Origin: Siderastrea radians | Lineage: Eukaryota > Cnidaria > Anthozoa > Scleractinia > Rhizangiidae | Length of the DNA stretch: 64,000 bases | Direction of reading: 5' to 3' | NCBI GenBank assembly: GCA_964017195.1 | Contig: OZ024896.1 | Span: forward strand, 35,829,307 to 35,893,306 | Shown here: positions 1 to 64,000 of the stretch, one piece after another | How the letters are laid out: the number at the start of each line of letters is the position of its first letter | Numbering within the stretch: the stretch's first letter is position 1 | Made by a program: the position numbers and the translations under genes | Notes under the pieces: model-generated | Database searches by the model: none | What the model was told of the DNA's origin: nothing | Seen by the model: the letters and a program-made list of their open reading frames with translations, nothing else

Positions 1-3000
1 CAATTTTCGGTTTTATTTTAAACCACTGAAGTTTTTGAAGTCGCACCGTGACAACACAAGTAAAACTTAGATCAAACTGCTACTGGTGACCGATAAATAA
101 CATAACTGAAATATAATTAAGTAGGTGTCCTTTTGAGTTTCAACTTCTATCAAAATTCAACGACAACTGTTACCGCGCTACAAGTGTATAATCTATTCAT
201 CGCTCAATAAAGCCAACTGTATTTTGCTAAGACCATACGAGAACCGGCCGTAGAAACAACTTTATACCCGACAAAAAAACGGCTCGTTAGAAAGGCAAAA
301 ACTAAAGCACTTTTCCAAAAAATTACTTACACTTAGGCTCCAAACAAACTTAAGCTTCTCATCCCAGTGATTCTCGACAGCTGACCTGGACAGCACTGAT
401 ATTTCGAGTTGAAAACGGAAATAAGTTCTTCACGCAAAATTCTTGAGAGACGTGTAATAATTCGTGCAGCGTTTTCAGTCCTCTCTGTGTTTCTTGAACT
501 TAAAGATCGCAATCGAAAAATATTTACAATCGTACGTAGGACTGCAAATGTCAGCTACGAAAGCGATTAAACTAAAGGTTTTTCATAATTTTAGGTTTTG
601 GAAAGGTTAGCCATAAAGATGCCTCAATCAGACTTTGGAAAAGTTCGCTTGGGAGGTTAATTGACACATGTCATCCAACTTGGACTGTCATGCTCCTCGC
701 GCGCACAGCGTTTGCTTGCTTGCGCTAATTTAGTTCCCATTCCTCGCGCGGTAAAAAACCTATATGGAGCCACCTTGGTCAACGTCGACGTTATTACCAT
801 CACCTCTTTATTACGGCCACCTTGTTTTGGCCCGAGTGAAAGCTGATGCAGTCTCTTTCTTTAAGAATAGGCCCCCTTAATTGAAATTTTGTCAACTTGC
901 ATTGGTACTATGGCACAATTTTGTGTTCCGTTAGTGGCTGGGTTAATGGGTCTCCACGGTAATTATGTTCCAGATGAACAAGCAGATGCTTCTGGAACCA
1001 CCCGCATATGATAAGTTTGAAAGAGGAAAGAATTGAAGCTTTTTACATGTGTAGAGAGAATGTAAGGTCTGGTTACAATTACAACGCAAGTATAAGCTAA
1101 GTACAAGAATTACCTACGTAGGCGCAGTGGCATGAAATTTTCCTGCGAGTGCCGGCGCGCCTTTGCCGTCATATTTGAATCCAACTGACGGACGAAGAGG
1201 AGATGTGTGACAATGAGATGTTGTTGCTGGTGCTTGCTATAAGGAGAAAGAGGAAAAGACAGAGAAATTGAAGAGACACCAAAACGAGTTTGTGAGGAAA
1301 TTTTTAGAAGACGAAACGAAGGCGAAACTCCCCCAACCTCGTGAAAGAACTCAAGCTTGCGTAGTATGTGTAACCCAGCCCTAACACAACGGCACGCTAT
1401 CAGGAGAATAACAATACGTCTGCGTACACTTATTGGAAAATTAAATTTGTAAACCTTTAATTAATCCACTCGGAAGTAGTGAACTCTGTGCGCTCAATCA
1501 GTAAATTGGAGCATTTTAGGATTTAAAATGAAACAGTATAATTATCTATCCATCCGTCAACTATACATTTTGTATACGTTTTTTCGTCACAGGAATGAGG
1601 TTTATGTGGTGTCAAATCAAAACAAAGTCATCCATTTTGTTAAGTGTTGGTCGCGCCTGTTTGCATATTGAACGGACAACGGAACAAAAAGCCAGTCTTT
1701 AGTAAAGATAAAACGTTCTTAACTTTCTCTACCTGAAAGAATCAAGCTAGCTTATTCCTAATTTCCACAATGGTTTCCGTTCATCTAGTATTGCAATTAT
1801 GTGTTTCCTTGAGCATGGCAAAGTCTGTGTCAAATTGTCAAATCCTTTAACGTCATTTTGCAAGCATTTATGCATTTATAAGTTGCTTTCACGGGCTGCA
1901 TTATTTAGCCATAGTGAAACAGCGCAGGTGCTGGAGAACCTCAGCGGATGGCATGAATTAGCTGAAAGGAATACGCGCGAGGCTTGATACTGAAGCCCTT
2001 TGGGGCTTGGAACTGGTGGTTCATACCTCAGGCATCCAACACTCCGAACGGCGGTTCATTGATTATATGGAAGACCATTTTACCAGTGCATTGAGAGAGA
2101 AAAAGGCATAATGCGTTGCAAGGGTCCGATGCTTTATAAACATATATTCCATGGCGAGTAATAAAAGGCATACCACCTTCGAAAAGATCAAATAGTGAGG
2201 AATTTAAGTTAGGACACTACGGTTAGCCAATACGGTTGGACGAAATGTAACGATCTCCTTCGTTCACCAACAGTTTTAGGACTGGGTACTTTCGGTAAAT
2301 AACCTGACATATTTTGCACACTTGTCTTTTCTAAAGTTGCGTTGCTCTAAGACGTGAAGCCATGAACTATGCCGGTCATCTCTGTAAATAAGTTTTTCAC
2401 ATTTCACCTTTATCGAGTTCCCAGATATTCAATTATTTACAGTCTAATTTAGCATTGATCTCTTACTTACATGTATTTCTTATCATGACCTATTCATAAG
2501 CTTTTCTTCGTTTGTTCGCTGTTTCTCTCTCTAGCGTTTTGGTATTTTTTGTTTTTATTACATTCACTGCTAACTAAATCGTCTTGTTGAAACGAGTCGT
2601 AATCCCAGTAGGAATGTACATTAATTTACCGACTCGTAATCCCTGCTGCATGATGGGATAAGAAGCTCTTTATTGCGGATATGGTTAACAGCCGGAGAAG
2701 CAAGGACATTTTTACGAACGGCTTTCGAAAAAGTCTTCACTCAATTATAGTTTGTTTAATGTTTATTCTGCCGGTTCGACCGGTTATTAAAGGCGCCAAG
2801 CGCCATCGTTCCCGCCAAAAATGTGTTGGTACTCGACCTAGTCTCCCGGCATTAACCGTACCCGTTACTCATCCAACCGTAGCGGGTTAACCGTAGTCTT
2901 TCATCTTAAAGGGGCAGTCGAGGCAGATATCCTGTTTTCCCAACGTTTTAGCCCTTTTTCTTAATTATCTCCACGAGATTTTATTCAATCCATAGTTCAG

Positions 3001-4034
3001 CTCCCATGTGAATTTTTTTTGTGGTTTTTAAAGTGAACATCAAGAAAAAAAAAGGGGGGGGATTGATGAATTTTAGGAGAGTTGAAAATGTTTAAGGATT
3101 AAAGGTGGGTTAAAATTAAAATTTTAAGTAAATGATTTATAGGTGGACACCAAAACAGTCCACAAACAACCCCAAATGCTCTTGCGTGAGAGTGGACTGT
3201 CTGGGGGTGTGTACAAAAATTTAATCCCTCTTTTATTTCTTTCTTAAATATTATCCTATTTCCTAAAAATTACCTAGACTGACCCCTTAATTCTCCAGTT
3301 GTGAAAACTCAATAACCACCAGTTCAGGTCATTGGAGTCGACCCGGTCGGATGCCTTAGCGAGTTCAGTGTGCACGTGTTTTATAAAGCTACACTAAACA
3401 AGACATACCAGTTGTTCAGTTAGTAAAACAAGGCTTACTGTGGCTCCATAAAAGTATACTCCGATAAAAATTTTCGGCCAGTTATTGACAAGGCTTTTAA
3501 AGTAACTTTTGGCGTTTGGCGGGCATTCAGTACTTTCCCTGTTCTCTGAAGGTTCACGGGTTAATACTCGTTTCTAAAAATACTCTGAATTCTTAAAATG
3601 CTCTCGAAAGGTTTCATAATTGAGACTAAAACAAAATGACTTTACTTAATCCTTCAAGGCGATAAACATGTCACGCCTCAAAATTAAATGGACGACAAAC
3701 GAACGCGCCAAAACGACAAACCGTTGACCAACTTTGGCAATGATGAAAATCTATTTTGAAGAGAGCACTTTGTTGTGATTAACCATTGATTACCAATTTT
3801 AATTAACTACTGTTTCAACGATTAATAGGGTCTTAATATCGGTTCATAAAAAAGCAATCCAATGATCGATTTTCATTGATTAATTACCCGGGTAGTGAAG
3901 CACAGTGATTGATTCCTATCGCACCAAATTAGTTTAGTATGCCTTGCTTTGTCCCGCCAAATCACGATCACGCAACGATATTGACGTTGAAATGATGAAA
4001 ATATGAATTTCGTATATTAGAATTGCGGGATGAA
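1..4034. other. Gene-poor stretch, no supported gene
   Basis: AT-rich sequence with only short scattered open frames on both strands, none showing a recognisable domain, and no splice-bounded exon I could recognise. A purine-rich run of A then G lies near 3,045-3,062. It may be intergenic or part of a long 5' intron of the first TPR-CHAT gene; the sequence does not decide. Confidence 0.5.
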
Positions 4035-4185
4035 GAATTCAATGTAAAGAAGACCATCACAGTGATAGACGCAACTTTTTGCAGTTGCGAAAAATAAGCC
4101 TGAAAAAATTCAGGCTTGTACGGGATTCGAACCCTTGACCTCTGCGATACCGGTGCAGCGCTCTGAAAAATTGAGTTAACAAGCC
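4035..4185 (-). repeat. tRNA-derived SINE with tRNA-like head
   Basis: Read on the minus strand, 4,185-4,113 folds as a 73-nt tRNA-like unit. It has a perfect 7-bp acceptor stem (GGCTTGT with ACAAGCC), a CTC/GAG D stem, a CTGC/GCAG anticodon stem and a T loop TTCGAAT. The D loop lacks the usual GG and position 33 is not T, so a working tRNA gene is unlikely. A short hairpin and a body down to about 4,035 follow. That body resembles the flanks of the palindromic element near 45.8 kb, which points to one SINE family. Confidence 0.55.
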
Positions 4186-4236
4186 AACTGGAAGCTGGTC
4201 ATTTCGTTGGTTCGCTTTCACTCCTCATACATTTGC

Positions 4237-4688
4237 CCGGGGGAGTACTCCCTTATATACGCTATATGTATGTGCCGCCCGATAGGGTAGGGTTTTTGAG
4301 GTGCTCAATCCTTAAATAGGCCGTATCCTTTTTGGAATTTTTTGGAATTGTGATGTTTTTGTGGAATTTAGATGTTCCTTAGATAGGGTCATTAAATTGC
4401 AGTATCCACCTCAACGTGCAAAACGAAAAAGATATGGTCTGTTAAAACTGTACTACACGCACGAATACACGTTATAAAGTTTAGGAAAGCAATTTTAAAA
4501 GGAAAAGAAATAAAACGACCTATCAGTTACACGATTATGTGTTATCTTGTTTCCCTTAAATTGGGTGCCCTTTCTTGGCTTTGGGCCTTTAAAAGGGTAT
4601 CAATTCTCGATTTTCTACCCTTAAATAGGTCAGAGTTTGGCGGCAAACACCTATCCTAAGTTGACGGGAGTACCCCCTCCCCCCGGGT
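4237..4688. mobile_element. Non-autonomous DNA element with 8-bp target duplication
   Basis: The ends are inverted and GC-rich: CCGGGGGAGTACTCCC on the left, and a right end running from GGGAGTACCCCC to CCCGGGT. Both sides are flanked by the same 8 bases, ACATTTGC (4,229-4,236 and 4,689-4,696), as expected for an insertion duplication. An 8-bp duplication fits hAT-like or Mutator-like elements. No coding sequence is visible inside, so it is a MITE-like element. Confidence 0.6.
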
Positions 4689-4699
4689 ACATTTGCTTT

Positions 4700-4911
4700 C
4701 AAGTGTGTTTCTTCAAGCGTATAGCCGGCTTTCTCCAAATCGCCCGTCAATTTTCGAACGCTGTACCAACGCATGCGCCCACCACAAATCCGCTGTCTGC
4801 CGTATGCAATAACGCGTAACCATTTGCAGTGGCGAAAAAGTAAGCAACGAAAATTGGCGGGCGATTTGAAGGAAGTTATACGGTTGAAGAAACCCACTTG
4901 GAAGCAACTGA
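4700..4911. repeat. Imperfect inverted repeat (foldback), arms about 60 bp
   Basis: About 4,700-4,758 is approximately the reverse complement of 4,848-4,911. Shared blocks include TCAATTTTCG against CGAAAATTG and a cytosine-rich GCCCG core. The spacer is about 90 bp. It lies directly beside the element ending at 4,688 and may be a remnant of another foldback element. No coding content. Confidence 0.45.
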
Positions 4912-6501
4912 ATGAGAAGTGAAAGCGTGTTTGTCTCTCTAACTGATCAAGAAAGCTTTGATTCTTGTCGCCGACATCGAAGTCCGCTTCATTAAAGGAA
5001 ATCAGACGAAAGTCAGAAACTTCCAAAGGGAGAGCGGTTTGACGGAACAGCCACGTTATAGCTGGGGCTGTTATGCTCCAGTGAATATCCGAGGTAAGAA
5101 TAGTAGAAATACGGTCTTTTCAGTAACATAAATGGCTCTTCATTGTCTTGTAATTAACTTGAAGTTCAATCTGTGGTCAGTTTGAATCAACTGTCAAGCT
5201 GCAATCGAGCTCGAGTCGACGATAGCACGATGTTTGCATCGGGCCTCAACTGATGAAGTCGTGCGCCGTCTATCTTGATTCACAAACTGAAGGAGTACCG
5301 CTAGACTCTACTGAGACACAAAACTCACTCCTGCTTTGGCTGTATTGTTTAGCTAAGAACTAGATAAGACTGAAATCAAAATTACACTGAGAAATGTGTG
5401 AGCGAGCAAAAACTGGATTACTAAGGCAGGTTACTGATTCCTTCCCTCCCCTCCCTCCCCCCCAAAAAAGGATAAATAAATAACCAGCCATTAAACAGCC
5501 CGCCGCTATAGTGACGCTAAGAAGAATATCTTCAGGTGAAGACATTTGGCGAATGGCACAATTAAGACGGGCCTAGAGGGCGCCTTCTTTTAGTTCTGCA
5601 AACGTTTCGTAGTATGTTGTTCAAGATCACGATGATTAATCGATTGATCGATTGCTTACTTAATGATATTCTATGGGGGTGGGGACGTAAGAGGGCTTAT
5701 ATTTTTTCGTTGGTTTTCTTGAGGGCATAGCTAGGTTATTGATGATACCTCCACCACGCTTATATTTGGACGTTTCAGGGGACCGTTTGAAAAATGGTTG
5801 CCCGACCGATTGTTGTACGCGACAGTTATCAAGAGGGTTCTGGACATAATACGGATTAAAATACCCCGGTTAAAATGTGAAAACAAATGGGAAAGCTCTA
5901 GGTGACTCGATTCAAATGGACTGGAGTTTGGAGGGCTCAAAGCAACGAATTAATTGTGGCTGAAAAATGAGGCAGACATCAGAAAAAATTCATGCCTAGA
6001 AACTTCTTTGTTTTCAAGATATTGTTTGAATTATCGTGCCCTAGTCTAGCAGATAGGTGAAACTATTCTGCATTTTATGATAAAAGCATGAAACTTGGCA
6101 CACTTATACTAGGTATCGTAGGGAACGTTTTAAAGATTAGAGCCACTCTGGAGAGGACCTGTGGCAGCTGGGAGGGGGGGATTTTTCAATATGGCCGTCA
6201 TTCAGACAATAAAGACTATTATTGGAAAAATGAAGAAAAATTTACTTGATACAGCGTTGAATTGTTATTTTAGTTATGTCTGCTTGTTTTAATGTGCCAT
6301 CAAAACAAAACATTAACATTTTTCGGGGTGATTTGACTGAATTCAGGGGATCGTTTTATTTTAGGTCACAATTATACCAATTATATATCTGATTAATTCG
6401 ATTACACTGGTTGAATCATTAAAGGTGGCTCCAAGTAGTTTTTTTTTGGGTCACACTTCCGTTTTTCCGTGTTTCCGTAAACACGGCATGGTGCCGCATC
6501 T
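4912..6501. other. No supported feature
   Basis: Noncoding AT-rich sequence with short spurious open frames. A polypyrimidine/C tract lies near 5,445-5,462. I see no domain and no convincing splice pair. Confidence 0.4.
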
Positions 6502-6513
6502 ATAATAATAACG

Positions 6514-6572
<59 letters not shown>
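6502..6572. repeat. (TAA)n microsatellite
   Basis: About 70 bp of near-perfect trinucleotide repeat with one interruption (ACGA) near its left end. It forms the 3' tail of the minus-strand SINE next to it. Confidence 0.9.
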
Positions 6573-6824
6573 TTAGAACTTAAATAGCCCACTTTCTATA
6601 TGAGTATAATCAAATGCGCTTTACAAGCAGGTGGAATTGGAATTTGGAAATGTTCATTTTTTTATGGGGGGGAGGAAAACCGGAGAACCCGGAGAAACAC
6701 CCCTGGAGCAAGGACGAGAACCAACGACAAACTCAACCCACATATGACACAGGAACTGGGAATCGAACCCGGGCCAAATTGGTGGAAGGCGAGTGCTCTC
6801 ACAACTGCGCCATCCCTGCTCCCC
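6502..6824 (-). repeat. tRNA-derived SINE with 3' (TTA)n tail
   Basis: On the minus strand the element starts near 6,824 with a tRNA-Gly(TCC)-like head. The A box reads TGGCGCAGTTGTGAGAGC and the B box GGTTCGATTCC, with CTTCCACC around the anticodon. The body continues and ends in a GTAAAGCGC...AAGTGGGCTATTTAA-type tail, followed by a (TTA)n run at 6,502-6,572. A tail of this kind shared with a LINE, ending in short tandem repeats, is usual for SINEs mobilised by CR1/L2-type LINEs. The family name is not assigned. Confidence 0.75.
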
Positions 6825-6829
6825 TAGTA

Positions 6830-8790
6830 CATGGTACTCTAGTACATGGCGCATGCATCGCACCTGTTGTTGTTTGACGTACTGAACTAGGCAAGTTACA
6901 TAAAGTACCGAGTAAACATCCCTTCGGCATCCCAGTTTGTTAGCAGATATCGACTTCAAACATCGTCTGGATCCAGTCACTGTCTGCGGTATGAAGTAGC
7001 ATAATCCGTTAAGAGTACAACTCTCTCGATAGCTTGCCAACTTTAAGCATTATTATCTCATCTAGGTGCAAACCAAGGGCACGTGAGTCGTTGTAATACT
7101 AGGATATAAAAGTCTTCCAACAGAAGTGTCCTTTAACGATGGATTGATCTAGCTATCCCAGGCCAGGACGTCGAACTCCTTCCGTCTGCCAGAAATGTTA
7201 TTGCAAATAATCGTTATGGTGCGCCCTTAGTATTCGCACAACTCAGCGCAGCTCGGCTTCGCGCTGAGAGAATTTTGTTCCTTGGATGAGACGCGTAGAA
7301 CTAACAAATAGAGTACCAGTGCTAACCTGGTGTGCATCAAAGGTTTCCTTGGCATAGGAATGAATCTGCATATCCGGTTGTAGTATTTTTTCTTATACAA
7401 GTACCGGAATTGACTCACTGCATACAAAAAATGTATATTTACACATGCTTTTAGCAATACAAGTGAGTTGTACATGTAGGTAACACCCAAGATGGCCACT
7501 GGTATCAACCATATCCTCTTCATACAGTAGAAGTATTTGCAGTAGGTATCTATGGCTCTTTAGTTACTCTTATGGTTAGTATAGTGGATAAACAATAAAC
7601 AATTATCCAAAACTAGGACAATCAGCACCACTTCCACTTTTTAACTGCATAAGTCAAGACGCTTTCTTGACTTATAAGTCAAGACATTTCTTGTCATTTG
7701 TCAGCCCCCAGTGTCGTGCATTCTTTCACCAGTTCGAATAAACAATTTATGGTTGTATCGTGTAAAGTTTTAGACGATAGTAATGAAAAAATAGCTACAA
7801 CTACGCAATCAGCAAATGTGAATTAATTAAAATTTCTAATTTGCATAATTATGACTCAGAATTATCTTTTCAATTTTCCATTCTCCTTCTATGCCAACTT
7901 TAATACCATTATTTCAATCTTTGGACGTATTTCAGTAAATCGTTACCATCAGACTTTGTTTTAGACAATTATGCTGTATGTTTCCACACCAAAGAAGCAT
8001 CACTGGCAGCGTCCATTTCGAATAATTACCCCCGCTACTTTTACCACCCTCACCTGGCTGACACAGAGCATTTCTCGATTGCCTCTATTCTTGAAAATGT
8101 TCCCCATGATGTCTAGTATTAACATGCCCAGATTGATACTTTTATCATAAAGTGCAGTACTTGCCTCCGATTTGACACTTATCTGCCGGACTACCCGTTC
8201 AATCAGCCTGAAGCGTTTCGGGGATTTCGAGAAACGCACACCAGGACCTTTTTAGTTGAGTTTGTTCGGGTGTTCACTGTTACGCCTAGGCTGATTCAGT
8301 TAAGAAAGTCACTATTACTTTTTCGTTTAAAGGCTTGCATTCGTGCACGTCCACCAAGCAAAACCAGGTTAAACTGATGGAAAAGCGGCCGGCCCATGCT
8401 ACTCTTAAATTCGAGTGTAAATAAAGTTTGATGTTGTTTTGTTGTTGTTGTGGAGCAAGGCCGTCTTATAGGAATACGAACTGGTATTCCTTTCGTCATG
8501 GTCTGTCTTTTTCACTGATCGGGTGGACGATTGATTGGTATGTTAATGATATATAGAAGTATGAGATACATTTTGACCGTGGTATTCTTGGGGATTTTAT
8601 GCAATCGGACCATTGATTGGTATGTTAATGCCGATGAAACGAAAGGAAACTTGTTGTACAGTTGTAGTATGTTTGCTCAAGGTGACTGGAGATAAAGAGA
8701 AATATTCTATAAACTTTATATTAATTTAATCGAATTCATTTCTTATCGAGATAGGCCGCATACTTTAAAAGGAAGATTTGGTGGTGTTAC
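6830..8790. other. No supported gene
   Basis: Noncoding. The longest frame, minus strand 7,227-7,523, has no recognisable domain and an ordinary AT-rich composition. A short TCAAGAC(A/G) motif repeats at 7,650-7,690, and a 17-bp phrase (GATTGATTGGTATGTTA) occurs twice, near 8,530 and 8,612. Confidence 0.4.
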
Positions 8791-8794
8791 ATGT

Positions 8795-8874
8795 GAATGC
8801 TAGGCTCGAACTCGTACCAGTTTGAAAATCTCCTGATGCGAATTTCAGCGCTTAGACGTTTGAGCTAAACATTC
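8795..8874 (-). repeat. tRNA-like pseudogene or SINE head
   Basis: On the minus strand the ends pair as a 7-bp acceptor stem (GAATGTT with AGCATTC, one G-T pair). TAGCTCAAACGTCTAAGC resembles an A box and GAGTTCGAGCC a B box. The spacing leaves a long variable arm, as in Leu/Ser tRNAs, but the T stem pairs poorly. I read it as a decayed tRNA or SINE head. Confidence 0.35.
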
Positions 8875-9331
8875 AATTGCTAAAAGAACAGGGCAAATTT
8901 ACTAAAGGGTTTGAATGTATCGTCACAAAATCCACCGTTCAGTTGAAAAACTGTATTGTCGCCAAAAACCAAAAACAGCACAGCAAGATAATTATGAGCA
9001 CTCAGTTGAAAAATAAAAACAAAACAAGAAACTTAAAGGCGTAACACAAGTGTCGATTACTCAGCAGTCACAAGTTTAGCTATTTTTGGAGCATTCTGCA
9101 CAAATACCCGCTATCAAAGGCAAAGTCCTGTCGTGTATTACAGTTGTAACCTGTACGGGAAACGAAAAAAAATACTTTACCGCCGAAAAAGAGGACGGTG
9201 ATAATCTCAAAAAGTGATGAATTGCATGCACAAGCTCTTGAAAATTGATAGGGCATTGTGAACAAAATTGGAGCCTTAAAGTTCACACTCTTTCATTCAC
9301 GAGTTGGCTTACAGCCTGTTTGATTAATTAA

Positions 9332-11658
9332 GAGGCTCTGACTGTAAATATCGAGAATCGGCGGACAAGCTCAAAAAATCGAAAATCCTGATAACTTGCC
9401 AGAAGAACACTTTTGGGGAGCTATCTTCGAAAATATTACTTAAACCTTCTGGAATTCTATTGTTTTCGGGAAATTCGGAAAAACGGTTTTGCTTAATTTA
9501 TTACGCAATAATCAGGCTTAAAATTAAACAAATTGAAAGCGCTTGCTTTTAAACAATTTGCAACGCCAGAAAACAATTTTAATTTTATATGATAGCAATA
9601 CTCTTCTACTTTCTATCAATAGGAATTGCATGGAGTTTTGCTTTATTTCTGTGGTTTGGTGGTTCTTTGAAACAAAGCCATTTTGCGCACTTCGGAAAAA
9701 GGCAAAAATTGGTAAACTTTAGAGGCTTAAAATGGGTCTTGGTATGTCTAATATCGAATTGAAATAAACACTGTGATAAAGTTTGGCCCTATTTCTATTA
9801 TAATATGAAATAAAAAATCTGGGCAATTCAGGCTCGCGCTGACAAAAAGACAAATTCGCGAACCAGTGTTGCCAAAATGTGCATAATTTGGATAATAGAA
9901 AAAAACTGTAATGGAAGGACGACTTGAAATATGACAAATCGTTTACTGTAACTATTTTCGGATGGTCTTTCTACTAGATGATGCATTCGCTGATATCTTC
10001 ATTTGTCTTTCTGAAGAACTACGAACAAATTTGGAAAATTGTTGGTGAAACTAGAGTGCAGTGGGTTATCATTTTTTGTCAGATGTCTCTACTCTGCAGC
10101 ACCAATGGCCTTTCTTTGTTATTTGCAGTTTTCTGGGGGGAAAAAACTATTGTTCTCGAAAATCCAAACGGTTCGTTTTACAGATCATTAAAGTTGACGT
10201 ACGCGTATAAATTGAGAGCTCAGTTTGGCTGTGTAAGGTAAGGAACACAAAAGTATCACTCAAAATAATCCAGTCACGCAACCGATCACTGCACGTTCAT
10301 GCAAGCGTGAAAATATTCTTCAATGAAAATCTTATTCTCTAAAACCGTGAAAGAGTTCTCAGCGATCTTGCAAAGTAAAACCAAACAAGCTGTGTATTAA
10401 TATCTCTTAGATGTACAGCAGCATTTAGAACTCGTAAATACCGATCCCGCTGCCAGAACGTCCGTGGTTTGCGTCTTTTTAAACATATTTATACAAGTGT
10501 AATAATTTCGATAGGAACAGCACAATTTTTGACAAATGCGTATAAATCATAATAATAATGATGCACTTTTGCTCCTGGCCAAAATAGTGTCATTTCAAAA
10601 AGTCGCCCAAAATCTTAGTAGCCGTTTGAAAAGAGCGATCGCATCACGTACACAACAACATACTATATTTTGCAGTTTTCTTCTCTCGAAGAGAAAGGTG
10701 TCATATGTATACGAAACTAATTCTAGACTTGCCTGTCGCAATTTTCGTCCCAGTGGAATATCAGCTGCACATGACAGTATGCCCCAAACACAGGGATGCG
10801 TACGGTATTCGCTGGAGAACTAGCCATGCATAAAACAGCGGCCAATGTAAGAGACCGCATTTAAAAACTGCCATAAGTAGGTTGACAAATTGACAAAAAA
10901 TATTCCGGTCACGTGACTCAGGTCACGCAACAGCTGTGTAGAACTTTTAAAACTTTTTCTCCTTCTCTTTAGTTTTACGTAGAAATAGTATAAGCCCAAA
11001 ACAATGCAAGAATAGATTGAAGGAATGTTTTAGTTCATTCTTTGTGTGTCTTCAGTAAATAAAATCCTCTAAAAAACTACTACTTTTCATTTCATTCATT
11101 TCATTGTTCAATTTTTGGCAACACTGGTTCGCGATTTTGTGTTTTTGTCAGCGCGAGCCTGAATTGCCCAGATTTTTTATTTCATATTATAATAGAAATA
11201 GGGCCAAACTTTATCACAGTGTTTATTTCAATTCGATATTAGACATACCAAGACCCATTTTAAGCCTCTAAAGTTTACCAATTTTTGCCTTTTTCCGAAG
11301 TGCGCAAAATGGCTTTGTTTCAAAGAACCACCAAACCACAGAAATAAAGCAAAACTCCATGCAATTCCTATTGATAGAAAGTAGAAGAGTATTGCTATCA
11401 TATAAAATTAAAATTGTTTTCTGGCGTTGCAAATTGTTTAAAAGCAAGCGCTTTCAATTTGTTTAATTTTAAGCCTGATTATTGCGTAATAAATTAAGCA
11501 AAACCGTTTTTCCGAATTTCCCGAAAACAATAGAATTCCAGAAGGTTTAAGTAATATTTTCGAAGATAGCTCCCCAAACGTGTTCTTCTGGCAAGTTATC
11601 AGGATTTTCGATTTTTTGAGCTTGTCCGCCGATTCTCGATATTTACAGTCAGAGCCTC
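9332..11658. mobile_element. TTAA-flanked DNA element with 546-bp terminal inverted repeats
   Basis: The left arm, 9,332-9,877, is the near-perfect reverse complement of the right arm, 11,113-11,658. The ends are GAGGCTCTGAC and GTCAGAGCCTC, flanked by TTAA (9,328-9,331 and 11,659-11,662). A TTAA target is typical of Kolobok and piggyBac elements. The purine start fits Kolobok better than piggyBac, whose ends usually start with C. The 1.2-kb interior holds only short open frames without a transposase motif, so the copy looks non-autonomous. Confidence 0.8.
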
Positions 11659-11934
11659 TTAATACTGAAAATATGAGGGCTGTAGGAGAATTCAGAGGTT
11701 TTATTCTAGTTGCTCCCATACTAACTCCAGCTTGTAAGGGCTGTCTAACTTTGACAAACCACAGGTTTTCTTGTTAGCTGTACAGAGATGAACAGTTTTC
11801 TGTGGTATCCTGACACAAAATAACGAGCGCAAAGAAGGATTTCCTGGAAGGCACTTTTTAAAAACTAAAAACAAATGGATGTTTGTTTATTTCGCGAACA
11901 AAATTAGCAATCAAACGTAGGATGAGACTAGAGG

Positions 11935-12030
11935 CAGGATAATGCAGCGGTAAGAACACTCGCCTCTCACCAGTTGCTAGTCTGTTGTTGGTTGTAGTCT
12001 TCCATCCTCAACCTTCCCCCTCCCCCCAAA
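11935..12030 (+). repeat. Decayed tRNA-derived SINE head
   Basis: The stretch GCGGTAAGAACACTCGCC followed by TCTCACCAGT resembles the tRNA-Gly-like head of the SINE at 6.5-6.8 kb, but the B box has decayed. It lies just upstream of the first TPR-CHAT gene. Low certainty. Confidence 0.3.
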
Positions 12031-12173
12031 AATATTCATCATATCTAGATTCCATTCCTATCTGAATACAGTGACACTGCTTGGACACACCACTGCAAAG
12101 TCACATTCAATTCAAACATTTAAGGTTGTCCAGTTCATTTTTTTTGTGGTGCCGTTTTGTTTCTTTTAGGCCC

Positions 12174-12425
12174 ATGATGGACAGCAAAGTCGATGTTCTA
12201 GGGGCTATCTCCATCGGAATAGTTGTTGCCACTTTTCTTCTCAATACCAGTCGTGTTCCAAAAGCAATAGAATTATTCAAGGAATGCTTGACTGTCCATA
12301 ATAGCAAAGCTTTAGATAAAGAAAAGGAATTTGTCAAATCAGACTACCTGACAATACATCTTAAACTGTTGAGAGGATACGAACTTATCGGTGATCACTT
12401 AACTGCATGCGATGGAATGCAGTAA
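12174..12425 (+). CDS. Severed N-terminal part of TPR-CHAT copy 1
   Basis: An 83-residue frame starting at ATG 12,174 (or 12,177), just after a pyrimidine-rich acceptor with AG at 12,168-12,169. It aligns with the first about 80 residues of the copy at 23,619: both share the ATFLLNT/ANFLLNT block and an AIEL(F/C)KECL helix pair. It ends at TAA 12,423. Compared with copy 2, the interval between GTGATCAC and GAATGC is 16 nt rather than 12, a net 4-nt insertion that throws the downstream TPR-CHAT frame out. The peptide may be translated as an upstream frame overlapping the main start by 14 nt, or may be dead. Confidence 0.6.
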   Translation: MMDSKVDVLGAISIGIVVATFLLNTSRVPKAIELFKECLTVHNSKALDKEKEFVKSDYLTIHLKLLRGYELIGDHLTACDGMQ

Positions 12426-15400
12426 GAAGCTTCTGGACTTACTGGATGGGTGCTCATGTGATACATTTGCTTTGGTAGCCATTCAATTGGTCACATTTTA
12501 TAACCGACAAAATGAAGTTGATCAGGCTAAAGAACTTCACCAGAAAGCACTCGGTTTTGTAATAGACACTGGAAATAGAAAAGGAGAATGGTCATCTTAT
12601 GCAAATCTTGGAACAGTTTTCGGAATTCTCGGTGATTTCGTTAAGGCTAAAGAGTACCTTCAGAAAGCACTTGCCATAGTAAAAGAAATTGGTGACAGAG
12701 AAGGACAAGCATCGTGTTACCAAAACTTAGGAAATGCCTTTGCATCCATTGCTGAGAATGCCATGGCGGAAGAGTATTTTCAAAAAGCACTTACGATTGT
12801 ACAAGAAATTGGGGACAGACGTTGGGAAGCATTAATTTACCAGTCGATAGGAGAACTGTTTGTACCTATCGGTAAATACGTCAGGGCTGAAGAACATTTT
12901 CAGAAAGCGCTGGCTATCAGAAAAGAAATTGGTGACAGAAGAGGAGAAGCATCAGATTACAGAAACTTAGCAGCTGTCTTTGCAGATCTTGCAGAGTATG
13001 TCAAGGCTAGGGAATACCTTCACAAAGCACTTGTAATCACAAAAGAATTGGACGACAAGAAAGGAGAAGCACTATGTTACGCATTCATCGGAACTGTGGC
13101 TAAATTTCGCGATGAGTTTACGGAGACTAAAGAATGTCTTCAGAAAGCACTTGCGATCACCAAAGAAATTGGTGACAAAGATGGAGAAGCACATTGTTAC
13201 AATAAATTAGGGGCTGTGTTTAATTCTCTTGGCGAATATGTCAAGGCTGAAGAATATCTACGAAAAGCAGCCACAATCAGAAAAGAAATTTCTGACAAAC
13301 AAGGAGAAGCATCATGTATTGAAGACTTAGGAAATATGTTTCGATCTATCAGTGAATATGTCAAGGCTAAAGAATGTCTCCAGGAAGAAGTTGTGATCAG
13401 AAGAGAAATTGGTGACATGCAAGGAGAAGCAACCTGTTACAGAAAGTTAGGAAAAGTGTTTCAAATTCTCGGTAAATATGTCAAGGCTGAAGAATATTTA
13501 CAGAAAGCAATCAAGATCTCTATACAAACTGGTGACAGAAGAAATGAAGCGTCATCTTTCGCATGTCTGGGAGATGTGTTTCGGTGTCTCAGTAAATACT
13601 CCGTAGCTAAAGAATATGTTCAGAAATCACTCAAGATTAATAAAGAAATTGGTGACATCCAAGGAGAGGCATTGTGTTATACAGACCTTGGAACGTTGTT
13701 CAAATATCTTTGTGAATATTTCAAGGCGATAGAATATTTCCAAAAAGCACTTGCGATCAATAAAAGGTTGGGCAACAGAGGAGAAGAAGCGTCTTGTTGC
13801 GGAAACCTAGGAAATGTGTTTAAATCTCTCGGGGAGTATGTCAAGGCTGAGCAATATCTACAGAAAGCAGTTGCGATTTTAAAGCAAATTGGCAACCGAA
13901 GGAATGAAGCGAGATGTACCGGAATTCTGGGAGCTGTGTTTCAATGCCTTGGTGAATATGGCAAGGCCGAAGAGCATTTTCTCAAAGCACTTGAAATCTC
14001 AGAGGAAATTGGTGACAAAGACGAAGAAGCAAGAAATTGCGGAAACTTAGGTACTGTATTCTTGAGCATTGGTGAATATACGAAGGGTGAGGAATACCTT
14101 CAAAAAGCACTTGAGGTCACAAAACAAATTGGAGACAGACAGGGAGAATCATCGTGCTGCGGAAATTTAGGAGGTTTGTTTTTTGCTCTCAGCGAGTATG
14201 CCAAGAGTAGAGAATATTTAGAGAAAGCAGCTGCGATCCAAATAGAAATTGGCGATAGAAAAGGACAAGCTGCAAGTTACGGGAACCTGGGAACTTTGTT
14301 TCAACATCTCGGTGAATTCGTTAAGGCCGAGGAATATCATACTAAAGCACTTTTACTGAGCATGGAAATTAGTGACGTTGAAGGAGAGTTCCAGTGGCAC
14401 CTATGCATTGCATGGGACAAGCTTTTAAGGAAAGGTGACATAAATGAAATATTTTCTAACCTTTTTGCAAGCATTCGCAAAAGCGAGGACTTGCGGGTGT
14501 TTTTAGGAGACAATGACCAATTTAAGATATCATTTTTGGATGAGCACGTTTCGCCATATCGTATACTAGCTGCATTGTTCTGCTGTTGTAGGAATTTTGA
14601 CAAAGCCCTTTACGTTGTAGAGCTTGGGCGAGCCAGAGCTCTGGCAGAGCTGATGTCAGCCCAGTACTCATTCGGAAAGCATATATCAGTCGATCCGCAG
14701 TCATGGGTTGGTATTGAAAAGGTTTTGAAGAAAGAAAGTAATTGTACTTGTCTATACATTTCCTATTTTGAAACAAAGATGTTCTTGTGGATTCTTAAAG
14801 CAACCAAACCGATACTTTTCCGCCAAATAGATTTCGATGATTATTTTATGAATGAAGGATTTGTGAGAAATTTTGATGATTTTTTCAAAAGAGAACCTTT
14901 CAGAAAATTTCATCTTTTGCTCCAAGAACAATGCGAAGATCGATCATTGATTCCTTCAAGTAAAAGCCACCCGGTGGAAAATTCTCAGAGAAACAGCCAT
15001 GCAGCTTTCCGTCTTGAAGAGGAGAGAGCAGACGAAAATCAAGAATTGCCGTCACATCGTGCTCTGTATTACAAGCTGATCATCGCTGCTGTCGCTGACT
15101 TACTTGACGAACCCGAAATTATCATTGTTCCTGATCGGATTCTTTACGAAGTTCCATTTGCAGCATTAAAGGATGAGAGTGGGAAGTTTTTGTCGGAGAC
15201 CTTCAGGATCCGCATCGTTCCCTCTTTGACGACTCTCAAGCTCATTCAAGACAGACCAACAGACAATCGCAGTGATTCAGATGCTTTGATAGTGGGTGAC
15301 CCTAACGTCATGCTAGTCTTGCCTCAATTGCCTTGTGCAAGAGAGGAAGCCGAAATGATTGGGAGACTGGTGGGTGTCCAACCTTTGGTAGGACATCAAG

Positions 15401-15891
15401 CAACCAAGCTGGCGGTACTTGAAATGATGCACTCAGCAAGTCTGATACATTTCGCAGCACATGGTGATGCCGAACGAGGAGAAATTGCTCTCGCCCCTGT
15501 ACGCCCTACAAGGAGAATTTTGCGAGAAGAAGATTACTTGTTAACGATGTCTGACATTGCACAAGTTAAGGTACGAGCCAAACTGGTAGTCCTTAGCTGT
15601 TGTCATAGTGGACGTGGACAGATTAGAGCCGAAGGAGTTGTTGGAGTCGCTCGAGCTTTCTTGGGCTCCTGCAGTGCACGCTCAGTGTTGGTGGCGTTGT
15701 GGGCCGTAGAAGACAAAGCTACAGAGCAGTTCATGAGACGTTTCTATGAGCAGCTTGTTCGTGGGGAGAGTGCCAGTGAATCTCTCCACCACATCATGAA
15801 GTGGATGAGAGGAAACGGTTTCTCTGACATGAGGGAGTGGGCGCTTTTCATGCTGATTGGAGATAACGTGACGTTTGACTTTGGAAAGTAA
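12412..15891 (+). CDS. TPR-CHAT protein, copy 1 (about 15 TPR units)
   Basis: A single 1,159-residue frame. Residues 1 to about 650 are 40-residue TPR units of the (G/N)LGxxFxxLGEYxKAEEYLQKAL type, recurring with an almost exact 120-bp period. About 15 are countable, each ending in a GDRxGEA-like turn. A linker with the VELGRARALAELMSAQ block typical of animal TTC28-like proteins follows, then a CHAT domain from about residue 880. The CHAT His (H1017, in HFAAHG) and Cys (C1064, in LSCCHSG) are both present, so the caspase-like dyad looks intact. CHAT domains are clan CD cysteine peptidases, but proteolysis by animal members is not established. Start chosen at 12,412 because the ancestral N-terminus is frameshifted; the site has G at -3 and +4. 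The protein is probably soluble, with no membrane segment seen. Confidence 0.85.
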   Translation: MECSKKLLDLLDGCSCDTFALVAIQLVTFYNRQNEVDQAKELHQKALGFVIDTGNRKGEWSSYANLGTVFGILGDFVKAKEYLQKALAIVKEIGDREGQASCYQNLGNAFASIAENAMAEEYFQKALTIVQEIGDRRWEALIYQSIGELFVPIGKYVRAEEHFQKALAIRKEIGDRRGEASDYRNLAAVFADLAEYVKAREYLHKALVITKELDDKKGEALCYAFIGTVAKFRDEFTETKECLQKALAITKEIGDKDGEAHCYNKLGAVFNSLGEYVKAEEYLRKAATIRKEISDKQGEASCIEDLGNMFRSISEYVKAKECLQEEVVIRREIGDMQGEATCYRKLGKVFQILGKYVKAEEYLQKAIKISIQTGDRRNEASSFACLGDVFRCLSKYSVAKEYVQKSLKINKEIGDIQGEALCYTDLGTLFKYLCEYFKAIEYFQKALAINKRLGNRGEEASCCGNLGNVFKSLGEYVKAEQYLQKAVAILKQIGNRRNEARCTGILGAVFQCLGEYGKAEEHFLKALEISEEIGDKDEEARNCGNLGTVFLSIGEYTKGEEYLQKALEVTKQIGDRQGESSCCGNLGGLFFALSEYAKSREYLEKAAAIQIEIGDRKGQAASYGNLGTLFQHLGEFVKAEEYHTKALLLSMEISDVEGEFQWHLCIAWDKLLRKGDINEIFSNLFASIRKSEDLRVFLGDNDQFKISFLDEHVSPYRILAALFCCCRNFDKALYVVELGRARALAELMSAQYSFGKHISVDPQSWVGIEKVLKKESNCTCLYISYFETKMFLWILKATKPILFRQIDFDDYFMNEGFVRNFDDFFKREPFRKFHLLLQEQCEDRSLIPSSKSHPVENSQRNSHAAFRLEEERADENQELPSHRALYYKLIIAAVADLLDEPEIIIVPDRILYEVPFAALKDESGKFLSETFRIRIVPSLTTLKLIQDRPTDNRSDSDALIVGDPNVMLVLPQLPCAREEAEMIGRLVGVQPLVGHQATKLAVLEMMHSASLIHFAAHGDAERGEIALAPVRPTRRILREEDYLLTMSDIAQVKVRAKLVVLSCCHSGRGQIRAEGVVGVARAFLGSCSARSVLVALWAVEDKATEQFMRRFYEQLVRGESASESLHHIMKWMRGNGFSDMREWALFMLIGDNVTFDFGK

Positions 15892-16080
15892 AGGTTAGTA
15901 CTGCATGAGGGGTATAAAGAAGACAAAGTAATAAAGCAGTTCATCATTTTTACAAGCACCTCGAAAGCCGTGTATGGACGAAAGAAGAACTGTTTCTGTC
16001 TAATTAGGACTAGGCATTCAGTTAACTTACATATACGCGTTTCTATTATTGAAGGCACTTGGTGGTGTATTAGTCAAGTC
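15892..16080 (+). terminator. 3' UTR and poly(A) signal of TPR-CHAT copy 1
   Basis: AATAAA at 15,930-15,935 lies 39 bp after the stop codon. The following about 150 bp are clearly homologous to the sequence after copy 2 (26,391-26,600), so the duplication included the 3' flank. Confidence 0.55.
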
Positions 16081-17380
16081 CAAATTTTGGCTTATGCGCA
16101 TGCGTGGAACCAAAATAATGTACAATTTTCAACAGAAGCTGGCTCAAAATTGAGCTAAAATGTAAGAAAACGCTTTTGTAGCAAAGTTTAGTGGCATTTG
16201 GCACCATAGCACTTCAAAAACCGCTTTAGCGGTAAAAAATGCGTTTTTCTAAGGGAAAAACGCTGACGGTAAAGGGTTAATTTTAAATAACGATAATTTA
16301 CTATAGCCCCGGGGATGGGTTACTCTTGGAACTTTTAGGCCGGGATATATTGCACAGTGCTTGAAATTGCCGGTTTTCATTGTCATGCTATCACAAAATA
16401 AATTCGAAACCATTCAATATCAGAAGCTAAGAATTTTAAATGTTAAGATTTCGCCAAGTCTCAGGTTTGTGCGGTACACCGTTCTTGAGTTATTTGCCGA
16501 AACGTTCCACGGAAATTTTTAGAGCACAGTATGCAGACGCCATATTGGTATTCTTCTGAGGCACACCAACATAGCGACCGGAAATCAATGAAAACATCCG
16601 GAACTCACTTTTGCTATGAGAGTGTTTTCATATCCCTCGTAATACTTGAAGTGTTCAAACGGCCAAAAATCATAAGAAAAAATCTTTTTTTCAAACGGGA
16701 TGGCTTTTAAAATCTAGTGTGCACGCTATGCTTTAGATCGTCATTTGCCGCACCAGTCTCGATTCTAGAACCTCCTTACTTTGTGAAGGTAGTATTCCAA
16801 GGTACTATTCGTACTCAGTCTTGTCCATGTGGTCCGATCTGAAAGCCTCTATTCTCTTATCTCGACCGTTACCCTATTTTAGACTCTACGCCTAAAATTC
16901 AGTCCCTCTCTTAGATCTAGGCCCTTATTCTCCTGCGAGGTTGGGTAAACCGTGTTCTAGTGCAGACCAAAACGGACAACAGATGGAGTACTCCCTCCCC
17001 TGGCTATATAAATATCCTGATGCGCAGGGTTTTAGTAAACTTGGTTACAAGCAAAAAGCAGTGTTAAATATAGTTAAGTTTGTTGTAGTAGAGATCGATG
17101 TTTCTCAGCGATTGGCTGTCAAAACTAACCACGCGTTTTTTCTGTTTAGCGCATGTTAAACTTTTAATTAGTCAAACTTTCTCGGTGTTGTGATCACAAG
17201 TGACGTAAAAGAAAATAATCCACGTGCACCATCACACCACAGCTAAGTAACTAAAATGGTAATTAGCAATACCATTGAACACCCCCCAAAATTCGTGCAA
17301 CCTACTTCAGCCAATCAGAGAAAACACATTTTTCTAAATCCATTCAGCAACAAAACAAAAAATCACGCATTTTCTCTCCC

Positions 17381-17590
17381 TTGGCAGAGGTTTCATGTTT
17401 TCCCGCGCTTAGCAGACGTTGCCTGTTTTTCCGCGACTGCCAGAGGTTGCATGTTTTCCCGCGATTGGCAGAGGTTGCATGTTTTCCCGCGCTTGGCAGA
17501 GGTTGCATATTTTCCTGCGATTGGCAGAGGTTGCATGTTTTCCCGCGCTTGGCAGAGGTTGCATGTTTTCCGCAATTGGCACCAGTTGCA
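17381..17590. repeat. 28-bp minisatellite (about 7 copies)
   Basis: Tandem units of about 28 bp, containing TGGCAGAGGTTGCATGTTTT then CCCGCG, with small substitutions. The same family with fewer, more diverged units lies in the second spacer at about 28,160-28,310. Open frames across it on both strands are a by-product of 28 bp not being a multiple of three, and I do not call them genes. Confidence 0.85.
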
Positions 17591-17784
17591 TTCTTTCCAT
17601 CTAGTTCGTGAAAAACAAATGGTTCAATGAGTTGGTTCACCTTTGATAGAGATGCCCTTTAGATAAAAACATTCATTTTGTTTGACACTAGAATTCGTTA
17701 AAAAAAGCTACTATATTGAATATTTGTGAGACGATAGGTTATCGACTAGTAAGTTTATTGTTAAACACTGAAATTAGCTACCGT

Positions 17785-17860
17785 TTTTAAATAAAGATTG
17801 ATGGATGGATTGATTGCTTGATTGATTTGATTTGATTTGATTTGAATGATTGATTCACTC
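17785..17860. repeat. (GATT)n-rich simple repeat
   Basis: Degenerate GATT/GATTT repeats following an AATAAAGATTGATGG phrase. The same block occurs at 28,525-28,580 in the second spacer. It may be the tail of an old LINE or SINE. Confidence 0.6.
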
Positions 17861-18247
17861 ATGTTATTTTTATTTGAATGATTTTACTTGTTCCACTCAC
17901 TGTTATTTTTATATTGTTGATTCTGCTTTTATTCACTGCACAATATTGAACACGGAGTTGTCTGTGGGTGAGGGAAAGGTGAGCCCACTGTCGGGACTCT
18001 ATCTTTTTACCTGCTGAGGAACGTAAGGTGCATAGGGATGAGATGTACATGTCGCACCTGGCAAAACTAAGAACAGAGTATCGGATTGAATTGCAAAATT
18101 CAAGGGACTTCCCATATTGAGAGGACACTGGAGCCTCAGTAGAAACCACAACATCGTAATCAATCGAAACAGTAAGACCACAGGAAAATAAATTCAAGAA
18201 AAAAAACAGCAACATCATACCGCAAATTCACAAACCTTATAGAAATA

Positions 18248-18776
18248 GGCTTGGATAAATTCTGCTCGTAAAATGGCGTATTCTGCCTGCCGGCAGTGCT
18301 CGTAAAAATTGCTTATTCTGCTCGAAATTCTGCTCAGACACCCTTATTCTGCTCGAATTCTGCTCGGTACCCGAAAAATTCTCGGCCCTTTGGGCCTTAT
18401 GTATTTTCGCAAATATGGAAGAGAGCCTGGGCCTAACCTTGTAAATACTAATTAGATATTCATTGTGCGTAGCAAAATTGTAGTTCATCTTACTTAAAAT
18501 CACTAATATTAAACGAAACGGTGAACTTTTTATTAGCATTTTACAAAAAGGAACATCAAACAAATGCGTAAGGACTGTGTGATTTTCTTTGTATTTTTTT
18601 GTATTTATTTAGCTTTCATTTTTTCTTACAACTATTTTGCATATCATTAGTGCCACTGATTTTCCGTTATTCTGCTCAAATTCTGCTCGAAAATGCATTA
18701 TTCTGCAGGCAGAATGTTCACCTCAAAAATCGCTTATTCTGCTCGAAATTCTGCCGGCAGAATTTATCCAAGCCTG
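18248..18776. mobile_element. MITE-like element with AGGCTTGG ends
   Basis: The terminal inverted repeats read AGGCTTGGATAAATTCTGC on the left and its reverse complement on the right. The inside has many copies of ATTCTGCTCG in both orientations. No clear target duplication is visible. It has no coding potential. Confidence 0.6.
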
Positions 18777-19417
18777 TATAGCAAGTGTGGATGATACTTG
18801 TGTGGCCGTTATCTGTTTTTGTAGCGTAGTTAACGAACACAAAACAACTAAAAGACGAGGGGACGCTTGGTCGAGGAAAGTCAGAGCAAAACCCGGAAAG
18901 CTAAGCGAATAAGCAAACTAAAACTCCTCAGTTCTCTTTGCTAAAGCGAAATCCAAATGTAAACCACAAAACCCCAATGGATACCAAAACCAAAAACCCG
19001 CAAGAATATTAGTGCAGAAACCGAAAACCCGATCCAAACTCAAGAATGACAAAAACTGCAAAACCGAAAAGCCCAACGTTCCCCTTCATGTTCCGGTTTT
19101 GGTCAAATATGAGACACGTCTTTTGTGGCTTTTTGAATTTAGTAATGTGTTCATATCTGACTGATCATTTTACACTCTTATGTTAGCTTGACAGGAAGAA
19201 ACTGGGCGGTGTCAGTACGTTCGGGATTTACTGGCGCAATCAGATTGTTTCGAGGCGGAAAGGGTAATATTAATTGATTTGATTTTGTTTCATTTTTGTC
19301 TTAATATTTTTTGTTTTGTTTTTAACCATGCGACAGCAGCCCTTTTCAATAATCAACCAAACCAGAGCCTTCACCCAAAAGCAGTTTTTGCGGTGCTTTT
19401 CTCATCAACTACATTAA

Positions 19418-19793
19418 GGGTGCATTCTTTTGGGACTATTCTGGTTATTCTTATTCCGGTTTAGGAATAACATAATACACGGAATTTCAATTTCGAAAAG
19501 AACGCCAATTCTGGAAACGGAATACCCTTGGCGGAGGTGACCTGAGCACCACTATTTCTGCACACGCGCGGGCGGCCGCGTAGGATTTCCCGCCAAAAAT
19601 TTCCCAAAAGAACACGTATTCTGTCTATTCCGAGTAAACCGTATTCCTTTCATTCCTTTCATTCTGCTATCGGGAGCAGAATGAACGGAATGTTATTCCG
19701 TTCATTCCGAAAACGGAATAGCTCCCAAAAGAACACAAATACCCTCTATTTCGAGTATTCCTATTCCGGATATAGTCCCAAAAGAACGCACCC
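19418..19793. mobile_element. Harbinger-like MITE with TAA target duplication
   Basis: 376 bp with inverted ends GGGTGC(A/G)TTCTTTTGGGAC, flanked by TAA on both sides (19,415-19,417 and 19,794-19,796). The 3-bp TWA target and G-rich ends suit the PIF/Harbinger superfamily. No open frame of interest. Confidence 0.7.
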
Positions 19794-19799
19794 TAAGCT

Positions 19800-22150
19800 T
19801 AGTGGTCCGCAGAATGCATAAGGGTACTGGTAGTTCAGTGACAACATTTTTAGTTATAATGTCATCCAATGGAAACGTTTATAAAATATTCTGTAACTAT
19901 TCTTAATAAACACACCACACTGCATCAGGGGCGGGCATCTCGTTTACTGATTTTACGCGTCCATACAGCGAGCCATACAGCAACTGATTTATATCTAAGG
20001 GATCTCAGCTAAGTACAAACAAACCCTTATAAATGAAAACAAAATAAAATTGACAGAGAGATGCCTTCGAATGATTCTTGAATAAATTACAAACTCTTGA
20101 ATAGCCCTATCAGTCCCCGAGGACTAATCACGCCTTACGGCACATCTAAAATTCTTGTATATATAACACAATACATCCCTGCACATACTCTTGTGTAATT
20201 AGCGAACTGTTACAAAATATATTTGCAATGTGTATATTTGCCAGGTATGACTAATGGGTGTTGGTTTCGGTTTCCCAGAGGGAAGGAACTCGGTTTACTT
20301 GGCTAGCGCGCGAGAGGCGACTTCGTAGGTACAGCTAGCAACATTTCAATTTATTATGTAGCTTAGACTATTACCAGTTTAGAACAGTTAGTCGGTAGTA
20401 ACATCGTTCGTATCTGTGAGGCATACGTACTTATGAATCCGTGATAGCAACTCGATCATTTTCTCTTTCCCCTGGCTCTTTCTCAGTATAAGAGGCTGTT
20501 CCTGAGATTTGCATGCAAAATGGTGGATTGCGGTTAGATTGATAATGGCATTAATCGATCAAATCGTGCATGGTCCGGCTTTTGTGTAAGGTGAATGTCA
20601 AACTCAAAAAGAATTTAAACTAATATTGAGCATGTAATTGCATTTAATGCATTTAGTGTAATTGCATTCTGAAATTGTATTTGCTGAGTGACACTATTGG
20701 GAGTGAAAGGGGTCTACAAAAGATCAAAAGTTCTCTTGTTGCGTTTGTTGCTGATACGATTACAAGGCTGAAAAAAAAAATTAGAAATAATGAAATTCGT
20801 ACTGTTCCATTAATTTCCATGATCGAACCCTTGCACTTGACAAGAAACAGTTAAAAAGTAGAACTGTGTTTGCGTTTCTGTAAAAGGCTGTAGCTCGGCT
20901 CAAACTTGTAGCTGTCAAATGCATGTAAGAAGAATCCTGCAGAAAATAAATACGAGAACGAAACGCCCTAAATAAGTTCAGTTCCTCAAGGTAGTGGAAT
21001 AAGGTAGTGAAATAAACTTCTATTCCATACAAGTTATACGCAAGTTACAAATTTTGTTGTTATTTGATCGGGGTCTGTTTCAAGTCCCCATTCTTTCCCA
21101 GGGGGGTGGGAGGTGGGGTTTCTGAATTATGTTCACAATATATTATAAAAGTATGACATCAGTTAAGTATTCGAAGTTGTTTCCGTTTTCGAAATATGTT
21201 TGGAAAAGTCTTTGGCTGCTGTGAAGTTTTACTTTGGCGGCGGGAAGCATCGTAATAGGCTTTTGTAACTTAGCGAGACAAAATAAGAACCCAGAAATTG
21301 TTGACTTTTTTTTGTCATGTATATGCAAAGTTAGGAGCCATCGAACTATACAGAGCGCTAACTCGTTAATCTTTGACTAAGTTTCAAATCGTGTATGGAC
21401 GTTCGAAGGGAGGGTTTAGGGGCTATTAAAAACTGAAAATGAGCATAACATTTTCCATAAAAAACGTAACAATATCGTTCAAAACAACACACCTGTGCAA
21501 AGGAATGATCGAAACCGCAAATTCACAAACGTCACAAAAAACTTCTTAATCCGCAAGAATTTGAGGATGGTAATGGGCAATATCAGAGGCTGCAAAACAA
21601 GGAAGAATACAAATCAATGCTTGATTCCGCCAAAGACAGGTACAAGACCGTTCGCTGAGGCAAATAAAACATGAAATATGAATGCTACAAAAGGTAAAAA
21701 CCGAAAACTTCCATTTTTAAATGCAAAACTGAAAATAACCCATCTAAGAAAGTGACCAAAACCGCAAAACCGAAAACCGAAAAGACTGCTCCCTTTTGAG
21801 TATTGACTCACAGACTGATAATGCTTATGCTCCCAAGAATAATGCTGGTGGCAAATTAAGCAGCGAAGGCGTTAGTTCGTCTTGCAGTTCTTACAGTCCG
21901 GCCAAGGATGTAAGCGTTTGTTGGTTTTCCCACCTGTAAGGAAACTCAGTAGTATAAGGACGCTGCGCTTCACTGGTTCGGAGTACTATTGAAGGAAAGA
22001 CAAGACAAAATAGGAATGAAGAAAATGTAGGGAAAGGTAAAAACTATCTGGTCTTTTTTGAAGACTTTTGCAAATTACAAACTTGTGGCTTCAACCATTA
22101 TAGATTTACAAAAGTTTTTGATGCCAAACAAGATATATAAAACAAACTAA
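19800..22150. other. Noncoding spacer, no gene seen
   Basis: AT-rich. From 21,121 onward it aligns with 28,935-30,000 of the second spacer. Short open frames are not conserved as frames between the two copies. Confidence 0.5.
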
Positions 22151-22159
22151 AATGGTTAG

Positions 22160-22610
22160 TTACATTCCCTTCCGCGCGTGCAGGGTATCATTTACAAAGA
22201 ACATCGGTACTCGAGATCAAGGCGATACTGCAACCCTATCTTTTCAGAATATAACTGTTCGTACGAATCTCGGGCTAAGAATATAAACATTCCGGAATGC
22301 ACTCTGTTGTTTCGTGATGCTAACTGCTAAAAATTGTTCTGTAAACGTTTGACGTCAAATCATAATTTTCGTTGGTTATTATTAATTGGAATGTATACGT
22401 TATACCCTTCAACAGGGACTCCTAAACAATCTCAAACGGTCAGTTTTCTTCCGCGCGTCGGGGTGTCAGTTACAAAGAACCCCGGCATCCGTAGTCGAGG
22501 GGAATTGCAACCCTCTTAATTGACGGAATATAATTTTTTGTAAGAACCTCAAGATAAAATATACACGTAATGCTGGTTGTTTTGACGATAAGTCAGCCGA
22601 AATGTCAACA
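22160..22610. repeat. Two-unit upstream tandem repeat (about 270-bp spacing)
   Basis: The block TTCCGCGCGT...ACAAAGAAC...TGCAACCCT, then AGAATATAA, recurs as TTCCGCGCGT...ACAAAGAACC...TGCAACCCTC, then GGAATATAA. The first is about 22,165-22,335 and the second about 22,440-22,610. The same pair is present at about 30,010-30,470 before copy 3, so the repeat predates the gene duplication. Its position upstream suggests possible regulatory content. Confidence 0.6.
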
Positions 22611-23062
22611 ACTGTATGTAAGGTTTGAAGTTAAGACAAGAGTTTTTGTTGTGATTAATATTTGGACTATACACGTTACACTCTTTAGTTCCGGTTTGGT
22701 GAACCTTTAATTTTGACTCCCTACATGCGATCGCACTTGAAACAAGGAAAGACTTTTTGCTCGTATTGCTTTGCTTTCATGAATATGTAACCTCTCAAAA
22801 TAATTATTTTCTATACATACTCGTCATGCCTTGTTTGATGTTCCGTCTTCCTCGCGAAATCAGTTCCGATGCGCTAACCAAATGTCCGTCAATATGGTGG
22901 CAGCATTCGATAGAACATAGAGCTTGTCAGTGTATCGTAAGAATGCTGCTTGCATGTATATTGGTCTCGGCTGTTTCTCAGTGTTGCTTGGTTAGTTGTA
23001 GGCGTCTAGGCCTGTGAGTTCGCTCTATTTCTACGCCGGTGTCTACATGAGGTTTCTGGGTC

Positions 23063-23081
23063 CACGTGAGTAGATATAAAA
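23063..23081 (+). promoter_or_regulatory. Candidate promoter: CACGTG E-box and TATAAAA
   Basis: CACGTG (23,063-23,068) lies 6 bp before TATAAAA (23,075-23,081), about 540 bp upstream of the copy 2 start codon. The same arrangement is kept at 30,935-30,953 before copy 3 although surrounding bases differ. A TATATAAA also occurs at 17,004 and its homologue near 27,775, so the true start site is uncertain. Confidence 0.35.
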
Positions 23082-23594
23082 TCTTGGATGAAGCTAAGCT
23101 ACGCAGTCTTGCCCTTCCAGTTTTCCCTCAAGTTGTAAAATACAAGGTTATTATTTTGAGACCTGTTGCACAAGTACTAGGAGTCTTCGAGTCTTCGAGT
23201 TTCGCTTTGTTTTCCTTCCGCTCAAACTCAGAAACATTGCTTTTCATGGTGCTTCCTTCACCCTAAATTTTAATCAAACGCTCGTTTATTTGAAGCTCAA
23301 CTTAAATATATAGCTTCCTAATTCTTATGTATATCCTTCAAGATTGTGTCGTTAACGAGCGCGTGGTAGTTGGTTGAATCCGTTTTCGGAATTACACAAT
23401 ATTCCATATTTGAGGTTAGCTTGCCCATGAATAGATTTTTATCTTAACTTAAATTTTTCGTAATTGACAACATGTCATGTTACAACCGTGTCTTTCACAG
23501 GAGTATATACATCGGCTTTTTTACCGAGTCCGAGTTACGTACAAATTCTGAGGACAAGCGAGTCTCACTTGTTTAAATCACATTTTGTGTTTTT

Positions 23595-23622
23595 GCTTTT
23601 TTTCTAGGAGTCACCGCCATGG
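23595..23622 (+). promoter_or_regulatory. 3' splice site and Kozak context of TPR-CHAT copy 2
   Basis: The polypyrimidine tract and AG (23,606-23,607) mark the start of the coding exon. ATG 23,619 follows in the context CACCGCCATGG, a strong vertebrate-like Kozak match. The same 3' splice site and start context occur at 31,455-31,482. A 5' UTR intron is implied, but its donor was not identified. Confidence 0.6.
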
Positions 23623-26390
23623 ACAACATAGCAGAACTTTTACAAACTTCTACAATCATCCCTATCGGAATATACAGTGTATATGTTGCCAATTTTCTTC
23701 TCAACACCAATCGTGTTCTAAAAGCAATCGAGTTATGCAAGGAATGTTTGATTCTCCTTAACGCTCTGAAAACGCAGAAGGGATACGTCAGATCAATTTA
23801 TATGAGAATTTATCTTATAATGTATCTAGGGAACATCGTTACCGGTGATCACAGAAATGGGATAGAATGCGGCGAAAAGCTTTTGGTTTTAATCCGCGAA
23901 TACGGTATGAGAGATGCAGAGGGTTTTATAAAGCAAAGAGTAGCAGGATTGCATGTCTGTCAAGGTCAATATCATAAAGCAACGGAACTTTATGAAAAAG
24001 CACTCGAAATTATGATAGAAACTGGTAACAGAGAAGGGGAAGCATTATGTTACCGAAACCTGGGAACTGTGTCCCAGTCTCTTTGTAGCTATTTGAAAGC
24101 TGTTAATTATTTCCAAAAAGCACTTGCAATCACAAAAGAAATTAGCGACAAACAAGGAGGAGCAAAATGCTACGCAGAATTAGGATTTGTGTTTCAGTCT
24201 CTTGGTAAATATGTCAAAGCTGAAGAATATCTTGAGAAAGCAGTTTCGATTTCAAAGGAAATTGGCGACAAAGAAGGAGAAGCATTAGCCTATGTACGCC
24301 TAGGAGCTGTGGTAAACTCTCTCTGTCAATATGTCAAGGCTGAAAAATATCTTCAAAGTGCACTTGCGCTGGCAAACGAAATTGGGGATAGAAAAATTGA
24401 AGGGAAAGTTTGCAGTACCTTAGGAACTGTTTTTATCTCTCTCGGTGAATATGCCCAGGCTGAAGAGTATCTACAGAAAGCAGCTGAGACGTGCAAGGAA
24501 ATTGGCGATCGACAGGCAGAGGTATCATGTTACGGAAACTTAGCAATTCCGTTTCATTTTCTCGGTAAACATGCCAAGGTGGAAGAATATGTTAGAAAAG
24601 CACTTGCGATTTCAAAAGAAATCGGCGACAAACGTGGGGAAAAATCACATTATATTAACCTAGGAAATGTGTTTGTTTCTCACTGCGAATACTTGAAAGG
24701 TGAAGAATGTTATCAGAAAGCACTCGCGATCGCAAAACAAATTGGCGACAAAAGAGGAGAAGCCGCATGTTACGGAAACTTAGGAAACCTGTTTCAGTTG
24801 CAAGGTGAAGATGCCATGGCTAAAGAGCATCACACTAAAGCTCTTTCACTGAGCAAGGAGACTAGAGACGCTGAAGCAGAGTTCCAATGTCGCCTTAACC
24901 TTGCATGGTGCCTTCTTATAAGGAAAGAGGATATTCGCGACGCTATCACTAATTTGTTTGCGAGCATTTCCAAGTGTGAGAATATGTGGGGTTTTCTGAG
25001 AGACAATGACCAGTTCAAGATATCGTTTTTAGATCAGCACATTTCCCCATACAGGTTGCTTAGTTATTTGTTTTGTTTGACGGGGGATCATATTAAAGCT
25101 CTTTACGCTGTAGAGCTTGGACGGGCTAGAGCTCTGGCAGACTTGATGTCAGCTCAGTACTCTGCTGAAGAACAAATGTCGGTCGATCCACGATCATGGG
25201 TTAATATTGAGAAGATCATAGAGAAAGACACCAACTGTACCTGTCTGTACATTTCCTTTTTTCTTAATAATATATTTCTGTGGGTTCTTAAAGCAAACAA
25301 AGCGATACATTTCCAACAAATAAGCGTCAATGATCTGTCTGTTGTTAAGGGATCTGTGAGAGATTTGGATGACTTTTTTGGAAAAGAACCGTTTAGAAAG
25401 TTACATTTTTCACCTCAAGAGCAGTGCGAAGATCGATCATTGTTTGCTTTAAACGGAAGTCATTGGGCACCTCAGTCTCAGGAAGAAAGCCTCGCAGCTT
25501 GCCGTCTTGTAGAAGAGGTGGAAGACGAAGACCAAGGGACCCAACCAAGTCTTTCTCTCTATTACAAACTGATCATCGCTCCTGTGGCCGACGTACTTGA
25601 AGAACCTGAAATCATTATTGTTCCTGATCGTTCTCTGTACAAGGTTCCATTTGCAGCCTTAAAGGATGAAAATGGGAAGTATTTGTCGGAAACTTTCAGG
25701 ATCCGCATCGTTCCTTCATTGACGACTCTCAAGCTAATTCAGGGCAGACCAGTAGCGGATATTGGAAGTGAGGCAAATCCGTTAATAGTGGGTGATCCCG
25801 ATGTCAGCCAGGTGTTTTTCTTGCCTCAATTGCCTTGTGCAAGAAAAGAGGCAGAGATGATTGGGGGACTGCTAGGTGTCCAGCCTTTGTTAGGATATGA
25901 GGCAAGCAAGCCTGTGGTACTTGAAATGTTGCATTCAGCTAGTCTGATACACTTCGCAGCACATGGAGACGCAGAACGAGGAGAAATTGCTCTCGCCCCT
26001 TTACGCCCAATAAGGAGAATTTTAAAACGAGAAGACTACTTGTTAACGATGCCCGACATTGCACAAGTTCAGCTGCGAGCCAAACTGGTAGTCCTTAGTT
26101 GTTGTCACAGTGGACGTGGGCAGATTAGAGCCGAGGGAGTTGTTGGAATCGCTCGAGCATTCTTAGGATCCGGTGCGTGCTCGGTGTTGGTGGCACTGTG
26201 GGCCATACAAGACAAAGCAACAGAGCAGTTCATGAGTCGTTTCTATGAGCAGCTTGTTCGTGGGGAAAGTGCCAGTGAATCTCTCCACCAGGCAATGAAG
26301 TGGATGAGAGAGAATGGCTTTTCTGATGTGAGGCAGTGGGCACCCTTCATGCTGATTGGAGATAACGTGACGTTTGACTTTGGAAAGTAA
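23619..26390 (+). CDS. TPR-CHAT protein, copy 2 (about 8 TPR units), intact
   Basis: A 923-residue uninterrupted frame in one exon. Residues 1-110 form a helical N-terminal region with the FLLNTNRVLKAIELCKECL block. Roughly eight 40-residue TPR units follow to about residue 425, then a linker with VELGRARALADLMSAQ, and the CHAT domain from about residue 640. CHAT dyad residues H782 (HFAAHG) and C829 (LSCCHSG) are spaced 47 apart, exactly as in copy 1. It differs from copy 1 mainly by lacking about seven TPR units. The closest known animal family is TTC28-like. TPRs bind peptides or proteins, so a sensor-plus-effector role in stress or immunity is plausible but inferred. A short Glu/Asp/Gln-rich acidic patch near residues 625-650 precedes CHAT. 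Confidence 0.92.
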   Translation: MDNIAELLQTSTIIPIGIYSVYVANFLLNTNRVLKAIELCKECLILLNALKTQKGYVRSIYMRIYLIMYLGNIVTGDHRNGIECGEKLLVLIREYGMRDAEGFIKQRVAGLHVCQGQYHKATELYEKALEIMIETGNREGEALCYRNLGTVSQSLCSYLKAVNYFQKALAITKEISDKQGGAKCYAELGFVFQSLGKYVKAEEYLEKAVSISKEIGDKEGEALAYVRLGAVVNSLCQYVKAEKYLQSALALANEIGDRKIEGKVCSTLGTVFISLGEYAQAEEYLQKAAETCKEIGDRQAEVSCYGNLAIPFHFLGKHAKVEEYVRKALAISKEIGDKRGEKSHYINLGNVFVSHCEYLKGEECYQKALAIAKQIGDKRGEAACYGNLGNLFQLQGEDAMAKEHHTKALSLSKETRDAEAEFQCRLNLAWCLLIRKEDIRDAITNLFASISKCENMWGFLRDNDQFKISFLDQHISPYRLLSYLFCLTGDHIKALYAVELGRARALADLMSAQYSAEEQMSVDPRSWVNIEKIIEKDTNCTCLYISFFLNNIFLWVLKANKAIHFQQISVNDLSVVKGSVRDLDDFFGKEPFRKLHFSPQEQCEDRSLFALNGSHWAPQSQEESLAACRLVEEVEDEDQGTQPSLSLYYKLIIAPVADVLEEPEIIIVPDRSLYKVPFAALKDENGKYLSETFRIRIVPSLTTLKLIQGRPVADIGSEANPLIVGDPDVSQVFFLPQLPCARKEAEMIGGLLGVQPLLGYEASKPVVLEMLHSASLIHFAAHGDAERGEIALAPLRPIRRILKREDYLLTMPDIAQVQLRAKLVVLSCCHSGRGQIRAEGVVGIARAFLGSGACSVLVALWAIQDKATEQFMSRFYEQLVRGESASESLHQAMKWMRENGFSDVRQWAPFMLIGDNVTFDFGK

Positions 26391-27244
26391 AGGTTAGTTC
26401 GGCTAATAGACTAGTGTTGATGGTACTGCAAGAGGAGCTATAAAGAAAACAAAACAATAAAGCAATTCACCATTTTTATAAGCATCTAGACAGCCCCGTA
26501 TGGACGCAAGAAGAGTTGTTTCTGTCTAACTAGGACAAGACATTCAGTTAACTTACACGTTTCTAATGTTGAAGGCACTTGGAGGTATATTAGTCATGCA
26601 TTTTCAAATCATAATTGTCGCCTTCCCCTTCATACAGAAGCCTGTAAATTGGTCCCGTGTACCGTGGGGTAGTGGGAGTTCTTGAAGATGACTATTGCTT
26701 TTTTTACAATTATAACTTCACACGAAAAGTGTACGTTATACATGAACCTTTGAAAAATGTAGATATTATCCTATGAGTTTTGTATAATATCAATTTTGTA
26801 GCTATTATATGTAGGTATTTCTTTTTTAGATATGGTGTCCATACTTAGTGGGCAACTACTATTAACGATGACACTTAAGTAAAGTTATCGATCTTAAAGT
26901 TATCTATAGTAACTATTAAACGGACCCTGTGTAGAAGTTATCATCGATTTCCTACCAAATTGGAACATATTTTAAATTTGCCAGGGTTTTTCACTAGATT
27001 CATTTAGGAATTTTGCATCTACCTATCTTCCCTTGTCCTATATGTGGAGGTGTCAACGGGGTTCATAAATTGACGTACTTTGATCAATGTTGTTATTTTT
27101 GGTTATAGGTGTTTTATCAATATGTAGTTAAGAAATGGCGCAGCTGAAGTCAGACGTAAAGTGATGTGCATTGGCCTGGACTATGAACTGTTATTGACCC
27201 TCTGTGTTACACCACCTCGTATCGAACGTGCGGTCATGGAATAT
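26391..27244 (+). terminator. 3' UTR and poly(A) signal of TPR-CHAT copy 2, then noncoding
   Basis: AATAAA at 26,456-26,461 lies 66 bp after the stop. Homology to the 3' flank of copy 1 continues to about 26,600. The rest to 27,244 is AT-rich and holds no feature I can support. Confidence 0.5.
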
Positions 27245-28159
27245 ATATATTTTTAAATAACGATAATTTACTATAGCCCGGGCCAGGGGTGGGTTACTCC
27301 TGGAACTTTTAGGCCGGGATATGTCCCACAGTGCTTGATATTAACGACCTTCAGATCAGACAACGAGTGCGCGATTAAATACAAGTAAGATTTTTCAAAC
27401 CTACTGTGCATGCTTTACTTTAGATCGTCATTACCAATCTCTAGAACCTCCTTACGTAATGGTCAGCAAAAAAAGAAAGCAAGGGTGCTGTCAAGGTAGT
27501 ATTCGAAGGTAGTATTCGTACTCAGTCTCGGGCACGTAATGCGATCTGAAAGTCTCTATTCTCTTATCTCGGCCGTTACCCTATTTTAGACTCTACGCCT
27601 AAAATCCAGTCCCTCTGTTAGATCTCAGCCCTTATTCTTTGGCGAGGTTGGTTAACCCATGTTCTAGTGCAGACCAAAACACATTCCATTTAAGATTAAA
27701 AAGGCTTCGAAATCATAACCTCTGGTGTACCCCCGAGTGGTATGGACAACAGATGGAGTACTCTCTCCCCTGGCTATATAAATATCCTGATATGCAAAGT
27801 TTTAGTAAACTTGGTTACATCAAGAAGGCAGTGTTATATAGAGTTAAGTTTGTTGTAGGAGAGATCGATGTTTCTCAGCGATTGGCTGTCGAAAGTAATC
27901 ACGTGTTTTCTTCTGTTTAGCGCATGTTAAACTTTTTAATTATTCAAAAAACTAAGGCTTTCTCAGTGTTGTGATCACAAGTGACGTAAAGGAAAAGAAT
28001 CCACGCACACCATCACACCACAGCTAACTAACTACAATGGTAATTAGCAGTACCATGGAACATCCCTCAAAATTCGTGCAACCTACTTCAGCCAATCAGA
28101 GAAAACACATTTTTCTAAATCCAGTCAGCAACAAAACAAAAAGAAATCACGCGTGTCTT

Positions 28160-28310
28160 CTCTCCCTTTCCAGAGGTTGCATGTTTTCCCGCACTTTGCA
28201 GAGGATGCACGTTTCCCCGCGACTGGCAGAGGTTGCATGTTTTCCCACGACTAGCAGAGATTACATATTTTCCCGCGATTGGCAGAGGTTGCACGTTTTC
28301 GCCCGCTACG
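28160..28310. repeat. 28-bp minisatellite, diverged copy (about 5 units)
   Basis: Counterpart of the array at 17,381-17,590, with units such as GCAGAGGTTGCATGTTTTCC and more substitutions. The copy number differs between the two spacers. Confidence 0.8.
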
Positions 28311-30934
28311 ACACCAGTTGCATTCTTGCGATCCAGCTCTTGAAGAAACAAATGACTCAAAACGTTGGTTCACCTGTGATAGAGATACCCTTCAGAGAGA
28401 AACATTCATTTTGTTTGACACTAGAATTCATAAAAAAAACCTACTATATTGAATGTTTGTGAGACGATAGCTTATCGATTAATAGGTTTACTGTAAAACA
28501 CTGAAATTAGCTACCGTTTTAAAATAAAGATTGATGGATGAATTGATTGATTGATTGATTTGATTTGAATGATTGATTCACTCATGTTATTTTTATTTGA
28601 ATGATTATATTTGCTTCACTCACTGTTATTTTTATATTGTTGATTCTGCTTTTATTCACTGCAAGACATTGAACACGGAGTCGTCGGTTAAAGGGAAAGG
28701 TGAGCCCACTGTCGGGGCTCTATCTTTTTACCTGCTGAAGAACGTAAGGTGCATAGGGATGAATGTTCATGTCGCACCTTGCAAAACTAAGAGCAGAGTG
28801 TCAGTCTGACTTGTAAAATTCTAGGGACTTTCGATATTGAGGGGACACTGGGGCCTCAGAAGAAACCACGACATCGTTATCAATCAAAACAGTAAGACCA
28901 CAGAAAAATAAATTCATGAAAAAAAGAGCACCATCTGTCTAAATTATGTTCACAGTATATTTTAAAAGTATGACATCAGTTAAGTATTCGAAGTTGTTTC
29001 CGTTTTCGAAGGATGTTGGGAAAAGTCCTTCGTTGCTGTGAAGTTTTACTTTGGCGGTGGGAAGCATCGCGACAGGCTTTTGTAACTTAGCGCAGGAGCC
29101 CAGGGCGCCTGCTTAGCAAGACAAAATAAGAACCCGGAAATGGTAGACTTTAAGTACCATGTACACGTAAATGTATGTGCAGAGTTAGGAGCCATCGCAC
29201 TATACAGAGCACTAACTCGTTAATCTTTGACTAACTTTCAAATCGTGTATGGACTTTCCAAAGGAGGGTTTAGGGGCTATTAAAAACTGAAAATGAGCAT
29301 AAGATTTTCCATAAAAAACCCAACGATATCTTTCAAAAGAACAAAACTGTGCAAAGGAAAGATCGAAACCGCAAATTCACAAACGTCACAAAAACCTTCT
29401 TGATCAAGAATTTGTGGAAGTTATCTACTTTTGGGCAATGTCGATCAGAGGCTGAGAATACAAATCAATGTTTGATTCCAAAGACAGGTACAAGGCCTTC
29501 GCTGAGGCAAATTAAAAATGAGGTATGAATGCTAAAAAAGTGAAAAACCGAAAACCTCCATTTTTAAATGCAAAAACTGAAAATAACCCATCTAAGAAAA
29601 TGACCAAAACCGCAAAACCGAAAACCCAAAAGACTCCTCACTTTTGAGTATTGACTCACAGACTGATAAAGCTTTTGCGCCCAAGCTCCAAGGATAATGC
29701 TCGTGACAAATTGAGCGGCGAAGGCGTTAGTTCGGCTCGCAGTTCTTGCAGTCTACAAGGATGTAAGCCTTTTTTGGTTTTCCCACCTGTAAGGAAACTT
29801 AGTAGTGTAAGGACGCTTCGCTTTATTGGTTTGGACTCCTATTGAATGCAAGATAAGACAAAATAGAAATGAAGAAAATGTAGGGAAAGGCAAAAACTAT
29901 CTGGTCCTTTTTGAAGACTTTTGCAAATTGCAAACTTGTGGCTTCAATCATGACAGACTTACAAAAGTTTTGGATGTTAAACAAGATATATAAAACAATC
30001 TAAAATGGTTAGTTACATTCCCTTCCGCGCGTGCAGGGTGTCATATACAAAAAACATCTGCACTCGAGATCATGGCGATACTGCAACCCTGTCTTTTCAG
30101 AATTTGATCGTTCGTACGAATCTCGAACTAAAAACAGAAACATTCTGGAATGTACTCTGTTGTTTTGACAATACGTGATCCTAACTGCTAACAATCGTAC
30201 TGGATTTTAACGTCAAATCATAATTTTCGCTTTTATATTGTAAATTGGAATATACACGTTATACTGTTAAGTTAACCTTCAACAGGGACTCCTAAAAAAT
30301 ATCAAACGGTAAGTTTTCTTTCGCGCGTACAGGGTGTCAGTTGCAAAGAACATCGCCATCCGTCGTCGAGGGGAAACTGCAACTCCTTCTTTGACGGAAT
30401 AAAATTGTTTGTAAGAACCTCGAGATAAAATATACACGTAATACTGGTTGTTTTGACGATAAGTGAGCAGAACTGTCAGCAACTGTGTGTAAGGTTTGAA
30501 GTTAAGTCAAGGTTTTTTGTCATGATTAATATTTGGACTATATACACGTTATACTCTTAAGTCCCGGTTTGGTGAACCTTTAAAATTGACTCCCTACTTG
30601 CGGTCGCACTTGAAACAAGGAAAGACCTTTTGTCCGTATTGCTTTCATGGATTTGTAACCTCTCAAGATTATTATTTTCAATAGATATTCGTCATGCACG
30701 CCTTGTTTGATGTTCCGTCTTCCTCGCGAAATCAGCTCCGATGCGCTATTTAAATGTCCGCCGATATGGTGGCAGCATTCGATAGGACATTGAGCTTGTC
30801 AGTGTATCGTAGCACTGCCGCTTGCATGTATATATATTGGTCTAGGCTGATTCTCGGTATTGCTTGATTATTTGTAGGCGTCCAGGCCAGTATGTTCGCT
30901 CTATTTCTACGTGTCTACATCAGGTTTCTAGGTC

Positions 30935-30953
30935 CACGTGAGGAGATATAAAA
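30935..30953 (+). promoter_or_regulatory. Candidate promoter of copy 3: E-box and TATA
   Basis: CACGTG at 30,935-30,940 and TATAAAA at 30,947-30,953, matching the pair before copy 2 in order and spacing. It would now drive a pseudogene. Confidence 0.3.
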
Positions 30954-31745
30954 TCTTGGATGAAGGTTACGCAGTCTTGCCCTTCCGGTTTTCCCGCAAG
31001 TTGTAAAAGACAAGGTTATTATTGAGTGACCTGTTGCACGATTACTTTACTTCAATTTGCCGGTCTTCGAGTTTCGCTTTGTTTTCCTTGCGATCCAACT
31101 CAGAAACATTGCTTTTCATGGTGCTTCCTTCGCGCTAAATTTCAATCAACTGCTCGTTTAGTTGAAGCTCAACTTTCCCAATTTTTATGTATATCTTTCA
31201 AGATGGTGTCGTTAACGAGCGCGTAGTAGTTGGTTGAATCGCTTTTCGAAAATAGCATATTATTCCATATTTGAAGTTAGCTTGCCCAGAATAGATTTTT
31301 ATCTTTACTTAAATCTTTAGTAATTGACAACATGTCAGGTTACAACCGTGTCTTACACAGGAGCATATACATCAGCTTTGTTACCGAGTCCGAGTTACAC
31401 ACAAATTCTGAGGCCAAGCGAGCCTCACTTGTTTAAATCACATTTTGTGCTTTTGCTTTTTTTCTAGGAGTCACCGCCATGGACAAGATAGCAGAACTTT
31501 TGCAAACTTCTACAATCATCCCTATCGGAATACACAGTGTATATGTTGCCAATTTTCTTCTCAACACCAATCGTGTTCTAAAAGCAACCGAGTTATGTAA
31601 GGAATGTTTGATTCTCCTTAACGCTCTGAAAACGCAGAAGGGATACGTCAGATCAATTTATATGAGAATTTATCTTACAATGTTTGTAGGGTACATCTTT
31701 ACCAGTGATCATAGAAGTGGGATAGAATGCGGCGAAAAGCTTTTG

Positions 31746-34700
31746 GAGGGGAGAGGAACGGGCAGGTAAATATCTTATCTCCCTATTTTTGAACTCAATT
31801 TTCTCCCTCCTCCCTAATTTTTTTGGCCGTTTCTCCCTCCTCCCTGATTTTTGACCTTTCTCCCTGATTGGTGCTTTAACGGGTTTATATTGTTACGTAA
31901 TACTACACTAGCAGTCTAAATTCCTTCCAATATTGTGACTTTACTAAAGAAATCTGTGCTCTTTGAAGACTTTGAATACCTACAGACTGCTAGATTTAAC
32001 ATGTAGTACCAGCTTACCGATGAATACAGTTCGAGGCCAGCAAATTAATCACATTAATACATGGAAAATGAGAATTACTTTTGCATACTTTCTAGCAAAG
32101 CAACATCCTAAGGATTTGATCGGTAAATTTGATAATTTTCTAGTGGCCTTAAGCCGGTTTGCCTACATCGCAACTTTTTTGTTTGTGGCTGAACTAGAAA
32201 TGTCTATTGCTTGTTGATGAGCGGGAAAAAGTTAGGATTTGTACATTAAAGCATCAGGGTAACGCAACATCAACCAGTAAACGAAATCCACAAAGATCTT
32301 AAAACGAAGAATGTGTTAAGTACGATTACATTGTCAGTCAGTTTACTTTACTAGTTTACTGACTTCCCTTCAAATTGTTCTTATTAAGCAATTTGCAGTA
32401 GAATTATTTTTGCACAAAAAGACTTCGGAGTTTTCCGTGACACAGTGCCAAAAAGACATCCAGAGCATGTCAGTGTTTGAGAGACAGCCAAATTGCTAAA
32501 GATCACAACATGGCGCCGTTATCGATGGCAGACCATGACATGAATGCCAAAAGTGTGATTCCAAGGTCAAAAATAAAATATATTTTTTTAAATTAAGTTG
32601 CTGTGTACTGTTTTACATTTCTGGGAACCTAATGGAAGCAACGAATCGGAAAGCATAACTCGTTTTATTGGTGACGCCTAAACAGACCTAAACACACATG
32701 CAGTGCCGAAAAGACAGAAAACTGGAAAGGCAAAACATTTCGCACTCACCATGGCCTTGCCCTTGACCCGATCCTCGAGCCACACAGACCTCTAAAATCT
32801 CACGCTTTGACGAACACTAACTCAACGCCTCACCGCCTTTTTGTCTCACTTTTTGTACTGCGATTATTAATGTTGTGTAAGATAAGTGCAGTATTGCAAT
32901 TCGTTTTTGTACGTAGTATTGTAACTAGATTCATGTGTGTATTATTGTAAGTGCTTTTTGTAACTCAAAAAAAAAAAAAATACAAAAAAAAAATCTTGAA
33001 ATGGCCAAACAATGAAGCGAGAAATTGCTAGCGACCTCTAACGAAAATTGTTTACAGGGGGGGGGGGGGGGGTGAACTTGTCAATCGCTCCTATGCCGCT
33101 CCCATAGGAATTGTGCGGCGGATGATCAGGGCCATCGTGACGTCACAGGCAGGTCAAGTCTGGAAGTTAAAATGGCTGTCAAACAATCACATCGCCAGAA
33201 GTCCTTCTCGGGTGATCATTCAAAGAGTTTGAAACAAAGAAATGAAAAGAGCCCAGACACCTAGTAACCTGTTAATGTAATTTCCGAAAATGCAGCATCT
33301 TTCACATTTAACAAGCTGTTCAAGACACCAAAATATGTAAAACTTTAAGATCGATAAATTACGCACGCCATTGAAAACTAAAAGCTTGCACCCCTATCAT
33401 AGACGATAACAAGAAAACCCAACGTTATGTGACTCCAAGAGAAAAATAAGACCTTGATATGATTTAAAAGTTTCGAATGTGATTGGCCGTTAAAATGAAT
33501 CATTATACATTCGCTAAAAAAAGATCAGTGGGTTTAAAGGCATTTTTTGAAGTTGACTACGTAGTGTGTTTACTCGCAAAAAGAAAGCTAACATCTTTAA
33601 AATGTGAAGAAAAATGCTCCAGTGTAGAGAAATTTTTATGTTCAAGCCATGTGCTGGGTTCGAAGTTATTAATGGACCAGAGGACTTCCATGTTTTCACT
33701 GAACCATCTCGTAAAAACCGACAAAGACGACAACATTTTCCCGCGGCAAAGCCAAACAAATGGTGCGCCGGCTTTCCGGCAAAATTTGTGCTGACGTCTG
33801 ACATTACTCTTGTTGAATAATCATAAAAAACCACAGGCTACCAAAAACGCCAATTCTCCAAGGCTACTGATTGTCAAAATGTTCACAAGGAGCTGTAGTT
33901 ACCAGAATGGTGCTTAGTTTGACAGTTTTAAAATGCTAACCAGCCATTGCCAGATTAGTGTACTAATGGCAATTATCACAATTAAAGATAAAGATCTTTT
34001 AAAATTAAGTGAAATGCGACCGATTCATTTTACTTTCGAAACGGTCATCTCGGTCATCACGGTCACATCGGATCATGTAGATGGTCAAACTCTTTCTAAA
34101 ACAAATTGTAGCTTAGACAGGAATTTAAAAGAAACTGAAGATATTGAGATTAAGTTGGACAAGACCACTGAACCCGATGGTGCTCTAATATATCTAAACG
34201 TTTTCATAAAAATAGCAGTATCGGATCGGCGTAAAACCCATTTCCTCGGCCGTCCGCATGATTTGCAAGCTGATTTGCATTTTTATGTTGTTCTACGGAG
34301 GTGAGTTTTACACGGGTTAAATGTGGTAGCAAAAATTTACTTAGTTTGATTACTTGTCCCCTCGGCATTCAAGGATTATTCTTCTTTCTATATACACAAA
34401 AGATGGAAGCAAATTCTTTCAGAAAACTTTAAATTTAAAGTGCTAAACATGCACTTTTAAGTTCGTCTTCTAGTCTACACAGCGAAACAATCGGACTGAT
34501 CATTTTTTAGGTTGACTCTATACCAGTGTTTCAATTCGAATATTTTTCTATTCTCTAGCCAAGTCTCAAGTTCTGCTGTGAGGTTTAACTGAAATAAACA
34601 CACTTTTTTCGGACGCGGACAATGACAACTTTCCCACTAATTTTGCGATCGCAAAGGTTTAACGTGGCTCTTAAAACATTTTTTCCAGTATGGTTTAAAG

Positions 34701-35258
34701 GGTAAGATGAGAAACCACTTACCTCTATCAAAAAAGAGATCCTAAAGTTCTATTCCACAAGAAAACAAGCACAGTTGAAAGTCGGACTAGCACAAAAAAT
34801 AAGTTTGTAGACCGAGCATCCAACAAGTTTGCGAGCGCCATTTTTTGAAACTCAGCAAAGTCGCGCGCTTCTCTCGTCGTGAAGTCACGATGGCCAAGAT
34901 CATCCGGACAAGAAATCGAGGAGTTCACCACCCCCTCCCCCCCCCTGATTGTATAACAAAAGAGACCATTCAAAATACCGCAAACACCTGAGCTTAAGGG
35001 CTCAAAATAGTCTTGGAGATCCAGGATCCACCCAGTCTTCTTTCGATATAATTGTTTAACGGGGAACAGATCTGTACAGTTTCTTATATTAAGATCTATT
35101 TAAGGCTTTAATGACTCATGTCATGTTTTTAAAGACATTCTCCCTTCTCCCTTTTCATGCGTGTTCTCCCGTCTCCCTATTTTTATGCGTCCTTTCTCCC
35201 TCCTCCCACTACTTTTTGGGCTGTTTCTCCCTCCTCCCTAAACCGTTCCTCTCCCCTC
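31746..35258. mobile_element. 3.5-kb DNA element inserted in TPR-CHAT copy 3
   Basis: Perfect 16-bp inverted ends (GAGGGGAGAGGAACGG at 31,746-31,761, its complement at 35,243-35,258). The flanks repeat CTTTTG (31,740-31,745 and 35,259-35,264). Copy 2 has this hexamer once, giving an exact empty site. The duplication could also be read as 4 or 5 bp because the ends share bases. About 75 bp of subterminal sequence with TTTCTCCCTCCTCCC units is repeated in direct orientation at both ends (about 31,767-31,850 and 35,170-35,245). No transposase motif is visible. Poly(A) near 32,970 and a G16 tract at 33,057-33,072 suggest nested insertions. Superfamily not assigned; a 6-bp duplication would suit IS3EU or Dada. 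Confidence 0.8.
33933..34304 (+). CDS. Unidentified open frame inside the 3.5-kb element
   Basis: A 123-residue frame with no recognised domain. A GTGAGT splice donor-like site directly follows the codons for LRR (near 34,302), so it could be an exon of a captured or element-borne gene. Composition is ordinary, and chance is a fair alternative. Confidence 0.2.
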   Translation: MLTSHCQISVLMAIITIKDKDLLKLSEMRPIHFTFETVISVITVTSDHVDGQTLSKTNCSLDRNLKETEDIEIKLDKTTEPDGALIYLNVFIKIAVSDRRKTHFLGRPHDLQADLHFYVVLRR

Positions 35259-36095
35259 CTTTTGGTTTTAATCCGCGAATACGATATGAGAGATGCAGAG
35301 GGTTTTATAAAGCAAAGAGTAGCAGGATTTCATAACTGTCAAGGTCAATATCATAGAGCAAAGGAACTTTATGACAAAGCACTCGAAATTATGATAGAAA
35401 CTGGTAACAGAGAGAACAAGCATTACGTTACGGAAGCCTAGGAACTGTGTCCCAGTCTCTTTGTAGCTATTTGAAAACTGTTTATTATTTCCAAAAAGCA
35501 CTTGCAATCACAAAAGAAATTGGCGACAAACAAGGAGAAGCAAAATGCTACGCAAAATTAGGATTTGTGTTTCAGTCTCTTGGTAAATATGTCAAAGCTG
35601 AAGAATATCTTGAGAAAGCAGTTTCGATTTGAAAGGAAATTGGTGACAAAGAAGGAGAAGCATCAGCATGCATACCTAGGAGGTGTGGTTAAATCTCTCT
35701 GTCAATATGTCAAGGCTTGAAAATATCTTCAAAGTGCACTTGCGCTGGCAAACGAAATTGGGGATAGAGCAATTGAAGGGAGAGTTTACGGAACCTTAGG
35801 AACTGTTTTTCACTCTCTCGGTGAATATGCACAGGCTGAAGAGTATCTACAGGAAGCAGCTGAGACGTACAAGGAAATTGGCAATCGACAGGCAGAGGGA
35901 TCCTGTTACGGAAACTTAGCAATTGAATTTCATTTTCTTGGTAAACATGCCAAGGTGGAAGAATATGTTAGAAAAGCACTTGCGATTTCAAAAGAAATGC
36001 CCGACAAACGTGGGGAAGAAACAGACTATATTAACCTAGGAAATGTGTTTGTTTCTCTCGGCGAATATACTTGAAAGCGGAAGAATGGCTTCATG

Positions 36096-37889
36096 CAATT
36101 ATCAACCTAAAACAAAAAGTACGTTGATTCCCAGAACGTTTAGGCATGTTTTATGGTTGCAATTGATAACTTTCTTCCGTGCAATTTCAACTGCGGTCTG
36201 ACGCTGGTTGGATATCAAGTTAAATCATTTCATGAATTCAGGTTCTTTGTTAGTAAATTTTGTGGTGGGCTTGTTTCAACCCCAAGCTAATATAGCTCTT
36301 CCCCTTCGTCTGTATTGATCTCTAAATCGAAGAAGGGGGACCGATTTCGGTTGGAATTCCTTTAAAGAATAGTTAAAGTAGTTGTTTATTTCTCAGTATT
36401 GCGTCTTTTTCCTGGGGAAACTCTTTTAATCGTTGGCCATGAATTGAATTGTCGTTTGGTTCGATGTATGTTTTGTTCTGTTTGCAGGTGTATCGTTTTT
36501 ACCAAGACGTGACACAGAGAAAGTAAGATGCTACCAAACCATGCATTGACCTGGACTTAAAATCGCCATTTGTTAGCCTTGTCGTCTAAGTGTACATTAG
36601 TTTTTGATAACGATTCTCAACGGAAGAGTATGGCTTACAAAAATCAAATTCTGTTTGTGAAAACCTCACAGTAGCCGTTAAAATAATTGAAATCTGTACA
36701 GTTCTCAAGTCAAACTGATTAATACCTTACACGTTAAATAAATACTGTTGAGATATCTATTTCTTAACATTGATTGACGCTTTCGTTGCTTCTAGTGATT
36801 GACCTCTTCATTACAAAAATTTTCCAGTTTGGGCCAACAGCCACCCTTGGCGAAGTTTTTAATCCTTTAAATATCACTAATAGTAGTTACGCTTGTTTAC
36901 GTAATAGTATTTGAAAAAAGCACCACCTATTGGTAAGCCAATTTATTGTAATTGCATAAGTGAATAAAAACTAAATTGGTCGATTTGATGGTGAATGGAA
37001 TGATTCACTAAATGACTGACTGACTTACTGACTGACTAACTGAGCGACTGACTGGTTGGCTGGCTGAATGACTGACTGCCGACGTCCAGTCACGTCGAGC
37101 AGCTAATCTGCATTTTCACATCCGAATATGGGGAGGGGACTTGCGGTTTCCACAAGAGTTATATCTCTCCAGCAAGCTCATGGTCCTTAACAGATGATGG
37201 CTTTTTATCCTTTATAACATAGAGGGCAAAATTACTGAACGCTGATTGGTTGAGACAGAGGGGATTTTTTCTTAGTTTTCTTTCTAACGAGGGCAAAATT
37301 ACTGACTCCTGATTAACCAAGCGCCGAAATTACTCGCATTTGATTGGCTGAGTGCAAGAGCGCGCTATTGCATTTTGTCTTCGTCTTAAGAACGAAAAGC
37401 GGATTTTGAGTCGGTCAACATAAGGATATCGCTTCAGAGTTTGACTTTTAACCGGGTTGGTTGGCTAAAATGGTGTGGAAATCGTGTGATATATAACTTT
37501 ATGAGAAGTTCCAAAAGGTGAACCTGAATGCTTTACGGGAAACAGCGAATGGTTATTTGTTTTAAAACTACTGAAAACCTTGGTTCAGCGAGCGAGAGGA
37601 AGCTTCGCAACTTAGGTAAATAAAATTTTGCTTACTTTGAGTTTCGAGTGTGTTTTGTCAATGAACTAGAATTGTATTTATCTCTTATGATGTGCATATG
37701 CGCATATTCACGAGAGGGTACTTTTATTCTGGAGGCCCACTGATTGTGTTTCGATGTGCATGGAAAGTTTTGCGAAAATTTTGCCTTCTGTGTTTTAAAC
37801 AGGTAATCGCATTATATTGAATCCTCGTAGAATTAAGGATAAATTTCACTTGTATTTTCAAAGCTTTACAAATTAGCCTCCTCGCTGCG

Positions 37890-37924
<35 letters not shown>

Positions 37925-38140
37925 AAGTGAATTCTACTCGGCCTCATGCGATTACATATACTACTTATTTACATACGTTAGTTTAGGCATATCGATACAG
38001 CTATCACGCAAAGTTCAGGTTCACACGTCAACGTCTTGCGACTTTGATGGCGATTGCCAAGTAACGCAAGGTTTGGTTCCCAGAAACTGAAAGGTGTCAT
38101 TGCAATCTTTTCAGCATAGCACGGAGGGTAAATAAGGACA
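36096..38140. other. Noncoding between TPR-CHAT array and receptor pair
   Basis: Contains a (GACT)n-like simple repeat (37,008-37,080) and an imperfect palindrome. In the palindrome, TCACTTGTATTTTCAAAG (37,848-37,865) faces its complement at 37,914-37,931, and outer bases GCGATTAC/GTAATCGC also pair. No coding frame is supported. Confidence 0.45.
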
Positions 38141-38145
38141 ATGAA

Positions 38146-38203
38146 ATGCTGTGGCGGGGTACTTTAGGGCTGATAAGCCTTCTGTGTAGAGTGGAGTTAA
38201 CAG
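38146..38203 (+). CDS. Exon 1: signal peptide
   Basis: Starts [19 protein letters not shown], a short basic N-terminus with a hydrophobic core, and ends in phase 1 at GTAAGT. The phase fits the next exon. An upstream ATG at 38,141 opens a nine-codon frame (stop TAG at 38,165-38,167) overlapping the true start, which could lower translation. Confidence 0.65.
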
Positions 38204-41200
38204 GTAAGTGATATATATAGACTTTGAAAGGCACGAGTAGGAGATATCACAGAATGTCATCAATATATTTATATTCAGATATGGCGATTACCATCACAGT
38301 TTTAGCTCGTTTCAGTAATTTTGTGTTCTTAAAAGGGTAATTTCAAACATCTTACAGAGACATCAATTAACTTCTTTTTCTGCAAATACCTTCCTTTCCA
38401 GTAGCTTTCTGTAGATAACTGTGGCGTGAAAGCGGATTTTCATCCTCATTCCGTGATATGAATTTCGTCCTTTACATGATATTAAAGGGGGTACGAAATC
38501 CAGTCCTACGGTTTCTTTATTCCATGATTTTATCAATTCCTTCAAGTATTTAGAAATAAATGTAGGTACACAGCTTGGACCGGTTCCCATAAAGATGGTT
38601 TAAAACTATAGCTTGACTTATTGTAATGTTAAAATCAAAATTGCTTGTTGTTGTTGAAACACTTCCTGTTTAACATTTGCATCGTTGCGTAATTATTTCT
38701 CTTTCTGTGAAAGAAAATTTATTCCTTCCGCTCTTAGTGAAAATTCGATTCAGTGCCCGCTCTGTGATGGGCAATTTTCACCATATTTTGTAGATAAAGC
38801 GCTCCCACTCCAATATTCCATGTCGGGATCAAGCGAAGGGCTGGTTTGAGTGGAAATTCAATCCAGCGGGAATAAACCTCATCACATGCATATGAAAGGA
38901 AACTTTAGCACCTTTGCTAAGTTTGGTAGGGATAAAAACGTCTTTAATTATGACAGAGGGTGCCCTAAATCCATTCAGACTCTTAAATTTTCTTCACTTT
39001 TTTTATATTCCTTAAAATTGGCAAAAATGATAAATTTTCGATTCCTAAGAAACTTTACGCCACACTGTCTCTCTCCGGAGATACACTGCTGAGGGGGGGG
39101 GGGGGGGGGGTAACCCTGCGATGGACTAGCATCCCATCCAGGGGACAGTAGCAATACTGACAGTTGCTTCATGCTACAGAAGCTGGGATAAGGTCCGGCC
39201 TTGTGGGATTCCTTGGCTCGTGTGCGACTTTACTAAACTTCACTGCATAAAGTGGCCATATGGTAGGATTTGAAGAGACCCACAATTATGTGCCACATAG
39301 GCGCGAAGAGGGTCATGTTATGTCATCACAATATGACAAAAATGTATAGTTTGTATGGATTGATCGTAGAGGCTTTCTTATGTATGGACTGTGGGCTTGT
39401 TTTGCATTAAATTGAATTGTCACTCAACCTAGTTTCCTGCTATACACAAAATAGCCTACAAGCTTCCCTCACCTGTCTTCTTCAATAACTTTTCACGGAA
39501 CCTTCATTGTCAGCTGATCAGCTAAGAATACATATTTTTGACAGTCCCCTTTCATAAAATTATTTTTTTACTAGAGCTTTTAAAACAGTCTACTCTATAA
39601 GGTAAAATCGCTGTTCTTGTAAATGAATGAATGAACGAACGTCAACGAACGAACGAACGAGCGAATGAAAGGATGAAAAGTGAGGGTCCTGCTTGTCCCT
39701 AAACATAAGAAACTCCTTTGAGGTCCCAAATTGGGCTATCGCCCAGCTCTGGGTGGTAAAACGACCCAGGTAGCACCAAAAACGAGTCATTATCCTAATG
39801 GTGGACTGTTGGAACGTGTAATGCATGAACTATACACTGTGCGTTTCACAGAAATTCAGAACTTGTAGCTAGAAATTCGGTTACCTGAGCAGCATTTCAT
39901 GTAGCCTGCGAGCAGGCTCTCTATTCGGGGGGCAACGCAACGTGAATTATTTTCTTACGTGAATTATTTTCTTCGAGAGCGCCGAAGGCGCGAGTTTTGG
40001 CGAGCGAAGCGAGCCCGCGGTGAAAATTGAGAGCCTGCACGTATCCCATTGAATTTTGAATCCGGCGCGTTCGTCCACGAATGCAGCACTCTGATTGGTC
40101 AAAAATGACAGGCTCAATTAATATGAGTAATTAATATGCACATGGCTCAATTAATATGCATAAGTTCCTAATTTTTCGGGCGCAAGAATTACACACACGG
40201 CTCGACAAAGAAGACAATTTTACGAAATAAATACCAATGTTTTCGCACATCGTCGCCAATACTTGTCCGCGACTTCCATCGCGATTTGAAACTTCAAATA
40301 GATTTTCCGTGGACATTCGACCCGATTTTCCAGTTCCATATTTCACCAAAAAACTACAACTGCAGATACGGCAATGTCCACTTGCTTTGTTGACAACTTT
40401 TTTCGGAGTTAAAACGCGTTCTTCCGATCCTTCCATGAAGAGCCACAAAGATCTAGACGAAATCCCGGGAAAACTTCCACGTGCATCTTTCTGTCATGTT
40501 TGTTTATATTTTTCTCGTTCCCTATTGGCTAGTTATTTGACACCGGAAGCGTGGCGAGTTGTCAACAAGTTGTCACATTTCGAGGGGCCGGAATTGAAAT
40601 TCAATGACTCACGTGCAGGCTCTCGTTTTTCACCGCGGGCTCGCTTCGCTCGCCTTCACTTCGTTCGCCGAAACTCGCGCCTTCGGCGCTCTCAAAGAAA
40701 ATAATTCACGTTGCCCCCCCGAATAGAGAGCCTGCTCGCAGGCTACATTTCATGGTGAACAATTTTGACCATTTTTACTGGCACAACTCCTCCTGTTCAA
40801 CGACCATTAAAATGTTGGCATTTGGTATTTCAAACCGACGTTTTCGTAAAGTTCTTACAAGACACTATTGATTTTCAGAGTCCATGGGATGGCCTGCCGG
40901 CACATACGGGATACCCAAACCTGCATCCGGGTGTCCTTTCGCCGATGACTTTCAGTGGGAGACTGGGTGGAGATCTCAAGACACCAATAACAGAAAATCA
41001 AATAATGCCAAGTCGTCGGAATTTCACCTTGATGGAGTTGTAGATGAAAAGAGGATTAAAAGATCATTTTGTATTAAAACAGATACGACAAGTGACCAAA
41101 ATAGAACCACCTGGCCTCCAGGTCAGTAATAACTCGCCAAATGTTAAGCCAGACGTAACTGATCTATGACATCATTGCCATAAGATAGTAAGCAGCTGAC

Positions 41201-42842
41201 GATCGATCACTGGGTAATCGAGACTTATAAGTTGATGGGCCACAAATATTAAGCCATCGTACAGGTAGAACACAGGTCTATTAAGTCCAAGCCTTTGTCT
41301 CCTCCATTGCTTTGGACAGAAAAAATAAATGCAAAGCAATAAAAAATCTCAGTCTTTGTAACGCTTGCTCAGTGTATTTCAGTCGAAGTATAGGAGTGTT
41401 AAAAAATATGTGTGACATTAAAGCGACCATACAGGGCGACAGGACCGTGATAGCTTTGCTCATGCTGTGAACTCTTTCCTGTACCTCCTTACGAACAACG
41501 GTATGATGTTCAAATTTATAACGAACGAGGCTTTTACGTATCATTCGATTTGACAGCCATCAAGTAACACATGAACTTTACAGTGTATTGTTTGTCGAGC
41601 CTGCCTCTTACAGCACAATGTCGTGCAAAAACAAGCTTGAAGAATATTACTTAGCAACAGGTTAAGAATTATTTATTGCTCATTTTTCTTATAATGTTTG
41701 TAGGTGAATACTGTATTTATAGGAAAGGTACGCAGTGTCCTACAGGTCTTTCATCGGGATATGTCTACTGGGATGACGATGACAACTGGAACTTGAATGA
41801 TGAATTTGGAACACTTCCTTCTGGCTTTTATGACCAAGATACGCGTATTGAGTTTTGCTGCAGAACGGACGGACAAAAAAATGCCCCCATCCTCCTTCCC
41901 TCTAAAACCGTATTCTTCCTGCTGGCTTATGGTTCAAGGAAATGTCAAATGGTGAAATGGACGATTGCGACTCTGGAATGGATCTATTATGATACGGAAG
42001 ACAACAGCAATGCAGACGATAGAGGAGGGGCGTATCCTTATAATGCTAGCAAAAAGCATCCTACCATCTACTACTGTTACTACCGCGGTGAGTGATCAAA
42101 TCTCCCTGGTACCTTCCGTCCGTCGGGTGGGGGCCTATGGCTTTTACTGAGGATTATATCTCGTTTACATAAAGTCACTTAGTAATTTCAGTTTATCTCA
42201 TCTGCACCGTAGATAGTTAGGTTGGTATGAGAGAAAGGTAGGGAATAAGACAAAAGGAAGTAAGGGTTTTACAATCAAGCTATTTATTTATCTTAATATT
42301 ATGTTCATATGTAGTAAGTTTAATTTCGACTGCTTTAGCGAATTTTGGTGTAATTTTTGTTGTTTTTTTAGCCTAGAATAGCCACCTCGTGGAAAGCTAA
42401 TAAACCATTATTAGAATTATCATAATTGTTGCTATTATTATTGCTATTATTATTATTATTATTGTTGTTATTATGAAGGTGTATTTTTTCGTTACTTCCG
42501 CTACTTCCTCGCTTTGACAAATGTTAACATGAGTTAACAGAAGGACAGTGGTTGACATGATGCCGTGAAAATAAAGAACGAGGAATTGTTCCTTTATGGT
42601 AGTAAAATACAAACGAAAACATTGGCAGGATGTACCAACTTAAACTATTTCAATCGAACGTTAGCTGACTAAAATTCTTAATGGTCAATGTCCATCTTAC
42701 TTATCCTCTCTCGTTCTTCTCATTGTTCACTCCTCAAAATACCCAATGTTTCGACAGCCGCTTATGGCCAGCGGGCTTTTTCTTTTTCTGCCCCGAAACT
42801 TTGGAAGTCTCTGTCCGAATCTTTAACTATGTCTTTAACTAT

Positions 42843-42880
<38 letters not shown>

Positions 42881-43033
42881 TATTATTACTATTATTGTAA
42901 GAACAAAATAAACGCTTGCAGTAGCCAAGGCTCAATTGTATAAATACGTGTTCATCTATCTATCTATCCATCCATCCATCCATCCATCCATCCACCCATC
43001 CAGCCAGCCAGCCATCCTGTCTGTCTGTCTGCC

Positions 43034-43066
<33 letters not shown>

Positions 43067-46000
43067 GCGTGCCTGCCTGCCTGTCTGCCTGTCTGCCTGT
43101 CTGTCTATCTGCCTGCCTGACTGTCGTTTGTTCTTTCTTTCTTTACATATTTAAATTTCTTTATTTTCTAGGATGCAATGAAACTCTTACCGGATTCAAC
43201 GGCACTTTCCACTCACCAAACTATCCAAGAAAGTACCCGGATGGACAATACTGCTCCTGGAGGATCGCGGTCAGCCCTACACAACAAGTTCACTTGACGT
43301 TTACAAACTTCAGTTTGCAAAGCGACAATAACACAGACGGTTTATACGTATATGATGGAGAGAATTCCACAGGGGAGGTGTTGGGAGTGTTTTATGGAGG
43401 ACACCCTCCCCCTAAGGAAGGGATCTACTCCTCGTCCAACCACATGTTTCTAATATTCAAGTCAGATAGGAGTGGCTCTTACACCGGCTTCAGTGCTTTG
43501 TACAGTGCTGTTGACTATTCGGGTAAAATAAGTGTATTTTTACGTGGGCATTATTTATAACGTTACCTCATAGGAAGGACTTAGCTCCGATATTAAGAGT
43601 TCATTATCCAGGATCCGGTTGTTCGAGACCCGATTTTTTCTCTTGATCCACTTCTAGTATTAAGTAACAGAATCTAATAGCAGAAGAACAGCACAAGTAA
43701 CGGTTTTGGATGTACTGTTTTCCGAGAGCTTTTATTGTTTTGCGTGCGGTACTTTTACTTTTAAATTTCAATATCAGGAATGTTTACTGACATTGATAGG
43801 GCAATAAGGACTGTTGTTCCATCAATTTTGTAGTGAGTTTTTTTAGTATGTTGGATAAATTAAGTGTTCTGGCATACCCATGAACTAAAATAATAGTGGC
43901 ACCTGGTCATGGATTGACTTGATACGTTTCAAAAAGGGGGGCTAAGAAACGCCCAAATGAAGCGCAGACGCTGTTTTCATGTCCTCGTAAAATCATCAGC
44001 TGTTTTAAATCAAGTATGATTAATGTAGCCTTTGTTTTCAAACCAGTAACGACGACTGCAACTACGACCACACATATCCCGGAAGTGACGTCGTTATCGT
44101 CTGTTAATCCTAAAACATCACACACACTGGAACAGACCAGAACTAGCAAAGAACCACTACCATCAACTGACGGGCCGTCAAACGAAAGAGGAAAAAAGAA
44201 ACAAAGTGGGCAATCTGAAAGAAAAGGTATCATACGCAAATCATTTACTGATTTGAATTTAAGATTTGAATCGGCAGTGACTCTTGTTTTTTCTGTTCAG
44301 TTAAGGCCGCGGGTGACAAGCTGCTCATGAATAAATTTATAAGGCAAAATTTTGGTGGAGGTCGTACGTTAAAAAACTTTATATCTTGATCGTTTGGGAG
44401 CCGATTTCGTTGAAACTTAACAGAGGGCTTGAGGAATGTTGGAAGTGCAACAAGACTGTTTTTTTCTGTGATAAATTGCGTTTCTTTGCGATGCTTTGAG
44501 CTTCCAAAGTTAAGATTTGGTAAAACGCGACTCCGTGTCCAAGTTTTCTCCTCGTGGAGAAGACAAAGACTTTAAACTTCTGTTAAAAAGCCTGTTTTAA
44601 AAAAGTGCTTCTGTTGTGACAACCTGTAACACACCTATTTTACCTGTCTGCAGTGTCAGTTCAGGAAATTTTACATCCGCGCTGTATTCTTGGACACAAA
44701 ATTGGTGGTTTTAGGGCTTCCGAAGGCTTATCGAAGAAACACGAGTGTTTAAGCCAAGAATATTTTATTATGCAAATTATGGATTTAAAAATAAAGAAAC
44801 TATTGTTAACACTCCAGAAACAAACAAAAGGTTGCATGCAATCTAAAAAAAAACGTGTGTTTTCCGTCGAAAATAAACGAAAGAAAAAAGCATTGGTGCT
44901 GAACCAAGTAATATTTATACCACATACAAAATAGACAGAGAATTTTTCTATCGAAATTTTCAAAGCGGATTTTTTCCGCTTAAACGTAGAATTAAGCATT
45001 AAAACAAAAAATTAAAGAACGCGAAATCGAACTCTTTTATTATTTTCCAGTCTGTGGAGCAATGTATATATAGACAGAAAAAACTTCACGGAGTTCTACC
45101 TACGAAAGACCCAGATGTTGATAAATATTGGACACAAAATTGGTGATGTTGATGAATATTCGAGATAGAGATAGAAACAGTATTTTATTTTCGTTTTGTT
45201 TTGCTGGAAAAATTCTAAAAAGTTGCAATTAACGTTTCAACTAACAGATAAAGAATAAAAAGAACGGTACAGATACAACAAGCGAGCGCTCAACGCATTT
45301 ATTGTTATTGTTATTATGAAAATTTTTATTTAAAAATACTTAAAATGCACAATATTTCCTGCCACACGATTAAACGCACGAGCAGTCACTGATGCATAAA
45401 CCAAAGATTTTATACTGCAGAGCTTACTCATGAATATTTCGCGCAATGTCGCTATCATTCGTCGCACTTCGTGCATACGCTTTAAATAAATGAATACTGA
45501 TGATCTAGTCTCTCACCCGCGGCCTTAAGTAATCTTATAATGCAATTTTTACCTACTAATTAAAAATGCACTACTTACTGTCATGCAGTACTTACAGACT
45601 AACAAACAAGTGCAAATTGTTCAGTAACCCTCTCTGTCAAAAACACAAAGGTAGCAAATTAAAAGCTGAAAACTGCCAAATTTCACAAAGCAATATGACA
45701 AAAAGAGAAACAGTGCTATACATTAAAAATATAAAATGAAGATGTGACCATCGCAGTTGAAATCGCAATTTAAGCAATTTAGTGGGAATGAGCCCGAAAA
45801 GAAGATTTTCGGGGTTTCAACGGGATTCGAACCAGTGGCCTCTGCGTTCGTGCTGCAGGGCTCTACCAACTGAGCTATGAAGACGCAGAGGCCACGGGTT
45901 CGAATCCTGTTGAAACCCCGAAAATCTTAAATTGCGATTTCAACTGCGATGGTCAGATCTTTATCTCATTCGTATTTCCGCAGTTCGCATCATTTCATTG

Positions 46001-46699
46001 TACATTAAAAATAACCGATAATGACGCGATTTGGGAGTGGAAGTACTTCTTTCTGATCGCTTGGTGGCTAACACAGGGATGTTTACCAAGGAATTTCAGT
46101 ATTGCTAGGCAACAGAGGACCCCAGAACTGAGAACGTTTTACATCACTGTGGCTGTACAGACTTCAAATCGTACAACATAATAACCAACACCCCATGAAA
46201 AGTACTTGCTTCTGAAACCACTGCATTACACGGTTGGCTTCCTGGAAGAACTGTACATTTTTCACGACTTGATACGTCGCAGCCTCAGACCTTTATCTGA
46301 GTATGGGAAAGCGTTTCCGCAATGATCCATTGCGTTGTTTTCTGTTTTCTTATGAAATTTCTGTTTGACAGGTTTTAGTGTGGCAGCTGTTGTTGTTCCC
46401 GTAATGGCACTGGTTTTTGTAGTTGCCTTCCTGGTAGCTGTATTCTTCTATTGCAAAAGGTAAGATACGCTTGAGATAATCAAATCGATCGACCTTGAAG
46501 ATATAAGTGAAATATATTTTAGATTCTGAGACCTTTCAGGTGTTGTCAAGTACTGACTGTTAAGTAATCATTTCTCATGATCCTCGAACTCCTTTAAAAG
46601 ACCTTTAAAAGCAATTATCGCCCAGTCATCTCAAGCTCAAAGAATGATTGACCAATGTCTCGACCACTGGACACCAATCAACCCCGGTAGCCAGCCATC

Positions 46700-46732
<33 letters not shown>

Positions 46733-49259
46733 GGTCGGTTGGTCGGTCGGTCGGTCGGTCAGTCAGTCAGTCAGTCGGTGTGTGTGTCAGTCAATCAGTC
46801 AATCAGTCAGTCAGTCAGTCAGTCAGTTAGTCAGTCAGTCAGCAAGTCAATCAGTCAGTCAGTCAGTCAGTCAGTCAGCAAGCCGGTCAATCAGTCAGTC
46901 AGTCAGTCCGGCAGTCAATCAATCAATCAACCAATCAACAACTAAGTCAGCCAACCAACATCAGCCTGATACAGAGGTATTTGGGAAATTACTGAAAACC
47001 GAATTAAATAAATCTCTGTTCACCTACAGGAGACGGACAAAAGAAAAGGAGGAAGTGCCAAAACAAGTGGTTTATTCAAGGTAATTTAACTTTTCCGCTG
47101 GACTTATCAAAACCTTTCATTTAAGCTTTTTTTTATAGGCCTTAAGGCGCTATTATACCAAGGCAATTTTTCCTGCAACTGGCAACGCAACAGATGACGA
47201 GAGCATTGCGAGGCAAGTTGTAGAATGCATGTTACACGCTGGAACTCATCTCGCAACGTTGCAAAAAGTAGAAGCCTAGTCTACTTTTCCTGCAACTGGC
47301 AACGCAATTTTTCGTTGCAAGACATGTTGCAAAGAGGGGATGTTACACGTGCAATTCCGTCAAGTTGCAAAAAAAGGCCTCGTGTAACAGCGCCTTTACT
47401 GATATGTGCAATACCTTTTATGTGCGATTTATGACAGTGTGTTGCATGTATCCATTTGTTTGACAATAAATAATCCGTAAACTCGCGCGTGCGCTTTAGA
47501 GTTAAAAAGGCCAAAATAACTTTTAAAGGGGAGCAACATATTACTGATCCCATCGCTTCAGATAACTGATTTGATAGTTTTCACCGCCAGCTGCGGCAGG
47601 TAACCACTTATACAAGTTCGACTAATAAAACAAGATGTGCATGAAATTAGTGATAGTAAGACGCCATGACGTCGTAGTGTTTACCCATATTTTATTGATC
47701 TATTTTTAGGTCAAACGGCGAAACACCGATGTCACTTGAAAATCCGTACTATAATCGGTAAGCACTTTGCCCAATCAAATGCGAAAAAATGAAGAACTTT
47801 AAAGCAAAAGGACTTGTGTTAAATGGTGTAGTATTCAATAACCCGATTATGAAATATCTGTTTTGTTGAATTTAAGGGCAAGAGGTGAAACACCGATGTC
47901 AGTTGACAATTCTCTTTATGATAGGTAAGAAACAACAAATTAAGAAACTTTTATTAACTAGTGCACTACTAAGAGAAATGAATTGTCTAAATAGTGGCTA
48001 AATAGTGCAATCTGTGGCTTTTTTTCTTGGATACCTGTTATATAGTAGCAAGAATCGTTACATTTCTATGTTGGGCCTTTATTTCTAGAGGCCGTCGTAG
48101 AGGGTGTGGATGGGGGAACTACAATTTTAAGTTGTCACTTAAAATTTTGGCCATGAGCCTCAAAATATTGCCTGGTGGCCTCTTTTGTACCTGAAACAAA
48201 TTTTTGAATTCTTCTAATATTATCGAAGACTCCCGACGATTTCTCAAATGTTTTCCGAAACATGTACTACGTTTATTGAATGTCTTCGTCTGGATCTCCT
48301 CCGTAAACGTTCCGCTGTTCTCATGCGTGTTCTCATGCGTGTTAGAAGATGCGATTTGCAAGTAACCATTTTTTGTGTCTTTCATAGTGAACTGATTACA
48401 GAAAATACAGTGCATTCCTCAGAGGCAAACGACCTATACTCTGAGGTTAACGAATATGAAAACGGTAATACCAAAGAGATGTACATGCCAAAGGAAAATG
48501 AAAACCCATTGTACGAGACCGCAGGGGGTGACTCAGTGTTTAATCCCATCTACGACAGGTTTGTTATCAGATTGTAACTTCTGATTTTGTAAGTTAAATA
48601 TCTTACAGTGTGAGCAGTAAAGTGAAAGGCATATTGAGCAGTACTTTCTATGCTGTGGTTCTACCTCTTGAGGTTGTGAACAAATCCCCTAAAGTGTGAA
48701 CATTCAAATGAAAGCTACTGAGCAGTACTTTCCTGTGGTACTGTTTATTATGCTGTACAAAGTGATTCTAACTTTGAGTCTCTGGACGAAATCCTAAAGA
48801 AAGGATGAAAGGTATCGAGCAATGCTTTTTGTAGAGCTATTTATTATGTTGTATAAAGTGGTTCTGATTCAACTTTGACATGTTTGAGGCTTTAGTTATT
48901 GTGTAACGCTCTCTCGCGTGTGAACGCCCCTAGCGGCCAGGGGCGATGGGAGGCGGCTGTATTGCGATGCAAGGTAATACTAACCCCTACCCTTCAGGGT
49001 TATATTAGCAGTCGGGTAGGTGAGGCTTATAGTCCTTGGCCAGCAGCCCAGCGAATACCTCCTCCTTCCCCACCCTCCGTTCTCACTACAGAATACCCGC
49101 ATAAGTTGAGACCTGAATCTATACGATTCGGTCGTTCTTTTTAAGAGAAACTGAAAGCGAGCCTGAAATAACAAACTAATTGTGCTTAAAGATTATTTCC
49201 GCTTAGGCAATGTTTTACAGTATCAAACATATTTGTCTTTTTTTTGCAGCCCTACTTGA
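38146..49259 (+). CDS. ApeC-CUB transmembrane receptor with tyrosine tail, no kinase
   Basis: Predicted exons: 38146-38203, 40879-41121, 41704-42087, 43172-43522, 44047-44226, 46372-46459, 47030-47080, 47710-47757, 47877-47924, 48388-48558, 49250-49259. All have AG/GT borders and agreeing phases; the sum is 1,632 nt, or 543 residues plus stop. Order: signal peptide 1-19; ApeC 20-228; CUB 229-345; Ser/Thr/Lys-rich stalk 346-405; membrane helix about 408-432; cytoplasmic tail to 543 with nine tyrosines. Tail motifs include YSEV, YENG (Grb2-type YxN), YMPK, YETA and two ETPMS repeats. No kinase or other catalytic domain follows. Ectodomain exons match those of the minus-strand kinase gene in length and phase. 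I infer a cell-surface recognition receptor or co-receptor phosphorylated by a partner kinase. Exon choice is by eye; RNA evidence could add exons. Confidence 0.8.
39093..39110. repeat. G18 homopolymer
   Basis: Eighteen consecutive G in intron 1 of the plus-strand receptor, immediately before a truncated SINE. Length is likely variable or error-prone in assemblies. Confidence 0.9.
39111..39240 (+). repeat. 5'-truncated SINE body
   Basis: The block AACCCTGCGATGGACTAGC then ATCCCATCC...GTAGCAATACT...TTGCTTCATGCTAC matches, on the opposite strand, the body of the SINE at 52,765-53,006. The tRNA-like head is absent here. Confidence 0.6.
39902..40745. mobile_element. MULE-like element carrying a ZAD-like zinc-finger frame
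   Basis: Inverted ends TAGCCTGCGAGCAGGCTCTC and complement. The flanks repeat CATTTCATG (39,893-39,901 and 40,746-40,754), a 9-bp duplication as made by Mutator-like elements. About 120 bp at each end is inverted, with GCGAGCGAAGCGAGCC-rich sequence. It sits in intron 1 of the plus-strand receptor. The interior holds the minus-strand frame listed separately. Confidence 0.75.
40131..40448 (-). CDS. ZAD-like zinc-binding fragment inside MULE-like element
   Basis: A 105-residue frame. The core has HCRICSCSF near residue 33 and [12 protein letters not shown] near residue 85, a C-x2-C ... C-x2-C pattern spaced like the zinc-finger-associated (ZAD) type of dimerisation domain. No DNA-binding fingers follow. 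It may be the first exon of an element-encoded protein or a captured host exon. Identification rests on the cysteine pattern only. Confidence 0.4.
   Translation of the reverse strand: MWLFMEGSEERVLTPKKVVNKASGHCRICSCSFLVKYGTGKSGRMSTENLFEVSNRDGSRGQVLATMCENIGIYFVKLSSLSSRVCNSCARKIRNLCILIEPCAY
40879..41121 (+). CDS. Exon 2: ApeC domain, N-terminal half
   Basis: Acceptor TTTTCAG, donor GTCAGT, phase 1 at both ends. Encodes the ApeC opening motif [16 protein letters not shown], then [17 protein letters not shown] sequence, HLDG and FCIK, ending just before WPPG. These are the hallmark positions of the apextrin C-terminal domain. Confidence 0.8.
41704..42087 (+). CDS. Exon 3: ApeC domain, C-terminal half
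   Basis: 384 nt, phase 1 to phase 1. Carries [14 protein letters not shown], a DDDDNW turn, [39 protein letters not shown] and the closing YYCYYR. The paired cysteines and the FCCR and YCYY motifs are diagnostic for ApeC. Same length as the homologous kinase-gene exon at 62,497-62,880. Confidence 0.88.
42681..42895 (+). repeat. 3' remnant of a CR1/L2-type LINE with (ATC)n tail
   Basis: The translated stretch [20 protein letters not shown] matches the conserved C-terminal tail of jockey/CR1-type reverse transcriptases (RAFxxxAPxLWNSLP). The match runs into a (ATC)n microsatellite at 42,844-42,880. It lies in the intron between the ApeC and CUB exons. Confidence 0.7.
42954..43146. repeat. Compound tetranucleotide repeat
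   Basis: (ATCT)n, then (ATCC)n, then (CTGT)n with CTGC variants, then (TTCT)n leading into the polypyrimidine tract before the CUB exon. The open frame across it is low-complexity and not a gene. Confidence 0.9.
43172..43522 (+). CDS. Exon 4: CUB domain
   Basis: 351 nt, phase 1 to phase 1. Shows [61 protein letters not shown] and GFSALYS, the CUB core. Only the first cysteine pair is present. Residues that are Cys in the kinase paralog (GIC and SDC) are Tyr here (GIY and VDY). CUB domains bind proteins or glycans outside the cell. Confidence 0.88.
44047..44226 (+). CDS. Exon 5: Ser/Thr-rich stalk
   Basis: 60 codons, starting [15 protein letters not shown] and ending in a Lys/Gln-rich [12 protein letters not shown] segment. 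Suits an O-glycosylated stalk before the membrane. Phase 1 at both ends. Confidence 0.65.
44305..45524. mobile_element. TTAA-flanked DNA element (1.2 kb)
   Basis: Ends GGCCGCGGGTGA and TCACCCGCGGCC, both bounded by TTAA (44,301-44,304 and 45,525-45,528). Inside is AT-rich with only short frames. Target and terminal structure suit Kolobok/piggyBac-type elements, non-autonomous. Located in the intron between stalk and membrane exons. Confidence 0.65.
45742..45960. repeat. Palindromic tRNA-derived SINE pair
   Basis: The minus strand holds a tRNA-like unit with A box TAGCTCAGTTGGTAGAGC and T loop GGTTCGAATCC. The plus strand repeats its 3' half in mirror image: 45,806-45,849 is complementary to 45,883-45,926. 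The SINE flanks also mirror each other (GACCATCGCAGTTGAAATCG at 45,747-45,766, its complement near 45,935-45,954). The acceptor stem matches only 4 of 7 bp, so it is not a working tRNA. Confidence 0.7.
46372..46459 (+). CDS. Exon 6: transmembrane helix
   Basis: Acceptor TGACAG, donor GTAAGA, phase 1 to 2. Encodes a helix of Val, Ala, Phe and Leu ([20 protein letters not shown]) ending FFYCKR, a stop-transfer signal. Confidence 0.8.
46689..46955. repeat. Compound (CCAG)n / (CGGT)n / (CAGT)n repeat
   Basis: About 265 bp of tetranucleotide repeat in the intron after the membrane exon. All-frame open reading across it (Ser/Gln/Val-rich) is a repeat artefact. Confidence 0.9.
47030..47080 (+). CDS. 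Exon 7: juxtamembrane segment
   Basis: 51 nt, phase 2 to 2. Encodes a basic [18 protein letters not shown] stretch with one tyrosine. Confidence 0.65.
47145..47395. mobile_element. MITE (AGGCGCT ends), 251 bp
   Basis: Ends AGGCGCTATTATA and TGTAACAGCGCCT, flanked by TTA on both sides. The body has repeated TTGCAACTTG/CAAGTTGCAA-type words. The same family lies at 58,749-59,061 in the kinase receptor gene. Confidence 0.7.
47710..47757 (+). CDS. Exon 8: tyrosine mini-exon A
   Basis: 48 nt, phase 2 to 2, encoding [15 protein letters not shown] between split Arg codons. Strongly similar to the next exon: shared GETPMS and an acidic-Asn-x-x-Tyr end. The equal length and symmetric phase indicate exon duplication. 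Confidence 0.7.
47877..47924 (+). CDS. Exon 9: tyrosine mini-exon B
   Basis: 48 nt, phase 2 to 2, encoding [15 protein letters not shown] between split Arg codons. Duplicate of exon 8. Because the phase is symmetric, skipping either keeps the frame. Confidence 0.7.
48388..48558 (+). CDS. Exon 10: main tyrosine-motif tail
   Basis: 57 codons with five tyrosines, in [25 protein letters not shown] and NPIYD. These resemble docking sites for SH2 proteins; YENG fits the Grb2-type YxN rule. If the donor GTTTGT is not used, the frame reads on to TAA at 48,575-48,577 and adds FVIRL. Confidence 0.75.
49250..49259 (+). CDS. Exon 11: last codons and stop
   Basis: After a TTTTTTTTGCAG acceptor, the split codon plus CCT ACT TGA gives a C-terminus SPT. 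A short but plausible terminal exon; retention of the intron gives an alternative end at 48,577. Confidence 0.5.
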
Positions 49260-49389
49260 AGGAAGAATTTTAAGGGATACTTTTGCAAGTACATAGCTTG
49301 AGCCACAATCTCAATTGAACTACAGACTTAGACTATTTGGATTTTCCTATGTTGTATGCACAGTATCCCATTTTGTAGTTTTAAATGCA

Positions 49390-49395
49390 AATAAA
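49390..49395 (+). terminator. Poly(A) signal of plus-strand receptor
   Basis: AATAAA 131 bp after the predicted stop codon, upstream of a TTG microsatellite. Confidence 0.55.
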
Positions 49396-49420
49396 TTATT
49401 CTGATTTGTCTACTTTTGTA

Positions 49421-49467
49421 TTGCTGTTGTTGTTGTTGTTGTTGTTGTTGTTGTCGTTGCTGCTGCA
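49421..49467. repeat. (TTG)n microsatellite
   Basis: Perfect TTG/TGC triplet repeat of about 45 bp in the 3' flank of the plus-strand receptor. Confidence 0.9.
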
Positions 49468-49584
49468 GCTGGTTCAGTTCTCTATCATCGGTCAACACTT
49501 GCTCTCATCTCCATACATGAAAATAATCAGTTTTTTCCATGAGGAAAGATCTTATGAAGGCCTAATGACTGGCCTGTAAATATT

Positions 49585-49950
49585 TAAAATAGTTCTGGAC
49601 ACTAAATTATTTGCACTGTCCTTGAACTCTTTACCTGACAGCGTTAGAACTATCACTTCTTCAAAGGACTTCAGAAAGACAGTCTGCCAATGTAACGTTT
49701 AAGTTGAAGCATTCCACCTTTTTGATGTAGTAATCTTTTTAGTTAGTGCGTTTTAATATTGTTTTGCATTTTTTGTTTTGTTTTTGTTTTCGTTTTGATT
49801 GCTGTCTTTTTTGGTCTCGAAGATAAATGAGCTTTTTTAAGCTACCCTATAAATTTATGATTAAATTAAGTTCATATATGCCTGTCTGTCTGTCTGTCTT
49901 CTGTCTGTCTGTCTGTCTGTCTTCTGTCTGTCTGTCTGTCTGTCTGTAGC
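49585..49950 (+). repeat. 3' LINE remnant with (CTGT)n tail
   Basis: The translated words LFALSLNSLPDSVRTITSSK then DFRKTV resemble the NSLPxxVR...FRKxL end of CR1/L2-type reverse transcriptase. AT-rich tail and a (CTGT)n run at 49,879-49,946 follow. It lies between the two convergent receptor genes. Confidence 0.55.
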
Positions 49951-50224
49951 ACTAAATTAGGAAGTTTAATTACGATATTGTTACTGTGTCATTTCATGTC
50001 ACTGTACACAAAAAGCGTTTAGACTCTCATGCAATCTGGTTTTTAAGTAAAATACAGTAAACAGATTATTACTTTGATCTTATCGTTCAAAAACAAATTC
50101 AAGCTTGTTCACTCAAACATTACATGACTATTTGAGATTCTCCCTTCGTTAAGTTTTCTAGGCTGAAAACATTAAAAGTACTGTAATGCGCTGTCTCTCT
50201 GAAGCTTCCTCTGAACAGGCATCC

Positions 50225-50290
50225 TTAGAACAGCAAATCTTCTAGATTCTCATAGAGTGCCGTGTCGTAATCTTGCATGTTGATGAGCCT
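50225..50290 (-). CDS. Kinase receptor exon 14: C-terminal tail
   Basis: 22 codons after a TTTTTAACAG acceptor, in phase with the last kinase exon. Encodes [20 protein letters not shown] and stop [13 protein letters not shown] has two tyrosines; YENL is a YxN docking motif like YENG in the plus-strand partner. Confidence 0.75.
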   Translation of the reverse strand, partial: RLINMQDYDTALYENLEDLLF

Positions 50291-53200
50291 CTGTTAAAAA
50301 GAAGAGCCGACTATTAAAAACCCGAACAACCCCCTTTTCTTGTACCTAGTAACCCCTCGGACATGCAAGGCGGGGAATGGATGTCACCCATCCCCTCCCT
50401 TAAGATTGTTCTTCTATTACTTCAAGAGGATTCATTTTGACAAGTGTGCGCATGTACCTCAGTCAATTTGGCAAAGTTTGGCGAGAATCACTTGCTATGG
50501 TGATATTTCCTTTACAGTGAAATGTGAAGACAAAGTGTTCAATTGTCATATCCTACATGACAAAAAAATGACATGACGGCATGAAAACGACATGAAGGCA
50601 TGAAAAATTTCAATCTCTACCCTTTTCTGACAATTCCGTAATATTGAATAAAATCCATCTTGTCCGTTGTTTGATGACGTCACAGTCCCCAGTTAGTGGT
50701 TTAAACCATGATATTTACTTGATCTTGTTCAGTGCACTACAAGTTTTCTACCAGCTATAACACGTTTTCAACAATTAGGGGGGAGGGGCGTCAACCCGAC
50801 CTTGTACCACGGGGGGAGGGGGGGGATGAGTTTGCTTATACGTCGGAGGGTTAAAGTAAGATAGTAAGGTGACATATTTTACGTGAAATATGTACAGGTT
50901 TACTGAGAAAAGCAGTATTTAAATTATTAACCAGAGTCTTTCTTTAAATTCGTAGTATATCCACCAAAGATCTATTGTAAAATGAAAATTTTAATTACTC
51001 TAGAGCTGGACTTCTGCAGAGGAATTAAGTTTGCCATGTTTACTAGTCGCTATGCTCTTTCCGTTTTCCAAGTTCGCAACAAATACACTCCTTTTAGTAA
51101 AAAGAAAATCGTATCGGTACTGAGTTTTCGTTTTACCTTGTGCTGTTTTTCCATTTCTTTTAATTCTATGGTAAGATTTTCAAATGTTGGACGGTCGCGA
51201 GGGTCTTCTTGCCAGCACATGCGCATGATCTTGTACCTGGGAAATAGAGTAGAACCTTTTTCACGACTGGCCATCTAGAATTAGTTGATTTAGGAAAAGG
51301 ATATATGACACGATCGTAAACTGAAAAACATTGGCGCAATATGATAAGGTAAACCTAAGCAAGCCATAAAGGCTGGTTTACATGTATATGCACGACGCAA
51401 GTGCAACGATAAGCAAAAGACACGTGTAAGCTGGGAGGAGACACAAGCCTAAAGGCCGTTTTACGTGTACGATGCGAGAATGAGGATAAGCAATAGGCAC
51501 GTACGTGTAAACCGGGGACGCAAGCGTAAGAAGAGTCATAAACACAAGCTCAAAAGAAAAGGAAATGTTTTTCTTTTGCGCTTGCGTCGTTGTGTCGCCC
51601 GTGTGAACAAGGATAACGGAAGCAACAGCAACTTGTCAAGCAACTTTTAACAAATTCATGGTATGTACTTTTACATACAAGTGTGTGACGTCATATCCTG
51701 GTCAAAATAAAGCGTGGATAACAAAAACGATTTAATCGGTGAGCACGAACTTTAACTTGGTTTACAATTTCATGTTTTTGGATTAGGAAATGACTAAATA
51801 TAATTATTTGGGCTATTAACAGGGGTTGAGGAAGGGGGAGGAGGGGAGGGGGGGAGGGAAGGGTAGTAAGACGGGGTTCTAACTGTAACTCCTGTTCCGA
51901 AAGGGAATAAACATTGTATATGATTAGACTCCTTTCCCCTTCTTTCTACAAAGGCCGCAGTAATTAACTTACAGGGGGTCGTCCACGTGTGTTGGTTTGG
52001 GCATCCTGTATCCCTGCTGAAGTAAATCCACGATTTTTCGGCCGTCCATTCTCGGGTAGGGTGAGCCACCTGCACACAGGTATCAAATGTGAGTGTCCCT
52101 GTTAGGTGTGTGTGGTTCGTTGCCAATGAGTGCCAAATCAACTGTCGAAGCTCACTTTGTAATGCTCATACAAAATTATTTATACTCGTTATTTTCAAAT
52201 CAAAGTGACATTTAAGAGATTTTTTGTTGATGTCCCAAATTCAAATAAGCTCCCAGAGCCCTTACGAAGTTACTACACGACAGTAACACTACCTACAGAA
52301 ATAAAAGAGAAATATGCAAATTTTCAAAGTCACAACAGCAATCGCAAAACACAGCATAAACAAGAAAAGGGCGGTCAAGAAACTAACATTTTCCGCTAAG
52401 GTAAGTATCAGTTCCAGAAAACTACTACCGAATTCACAGATGTATAGCATGCATCGTTATGCATCGATGGAGCAATAAGGCAACCCGATATGTCGTGCTA
52501 ACCATTTGTACCATACCTACAGTGAAGATCTCGTACAGTAAAACTCCGTAACTCCATCTGTGTGAAACGAAAGAAGATCGTGATGAGTTGAGTTGTGTAA
52601 ATACAATTTTTAATTGCACAGACTAACTGCTTATGTCTTTACCGCCAATAACATCACGGCTAAAAGGGTTAATATCACCTGTTTTAATTATTTTTTCAGC
52701 CAGAGACATGAAACCACCATCAACTGACGATAAGCTTACTATCGTAAAGTTTTAAAAGTGAAAAAAAGGTAAAGCTGCACACGATCCAAGGAGGCCCACA
52801 CGGTCGGAGCTTAACCCGGTTTCTGTGGCATGAAGCAACTGAGGGTATTGCTACTGCCCCCCTTGGTGGGATGCTACTTCGCCTGGGTGGAGAGAGACAA
52901 TGTGGAGGTAAGTTTCTTATCTCAGTAAGGACACAACACGATGGCAGGGACTGGACGTCGAGCCACCCACCTTCAGATTAGCCACTACACTGCCACGCCC
53001 CCACTAAGGTTAAAAGTAGCAATGCTCCAAACCCTGTGTCCCTCCCCCACCGAAAGTAATAACGACCACACGAATAACATGTATTTCTCTACGAAAAACG
53101 TTAACAGATACTCTGTACCAAACTACCAAATAAGACATGATAAGTGCGCGCGAGAGATCCGGTACATATCCGAAACAACCGCCTGCTCTACCGCTTCTTT

Positions 53201-56200
53201 TAAAAAGGCGCCACCTTTTAAAAAAAATTGTACGCCATGATTTCATGTTTACCACGATTTCACATAAATGAATTGCCCTATATACGTTAAGCGCTTTTGC
53301 TAACCGAAAGTAGCGAAACCCCGAAAGATACAACCCCGAAAGTAACGATAGAGAACGGACTGCGAAACTCAGTCAATGTCACAATCTTTCAACAGACTAC
53401 TGTATTACACATTAGACAGAGTACTGAGACCCATGGGTTCAAGTTATTTTTCTTATTTGACGTTTGACTCTTTACTCTCTGTTGGCCAGCGTTTGACGAA
53501 AAAAAAAAGATTTATCCGGTAGACTTCACAGCGGTCAAACGCACAAGGCTACGTCACTTCGGTCTTCAGAGCCTTGAAATCTGAATCAGTTACAACCCTT
53601 TTCAGTGTGACGTTATCATGATAATGAAAACGATGCAAAAAATGCGCTGACGAAGCAAATTTCACAAAACAACACTTGTGGATGGCAGAAGCGGCGTTAG
53701 GTTTTGCAGTGTGAAAATGAAAGATTCCACATTTGTTTGCATTTTACTTTGCAAAACAAGATGGGATCTGGCCATGCGTCGTACCTTTGAACGCCGTTAA
53801 TTGTCGACAGTCAAATTCTAGCCAACTGGAGGTTAAGGATAACCTATTCAGACCTTCTATTACAGGTTCGATGCTTGTTAGGTTACTATAAACAGGGTGC
53901 CCCACTCACACATCGCTCTTTGTAGTGTATAGTCCAAACAGAAGTCCTTCGTAGGCTGTCCACTTTACTGGGAGTCGTCCCTGAGGCATAAAAATATACG
54001 TGAAAGCACGTGAGTTCAAAAAGTCAGAACACGAATTTCGAAACTGTACCACAAACCTTCCTTTTCATTTCGTAGATGTTTTCCTGGTGTACATCTCTAG
54101 CCATGCCAAAATCAGTTACTTTACATCTCTCTTCCTCCCCAACCAAAACATTACGGGCGGCGAGATCGCGGTGAATGATCTACAAATGAGAACTTACTTT
54201 ATTATATTTACTATTATTACAATTATCTATATTGTAAACGTAAATAACGTATGCTGAACTGGGCATCTCAGTCTGAATATTGTCGACAAAATAAATAAAT
54301 AAATTATACTACAAATCACGAATCTTGAAACTATGGGCTTTCAATTTAAAATTCATCAAAACAACCAAAGCAAAAACATTAGAAACTGTTAAATGCCAAA
54401 CGAACTTACATTTCTTGAAGATAAATAACGCATTCCATCAGCAACCTGCCACGAAAACGTCATTAACTGCTGTGACGTCAGAGTTGTTTGTGGCTTAACA
54501 TCCGGGTCTTTGTAGTATGTGTCATATAATCTCCGGCTCTTTCTCAAGTAACCCAACAGATCACCATACGGGACATACTCAATAATTACAAGCAACGGCT
54601 CTAAAATGTTAAAATGAAGTTATAAATATCAAAAATGTTGTGAATAAATTAGTGGTCTTTGCAGTGGTGTACGTATCTTTCCGATTAAAAGCAATCGTAG
54701 AGAAAACTGCTTCTACAAGTTTCAAATCCACTCATCAGTTTGTTTGTCTCTTGTTTACTCATCGATGTCTTAAAGATGGAATGCGAGCCAGGATTTCGGA
54801 ATCAGTTAAGGTTGAAATTCTGAATCATAGCCTAAACTTGGGGAATTGCTTGAGTGCCAAGGTACTTCTAGAATATGAAATGTTGGACGTTGTCCACAAA
54901 GGTGTTCCCCAATCCCGGTCAAAAGTTTTCCACTTCGTCCGAATAGGTACTGACCCGGAAATGTACTATATTTTACGAGCGCGCGTTGAATATGAGCTGA
55001 GGCGGCGCGTACGCGTAGTGCCGAGTTGCCTATAATCACCTCATATCGAACAAGCGCGGGTGGAATAATTGTTTTGTTAAATTCTCAACCCCGGAAATTG
55101 TTGCTGATTTTTTTTTACCCTTTTCCTGGAAAAAAGTTTTCACCAGTGGTGAAAACTTTTGAACGTCGTTGCACTTGACATGAAATCCAATTGCCTTAAA
55201 AGGCAAAAAGAAGGGTTTTTCACTGATAACCTGTGTTCAGTGAACCAATGAAAAAGCTAGACATGCAATAACCGAGATTGAGCATTTGATTATTAAAGTG
55301 CACCTAACCCTAAAAATTTTTTCCCCGTCAAATAAATCCTGTTATCATTTGGAGCATTTCGTCACAAAAAGTTTTTGATTTGGTTTAATCCCTGATTTTC
55401 TGTGCGCGGTTGAAGTACGGAAAATCGGCCGAAAATAGACACCATTTTGGTTCAGGGTCGAGCAGTGAGGGCATGGGACTAGTCACCTTGTGACGTCAAA
55501 TCAAGAACCCGCAGTCTCGCGCTCTCTCTATCGGAGCTATATTTCCCTTGAGCTCTCGAAGATGTACAGAAAACTGTCGACCGTTCGTATTGCTCCGAGA
55601 CACAGTAACCAAAGAAACGAATCACAAGACGTATCACTACAAAAATACAGCATTTTTTGACGACGACCGACCAGAGGCGAAGGGACGAAATGAGTGGATT
55701 TTGTAAAGCAATAGCGAGCAAAGCGGCAGCCTTCCAAGCACTCGATACTACGCTCGATGCATTTTAAGCAAAGATTTGTTGTCGCAGAAGAAGGTATGAA
55801 TGAGTGAACAACTTTAGTATCCGATCAAACGACAGCTTTTTGTGTATTTCCAATGATTCAACGACCGATTAACCACAGAATACCTGCGATACGCGGTACG
55901 CAGAAAATTATTACCTTTGCGAATTATTCAAGTTGGCTACACGGTAAGCGCTAAATAATTACATGTAAGCGGTGCCCAAAACAGCGAAGGGTTTAAAATT
56001 AAAGACCGTATTTATAGAAAGTCCTCCTTCAGCAGAACCGAACACGCTTTCTCCACAATAACAAGCCATTGCCGTTATTCCTTATTCTAGTCTATGAACG
56101 TGCCTCGCTATGAGTATTTTATCTTGAGTCATATCAAATCACTCGAGCATAACAAAACATTACTGTGCAGAGATCTCTTGTTCATATCCTCCGTTGAAGT

Positions 56201-59200
56201 AGAGGACAAGCAGTCTCTTTCTTAATTCTTTTATTACCATTTTTTGTGCGAAAAAAGGCCGCAAGAAGATCGAAGTGTGAGCGATGAGCGGCGAAGCCTC
56301 GAGTCGCGAGCTAAGCGAGGGCCGGTTGATTTACATAATTTGTACATTTCCGCTCGCGCTGGGATCTGAGGAAACTGCTTATACGTTGACGCGAGAAAAA
56401 TGATTGGTAAGATAATCTCAGTTGAACCGATACTAACGAACTCTCCTGCTTATAATTCTCGTCAAAGTCCTTTAGAAAATAATTGCCTTCCTGGTTCACT
56501 AGTGTTATAAATTGTTGTTATTGTTAATGCTGGTTACAGAAATGGACAAGACGTAAGTAATATCGCAGTTTCCACATTTACTTCTATGTAAAATAAATAA
56601 ATGAAGAAAGGAATGCTTTATTAAAATCTCAATTTCTATAAGAGGTTCCCTCAGCTTGAATTTAAATCTCAAATGCGAGAGGCGGAGAGCAGAAAAACCA
56701 AGACCAAACGTGAAGACCGAACGTGCGAAATAAAATGTAAACACTCACTGGCGAAGCTCAGCATTCCGGTTTCTTTGCGGTCCTCCAAGGCCAATCGTAT
56801 GTTGCTTTATTTGCTGTTCCAGTTCTTAGTTTGCCTTTATTCCCTTTTTGCATTGAGCAATTCATTCTTCGTTGGTTAGCGGCTTTTTAGCAGATATGGG
56901 CAGGACGGCACTATCTTCATCCTTTGGCGGTGTACTGTCGACTTCGTGTTCCGCATCTATCTCGTATTCAGAGCTAAAACTCATCTACAAATCAGCAGAA
57001 TCTGCGTAGCTCGTCTAAGTATCTGCTTTGGATTACAACATTGGAATTTTAGTCATACTATGACTTTGCTCGAATTAGCTAGAAGGTCAGAAGGCTTCGA
57101 TGAACAAATAAAGTCAGAGAAACACAGCTAAAAATTAAGCGGCGTGGAATTCTTGGTTCTTGATCTGACGTCACAACTACGGCTCGCCCAAGGTTCCTCT
57201 TACTCGGACGTGAACCAAATTTTTCTTGAATTTAACAGGGCACAGAAAATCGAGAATTTAACCAAATCAAAAAATTTTTGCGAAGAAATGTTCCAGATGA
57301 TAACAGAACTTATTTAGCTGAAAAGAAATTTTAGGGGTTAGGTGCACTTTAAAGATAGAGTGATTTTCGTTTGACCTTGAAATAATTACGCGCGAACAAA
57401 ACCAAAACAACGAACGAACAAGAAAATGGCAATTAGTTTAGCAAACATCAAGCACTTTTTAGAGCTTTGACATCAATCTGTATTCAGCAACACGACTGAA
57501 CAAACAAACATTGCTTTGTCCATATTAGGGTTTCTTTTAGCGGGAAACGAACGAGGTCCTGTTTTGATCTTTTTAACTAGTGGCAGATGAAACAAATAAC
57601 GAACACTTCACGGAAAACGTTTCTCAAGGTCAAACGAAAATCGCTCCATTTGTGATGTCACTTACCAGATTCAGTAACACACCCCAGCAGTTTGATGACG
57701 TGTGGATGAGGTTTAAGCTTCTTCATAACTTCAAGTTCTGACAACAAGTCTTTCCTGTCTGTTTCAGGAGCGTTATCTAGGATCAGAACAGGGAACACGA
57801 TTTATTCTAATACAAGGAATGGAGAGTACCACAACAGAATAGGTGTCAGTAAAGAAAATGATCTATAAAAAGCAAACAAGTGGAGGATTAACTTTCCGTA
57901 AAAATATAGGAAATTGTAATCAACGGTGCAATAAACGATAAAAATGGCCCATTGCACTGTTTGTGGGAGTTGATGAGCGGAGGCGGAAGCAATGTGTTTT
58001 CTGATCATGCTGATCGTAAATGTTAACCGGCTTCGTTTTAGGCTTGCAAAGGAAGATATTTCAGTTTTCCTCGTGCGAATTTTCATTCACCGAATTTTTA
58101 TTCACCGTTCGGGTTTCTCAAAGATGGTTCTTATATAAATTTGCGTTTGCTTTGGTTTAATTAAACCCTTGGCTTCTTCTGAAACGTGGCCTTCAAATGG
58201 ACAGGAAAACCCCATATCAAAAAGAGATTTACTTGTCATCCTGAATTAGAGATGAGTGTATTTGACCTTCAAATGAGAAACGACTAATTACCTTTCAGCA
58301 TTTTGATGGCCACAGTAGCTGTTTTTTCGCCTCCTCTAAGCTCAAAAGATTTTCCTTGTACAACTTGTCCAAAAGCTCCCTTTCCAATAATCTTATCAAT
58401 GATCACCTTTTCTCTTGGCACTTCCCAGGATCTTGTTCCTGGGGGGAAGGGGGTATATTCGTGTACTTCTGTGTCAGGTGACGTTTCTGTCACAGTTGTT
58501 TCCTCTAACTGCCCTGGGGACTGAGTAGCTTCAATTAAATCCATATAATGTCCAGGATTGTCACAGCAACCAGTGTCCGTATAGTCGTCATTAGTTTCAC
58601 GCAGCTCGGTCTGCCATGTGAGAAAAAGGGCCAGTTTCATTCCCTTAAAGGCTCTCGTCTGAAGTCTTTACGCGAACTCTTTGTCAAAATTGATTATTTT
58701 TGGTAATTAGACCGTATAGTTAACCACCCGAGTTATGCATAAACTTAAAGGCGCTGTTACATTAGGCAATTTTTTTTGCATCTTGTCTCGCAATTTTGTT
58801 GCGGTACAAGTTGCAGGAAAAATTGCCCAGTGTAACATACCCTGAATTGAACATGTCTCGCAACGTTTTTGTTGCCGCAATCGTTGCGAGAAGTAGAAGT
58901 CGGTTCTACTTTCCGTAACGATCCTCGCAACGCTGCAACGAATTCTCCCAGCGTTGCGCAGAGGTGTTACATTAGGCAACGTTGCCTGCAACTTGTCTCC
59001 CAACGGCGCAACAAAATTGCTGAACAAGTTGCAAGAAAAATTGCCTTGTGTAACAGCGCCTTTAAGTTACAAGTCAGATTTATACTTGGCAGAATTCATT
59101 GCTGTTTTTGAACCTGAAATTTTCCAACACAATTTGCCGGCTTGGCGCTGGAATTGCGGTGACGTGCTTCGCAATTATTGATTTCGGTAGAATTAACATT

Positions 59201-62200
59201 TCAAATCACAGCAGGCAAATGACCTTTCGAACACCCGGTCTGCACAAAGCCTGAAATTGGCTAATATCATTAATTTGTTTTCATTTGGTGAAATACAACG
59301 TCATTAGCAGCACAAAGTTTGTACCCTTCACATGTGCTGCACTATACCCGCTTACGGTGCTTGACAAGTACTTATACGAACATGGCTTTTTTTTTTTTAA
59401 TTTAGTACAACCAATAACCAGCAAACGCCACACAAACACTATCTCCGCGGTGTGGCCAGAACCCAGCCAGAATCTTATGCATGCGCACCGTCAAATTACA
59501 CGTGGAGTGCAAGCCATGGACAGCCGCTTCATCCTTCTAGGACTCATCAGCATGGCATAGCCCCAAAATTGCACTGAATTGGGAACTGACCGCCACCTGC
59601 CTGTACGCAATTTCCACGAGTACCCGTGGACTTTGCAAAAGCATGAATCTTAACGAAAACAGTAATTGAGGTAAACATTTTCCACGTTTTTAAAGACGCT
59701 CGAGTTGGGAAAATCTGCTGAAATGTAAGGTAGTTTTATACTGACCACTTGATCGGGCGCAGGTGTTTCGCACTGTCTGCAAGAAAATAGAATCTTTAAG
59801 ATTTATTGGCCAATGAAAGTGAGCAATGAGGAAGTAAGAAGAAAGGCAAACGAAGAGCTCATCAGCACACAAGTGAAAAGGAGACGGTGGCAGTGGATCG
59901 CTCACGTTTTACGAATAGAGAAAGAAGCTATTCCACGCACCGTCATCACGTGGGCACCAGAAGGCAAGAGAAAGAGAGGGAGACCCAGGAAGACTGGAGA
60001 CGAACTGTTGATAAAGAACTAAAGGAGTTAGGACTGGGGTCCTGGAGAAGGATGATTTCCTGCCCTGTTCACCGCCCGGCCACGGGGAGAAGGAACTGAT
60101 CACGAATGTGCAATTTCAAATATAATGCTTTGAGTAAACATGCAGTTTCAATCATTTCCTCAAAATAGTCGCTAAAAACATTTAACTGATGAATGATTTT
60201 GTGAAAGAGTCCAAACAGTGTGAGAAACTACATGCATTAATGCAGCAAAAAGAAAAAAATATGAACAAGCATACACTTAACTAATGAAGACGACACTATT
60301 TATTTTACAGTCCTTACTAAAGCTTACCTGTTATCTCTTTGACCTAAGAAACAAAAAAAGAATCGAAAAATGAGAACTAAGGATATCTGCGATCTTCTTC
60401 TTTACATTTAAGGATATCTTATTTGATTAATGTAAATCATGGGCTTAAGCCTAGTTCTAGCGTGCCTGGAGCACTTATTTCCGAAATGCATGTATCTCGG
60501 AACTTGGGTACTTCACATCACACAGAGTTATTTGCCATCCATTTCCATATGATTTCATGTTTGACAAAATTGTTTCCCCTTATATGAAGATTATGGCTAG
60601 GGGACACTTTGTGATGTCTATCATAAGGGACACGCATCTCATTAGCGAGCATTTCTGGGCATATGGCCTGGAAACTTCTGCTATTCATTTCCTGCTAATA
60701 ACCTTGTTCAAGCCAGGAGTGCGCGCTGACTCTAAACAGAATGCAGGTATTCTGTAACAATTTGGTATGGTATGTTTTTGATGTTCCCATGGAGCCATTT
60801 TTCGTCACGCATGTTTTTCGAAATTTTAGTTTTTTTTTCTTTATATATAAAGTGCAATTAAGTTATTTTACTTACGTTTCCGAAGCCTCCACACTGTGCA
60901 AATTAAGAACACAGTTAAAACGACGAACAGAACTCCAACTATCGGTCCATATATGAAAGCCTTGTTTAACTCTGTCGCTTCTTTGTCTGATAACCTGCCA
61001 GTTGATGTTAGTGCCGGTTCCTTGCTTGATGCTCTCTTTTCCACAGCAGGCAAAGTTCCGGGCTTGACGGTCGAAGGCGACGTCACTTCCAGTGTATGTA
61101 CAGCTGAAGTGGCAGCAGTTGGCGCTGTTTTGGAGAAACACCAGGAAGATTAAAATACGAGGTTTCAGTTATCTATCAATCGGTTGTAAAATTCAATCAG
61201 ATGTAAAAACAAAATAACCGAAGTCTTATCAAACTGATAAAAGGCCTACCTAGCTGCAATTGAGGAACTCCCACAAGAATTCACTTTTATCACCACAGAC
61301 CCGCGCCAGGACCAGCGATGTTTGAGCGGTTGGTCTATTTCATAACAGTGGAGTTAGAAGCTGTGCTGTAAAATCTTTTTTTTTTTTTTTTCGTTTCGGT
61401 TGTAAAACCAAAAATAATCTTTCTAAGGCGATGTCTAGGGAATTGCATAGTAATAAAACTATATATAATACAACATGAACACATAAATCCTCAAACACTG
61501 GGAAACGGCGGGAAATTTCCTCCACCTTTTACTCAAAAGTGTTCCTATTTCCAGTGCAGACAAGCTATCAACTAATCGCTAGATTGTTCAACATTTAAAC
61601 GCTCCTTTTAACACTTACCTACGCAATCAGATTCGGAGTAGGAAGCACTGAAGCCGCCGTAGGAGCCATTCTTGTCAGATTTGAATATTACCAACATGTG
61701 GTTTGATGAAGAGCAGATTCCTTCCTTGGGGGGAGGCTGACCTCCGTAAAACACTCCCAACACCTCCCCTGTGGTATTCTGTCCTTCGTATACGTATAAA
61801 CCGTCCGTGTTATTCTCGCTTTGCAAACTGAAGTTTGTGAACATTAAGTGAATTAGTTGCGCTGGGCCGACCGTGATCCTCCAGGAACAGTACTGTCCAT
61901 CCGGGTACTTTCTTGGATAGTTTGGTGAGTGGAAAGTGCCGTTGACTCCCGTTAGAGTTTCATTGCATCCTAAAAAAAGAAAGAAAGAAAGAAAGAAAGA
62001 AGCTGCTAATTGAAAAGCAGATTCATCTCATCAGTTCCGATAGAAATTAAGTTAGAAAAAAGCAAATACTCAATCCCCACCGTCCTTTCCATCCCGATCT
62101 TTGTTCGAACGGCTACAGATTCAGCCTAAGATTACGCCCCGACTGATGACACCCATTCACGCAGCCATTTCTCGAAATATACCTCCATCTTACTCTGTCG

Positions 62201-62880
62201 GGTGATAAGCTGTTTGGTTTTATAAGGATCAGCGCTGTTACTGCTTGAGTCAAGCAGAAAGTAACAGTTTAAAATTTGTGTTCAAGGAAACTGGGTTTTA
62301 CTAGTACCTGAGATGTTTAACCCTTTGCATACCAACTACGCATATATGCGTAGTTATATACAGGACCCCTTTTAAAAGTCTGTTTCGCAAATTTCTTTAC
62401 GATGGAAATTAAGAATATTTGCAGAGTGTGCCTGGAGATAGGCAAGCATGCATGCCTGGCTATATCCAGGACTTGCACAATTTTCGGTTTACCCACCGCG
62501 GTAGTAGCAGTAGTAAATTGTAGGGTGCTTAATCCCAGCCTCAAAAGGATACGCTCCTCCTGCCTTATCTGAGTTGCGGTTAGCTTCCGTATCAAAAAAT
62601 ATCCACTCCAGACTTGCCACCGTCCACTTGACCATTTGACACTCCGCTGAACCGTATGCCAGCAGGAAAAATGGAGTTTGTGAGGGAAGTAAAATAGGGT
62701 CACTTTTACTTCCGTTTGTTCTACAGCAAAATCGAATCTCTGTGTTGTAGTCATATCTACCACCAGGAAGTGTTCCTCCTTTGGCATTAAAGCCGTACTT
62801 ATCGTCGTCATCATCCCATTTGACATTACCTTTTGTCAGTCCCTCAGGGCACCCTCCACTATTATAAATACAGTATTGTC
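50225..62880 (-). CDS. ApeC-CUB receptor tyrosine kinase (5' end outside window)
   Basis: Exons on the minus strand: 62880-62497, 61969-61619, 61124-60876, 60343-60328, 59776-59746, 58610-58292, 57776-57666, 54600-54410, 54179-54057, 53980-53910, 52557-52517, 52069-51973, 51236-51137, 50290-50225. All have AG/GT borders and consistent phases, giving 715 visible residues plus stop. Order: second half of ApeC, CUB, stalk, membrane helix, juxtamembrane, full tyrosine kinase, short tail. Kinase hallmarks: [16 protein letters not shown], Glu in [22 protein letters not shown], activation-loop Tyr in [36 protein letters not shown] and GRLPVKW mark a receptor-type tyrosine kinase, closest by eye to FGFR/RET-like kinases. 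Signal peptide and first ApeC exon should lie beyond 64,000. Likely role: ligand-activated phosphotyrosine signalling, with ApeC/CUB sensing glycans or microbes (inference). Confidence 0.88.
50291..51136 (-). other. Last intron with G-rich tracts
   Basis: Intron of the kinase gene. On the plus strand 50,779-50,827 has several G runs capable of forming a G-quadruplex; on the transcribed strand they read as C runs. If the donor at 51,136 is not used, translation continues to a TAG at 51,050-51,052, giving an alternative C-terminus without the docking motif. Confidence 0.4.
51137..51236 (-). CDS. Kinase receptor exon 13: end of kinase C-lobe
   Basis: Encodes [20 protein letters not shown] and a Glu/Lys-rich helix. 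The CW...DPRDRPTF block closes tyrosine kinase domains (subdomain XI) with the conserved Arg. Confidence 0.88.
51360..51640. repeat. Possible MITE fragment
   Basis: Contains two related GGC(T/C)G(G/T)TTTAC(A/G)TGTA starts and ACGCAAG(T/C)G words, and ends in CGTGTGAAC. It looks like a decayed palindromic MITE but ends are not clear. Confidence 0.3.
51835..51875. repeat. Purine (G/A) tract
   Basis: Near-pure GGGAGGAGGGG-type tract in the kinase-gene intron between exons 12 and 13. In the transcript it is a C/U-rich tract and might influence splicing. Confidence 0.6.
51973..52069 (-). CDS. Kinase receptor exon 12: C-lobe
   Basis: Encodes [20 protein letters not shown], then [18 protein letters not shown] and the LLxxGYRMPKP block are standard for receptor tyrosine kinases (subdomain X). 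Phase 1 to 2. Confidence 0.88.
52517..52557 (-). CDS. Kinase receptor exon 11: short C-lobe exon
   Basis: 41 nt encoding [13 protein letters not shown], joining KSDV to GGSPYP. Phases 2 in, 1 out, matching both neighbours. Confidence 0.85.
52765..53006 (-). repeat. tRNA-derived SINE in kinase-gene intron
   Basis: On the minus strand, GCGTGGCAGTGTAGTGGCTA and GGTGGCTCGACGTCC form a tRNA-like head near 53,006-52,940. A body with AGCATCCCACC...GTAGCAATACC...TTGCTTCATGCCAC follows, also present at 39,111-39,240. The element lies in sense orientation in the intron before exon 11. Confidence 0.6.
53910..53980 (-). CDS. Kinase receptor exon 10: P+1 loop and AYE motif
   Basis: Encodes [20 protein letters not shown] then KSDV. 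The position that is normally APE in the activation segment reads AYE (Tyr codon at 53,951-53,953). GRLPVKW and TTKSDV are intact. Phase 0 to 2. Confidence 0.88.
54057..54179 (-). CDS. Kinase receptor exon 9: catalytic and activation loops
   Basis: 41 codons, phase 0 to 0: [14 protein letters not shown], then [20 protein letters not shown] and KRK. Catalytic Asp in HRD, Asn in AARN and the DFG metal-binding Asp are all present. One activation-loop tyrosine (NIYEM; codon 54,072-54,074). Confidence 0.92.
54410..54600 (-). CDS. Kinase receptor exon 8: hinge, kinase insert, helix E
   Basis: Encodes [20 protein letters not shown] (gatekeeper and hinge), a short insert with YDTYYKDPD, and helix E ending [14 protein letters not shown]. 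The short insert with tyrosines resembles FGFR-type kinases. Phase 1 to 0. Confidence 0.9.
55297..57348. mobile_element. TTAA-flanked DNA element in kinase-gene intron (2.05 kb)
   Basis: Ends AGTGCACCTAACCCTAAAA and the near-identical complement, with about 110 bp of inverted similarity. Flanked by TTAA on both sides (55,293-55,296 and 57,349-57,352). The interior has only short frames and CG-containing motifs. Kolobok-like by target and end, non-autonomous. Confidence 0.75.
57359..57650. mobile_element. MITE with GAG(T/C)GATTTTCG ends
   Basis: Inverted ends GAGTGATTTTCGTTTGACCT and GAGCGATTTTCGTTTGACCT face each other about 290 bp apart. No certain target duplication. It directly follows the TTAA-flanked element and precedes kinase exon 7. 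Confidence 0.6.
57666..57776 (-). CDS. Kinase receptor exon 7: helix C region
   Basis: Encodes [20 protein letters not shown] then [17 protein letters not shown]. The Glu of SELEVM is the helix C residue that pairs with the VAIK lysine. Phase 1 to 1. Confidence 0.9.
58292..58610 (-). CDS. Kinase receptor exon 6: juxtamembrane and glycine loop
   Basis: 106 codons. The juxtamembrane part has [15 protein letters not shown] and HEYTPF tyrosines. Then [20 protein letters not shown] leads into QVVQGK, and VAIKMLK supplies the ATP-binding lysine (codon 58,302-58,304). The acceptor is phase 0 and the donor GTAATT phase 1. Confidence 0.9.
58749..59061. mobile_element. MITE (AGGCGCTGTTACA ends), 313 bp
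   Basis: Ends AGGCGCTGTTACA and complement, flanked by TTAA (58,745-58,748 and 59,062-59,065). Inside are repeated GTTGCAGG/TTGCAACG words. Same family as 47,145-47,395. Confidence 0.7.
59746..59776 (-). CDS. Kinase receptor exon 5: 31-nt microexon
   Basis: Acceptor TTTTCTTGCAG, weak donor GTCAGT, phase 2 to 0. Encodes [10 protein letters not shown], sharing ETP with the tyrosine mini-exons of the plus-strand gene. Needed to change phase between the 16-nt microexon and the phase 0 kinase exon. Confidence 0.6.
59780..60105 (+). repeat. LINE reverse transcriptase C-terminal remnant
   Basis: Translation shows [47 protein letters not shown] and, after a frameshift near 60,000, [13 protein letters not shown]. 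This is the conserved tail of non-LTR reverse transcriptases (RWxWIGHVLRM...TWxPxGKRxRGRPxxTWRR). Antisense to the kinase gene, abutting its 31-nt microexon. Confidence 0.8.
60328..60343 (-). CDS. Kinase receptor exon 4: 16-nt microexon
   Basis: GTCAAAGAGATAACAG between TTTGTTTCTTAG and GTAAGC, phase 1 to 2, encoding RQRDN after the membrane helix. Required for the frame between exons 3 and 5. Confidence 0.6.
60876..61124 (-). CDS. Kinase receptor exon 3: stalk and transmembrane helix
   Basis: 83 codons: a Ser/Thr/Pro-rich stalk ([12 protein letters not shown] and following) then the helix [20 protein letters not shown] and basic RLRKR. Phase 1 to 1. The plus-strand partner splits stalk and helix into two exons. 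Confidence 0.88.
61619..61969 (-). CDS. Kinase receptor exon 2: CUB domain
   Basis: 351 nt, identical in length and phase to the plus-strand CUB exon. [53 protein letters not shown] and GFSASYS are near-identical between the genes. Here the domain also has Cys in GICSSS and in the last codons (SDC), absent in the partner. Confidence 0.92.
61976..62001. repeat. (GAAA)n repeat forming the CUB exon polypyrimidine tract
   Basis: On the sense strand of the kinase gene it reads (TTTC)n directly before TTTTTTTAG. A related TTCTTTCTTT stretch sits before the plus-strand CUB exon, so it probably predates the duplication. Confidence 0.7.
62497..62880 (-). CDS. Kinase receptor exon 1 (visible): ApeC C-terminal half
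   Basis: 384 nt, phase 1 to 1, after acceptor TTCCAACAG. Shows [69 protein letters not shown] and YYCYYR. All ApeC cysteines of this half are present. It must be preceded by an ApeC N-terminal exon not found up to 64,000. Confidence 0.9.
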
Positions 62881-62986
62881 CTGTTGGAATAGATATTTCT
62901 GAGTTATTGCAAACTTTGTGACTTGTAACTTGTTTATGTGTTTAATGAATTTTAATTCTAATTTTTATGCCTGATTGTAAGTTTTA

Positions 62987-63746
62987 GGCCCGGTTCAAAC
63001 GTCAAACTTTTCATGTGCCGAACCTAATAATTAGGTTCGGCACATGTTAAGTTCGAGGTATGAATCAATTAAGTTCGACAGATTTTTATTTGGGTCGTCC
63101 CTGCCGTTCTATTCGACTGGGCAAGTCGAATAGAACGGCAAAAGTTCGACTTTGATAACATGTTACATGTGCCGAACCTAATGCATGAATTACGTTAATG
63201 TATTTCTGAATATAACAGCGCTAGTGATTGGCTTAAAACCGATAAGCATGACTAGCACTCTGTCGCCTATTAAACCGTGTTCAGTCTTGCACTGAACGTT
63301 CTTGCATCTGATTAACTGGGTTGCGCAAACCGTAAACGCTCAGTCAACAAGAATCAGTACTTTATAACGGATTGCAATAACGTCGGATTGTTTTCGCTGG
63401 TTTTTGTTTTCTTTTTCTTTTTTTGTTGACAGCTAGTCTAAAAATAACAGAATATAACAAATAACGATAGAAACTGTGCTTAACCGAAATTCGACTAACG
63501 AATTCGCAGATAATATCTAAATGTTACTACTATAATAAAAGAAAGCTTTTGTTTTTCCTGTTAATTGTTTTTCTGTGCTTTTTGAAACCGATATAGTGGA
63601 ACCGATGACTGTTTACCGCTGTTTTGAAGAATTAAGTTCGACTGATTAAGGTCGACATCTGAATCAACTGTCGAACTTAATTATTTAGGTCGACCCAAAT
63701 AGCAATTAGGTTCGATACATGTGAAGTTCGATGTTTGAACCGGGCC
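62987..63746. mobile_element. Harbinger-like element with TTA target duplication
   Basis: 760 bp. Inverted ends GGCCCGGTTCAAACGTCAAA and a closely matching complement, flanked by TTA on both sides (62,984-62,986 and 63,747-63,749). The inside has a further palindrome at about 63,104-63,140 and repeated AAGTTCGA/GGTTCG words. No transposase frame. It lies about 100 bp upstream of kinase-gene exon 1, within the preceding intron. Confidence 0.75.
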
Positions 63747-63749
63747 TTA

Positions 63750-64000
63750 CCCCTCTCCACCTTATTCTTAATCTGTTCTGTTCCGTTCTATGCTTTGCTG
63801 TGCTATGCTTCTCTCTGATTCTCAACATATTAACCTGCGTACACTGACTAACAAAGAAATTATACAATATGTCAAACCTACGCGAGCAGTAAATGCAAAT
63901 AAGGTATCCTTGATGATTAAGACGCCATTAGGAAGCAATGTTTCCCGGACAGGACAGGACTGGACTGAAATCGTGGATTTTGCACTTCAATATTTTCGTT
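63750..64000. other. Window edge, no feature
   Basis: AT-rich noncoding sequence, presumably intron of the kinase receptor gene. No ApeC N-terminal exon is visible on the minus strand. Confidence 0.5.

What the first reader, a model, noticed from the sequence alone, without database searches (positions are those of the whole stretch)
50225..62880. Receptor tyrosine kinase with an ApeC plus CUB ectodomain
Seen: one consistent set of 14 phased exons links an ApeC half-domain, CUB, stalk, membrane helix and a kinase with every catalytic motif. Known: ApeC is best described in apextrin-like proteins, where amphioxus members bind peptidoglycan; CUB is an extracellular ligand-binding domain. I do not know of a characterised ApeC receptor kinase. 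Inference: this could link recognition of microbes or glycans directly to tyrosine phosphorylation, for example in symbiosis or immunity.
Basis: partly seen in the sequence, partly recalled or inferred. Interest (0 to 1): 0.92.

Follow-up and report, generated by a model that had tools for sequence, protein, structure and literature searches.

The report
Coral ApeC-CUB receptor tyrosine kinase
A stony-coral gene appears to join the outer part of a putative microbe- or sugar-binding receptor to the inner part of a growth-factor-receptor-like tyrosine kinase; its transcript, ligand and function are untested.

Summary
On the minus strand, 14 GT-AG exons with agreeing phases (62880-50225) encode 715 residues without a stop: the second half of an ApeC domain, a CUB, a stalk, one membrane helix and a tyrosine kinase with its main catalytic motifs. 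The first ApeC half was not found in 62881-64000.

A kinase-less sister gene (A, + strand, 40879-48577) encodes ApeC-CUB-stalk-helix-tyrosine-rich tail. And exon 3 of the kinase gene (B) is composite: its 5' part is homologous to gene A's stalk exon, its 3' part matches the membrane segment of coral receptor kinases. One 249-nt exon bridges both halves, which makes two separate genes unlikely.

No listed relative carries both ApeC and kinase (0 of 120 listed of 353; 0 of 36; 0 of 70). Five coral ApeC-CUB proteins carry the kinase-type membrane segment without a kinase, so the fusion may be old.

Microbial sensing is inference; no transcript was seen and the genome tool did not complete. Verdict: a real new variant of a known kind, receptor-kinase ectodomain shuffling.

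The parts
62497..62880 (-). gene B exon 1: second half of ApeC
   Evidence: Pfam ApeC 1.1e-41, profile 79-208 of 208; phases 1/1
61619..61969 (-). gene B exon 2: CUB domain
   Evidence: Pfam CUB 6.6e-24; phases 1/1
60876..61124 (-). gene B exon 3: composite exon, ApeC-CUB receptor stalk followed by receptor-kinase-type membrane helix
   Evidence: blastn to gene A stalk exon 64% over 154 nt, E 4e-14; RTK helix profile E 1e-13
60328..60343 (-). gene B exon 4: 16-nt micro-exon
   Evidence: acceptor 13.3, donor 9.6, top candidate of the scan
59746..59776 (-). gene B exon 5: 31-nt micro-exon, uncertain
   Evidence: acceptor 10.5, donor 5.5; restores frame
58292..58610 (-). gene B exon 6: juxtamembrane part (HYMDL) and kinase glycine loop, VAIK
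57666..57776 (-). gene B exon 7: kinase, helix C region
54410..54600 (-). gene B exon 8: kinase, hinge and insert
54057..54179 (-). gene B exon 9: [11 protein letters not shown], activation loop
53910..53980 (-). gene B exon 10: kinase, KWTAYEG
52517..52557 (-). gene B exon 11: kinase
   Evidence: residues align to P0009
51973..52069 (-). gene B exon 12: kinase
51137..51236 (-). gene B exon 13: kinase C-terminal part
50225..50290 (-). gene B exon 14: C-terminal tail and stop
40879..41121 (+). gene A exon: first half of ApeC
41704..42087 (+). gene A exon: second half of ApeC
   Evidence: full ApeC 4.6e-77
43172..43522 (+). gene A exon: CUB domain
   Evidence: CUB 1.3e-25
44047..44226 (+). gene A exon: stalk, homologous to the 5' part of gene B exon 3
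46372..46459 (+). gene A exon: membrane helix of another type (VVVPVM)
   Evidence: no match to the RTK helix profile (E 0.15-0.37)
47030..48577 (+). gene A cytoplasmic tail, four exons (47030-47080, 47710-47757, 47877-47924, 48388-48577) with tyrosine motifs (NPYYNR, LYSEV, NPLYET, NPIYDR) and stop

Best explanation
Gene B encodes one single-pass receptor tyrosine kinase whose outer part is that of a coral ApeC-CUB receptor and whose helix, juxtamembrane part and kinase belong to a coral clade of FGFR/RET-like receptor kinases. The join lies inside exon 3. How it most likely works: an extracellular polymer or multivalent surface (for ApeC, by analogy, peptidoglycan or another glycan) clusters receptors through ApeC and CUB; the kinase domains phosphorylate each other and nearby tyrosines; SH2/PTB proteins dock. 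The kinase-less sister A has a tail rich in tyrosine motifs but no enzyme and would need a partner kinase; B carries the kinase itself. Shown here: gene structure, homologies, composite exon, catalytic motifs. Inferred, with my estimates: expression as one mRNA 0.85, active kinase 0.8, microbial or glycan ligand 0.35, phosphorylation of A-type tails by B or its relatives 0.2.
For: 14 in-phase GT-AG exons, 715 codons without a stop. ApeC, CUB and kinase all far above Pfam cut-offs. Exon 3: 64% nucleotide identity with gene A's stalk exon over 154 nt, E 4e-14; stalk profile 18.4 bits with 0 of 20000 shuffles reaching it, 12 receptor-kinase stalks at most 5.5; 3' part matches the receptor-kinase helix profile at E 1e-13 while gene A does not (0.15-0.37). 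No Met between residues 239 and 366, so no membrane kinase can start within exons 3-5. Five ApeC-CUB proteins of other sources have the kinase-type helix after CUB; Ig/SEA receptor kinases have helix and kinase joined as here. Kinase domain inside a 13-member clade with support 1.0 among 98. dN/dS about 0.29 (ApeC half) and 0.24 (CUB) against gene A, NG86. Peptidoglycan binding by ApeC in other animals: passages.
Against: No transcript. No listed protein in three searches has both domains, so no orthologue confirms the whole chain; the five relatives with the same helix lack a kinase. Upstream exons unseen. Micro-exon 5 uncertain. The stalk test is weaker without bias correction: 22.5 bits, 2 of 20000 shuffles reach it, Ser/Thr-rich control windows up to 16.6. 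Intron 2 holds a 49-codon ATG frame (61484) whose most hydrophobic stretch (2.09) is like three real signal peptides (2.07-2.44), so another start is not strictly excluded. No evidence on the ligand; the ApeC half gave no usable fold.
Confidence: 0.75

Rival explanations
1. Mostly a membrane-anchored decoy or co-receptor locus: the main transcript ends just after the helix (ApeC-CUB-helix without kinase), and the kinase is made rarely.
For: Reading through the exon 3 donor gives ...LRKRK and a stop; P0122 of Pocillopora verrucosa, named isoform X2, ends in ...KHKRK right after the same kind of helix. P0125, P0140, P0141 and P0142 also have the helix without a kinase.
Against: The kinase exons are intact, in frame and keep the catalytic motifs, which is unexpected if they were not used. 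Both forms may be made.
Confidence: 0.12
2. Two genes side by side: an ApeC-CUB gene ending after exon 2 or 3, and a kinase gene with its own promoter.
For: No known protein has both parts. Exon 2 read through its donor stops after two codons (sequence), and intron 2 has an ATG frame with a hydrophobic stretch.
Against: Exon 3 carries stalk and helix of the two parents in one exon; intron 2 is only 494 nt; no Met between residues 239 and 366; splice sites and phases fit at both joins.
Confidence: 0.08
3. Assembly artefact or a recent pseudogene that joins unrelated pieces.
For: Repeats and a LINE-like stretch lie in the introns; the species is unknown and read support cannot be seen.
Against: The join lies within an exon whose two parts keep frame, with good splice sites on both sides; no stops in 715 codons; dN well below dS against gene A in the ApeC-CUB exons. 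The kinase part could not be tested for dN/dS (no DNA of relatives).
Confidence: 0.05

Closest known systems
Coral Ig/SEA FGFR/RET-like receptor kinases (such as P0005, P0009, P0010 of Oculina patagonica, P0014 and P0016 of Pocillopora verrucosa, unnamed P0012)
   Same: Kinase 77-82% identical for the nearest nine, same helix-juxtamembrane-kinase order and C-terminal tail
   Different: Their ectodomains, where covered, have Ig and/or SEA domains; B has ApeC-CUB in the exons seen
Coral ApeC-CUB receptors with tyrosine-rich tail (gene A; P0123 unnamed, P0004 Oculina patagonica, P0018 Stylophora pistillata)
   Same: ApeC, CUB and stalk
   Different: Helix of another type and a tail without kinase
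ApeC-CUB proteins with kinase-type helix but no kinase (P0122 Pocillopora verrucosa, P0125 Montipora capricornis, P0141/P0142 Acropora palmata, P0140 unnamed)
   Same: ApeC-CUB followed by a helix 56-59% identical to B's in four of them; P0122 matches the helix profile at about 1e-10
   Different: No kinase domain; tail homology to B only suggestive
P0062 Acropora muricata CUB-Ig-kinase
   Same: CUB on a coral FGFR-like kinase
   Different: No ApeC; its CUB is only 25% identical to B's
Amphioxus ACP1/2/3/5 and mollusc short-form ApeC proteins
   Same: ApeC; ACP5 also has a CUB (passages of PMC8361754)
   Different: Secreted, signal peptide plus C-terminal ApeC (passages); no helix or kinase mentioned in the passages seen

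Membership tests
Receptor tyrosine kinase | Tyrosine kinase domain with catalytic motifs | tested here: met
   PK_Tyr_Ser-Thr 9.9e-93; motifs; best solved relatives by sequence include RET and FGFR
Receptor tyrosine kinase | Single membrane helix between ectodomain and kinase | tested here: met
   Helix from residue 302; matches receptor-kinase helix profile
Receptor tyrosine kinase | Signal peptide | tested here: inconclusive
   Upstream exons not identified; ApeC first half not found in 62881-64000
Receptor tyrosine kinase | Ligand-driven kinase activity | not testable with these tools
   needs biochemistry
Coral Ig/SEA FGFR/RET-like receptor kinase clade | Kinase domain inside the clade | tested here: met
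   13-member clade, support 1.0, in a tree of 98
Coral Ig/SEA FGFR/RET-like receptor kinase clade | Ig and/or SEA ectodomain | tested here: not met
   Pfam finds only ApeC and CUB in the exons seen; more upstream exons are possible
ApeC-containing protein | ApeC domain | tested here: met
   1.1e-41, second half only
ApeC-containing protein | Eight conserved cysteines (passage) | tested here: inconclusive
   Six cysteines in the half seen, residues 3, 10, 51, 52, 80, 124; the first half is not in the window
Coral ApeC-CUB receptor with tyrosine-rich tail | ApeC-CUB-stalk | tested here: met
Coral ApeC-CUB receptor with tyrosine-rich tail | Helix of the VVVPV type and tyrosine-rich tail without kinase | tested here: not met
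   B has the receptor-kinase-type helix and a kinase
Peptidoglycan-recognition receptor | Binds bacterial cell wall | not testable with these tools
   analogy only (passages)

The most novel reading that the evidence does not exclude
A pattern-recognition receptor tyrosine kinase: corals wired a microbe- or glycan-binding ApeC-CUB ectodomain straight to a tyrosine kinase, so that recognition needs no separate kinase, as the tyrosine-tailed sister receptors would. The fusion predates the split of several reef-coral genera, which now keep kinase-less remnants or isoforms as decoys.
Probability: 0.22. Interest if true: 0.85.

Novelty: new variant of a known kind. Interest (0 to 1): 0.62.

Why it matters
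Exchange of ectodomains on receptor kinases is known (passages of PMC8662651), but ApeC is a microbe-binding domain in the animals where it was tested. A kinase fused to it gives a concrete candidate for how a coral could turn contact with bacteria, algae or another surface into tyrosine phosphorylation. The fusion also predicts, in the Rosetta-stone sense, that kinase-less ApeC-CUB receptors with tyrosine motifs work together with this kinase clade. Both are testable.

Tried and rejected
Two-gene reading: put low because of the composite exon 3. A fusion private to this species: weakened by five ApeC-CUB proteins of other sources with the kinase-type helix. That their tails are remnants of B's juxtamembrane exon is only suggestive: in pairwise tests P0140 scores 49 (4 of 3000 shuffles reach it), P0141 and P0142 39 (38 and 57 of 3000), P0125 18 (2222 of 3000); the tail of P0004, a receptor of the other helix type, scores 52 (8 of 3000), which counts against specificity. 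With a profile of P0140-P0142 tails B scores 10.4 bits; none of the 8974 shuffles reported (of 10000 made) reaches it; best of 87 receptor kinases reported (of 103 tested) 4.7. The receptor-kinase profile running into the kinase gives nothing for these tails (P0142 0.0 bits, 942 of 2000 shuffles as good; P0140 not reported). Trees of the ectodomain put B with P0140/P0125/P0141/P0142 for ApeC alone and ApeC-CUB (support 0.28 and 0.31) but with gene A and P0123 for CUB alone (0.37): no conclusion. The ApeC half modelled poorly (mean pLDDT 60.1); Foldseek found nothing at E 0.001 or below: no conclusion. The alignment run on the longer P0123 model was filled by CUB chains. No solved structure matched the ApeC part by sequence in the 55 matches; the convincing ones cover CUB. 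Scans of viral and prokaryote contigs for the ApeC exon gave no relative. One search looked at candidates up to about 1818 residues so that a longer fused relative would not be missed. Literature: nine searches (two returned nothing) listed no paper whose title or shown abstract start describes an ApeC kinase; I saw passages of four papers and listings of the rest, so this does not prove absence. Rows left out before counts: P0139 was dropped from the stalk profile for its long insert; the helix profile used 13 of 111 motif-bearing kinases and the ApeC-CUB profile 11 sequences (gene A included), those that fitted a text pattern.

Full report
What is there. The window comes from a stony coral, judged by its relatives: the named hits are all Porites, Oculina, Desmophyllum, Acropora, Stylophora, Pocillopora or Montipora. 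The species is not identified. Rebuilding the minus-strand gene (gene B) gave 14 exons, 62880 down to 50225, GT-AG introns, consistent phases, 715 residues and a stop. Pfam finds the second half of ApeC, a CUB and a tyrosine kinase. The kinase has [18 protein letters not shown] and DFG and ends in a tail shared with other coral receptor kinases.

On the plus strand, 40879-48577, nine in-phase exons encode a kinase-less sister, gene A: full ApeC (4.6e-77), CUB (1.3e-25), stalk, helix and a tail with LYSEV, EMYMPK, NPLYET and NPIYDR. The two genes face each other tail to tail. Their second ApeC exons are 66% and their CUB exons 80% identical in protein; dN 0.27 against dS 0.94, and 0.11 against 0.47 (NG86; YN00 gives 0.30/0.70 and 0.12/0.38). 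The lower dS of the CUB exon could reflect gene conversion (inference).

The composite exon. Gene B exon 3 (249 nt) aligns with gene A's stalk exon at 64% over 154 nt (nt 10-163), E 4e-14, and the similarity stops about where the helix begins. The stalk peptide scores 18.4 bits against a profile of ApeC-CUB receptor stalks; 0 of 20000 shuffles reach that, 12 receptor-kinase stalks score at most 5.5 and 80 Ser/Thr-rich windows at most 5.8. Without bias correction it is 22.5 bits, 2 of 20000 shuffles reach it, and the best Ser/Thr-rich window has 16.6. The helix part of exon 3 matches a profile of 13 coral receptor kinases (E 1e-13 for a nominal 1000 sequences; gene A 0.15-0.37). So one uninterrupted exon holds both parents. 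No Met lies between residues 239 and 366, so a membrane kinase cannot start within exons 3-5; an unseen first exon in intron 2 is not strictly excluded, since a 49-codon ATG frame there has a hydrophobic stretch like that of real signal peptides.

Relatives. Three searches of 5.8 billion proteins listed no protein with both ApeC and kinase: 0 of the 120 listed of 353 (8 with ApeC, the other 112 with a kinase), 0 of 36, 0 of 70. A fused relative would have outscored the listed rows, so the 233 unlisted ones matter little (inference). By sequence motif, 47 ApeC-like and 111 kinase proteins among the 204 fetched do not overlap. Five ApeC-CUB proteins, however, carry the kinase-type helix: P0140 (unnamed), P0125 (Montipora capricornis), P0141 and P0142 (Acropora palmata), P0122 (Pocillopora verrucosa, named isoform X2). 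In a short BLAST, B's helix is closest to P0140 (59% over 32 residues), P0125 (57% over 30) and P0141/P0142 (56% over 32), then to the nearest receptor kinases (42-51% over 37-43). P0122 ends right after the helix in ...KHKRK; reading through B's exon 3 donor ends in ...LRKRK, as if both genes could make a kinase-less membrane form. P0129, P0149, P0160 and P0165 match the helix profile more weakly, and I make nothing of that.

Origin of the kinase. In a tree of 98 kinase domains B lies in a 13-member clade (support 1.0) with Oculina, Pocillopora, Acropora and unnamed proteins; identity is 77-82% to the nearest nine. Where their ectodomains are covered, those relatives carry Ig and/or SEA domains. 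A CUB-Ig-kinase exists in Acropora muricata (P0062), but its CUB is only 25% identical to B's, so ectodomain exchange on coral receptor kinases has probably happened more than once (inference).

How it would work. Recognition by ApeC-CUB, clustering, trans-phosphorylation and docking at tyrosines such as 353, 365, 395, 702 and 707 is the ordinary scheme of receptor kinases (established knowledge). ApeC of secreted amphioxus and mollusc proteins binds peptidoglycan (passages). Whether this coral ectodomain does is unknown. B has two ectodomain cysteines, 213 and 243, where gene A has tyrosine (alignment); a disulfide-linked dimer is possible but speculative.

Verdict. The biological role is open. 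Receptor kinases with shuffled ectodomains are a known kind; this combination was not found in the collections searched.

Noticed in passing
12403-15888 and 23577-26387, + strand; pieces at 31437-31766 and 35721-36071: Two long single-frame genes of TPR repeats plus a CHAT (caspase-like) domain (CHAT 1.2e-52 and 2.1e-57). The piece at 35721-36071 has TPR repeats; the one at 31437-31766 has no Pfam match but starts like the second gene. A small TPR-CHAT cluster beside the receptors.
   Followed up: partly
40879-48577, + strand: Kinase-less ApeC-CUB receptor (gene A) with a tyrosine-rich tail, facing the kinase gene tail to tail.
   Followed up: yes
59753-60099, + strand: Two overlapping frames that I take, from memory, for a LINE fragment (Pfam found nothing); micro-exon 5 of gene B overlaps it on the other strand, so that exon might be derived from a transposon.
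   Followed up: partly
43172-43522 against 61619-61969: The CUB exons of A and B are much closer (dS 0.47) than the neighbouring ApeC exons (dS 0.94); gene conversion is possible.
   Followed up: no
60860-60880, - strand: Reading through the exon 3 donor ends the protein in LRKRK after the helix, much like the end of P0122 (KHKRK): a possible kinase-less isoform.
   Followed up: partly
53910-53980, - strand: The usual APE motif of kinases reads AYE here and in relative P0009; effect unknown.
   Followed up: no
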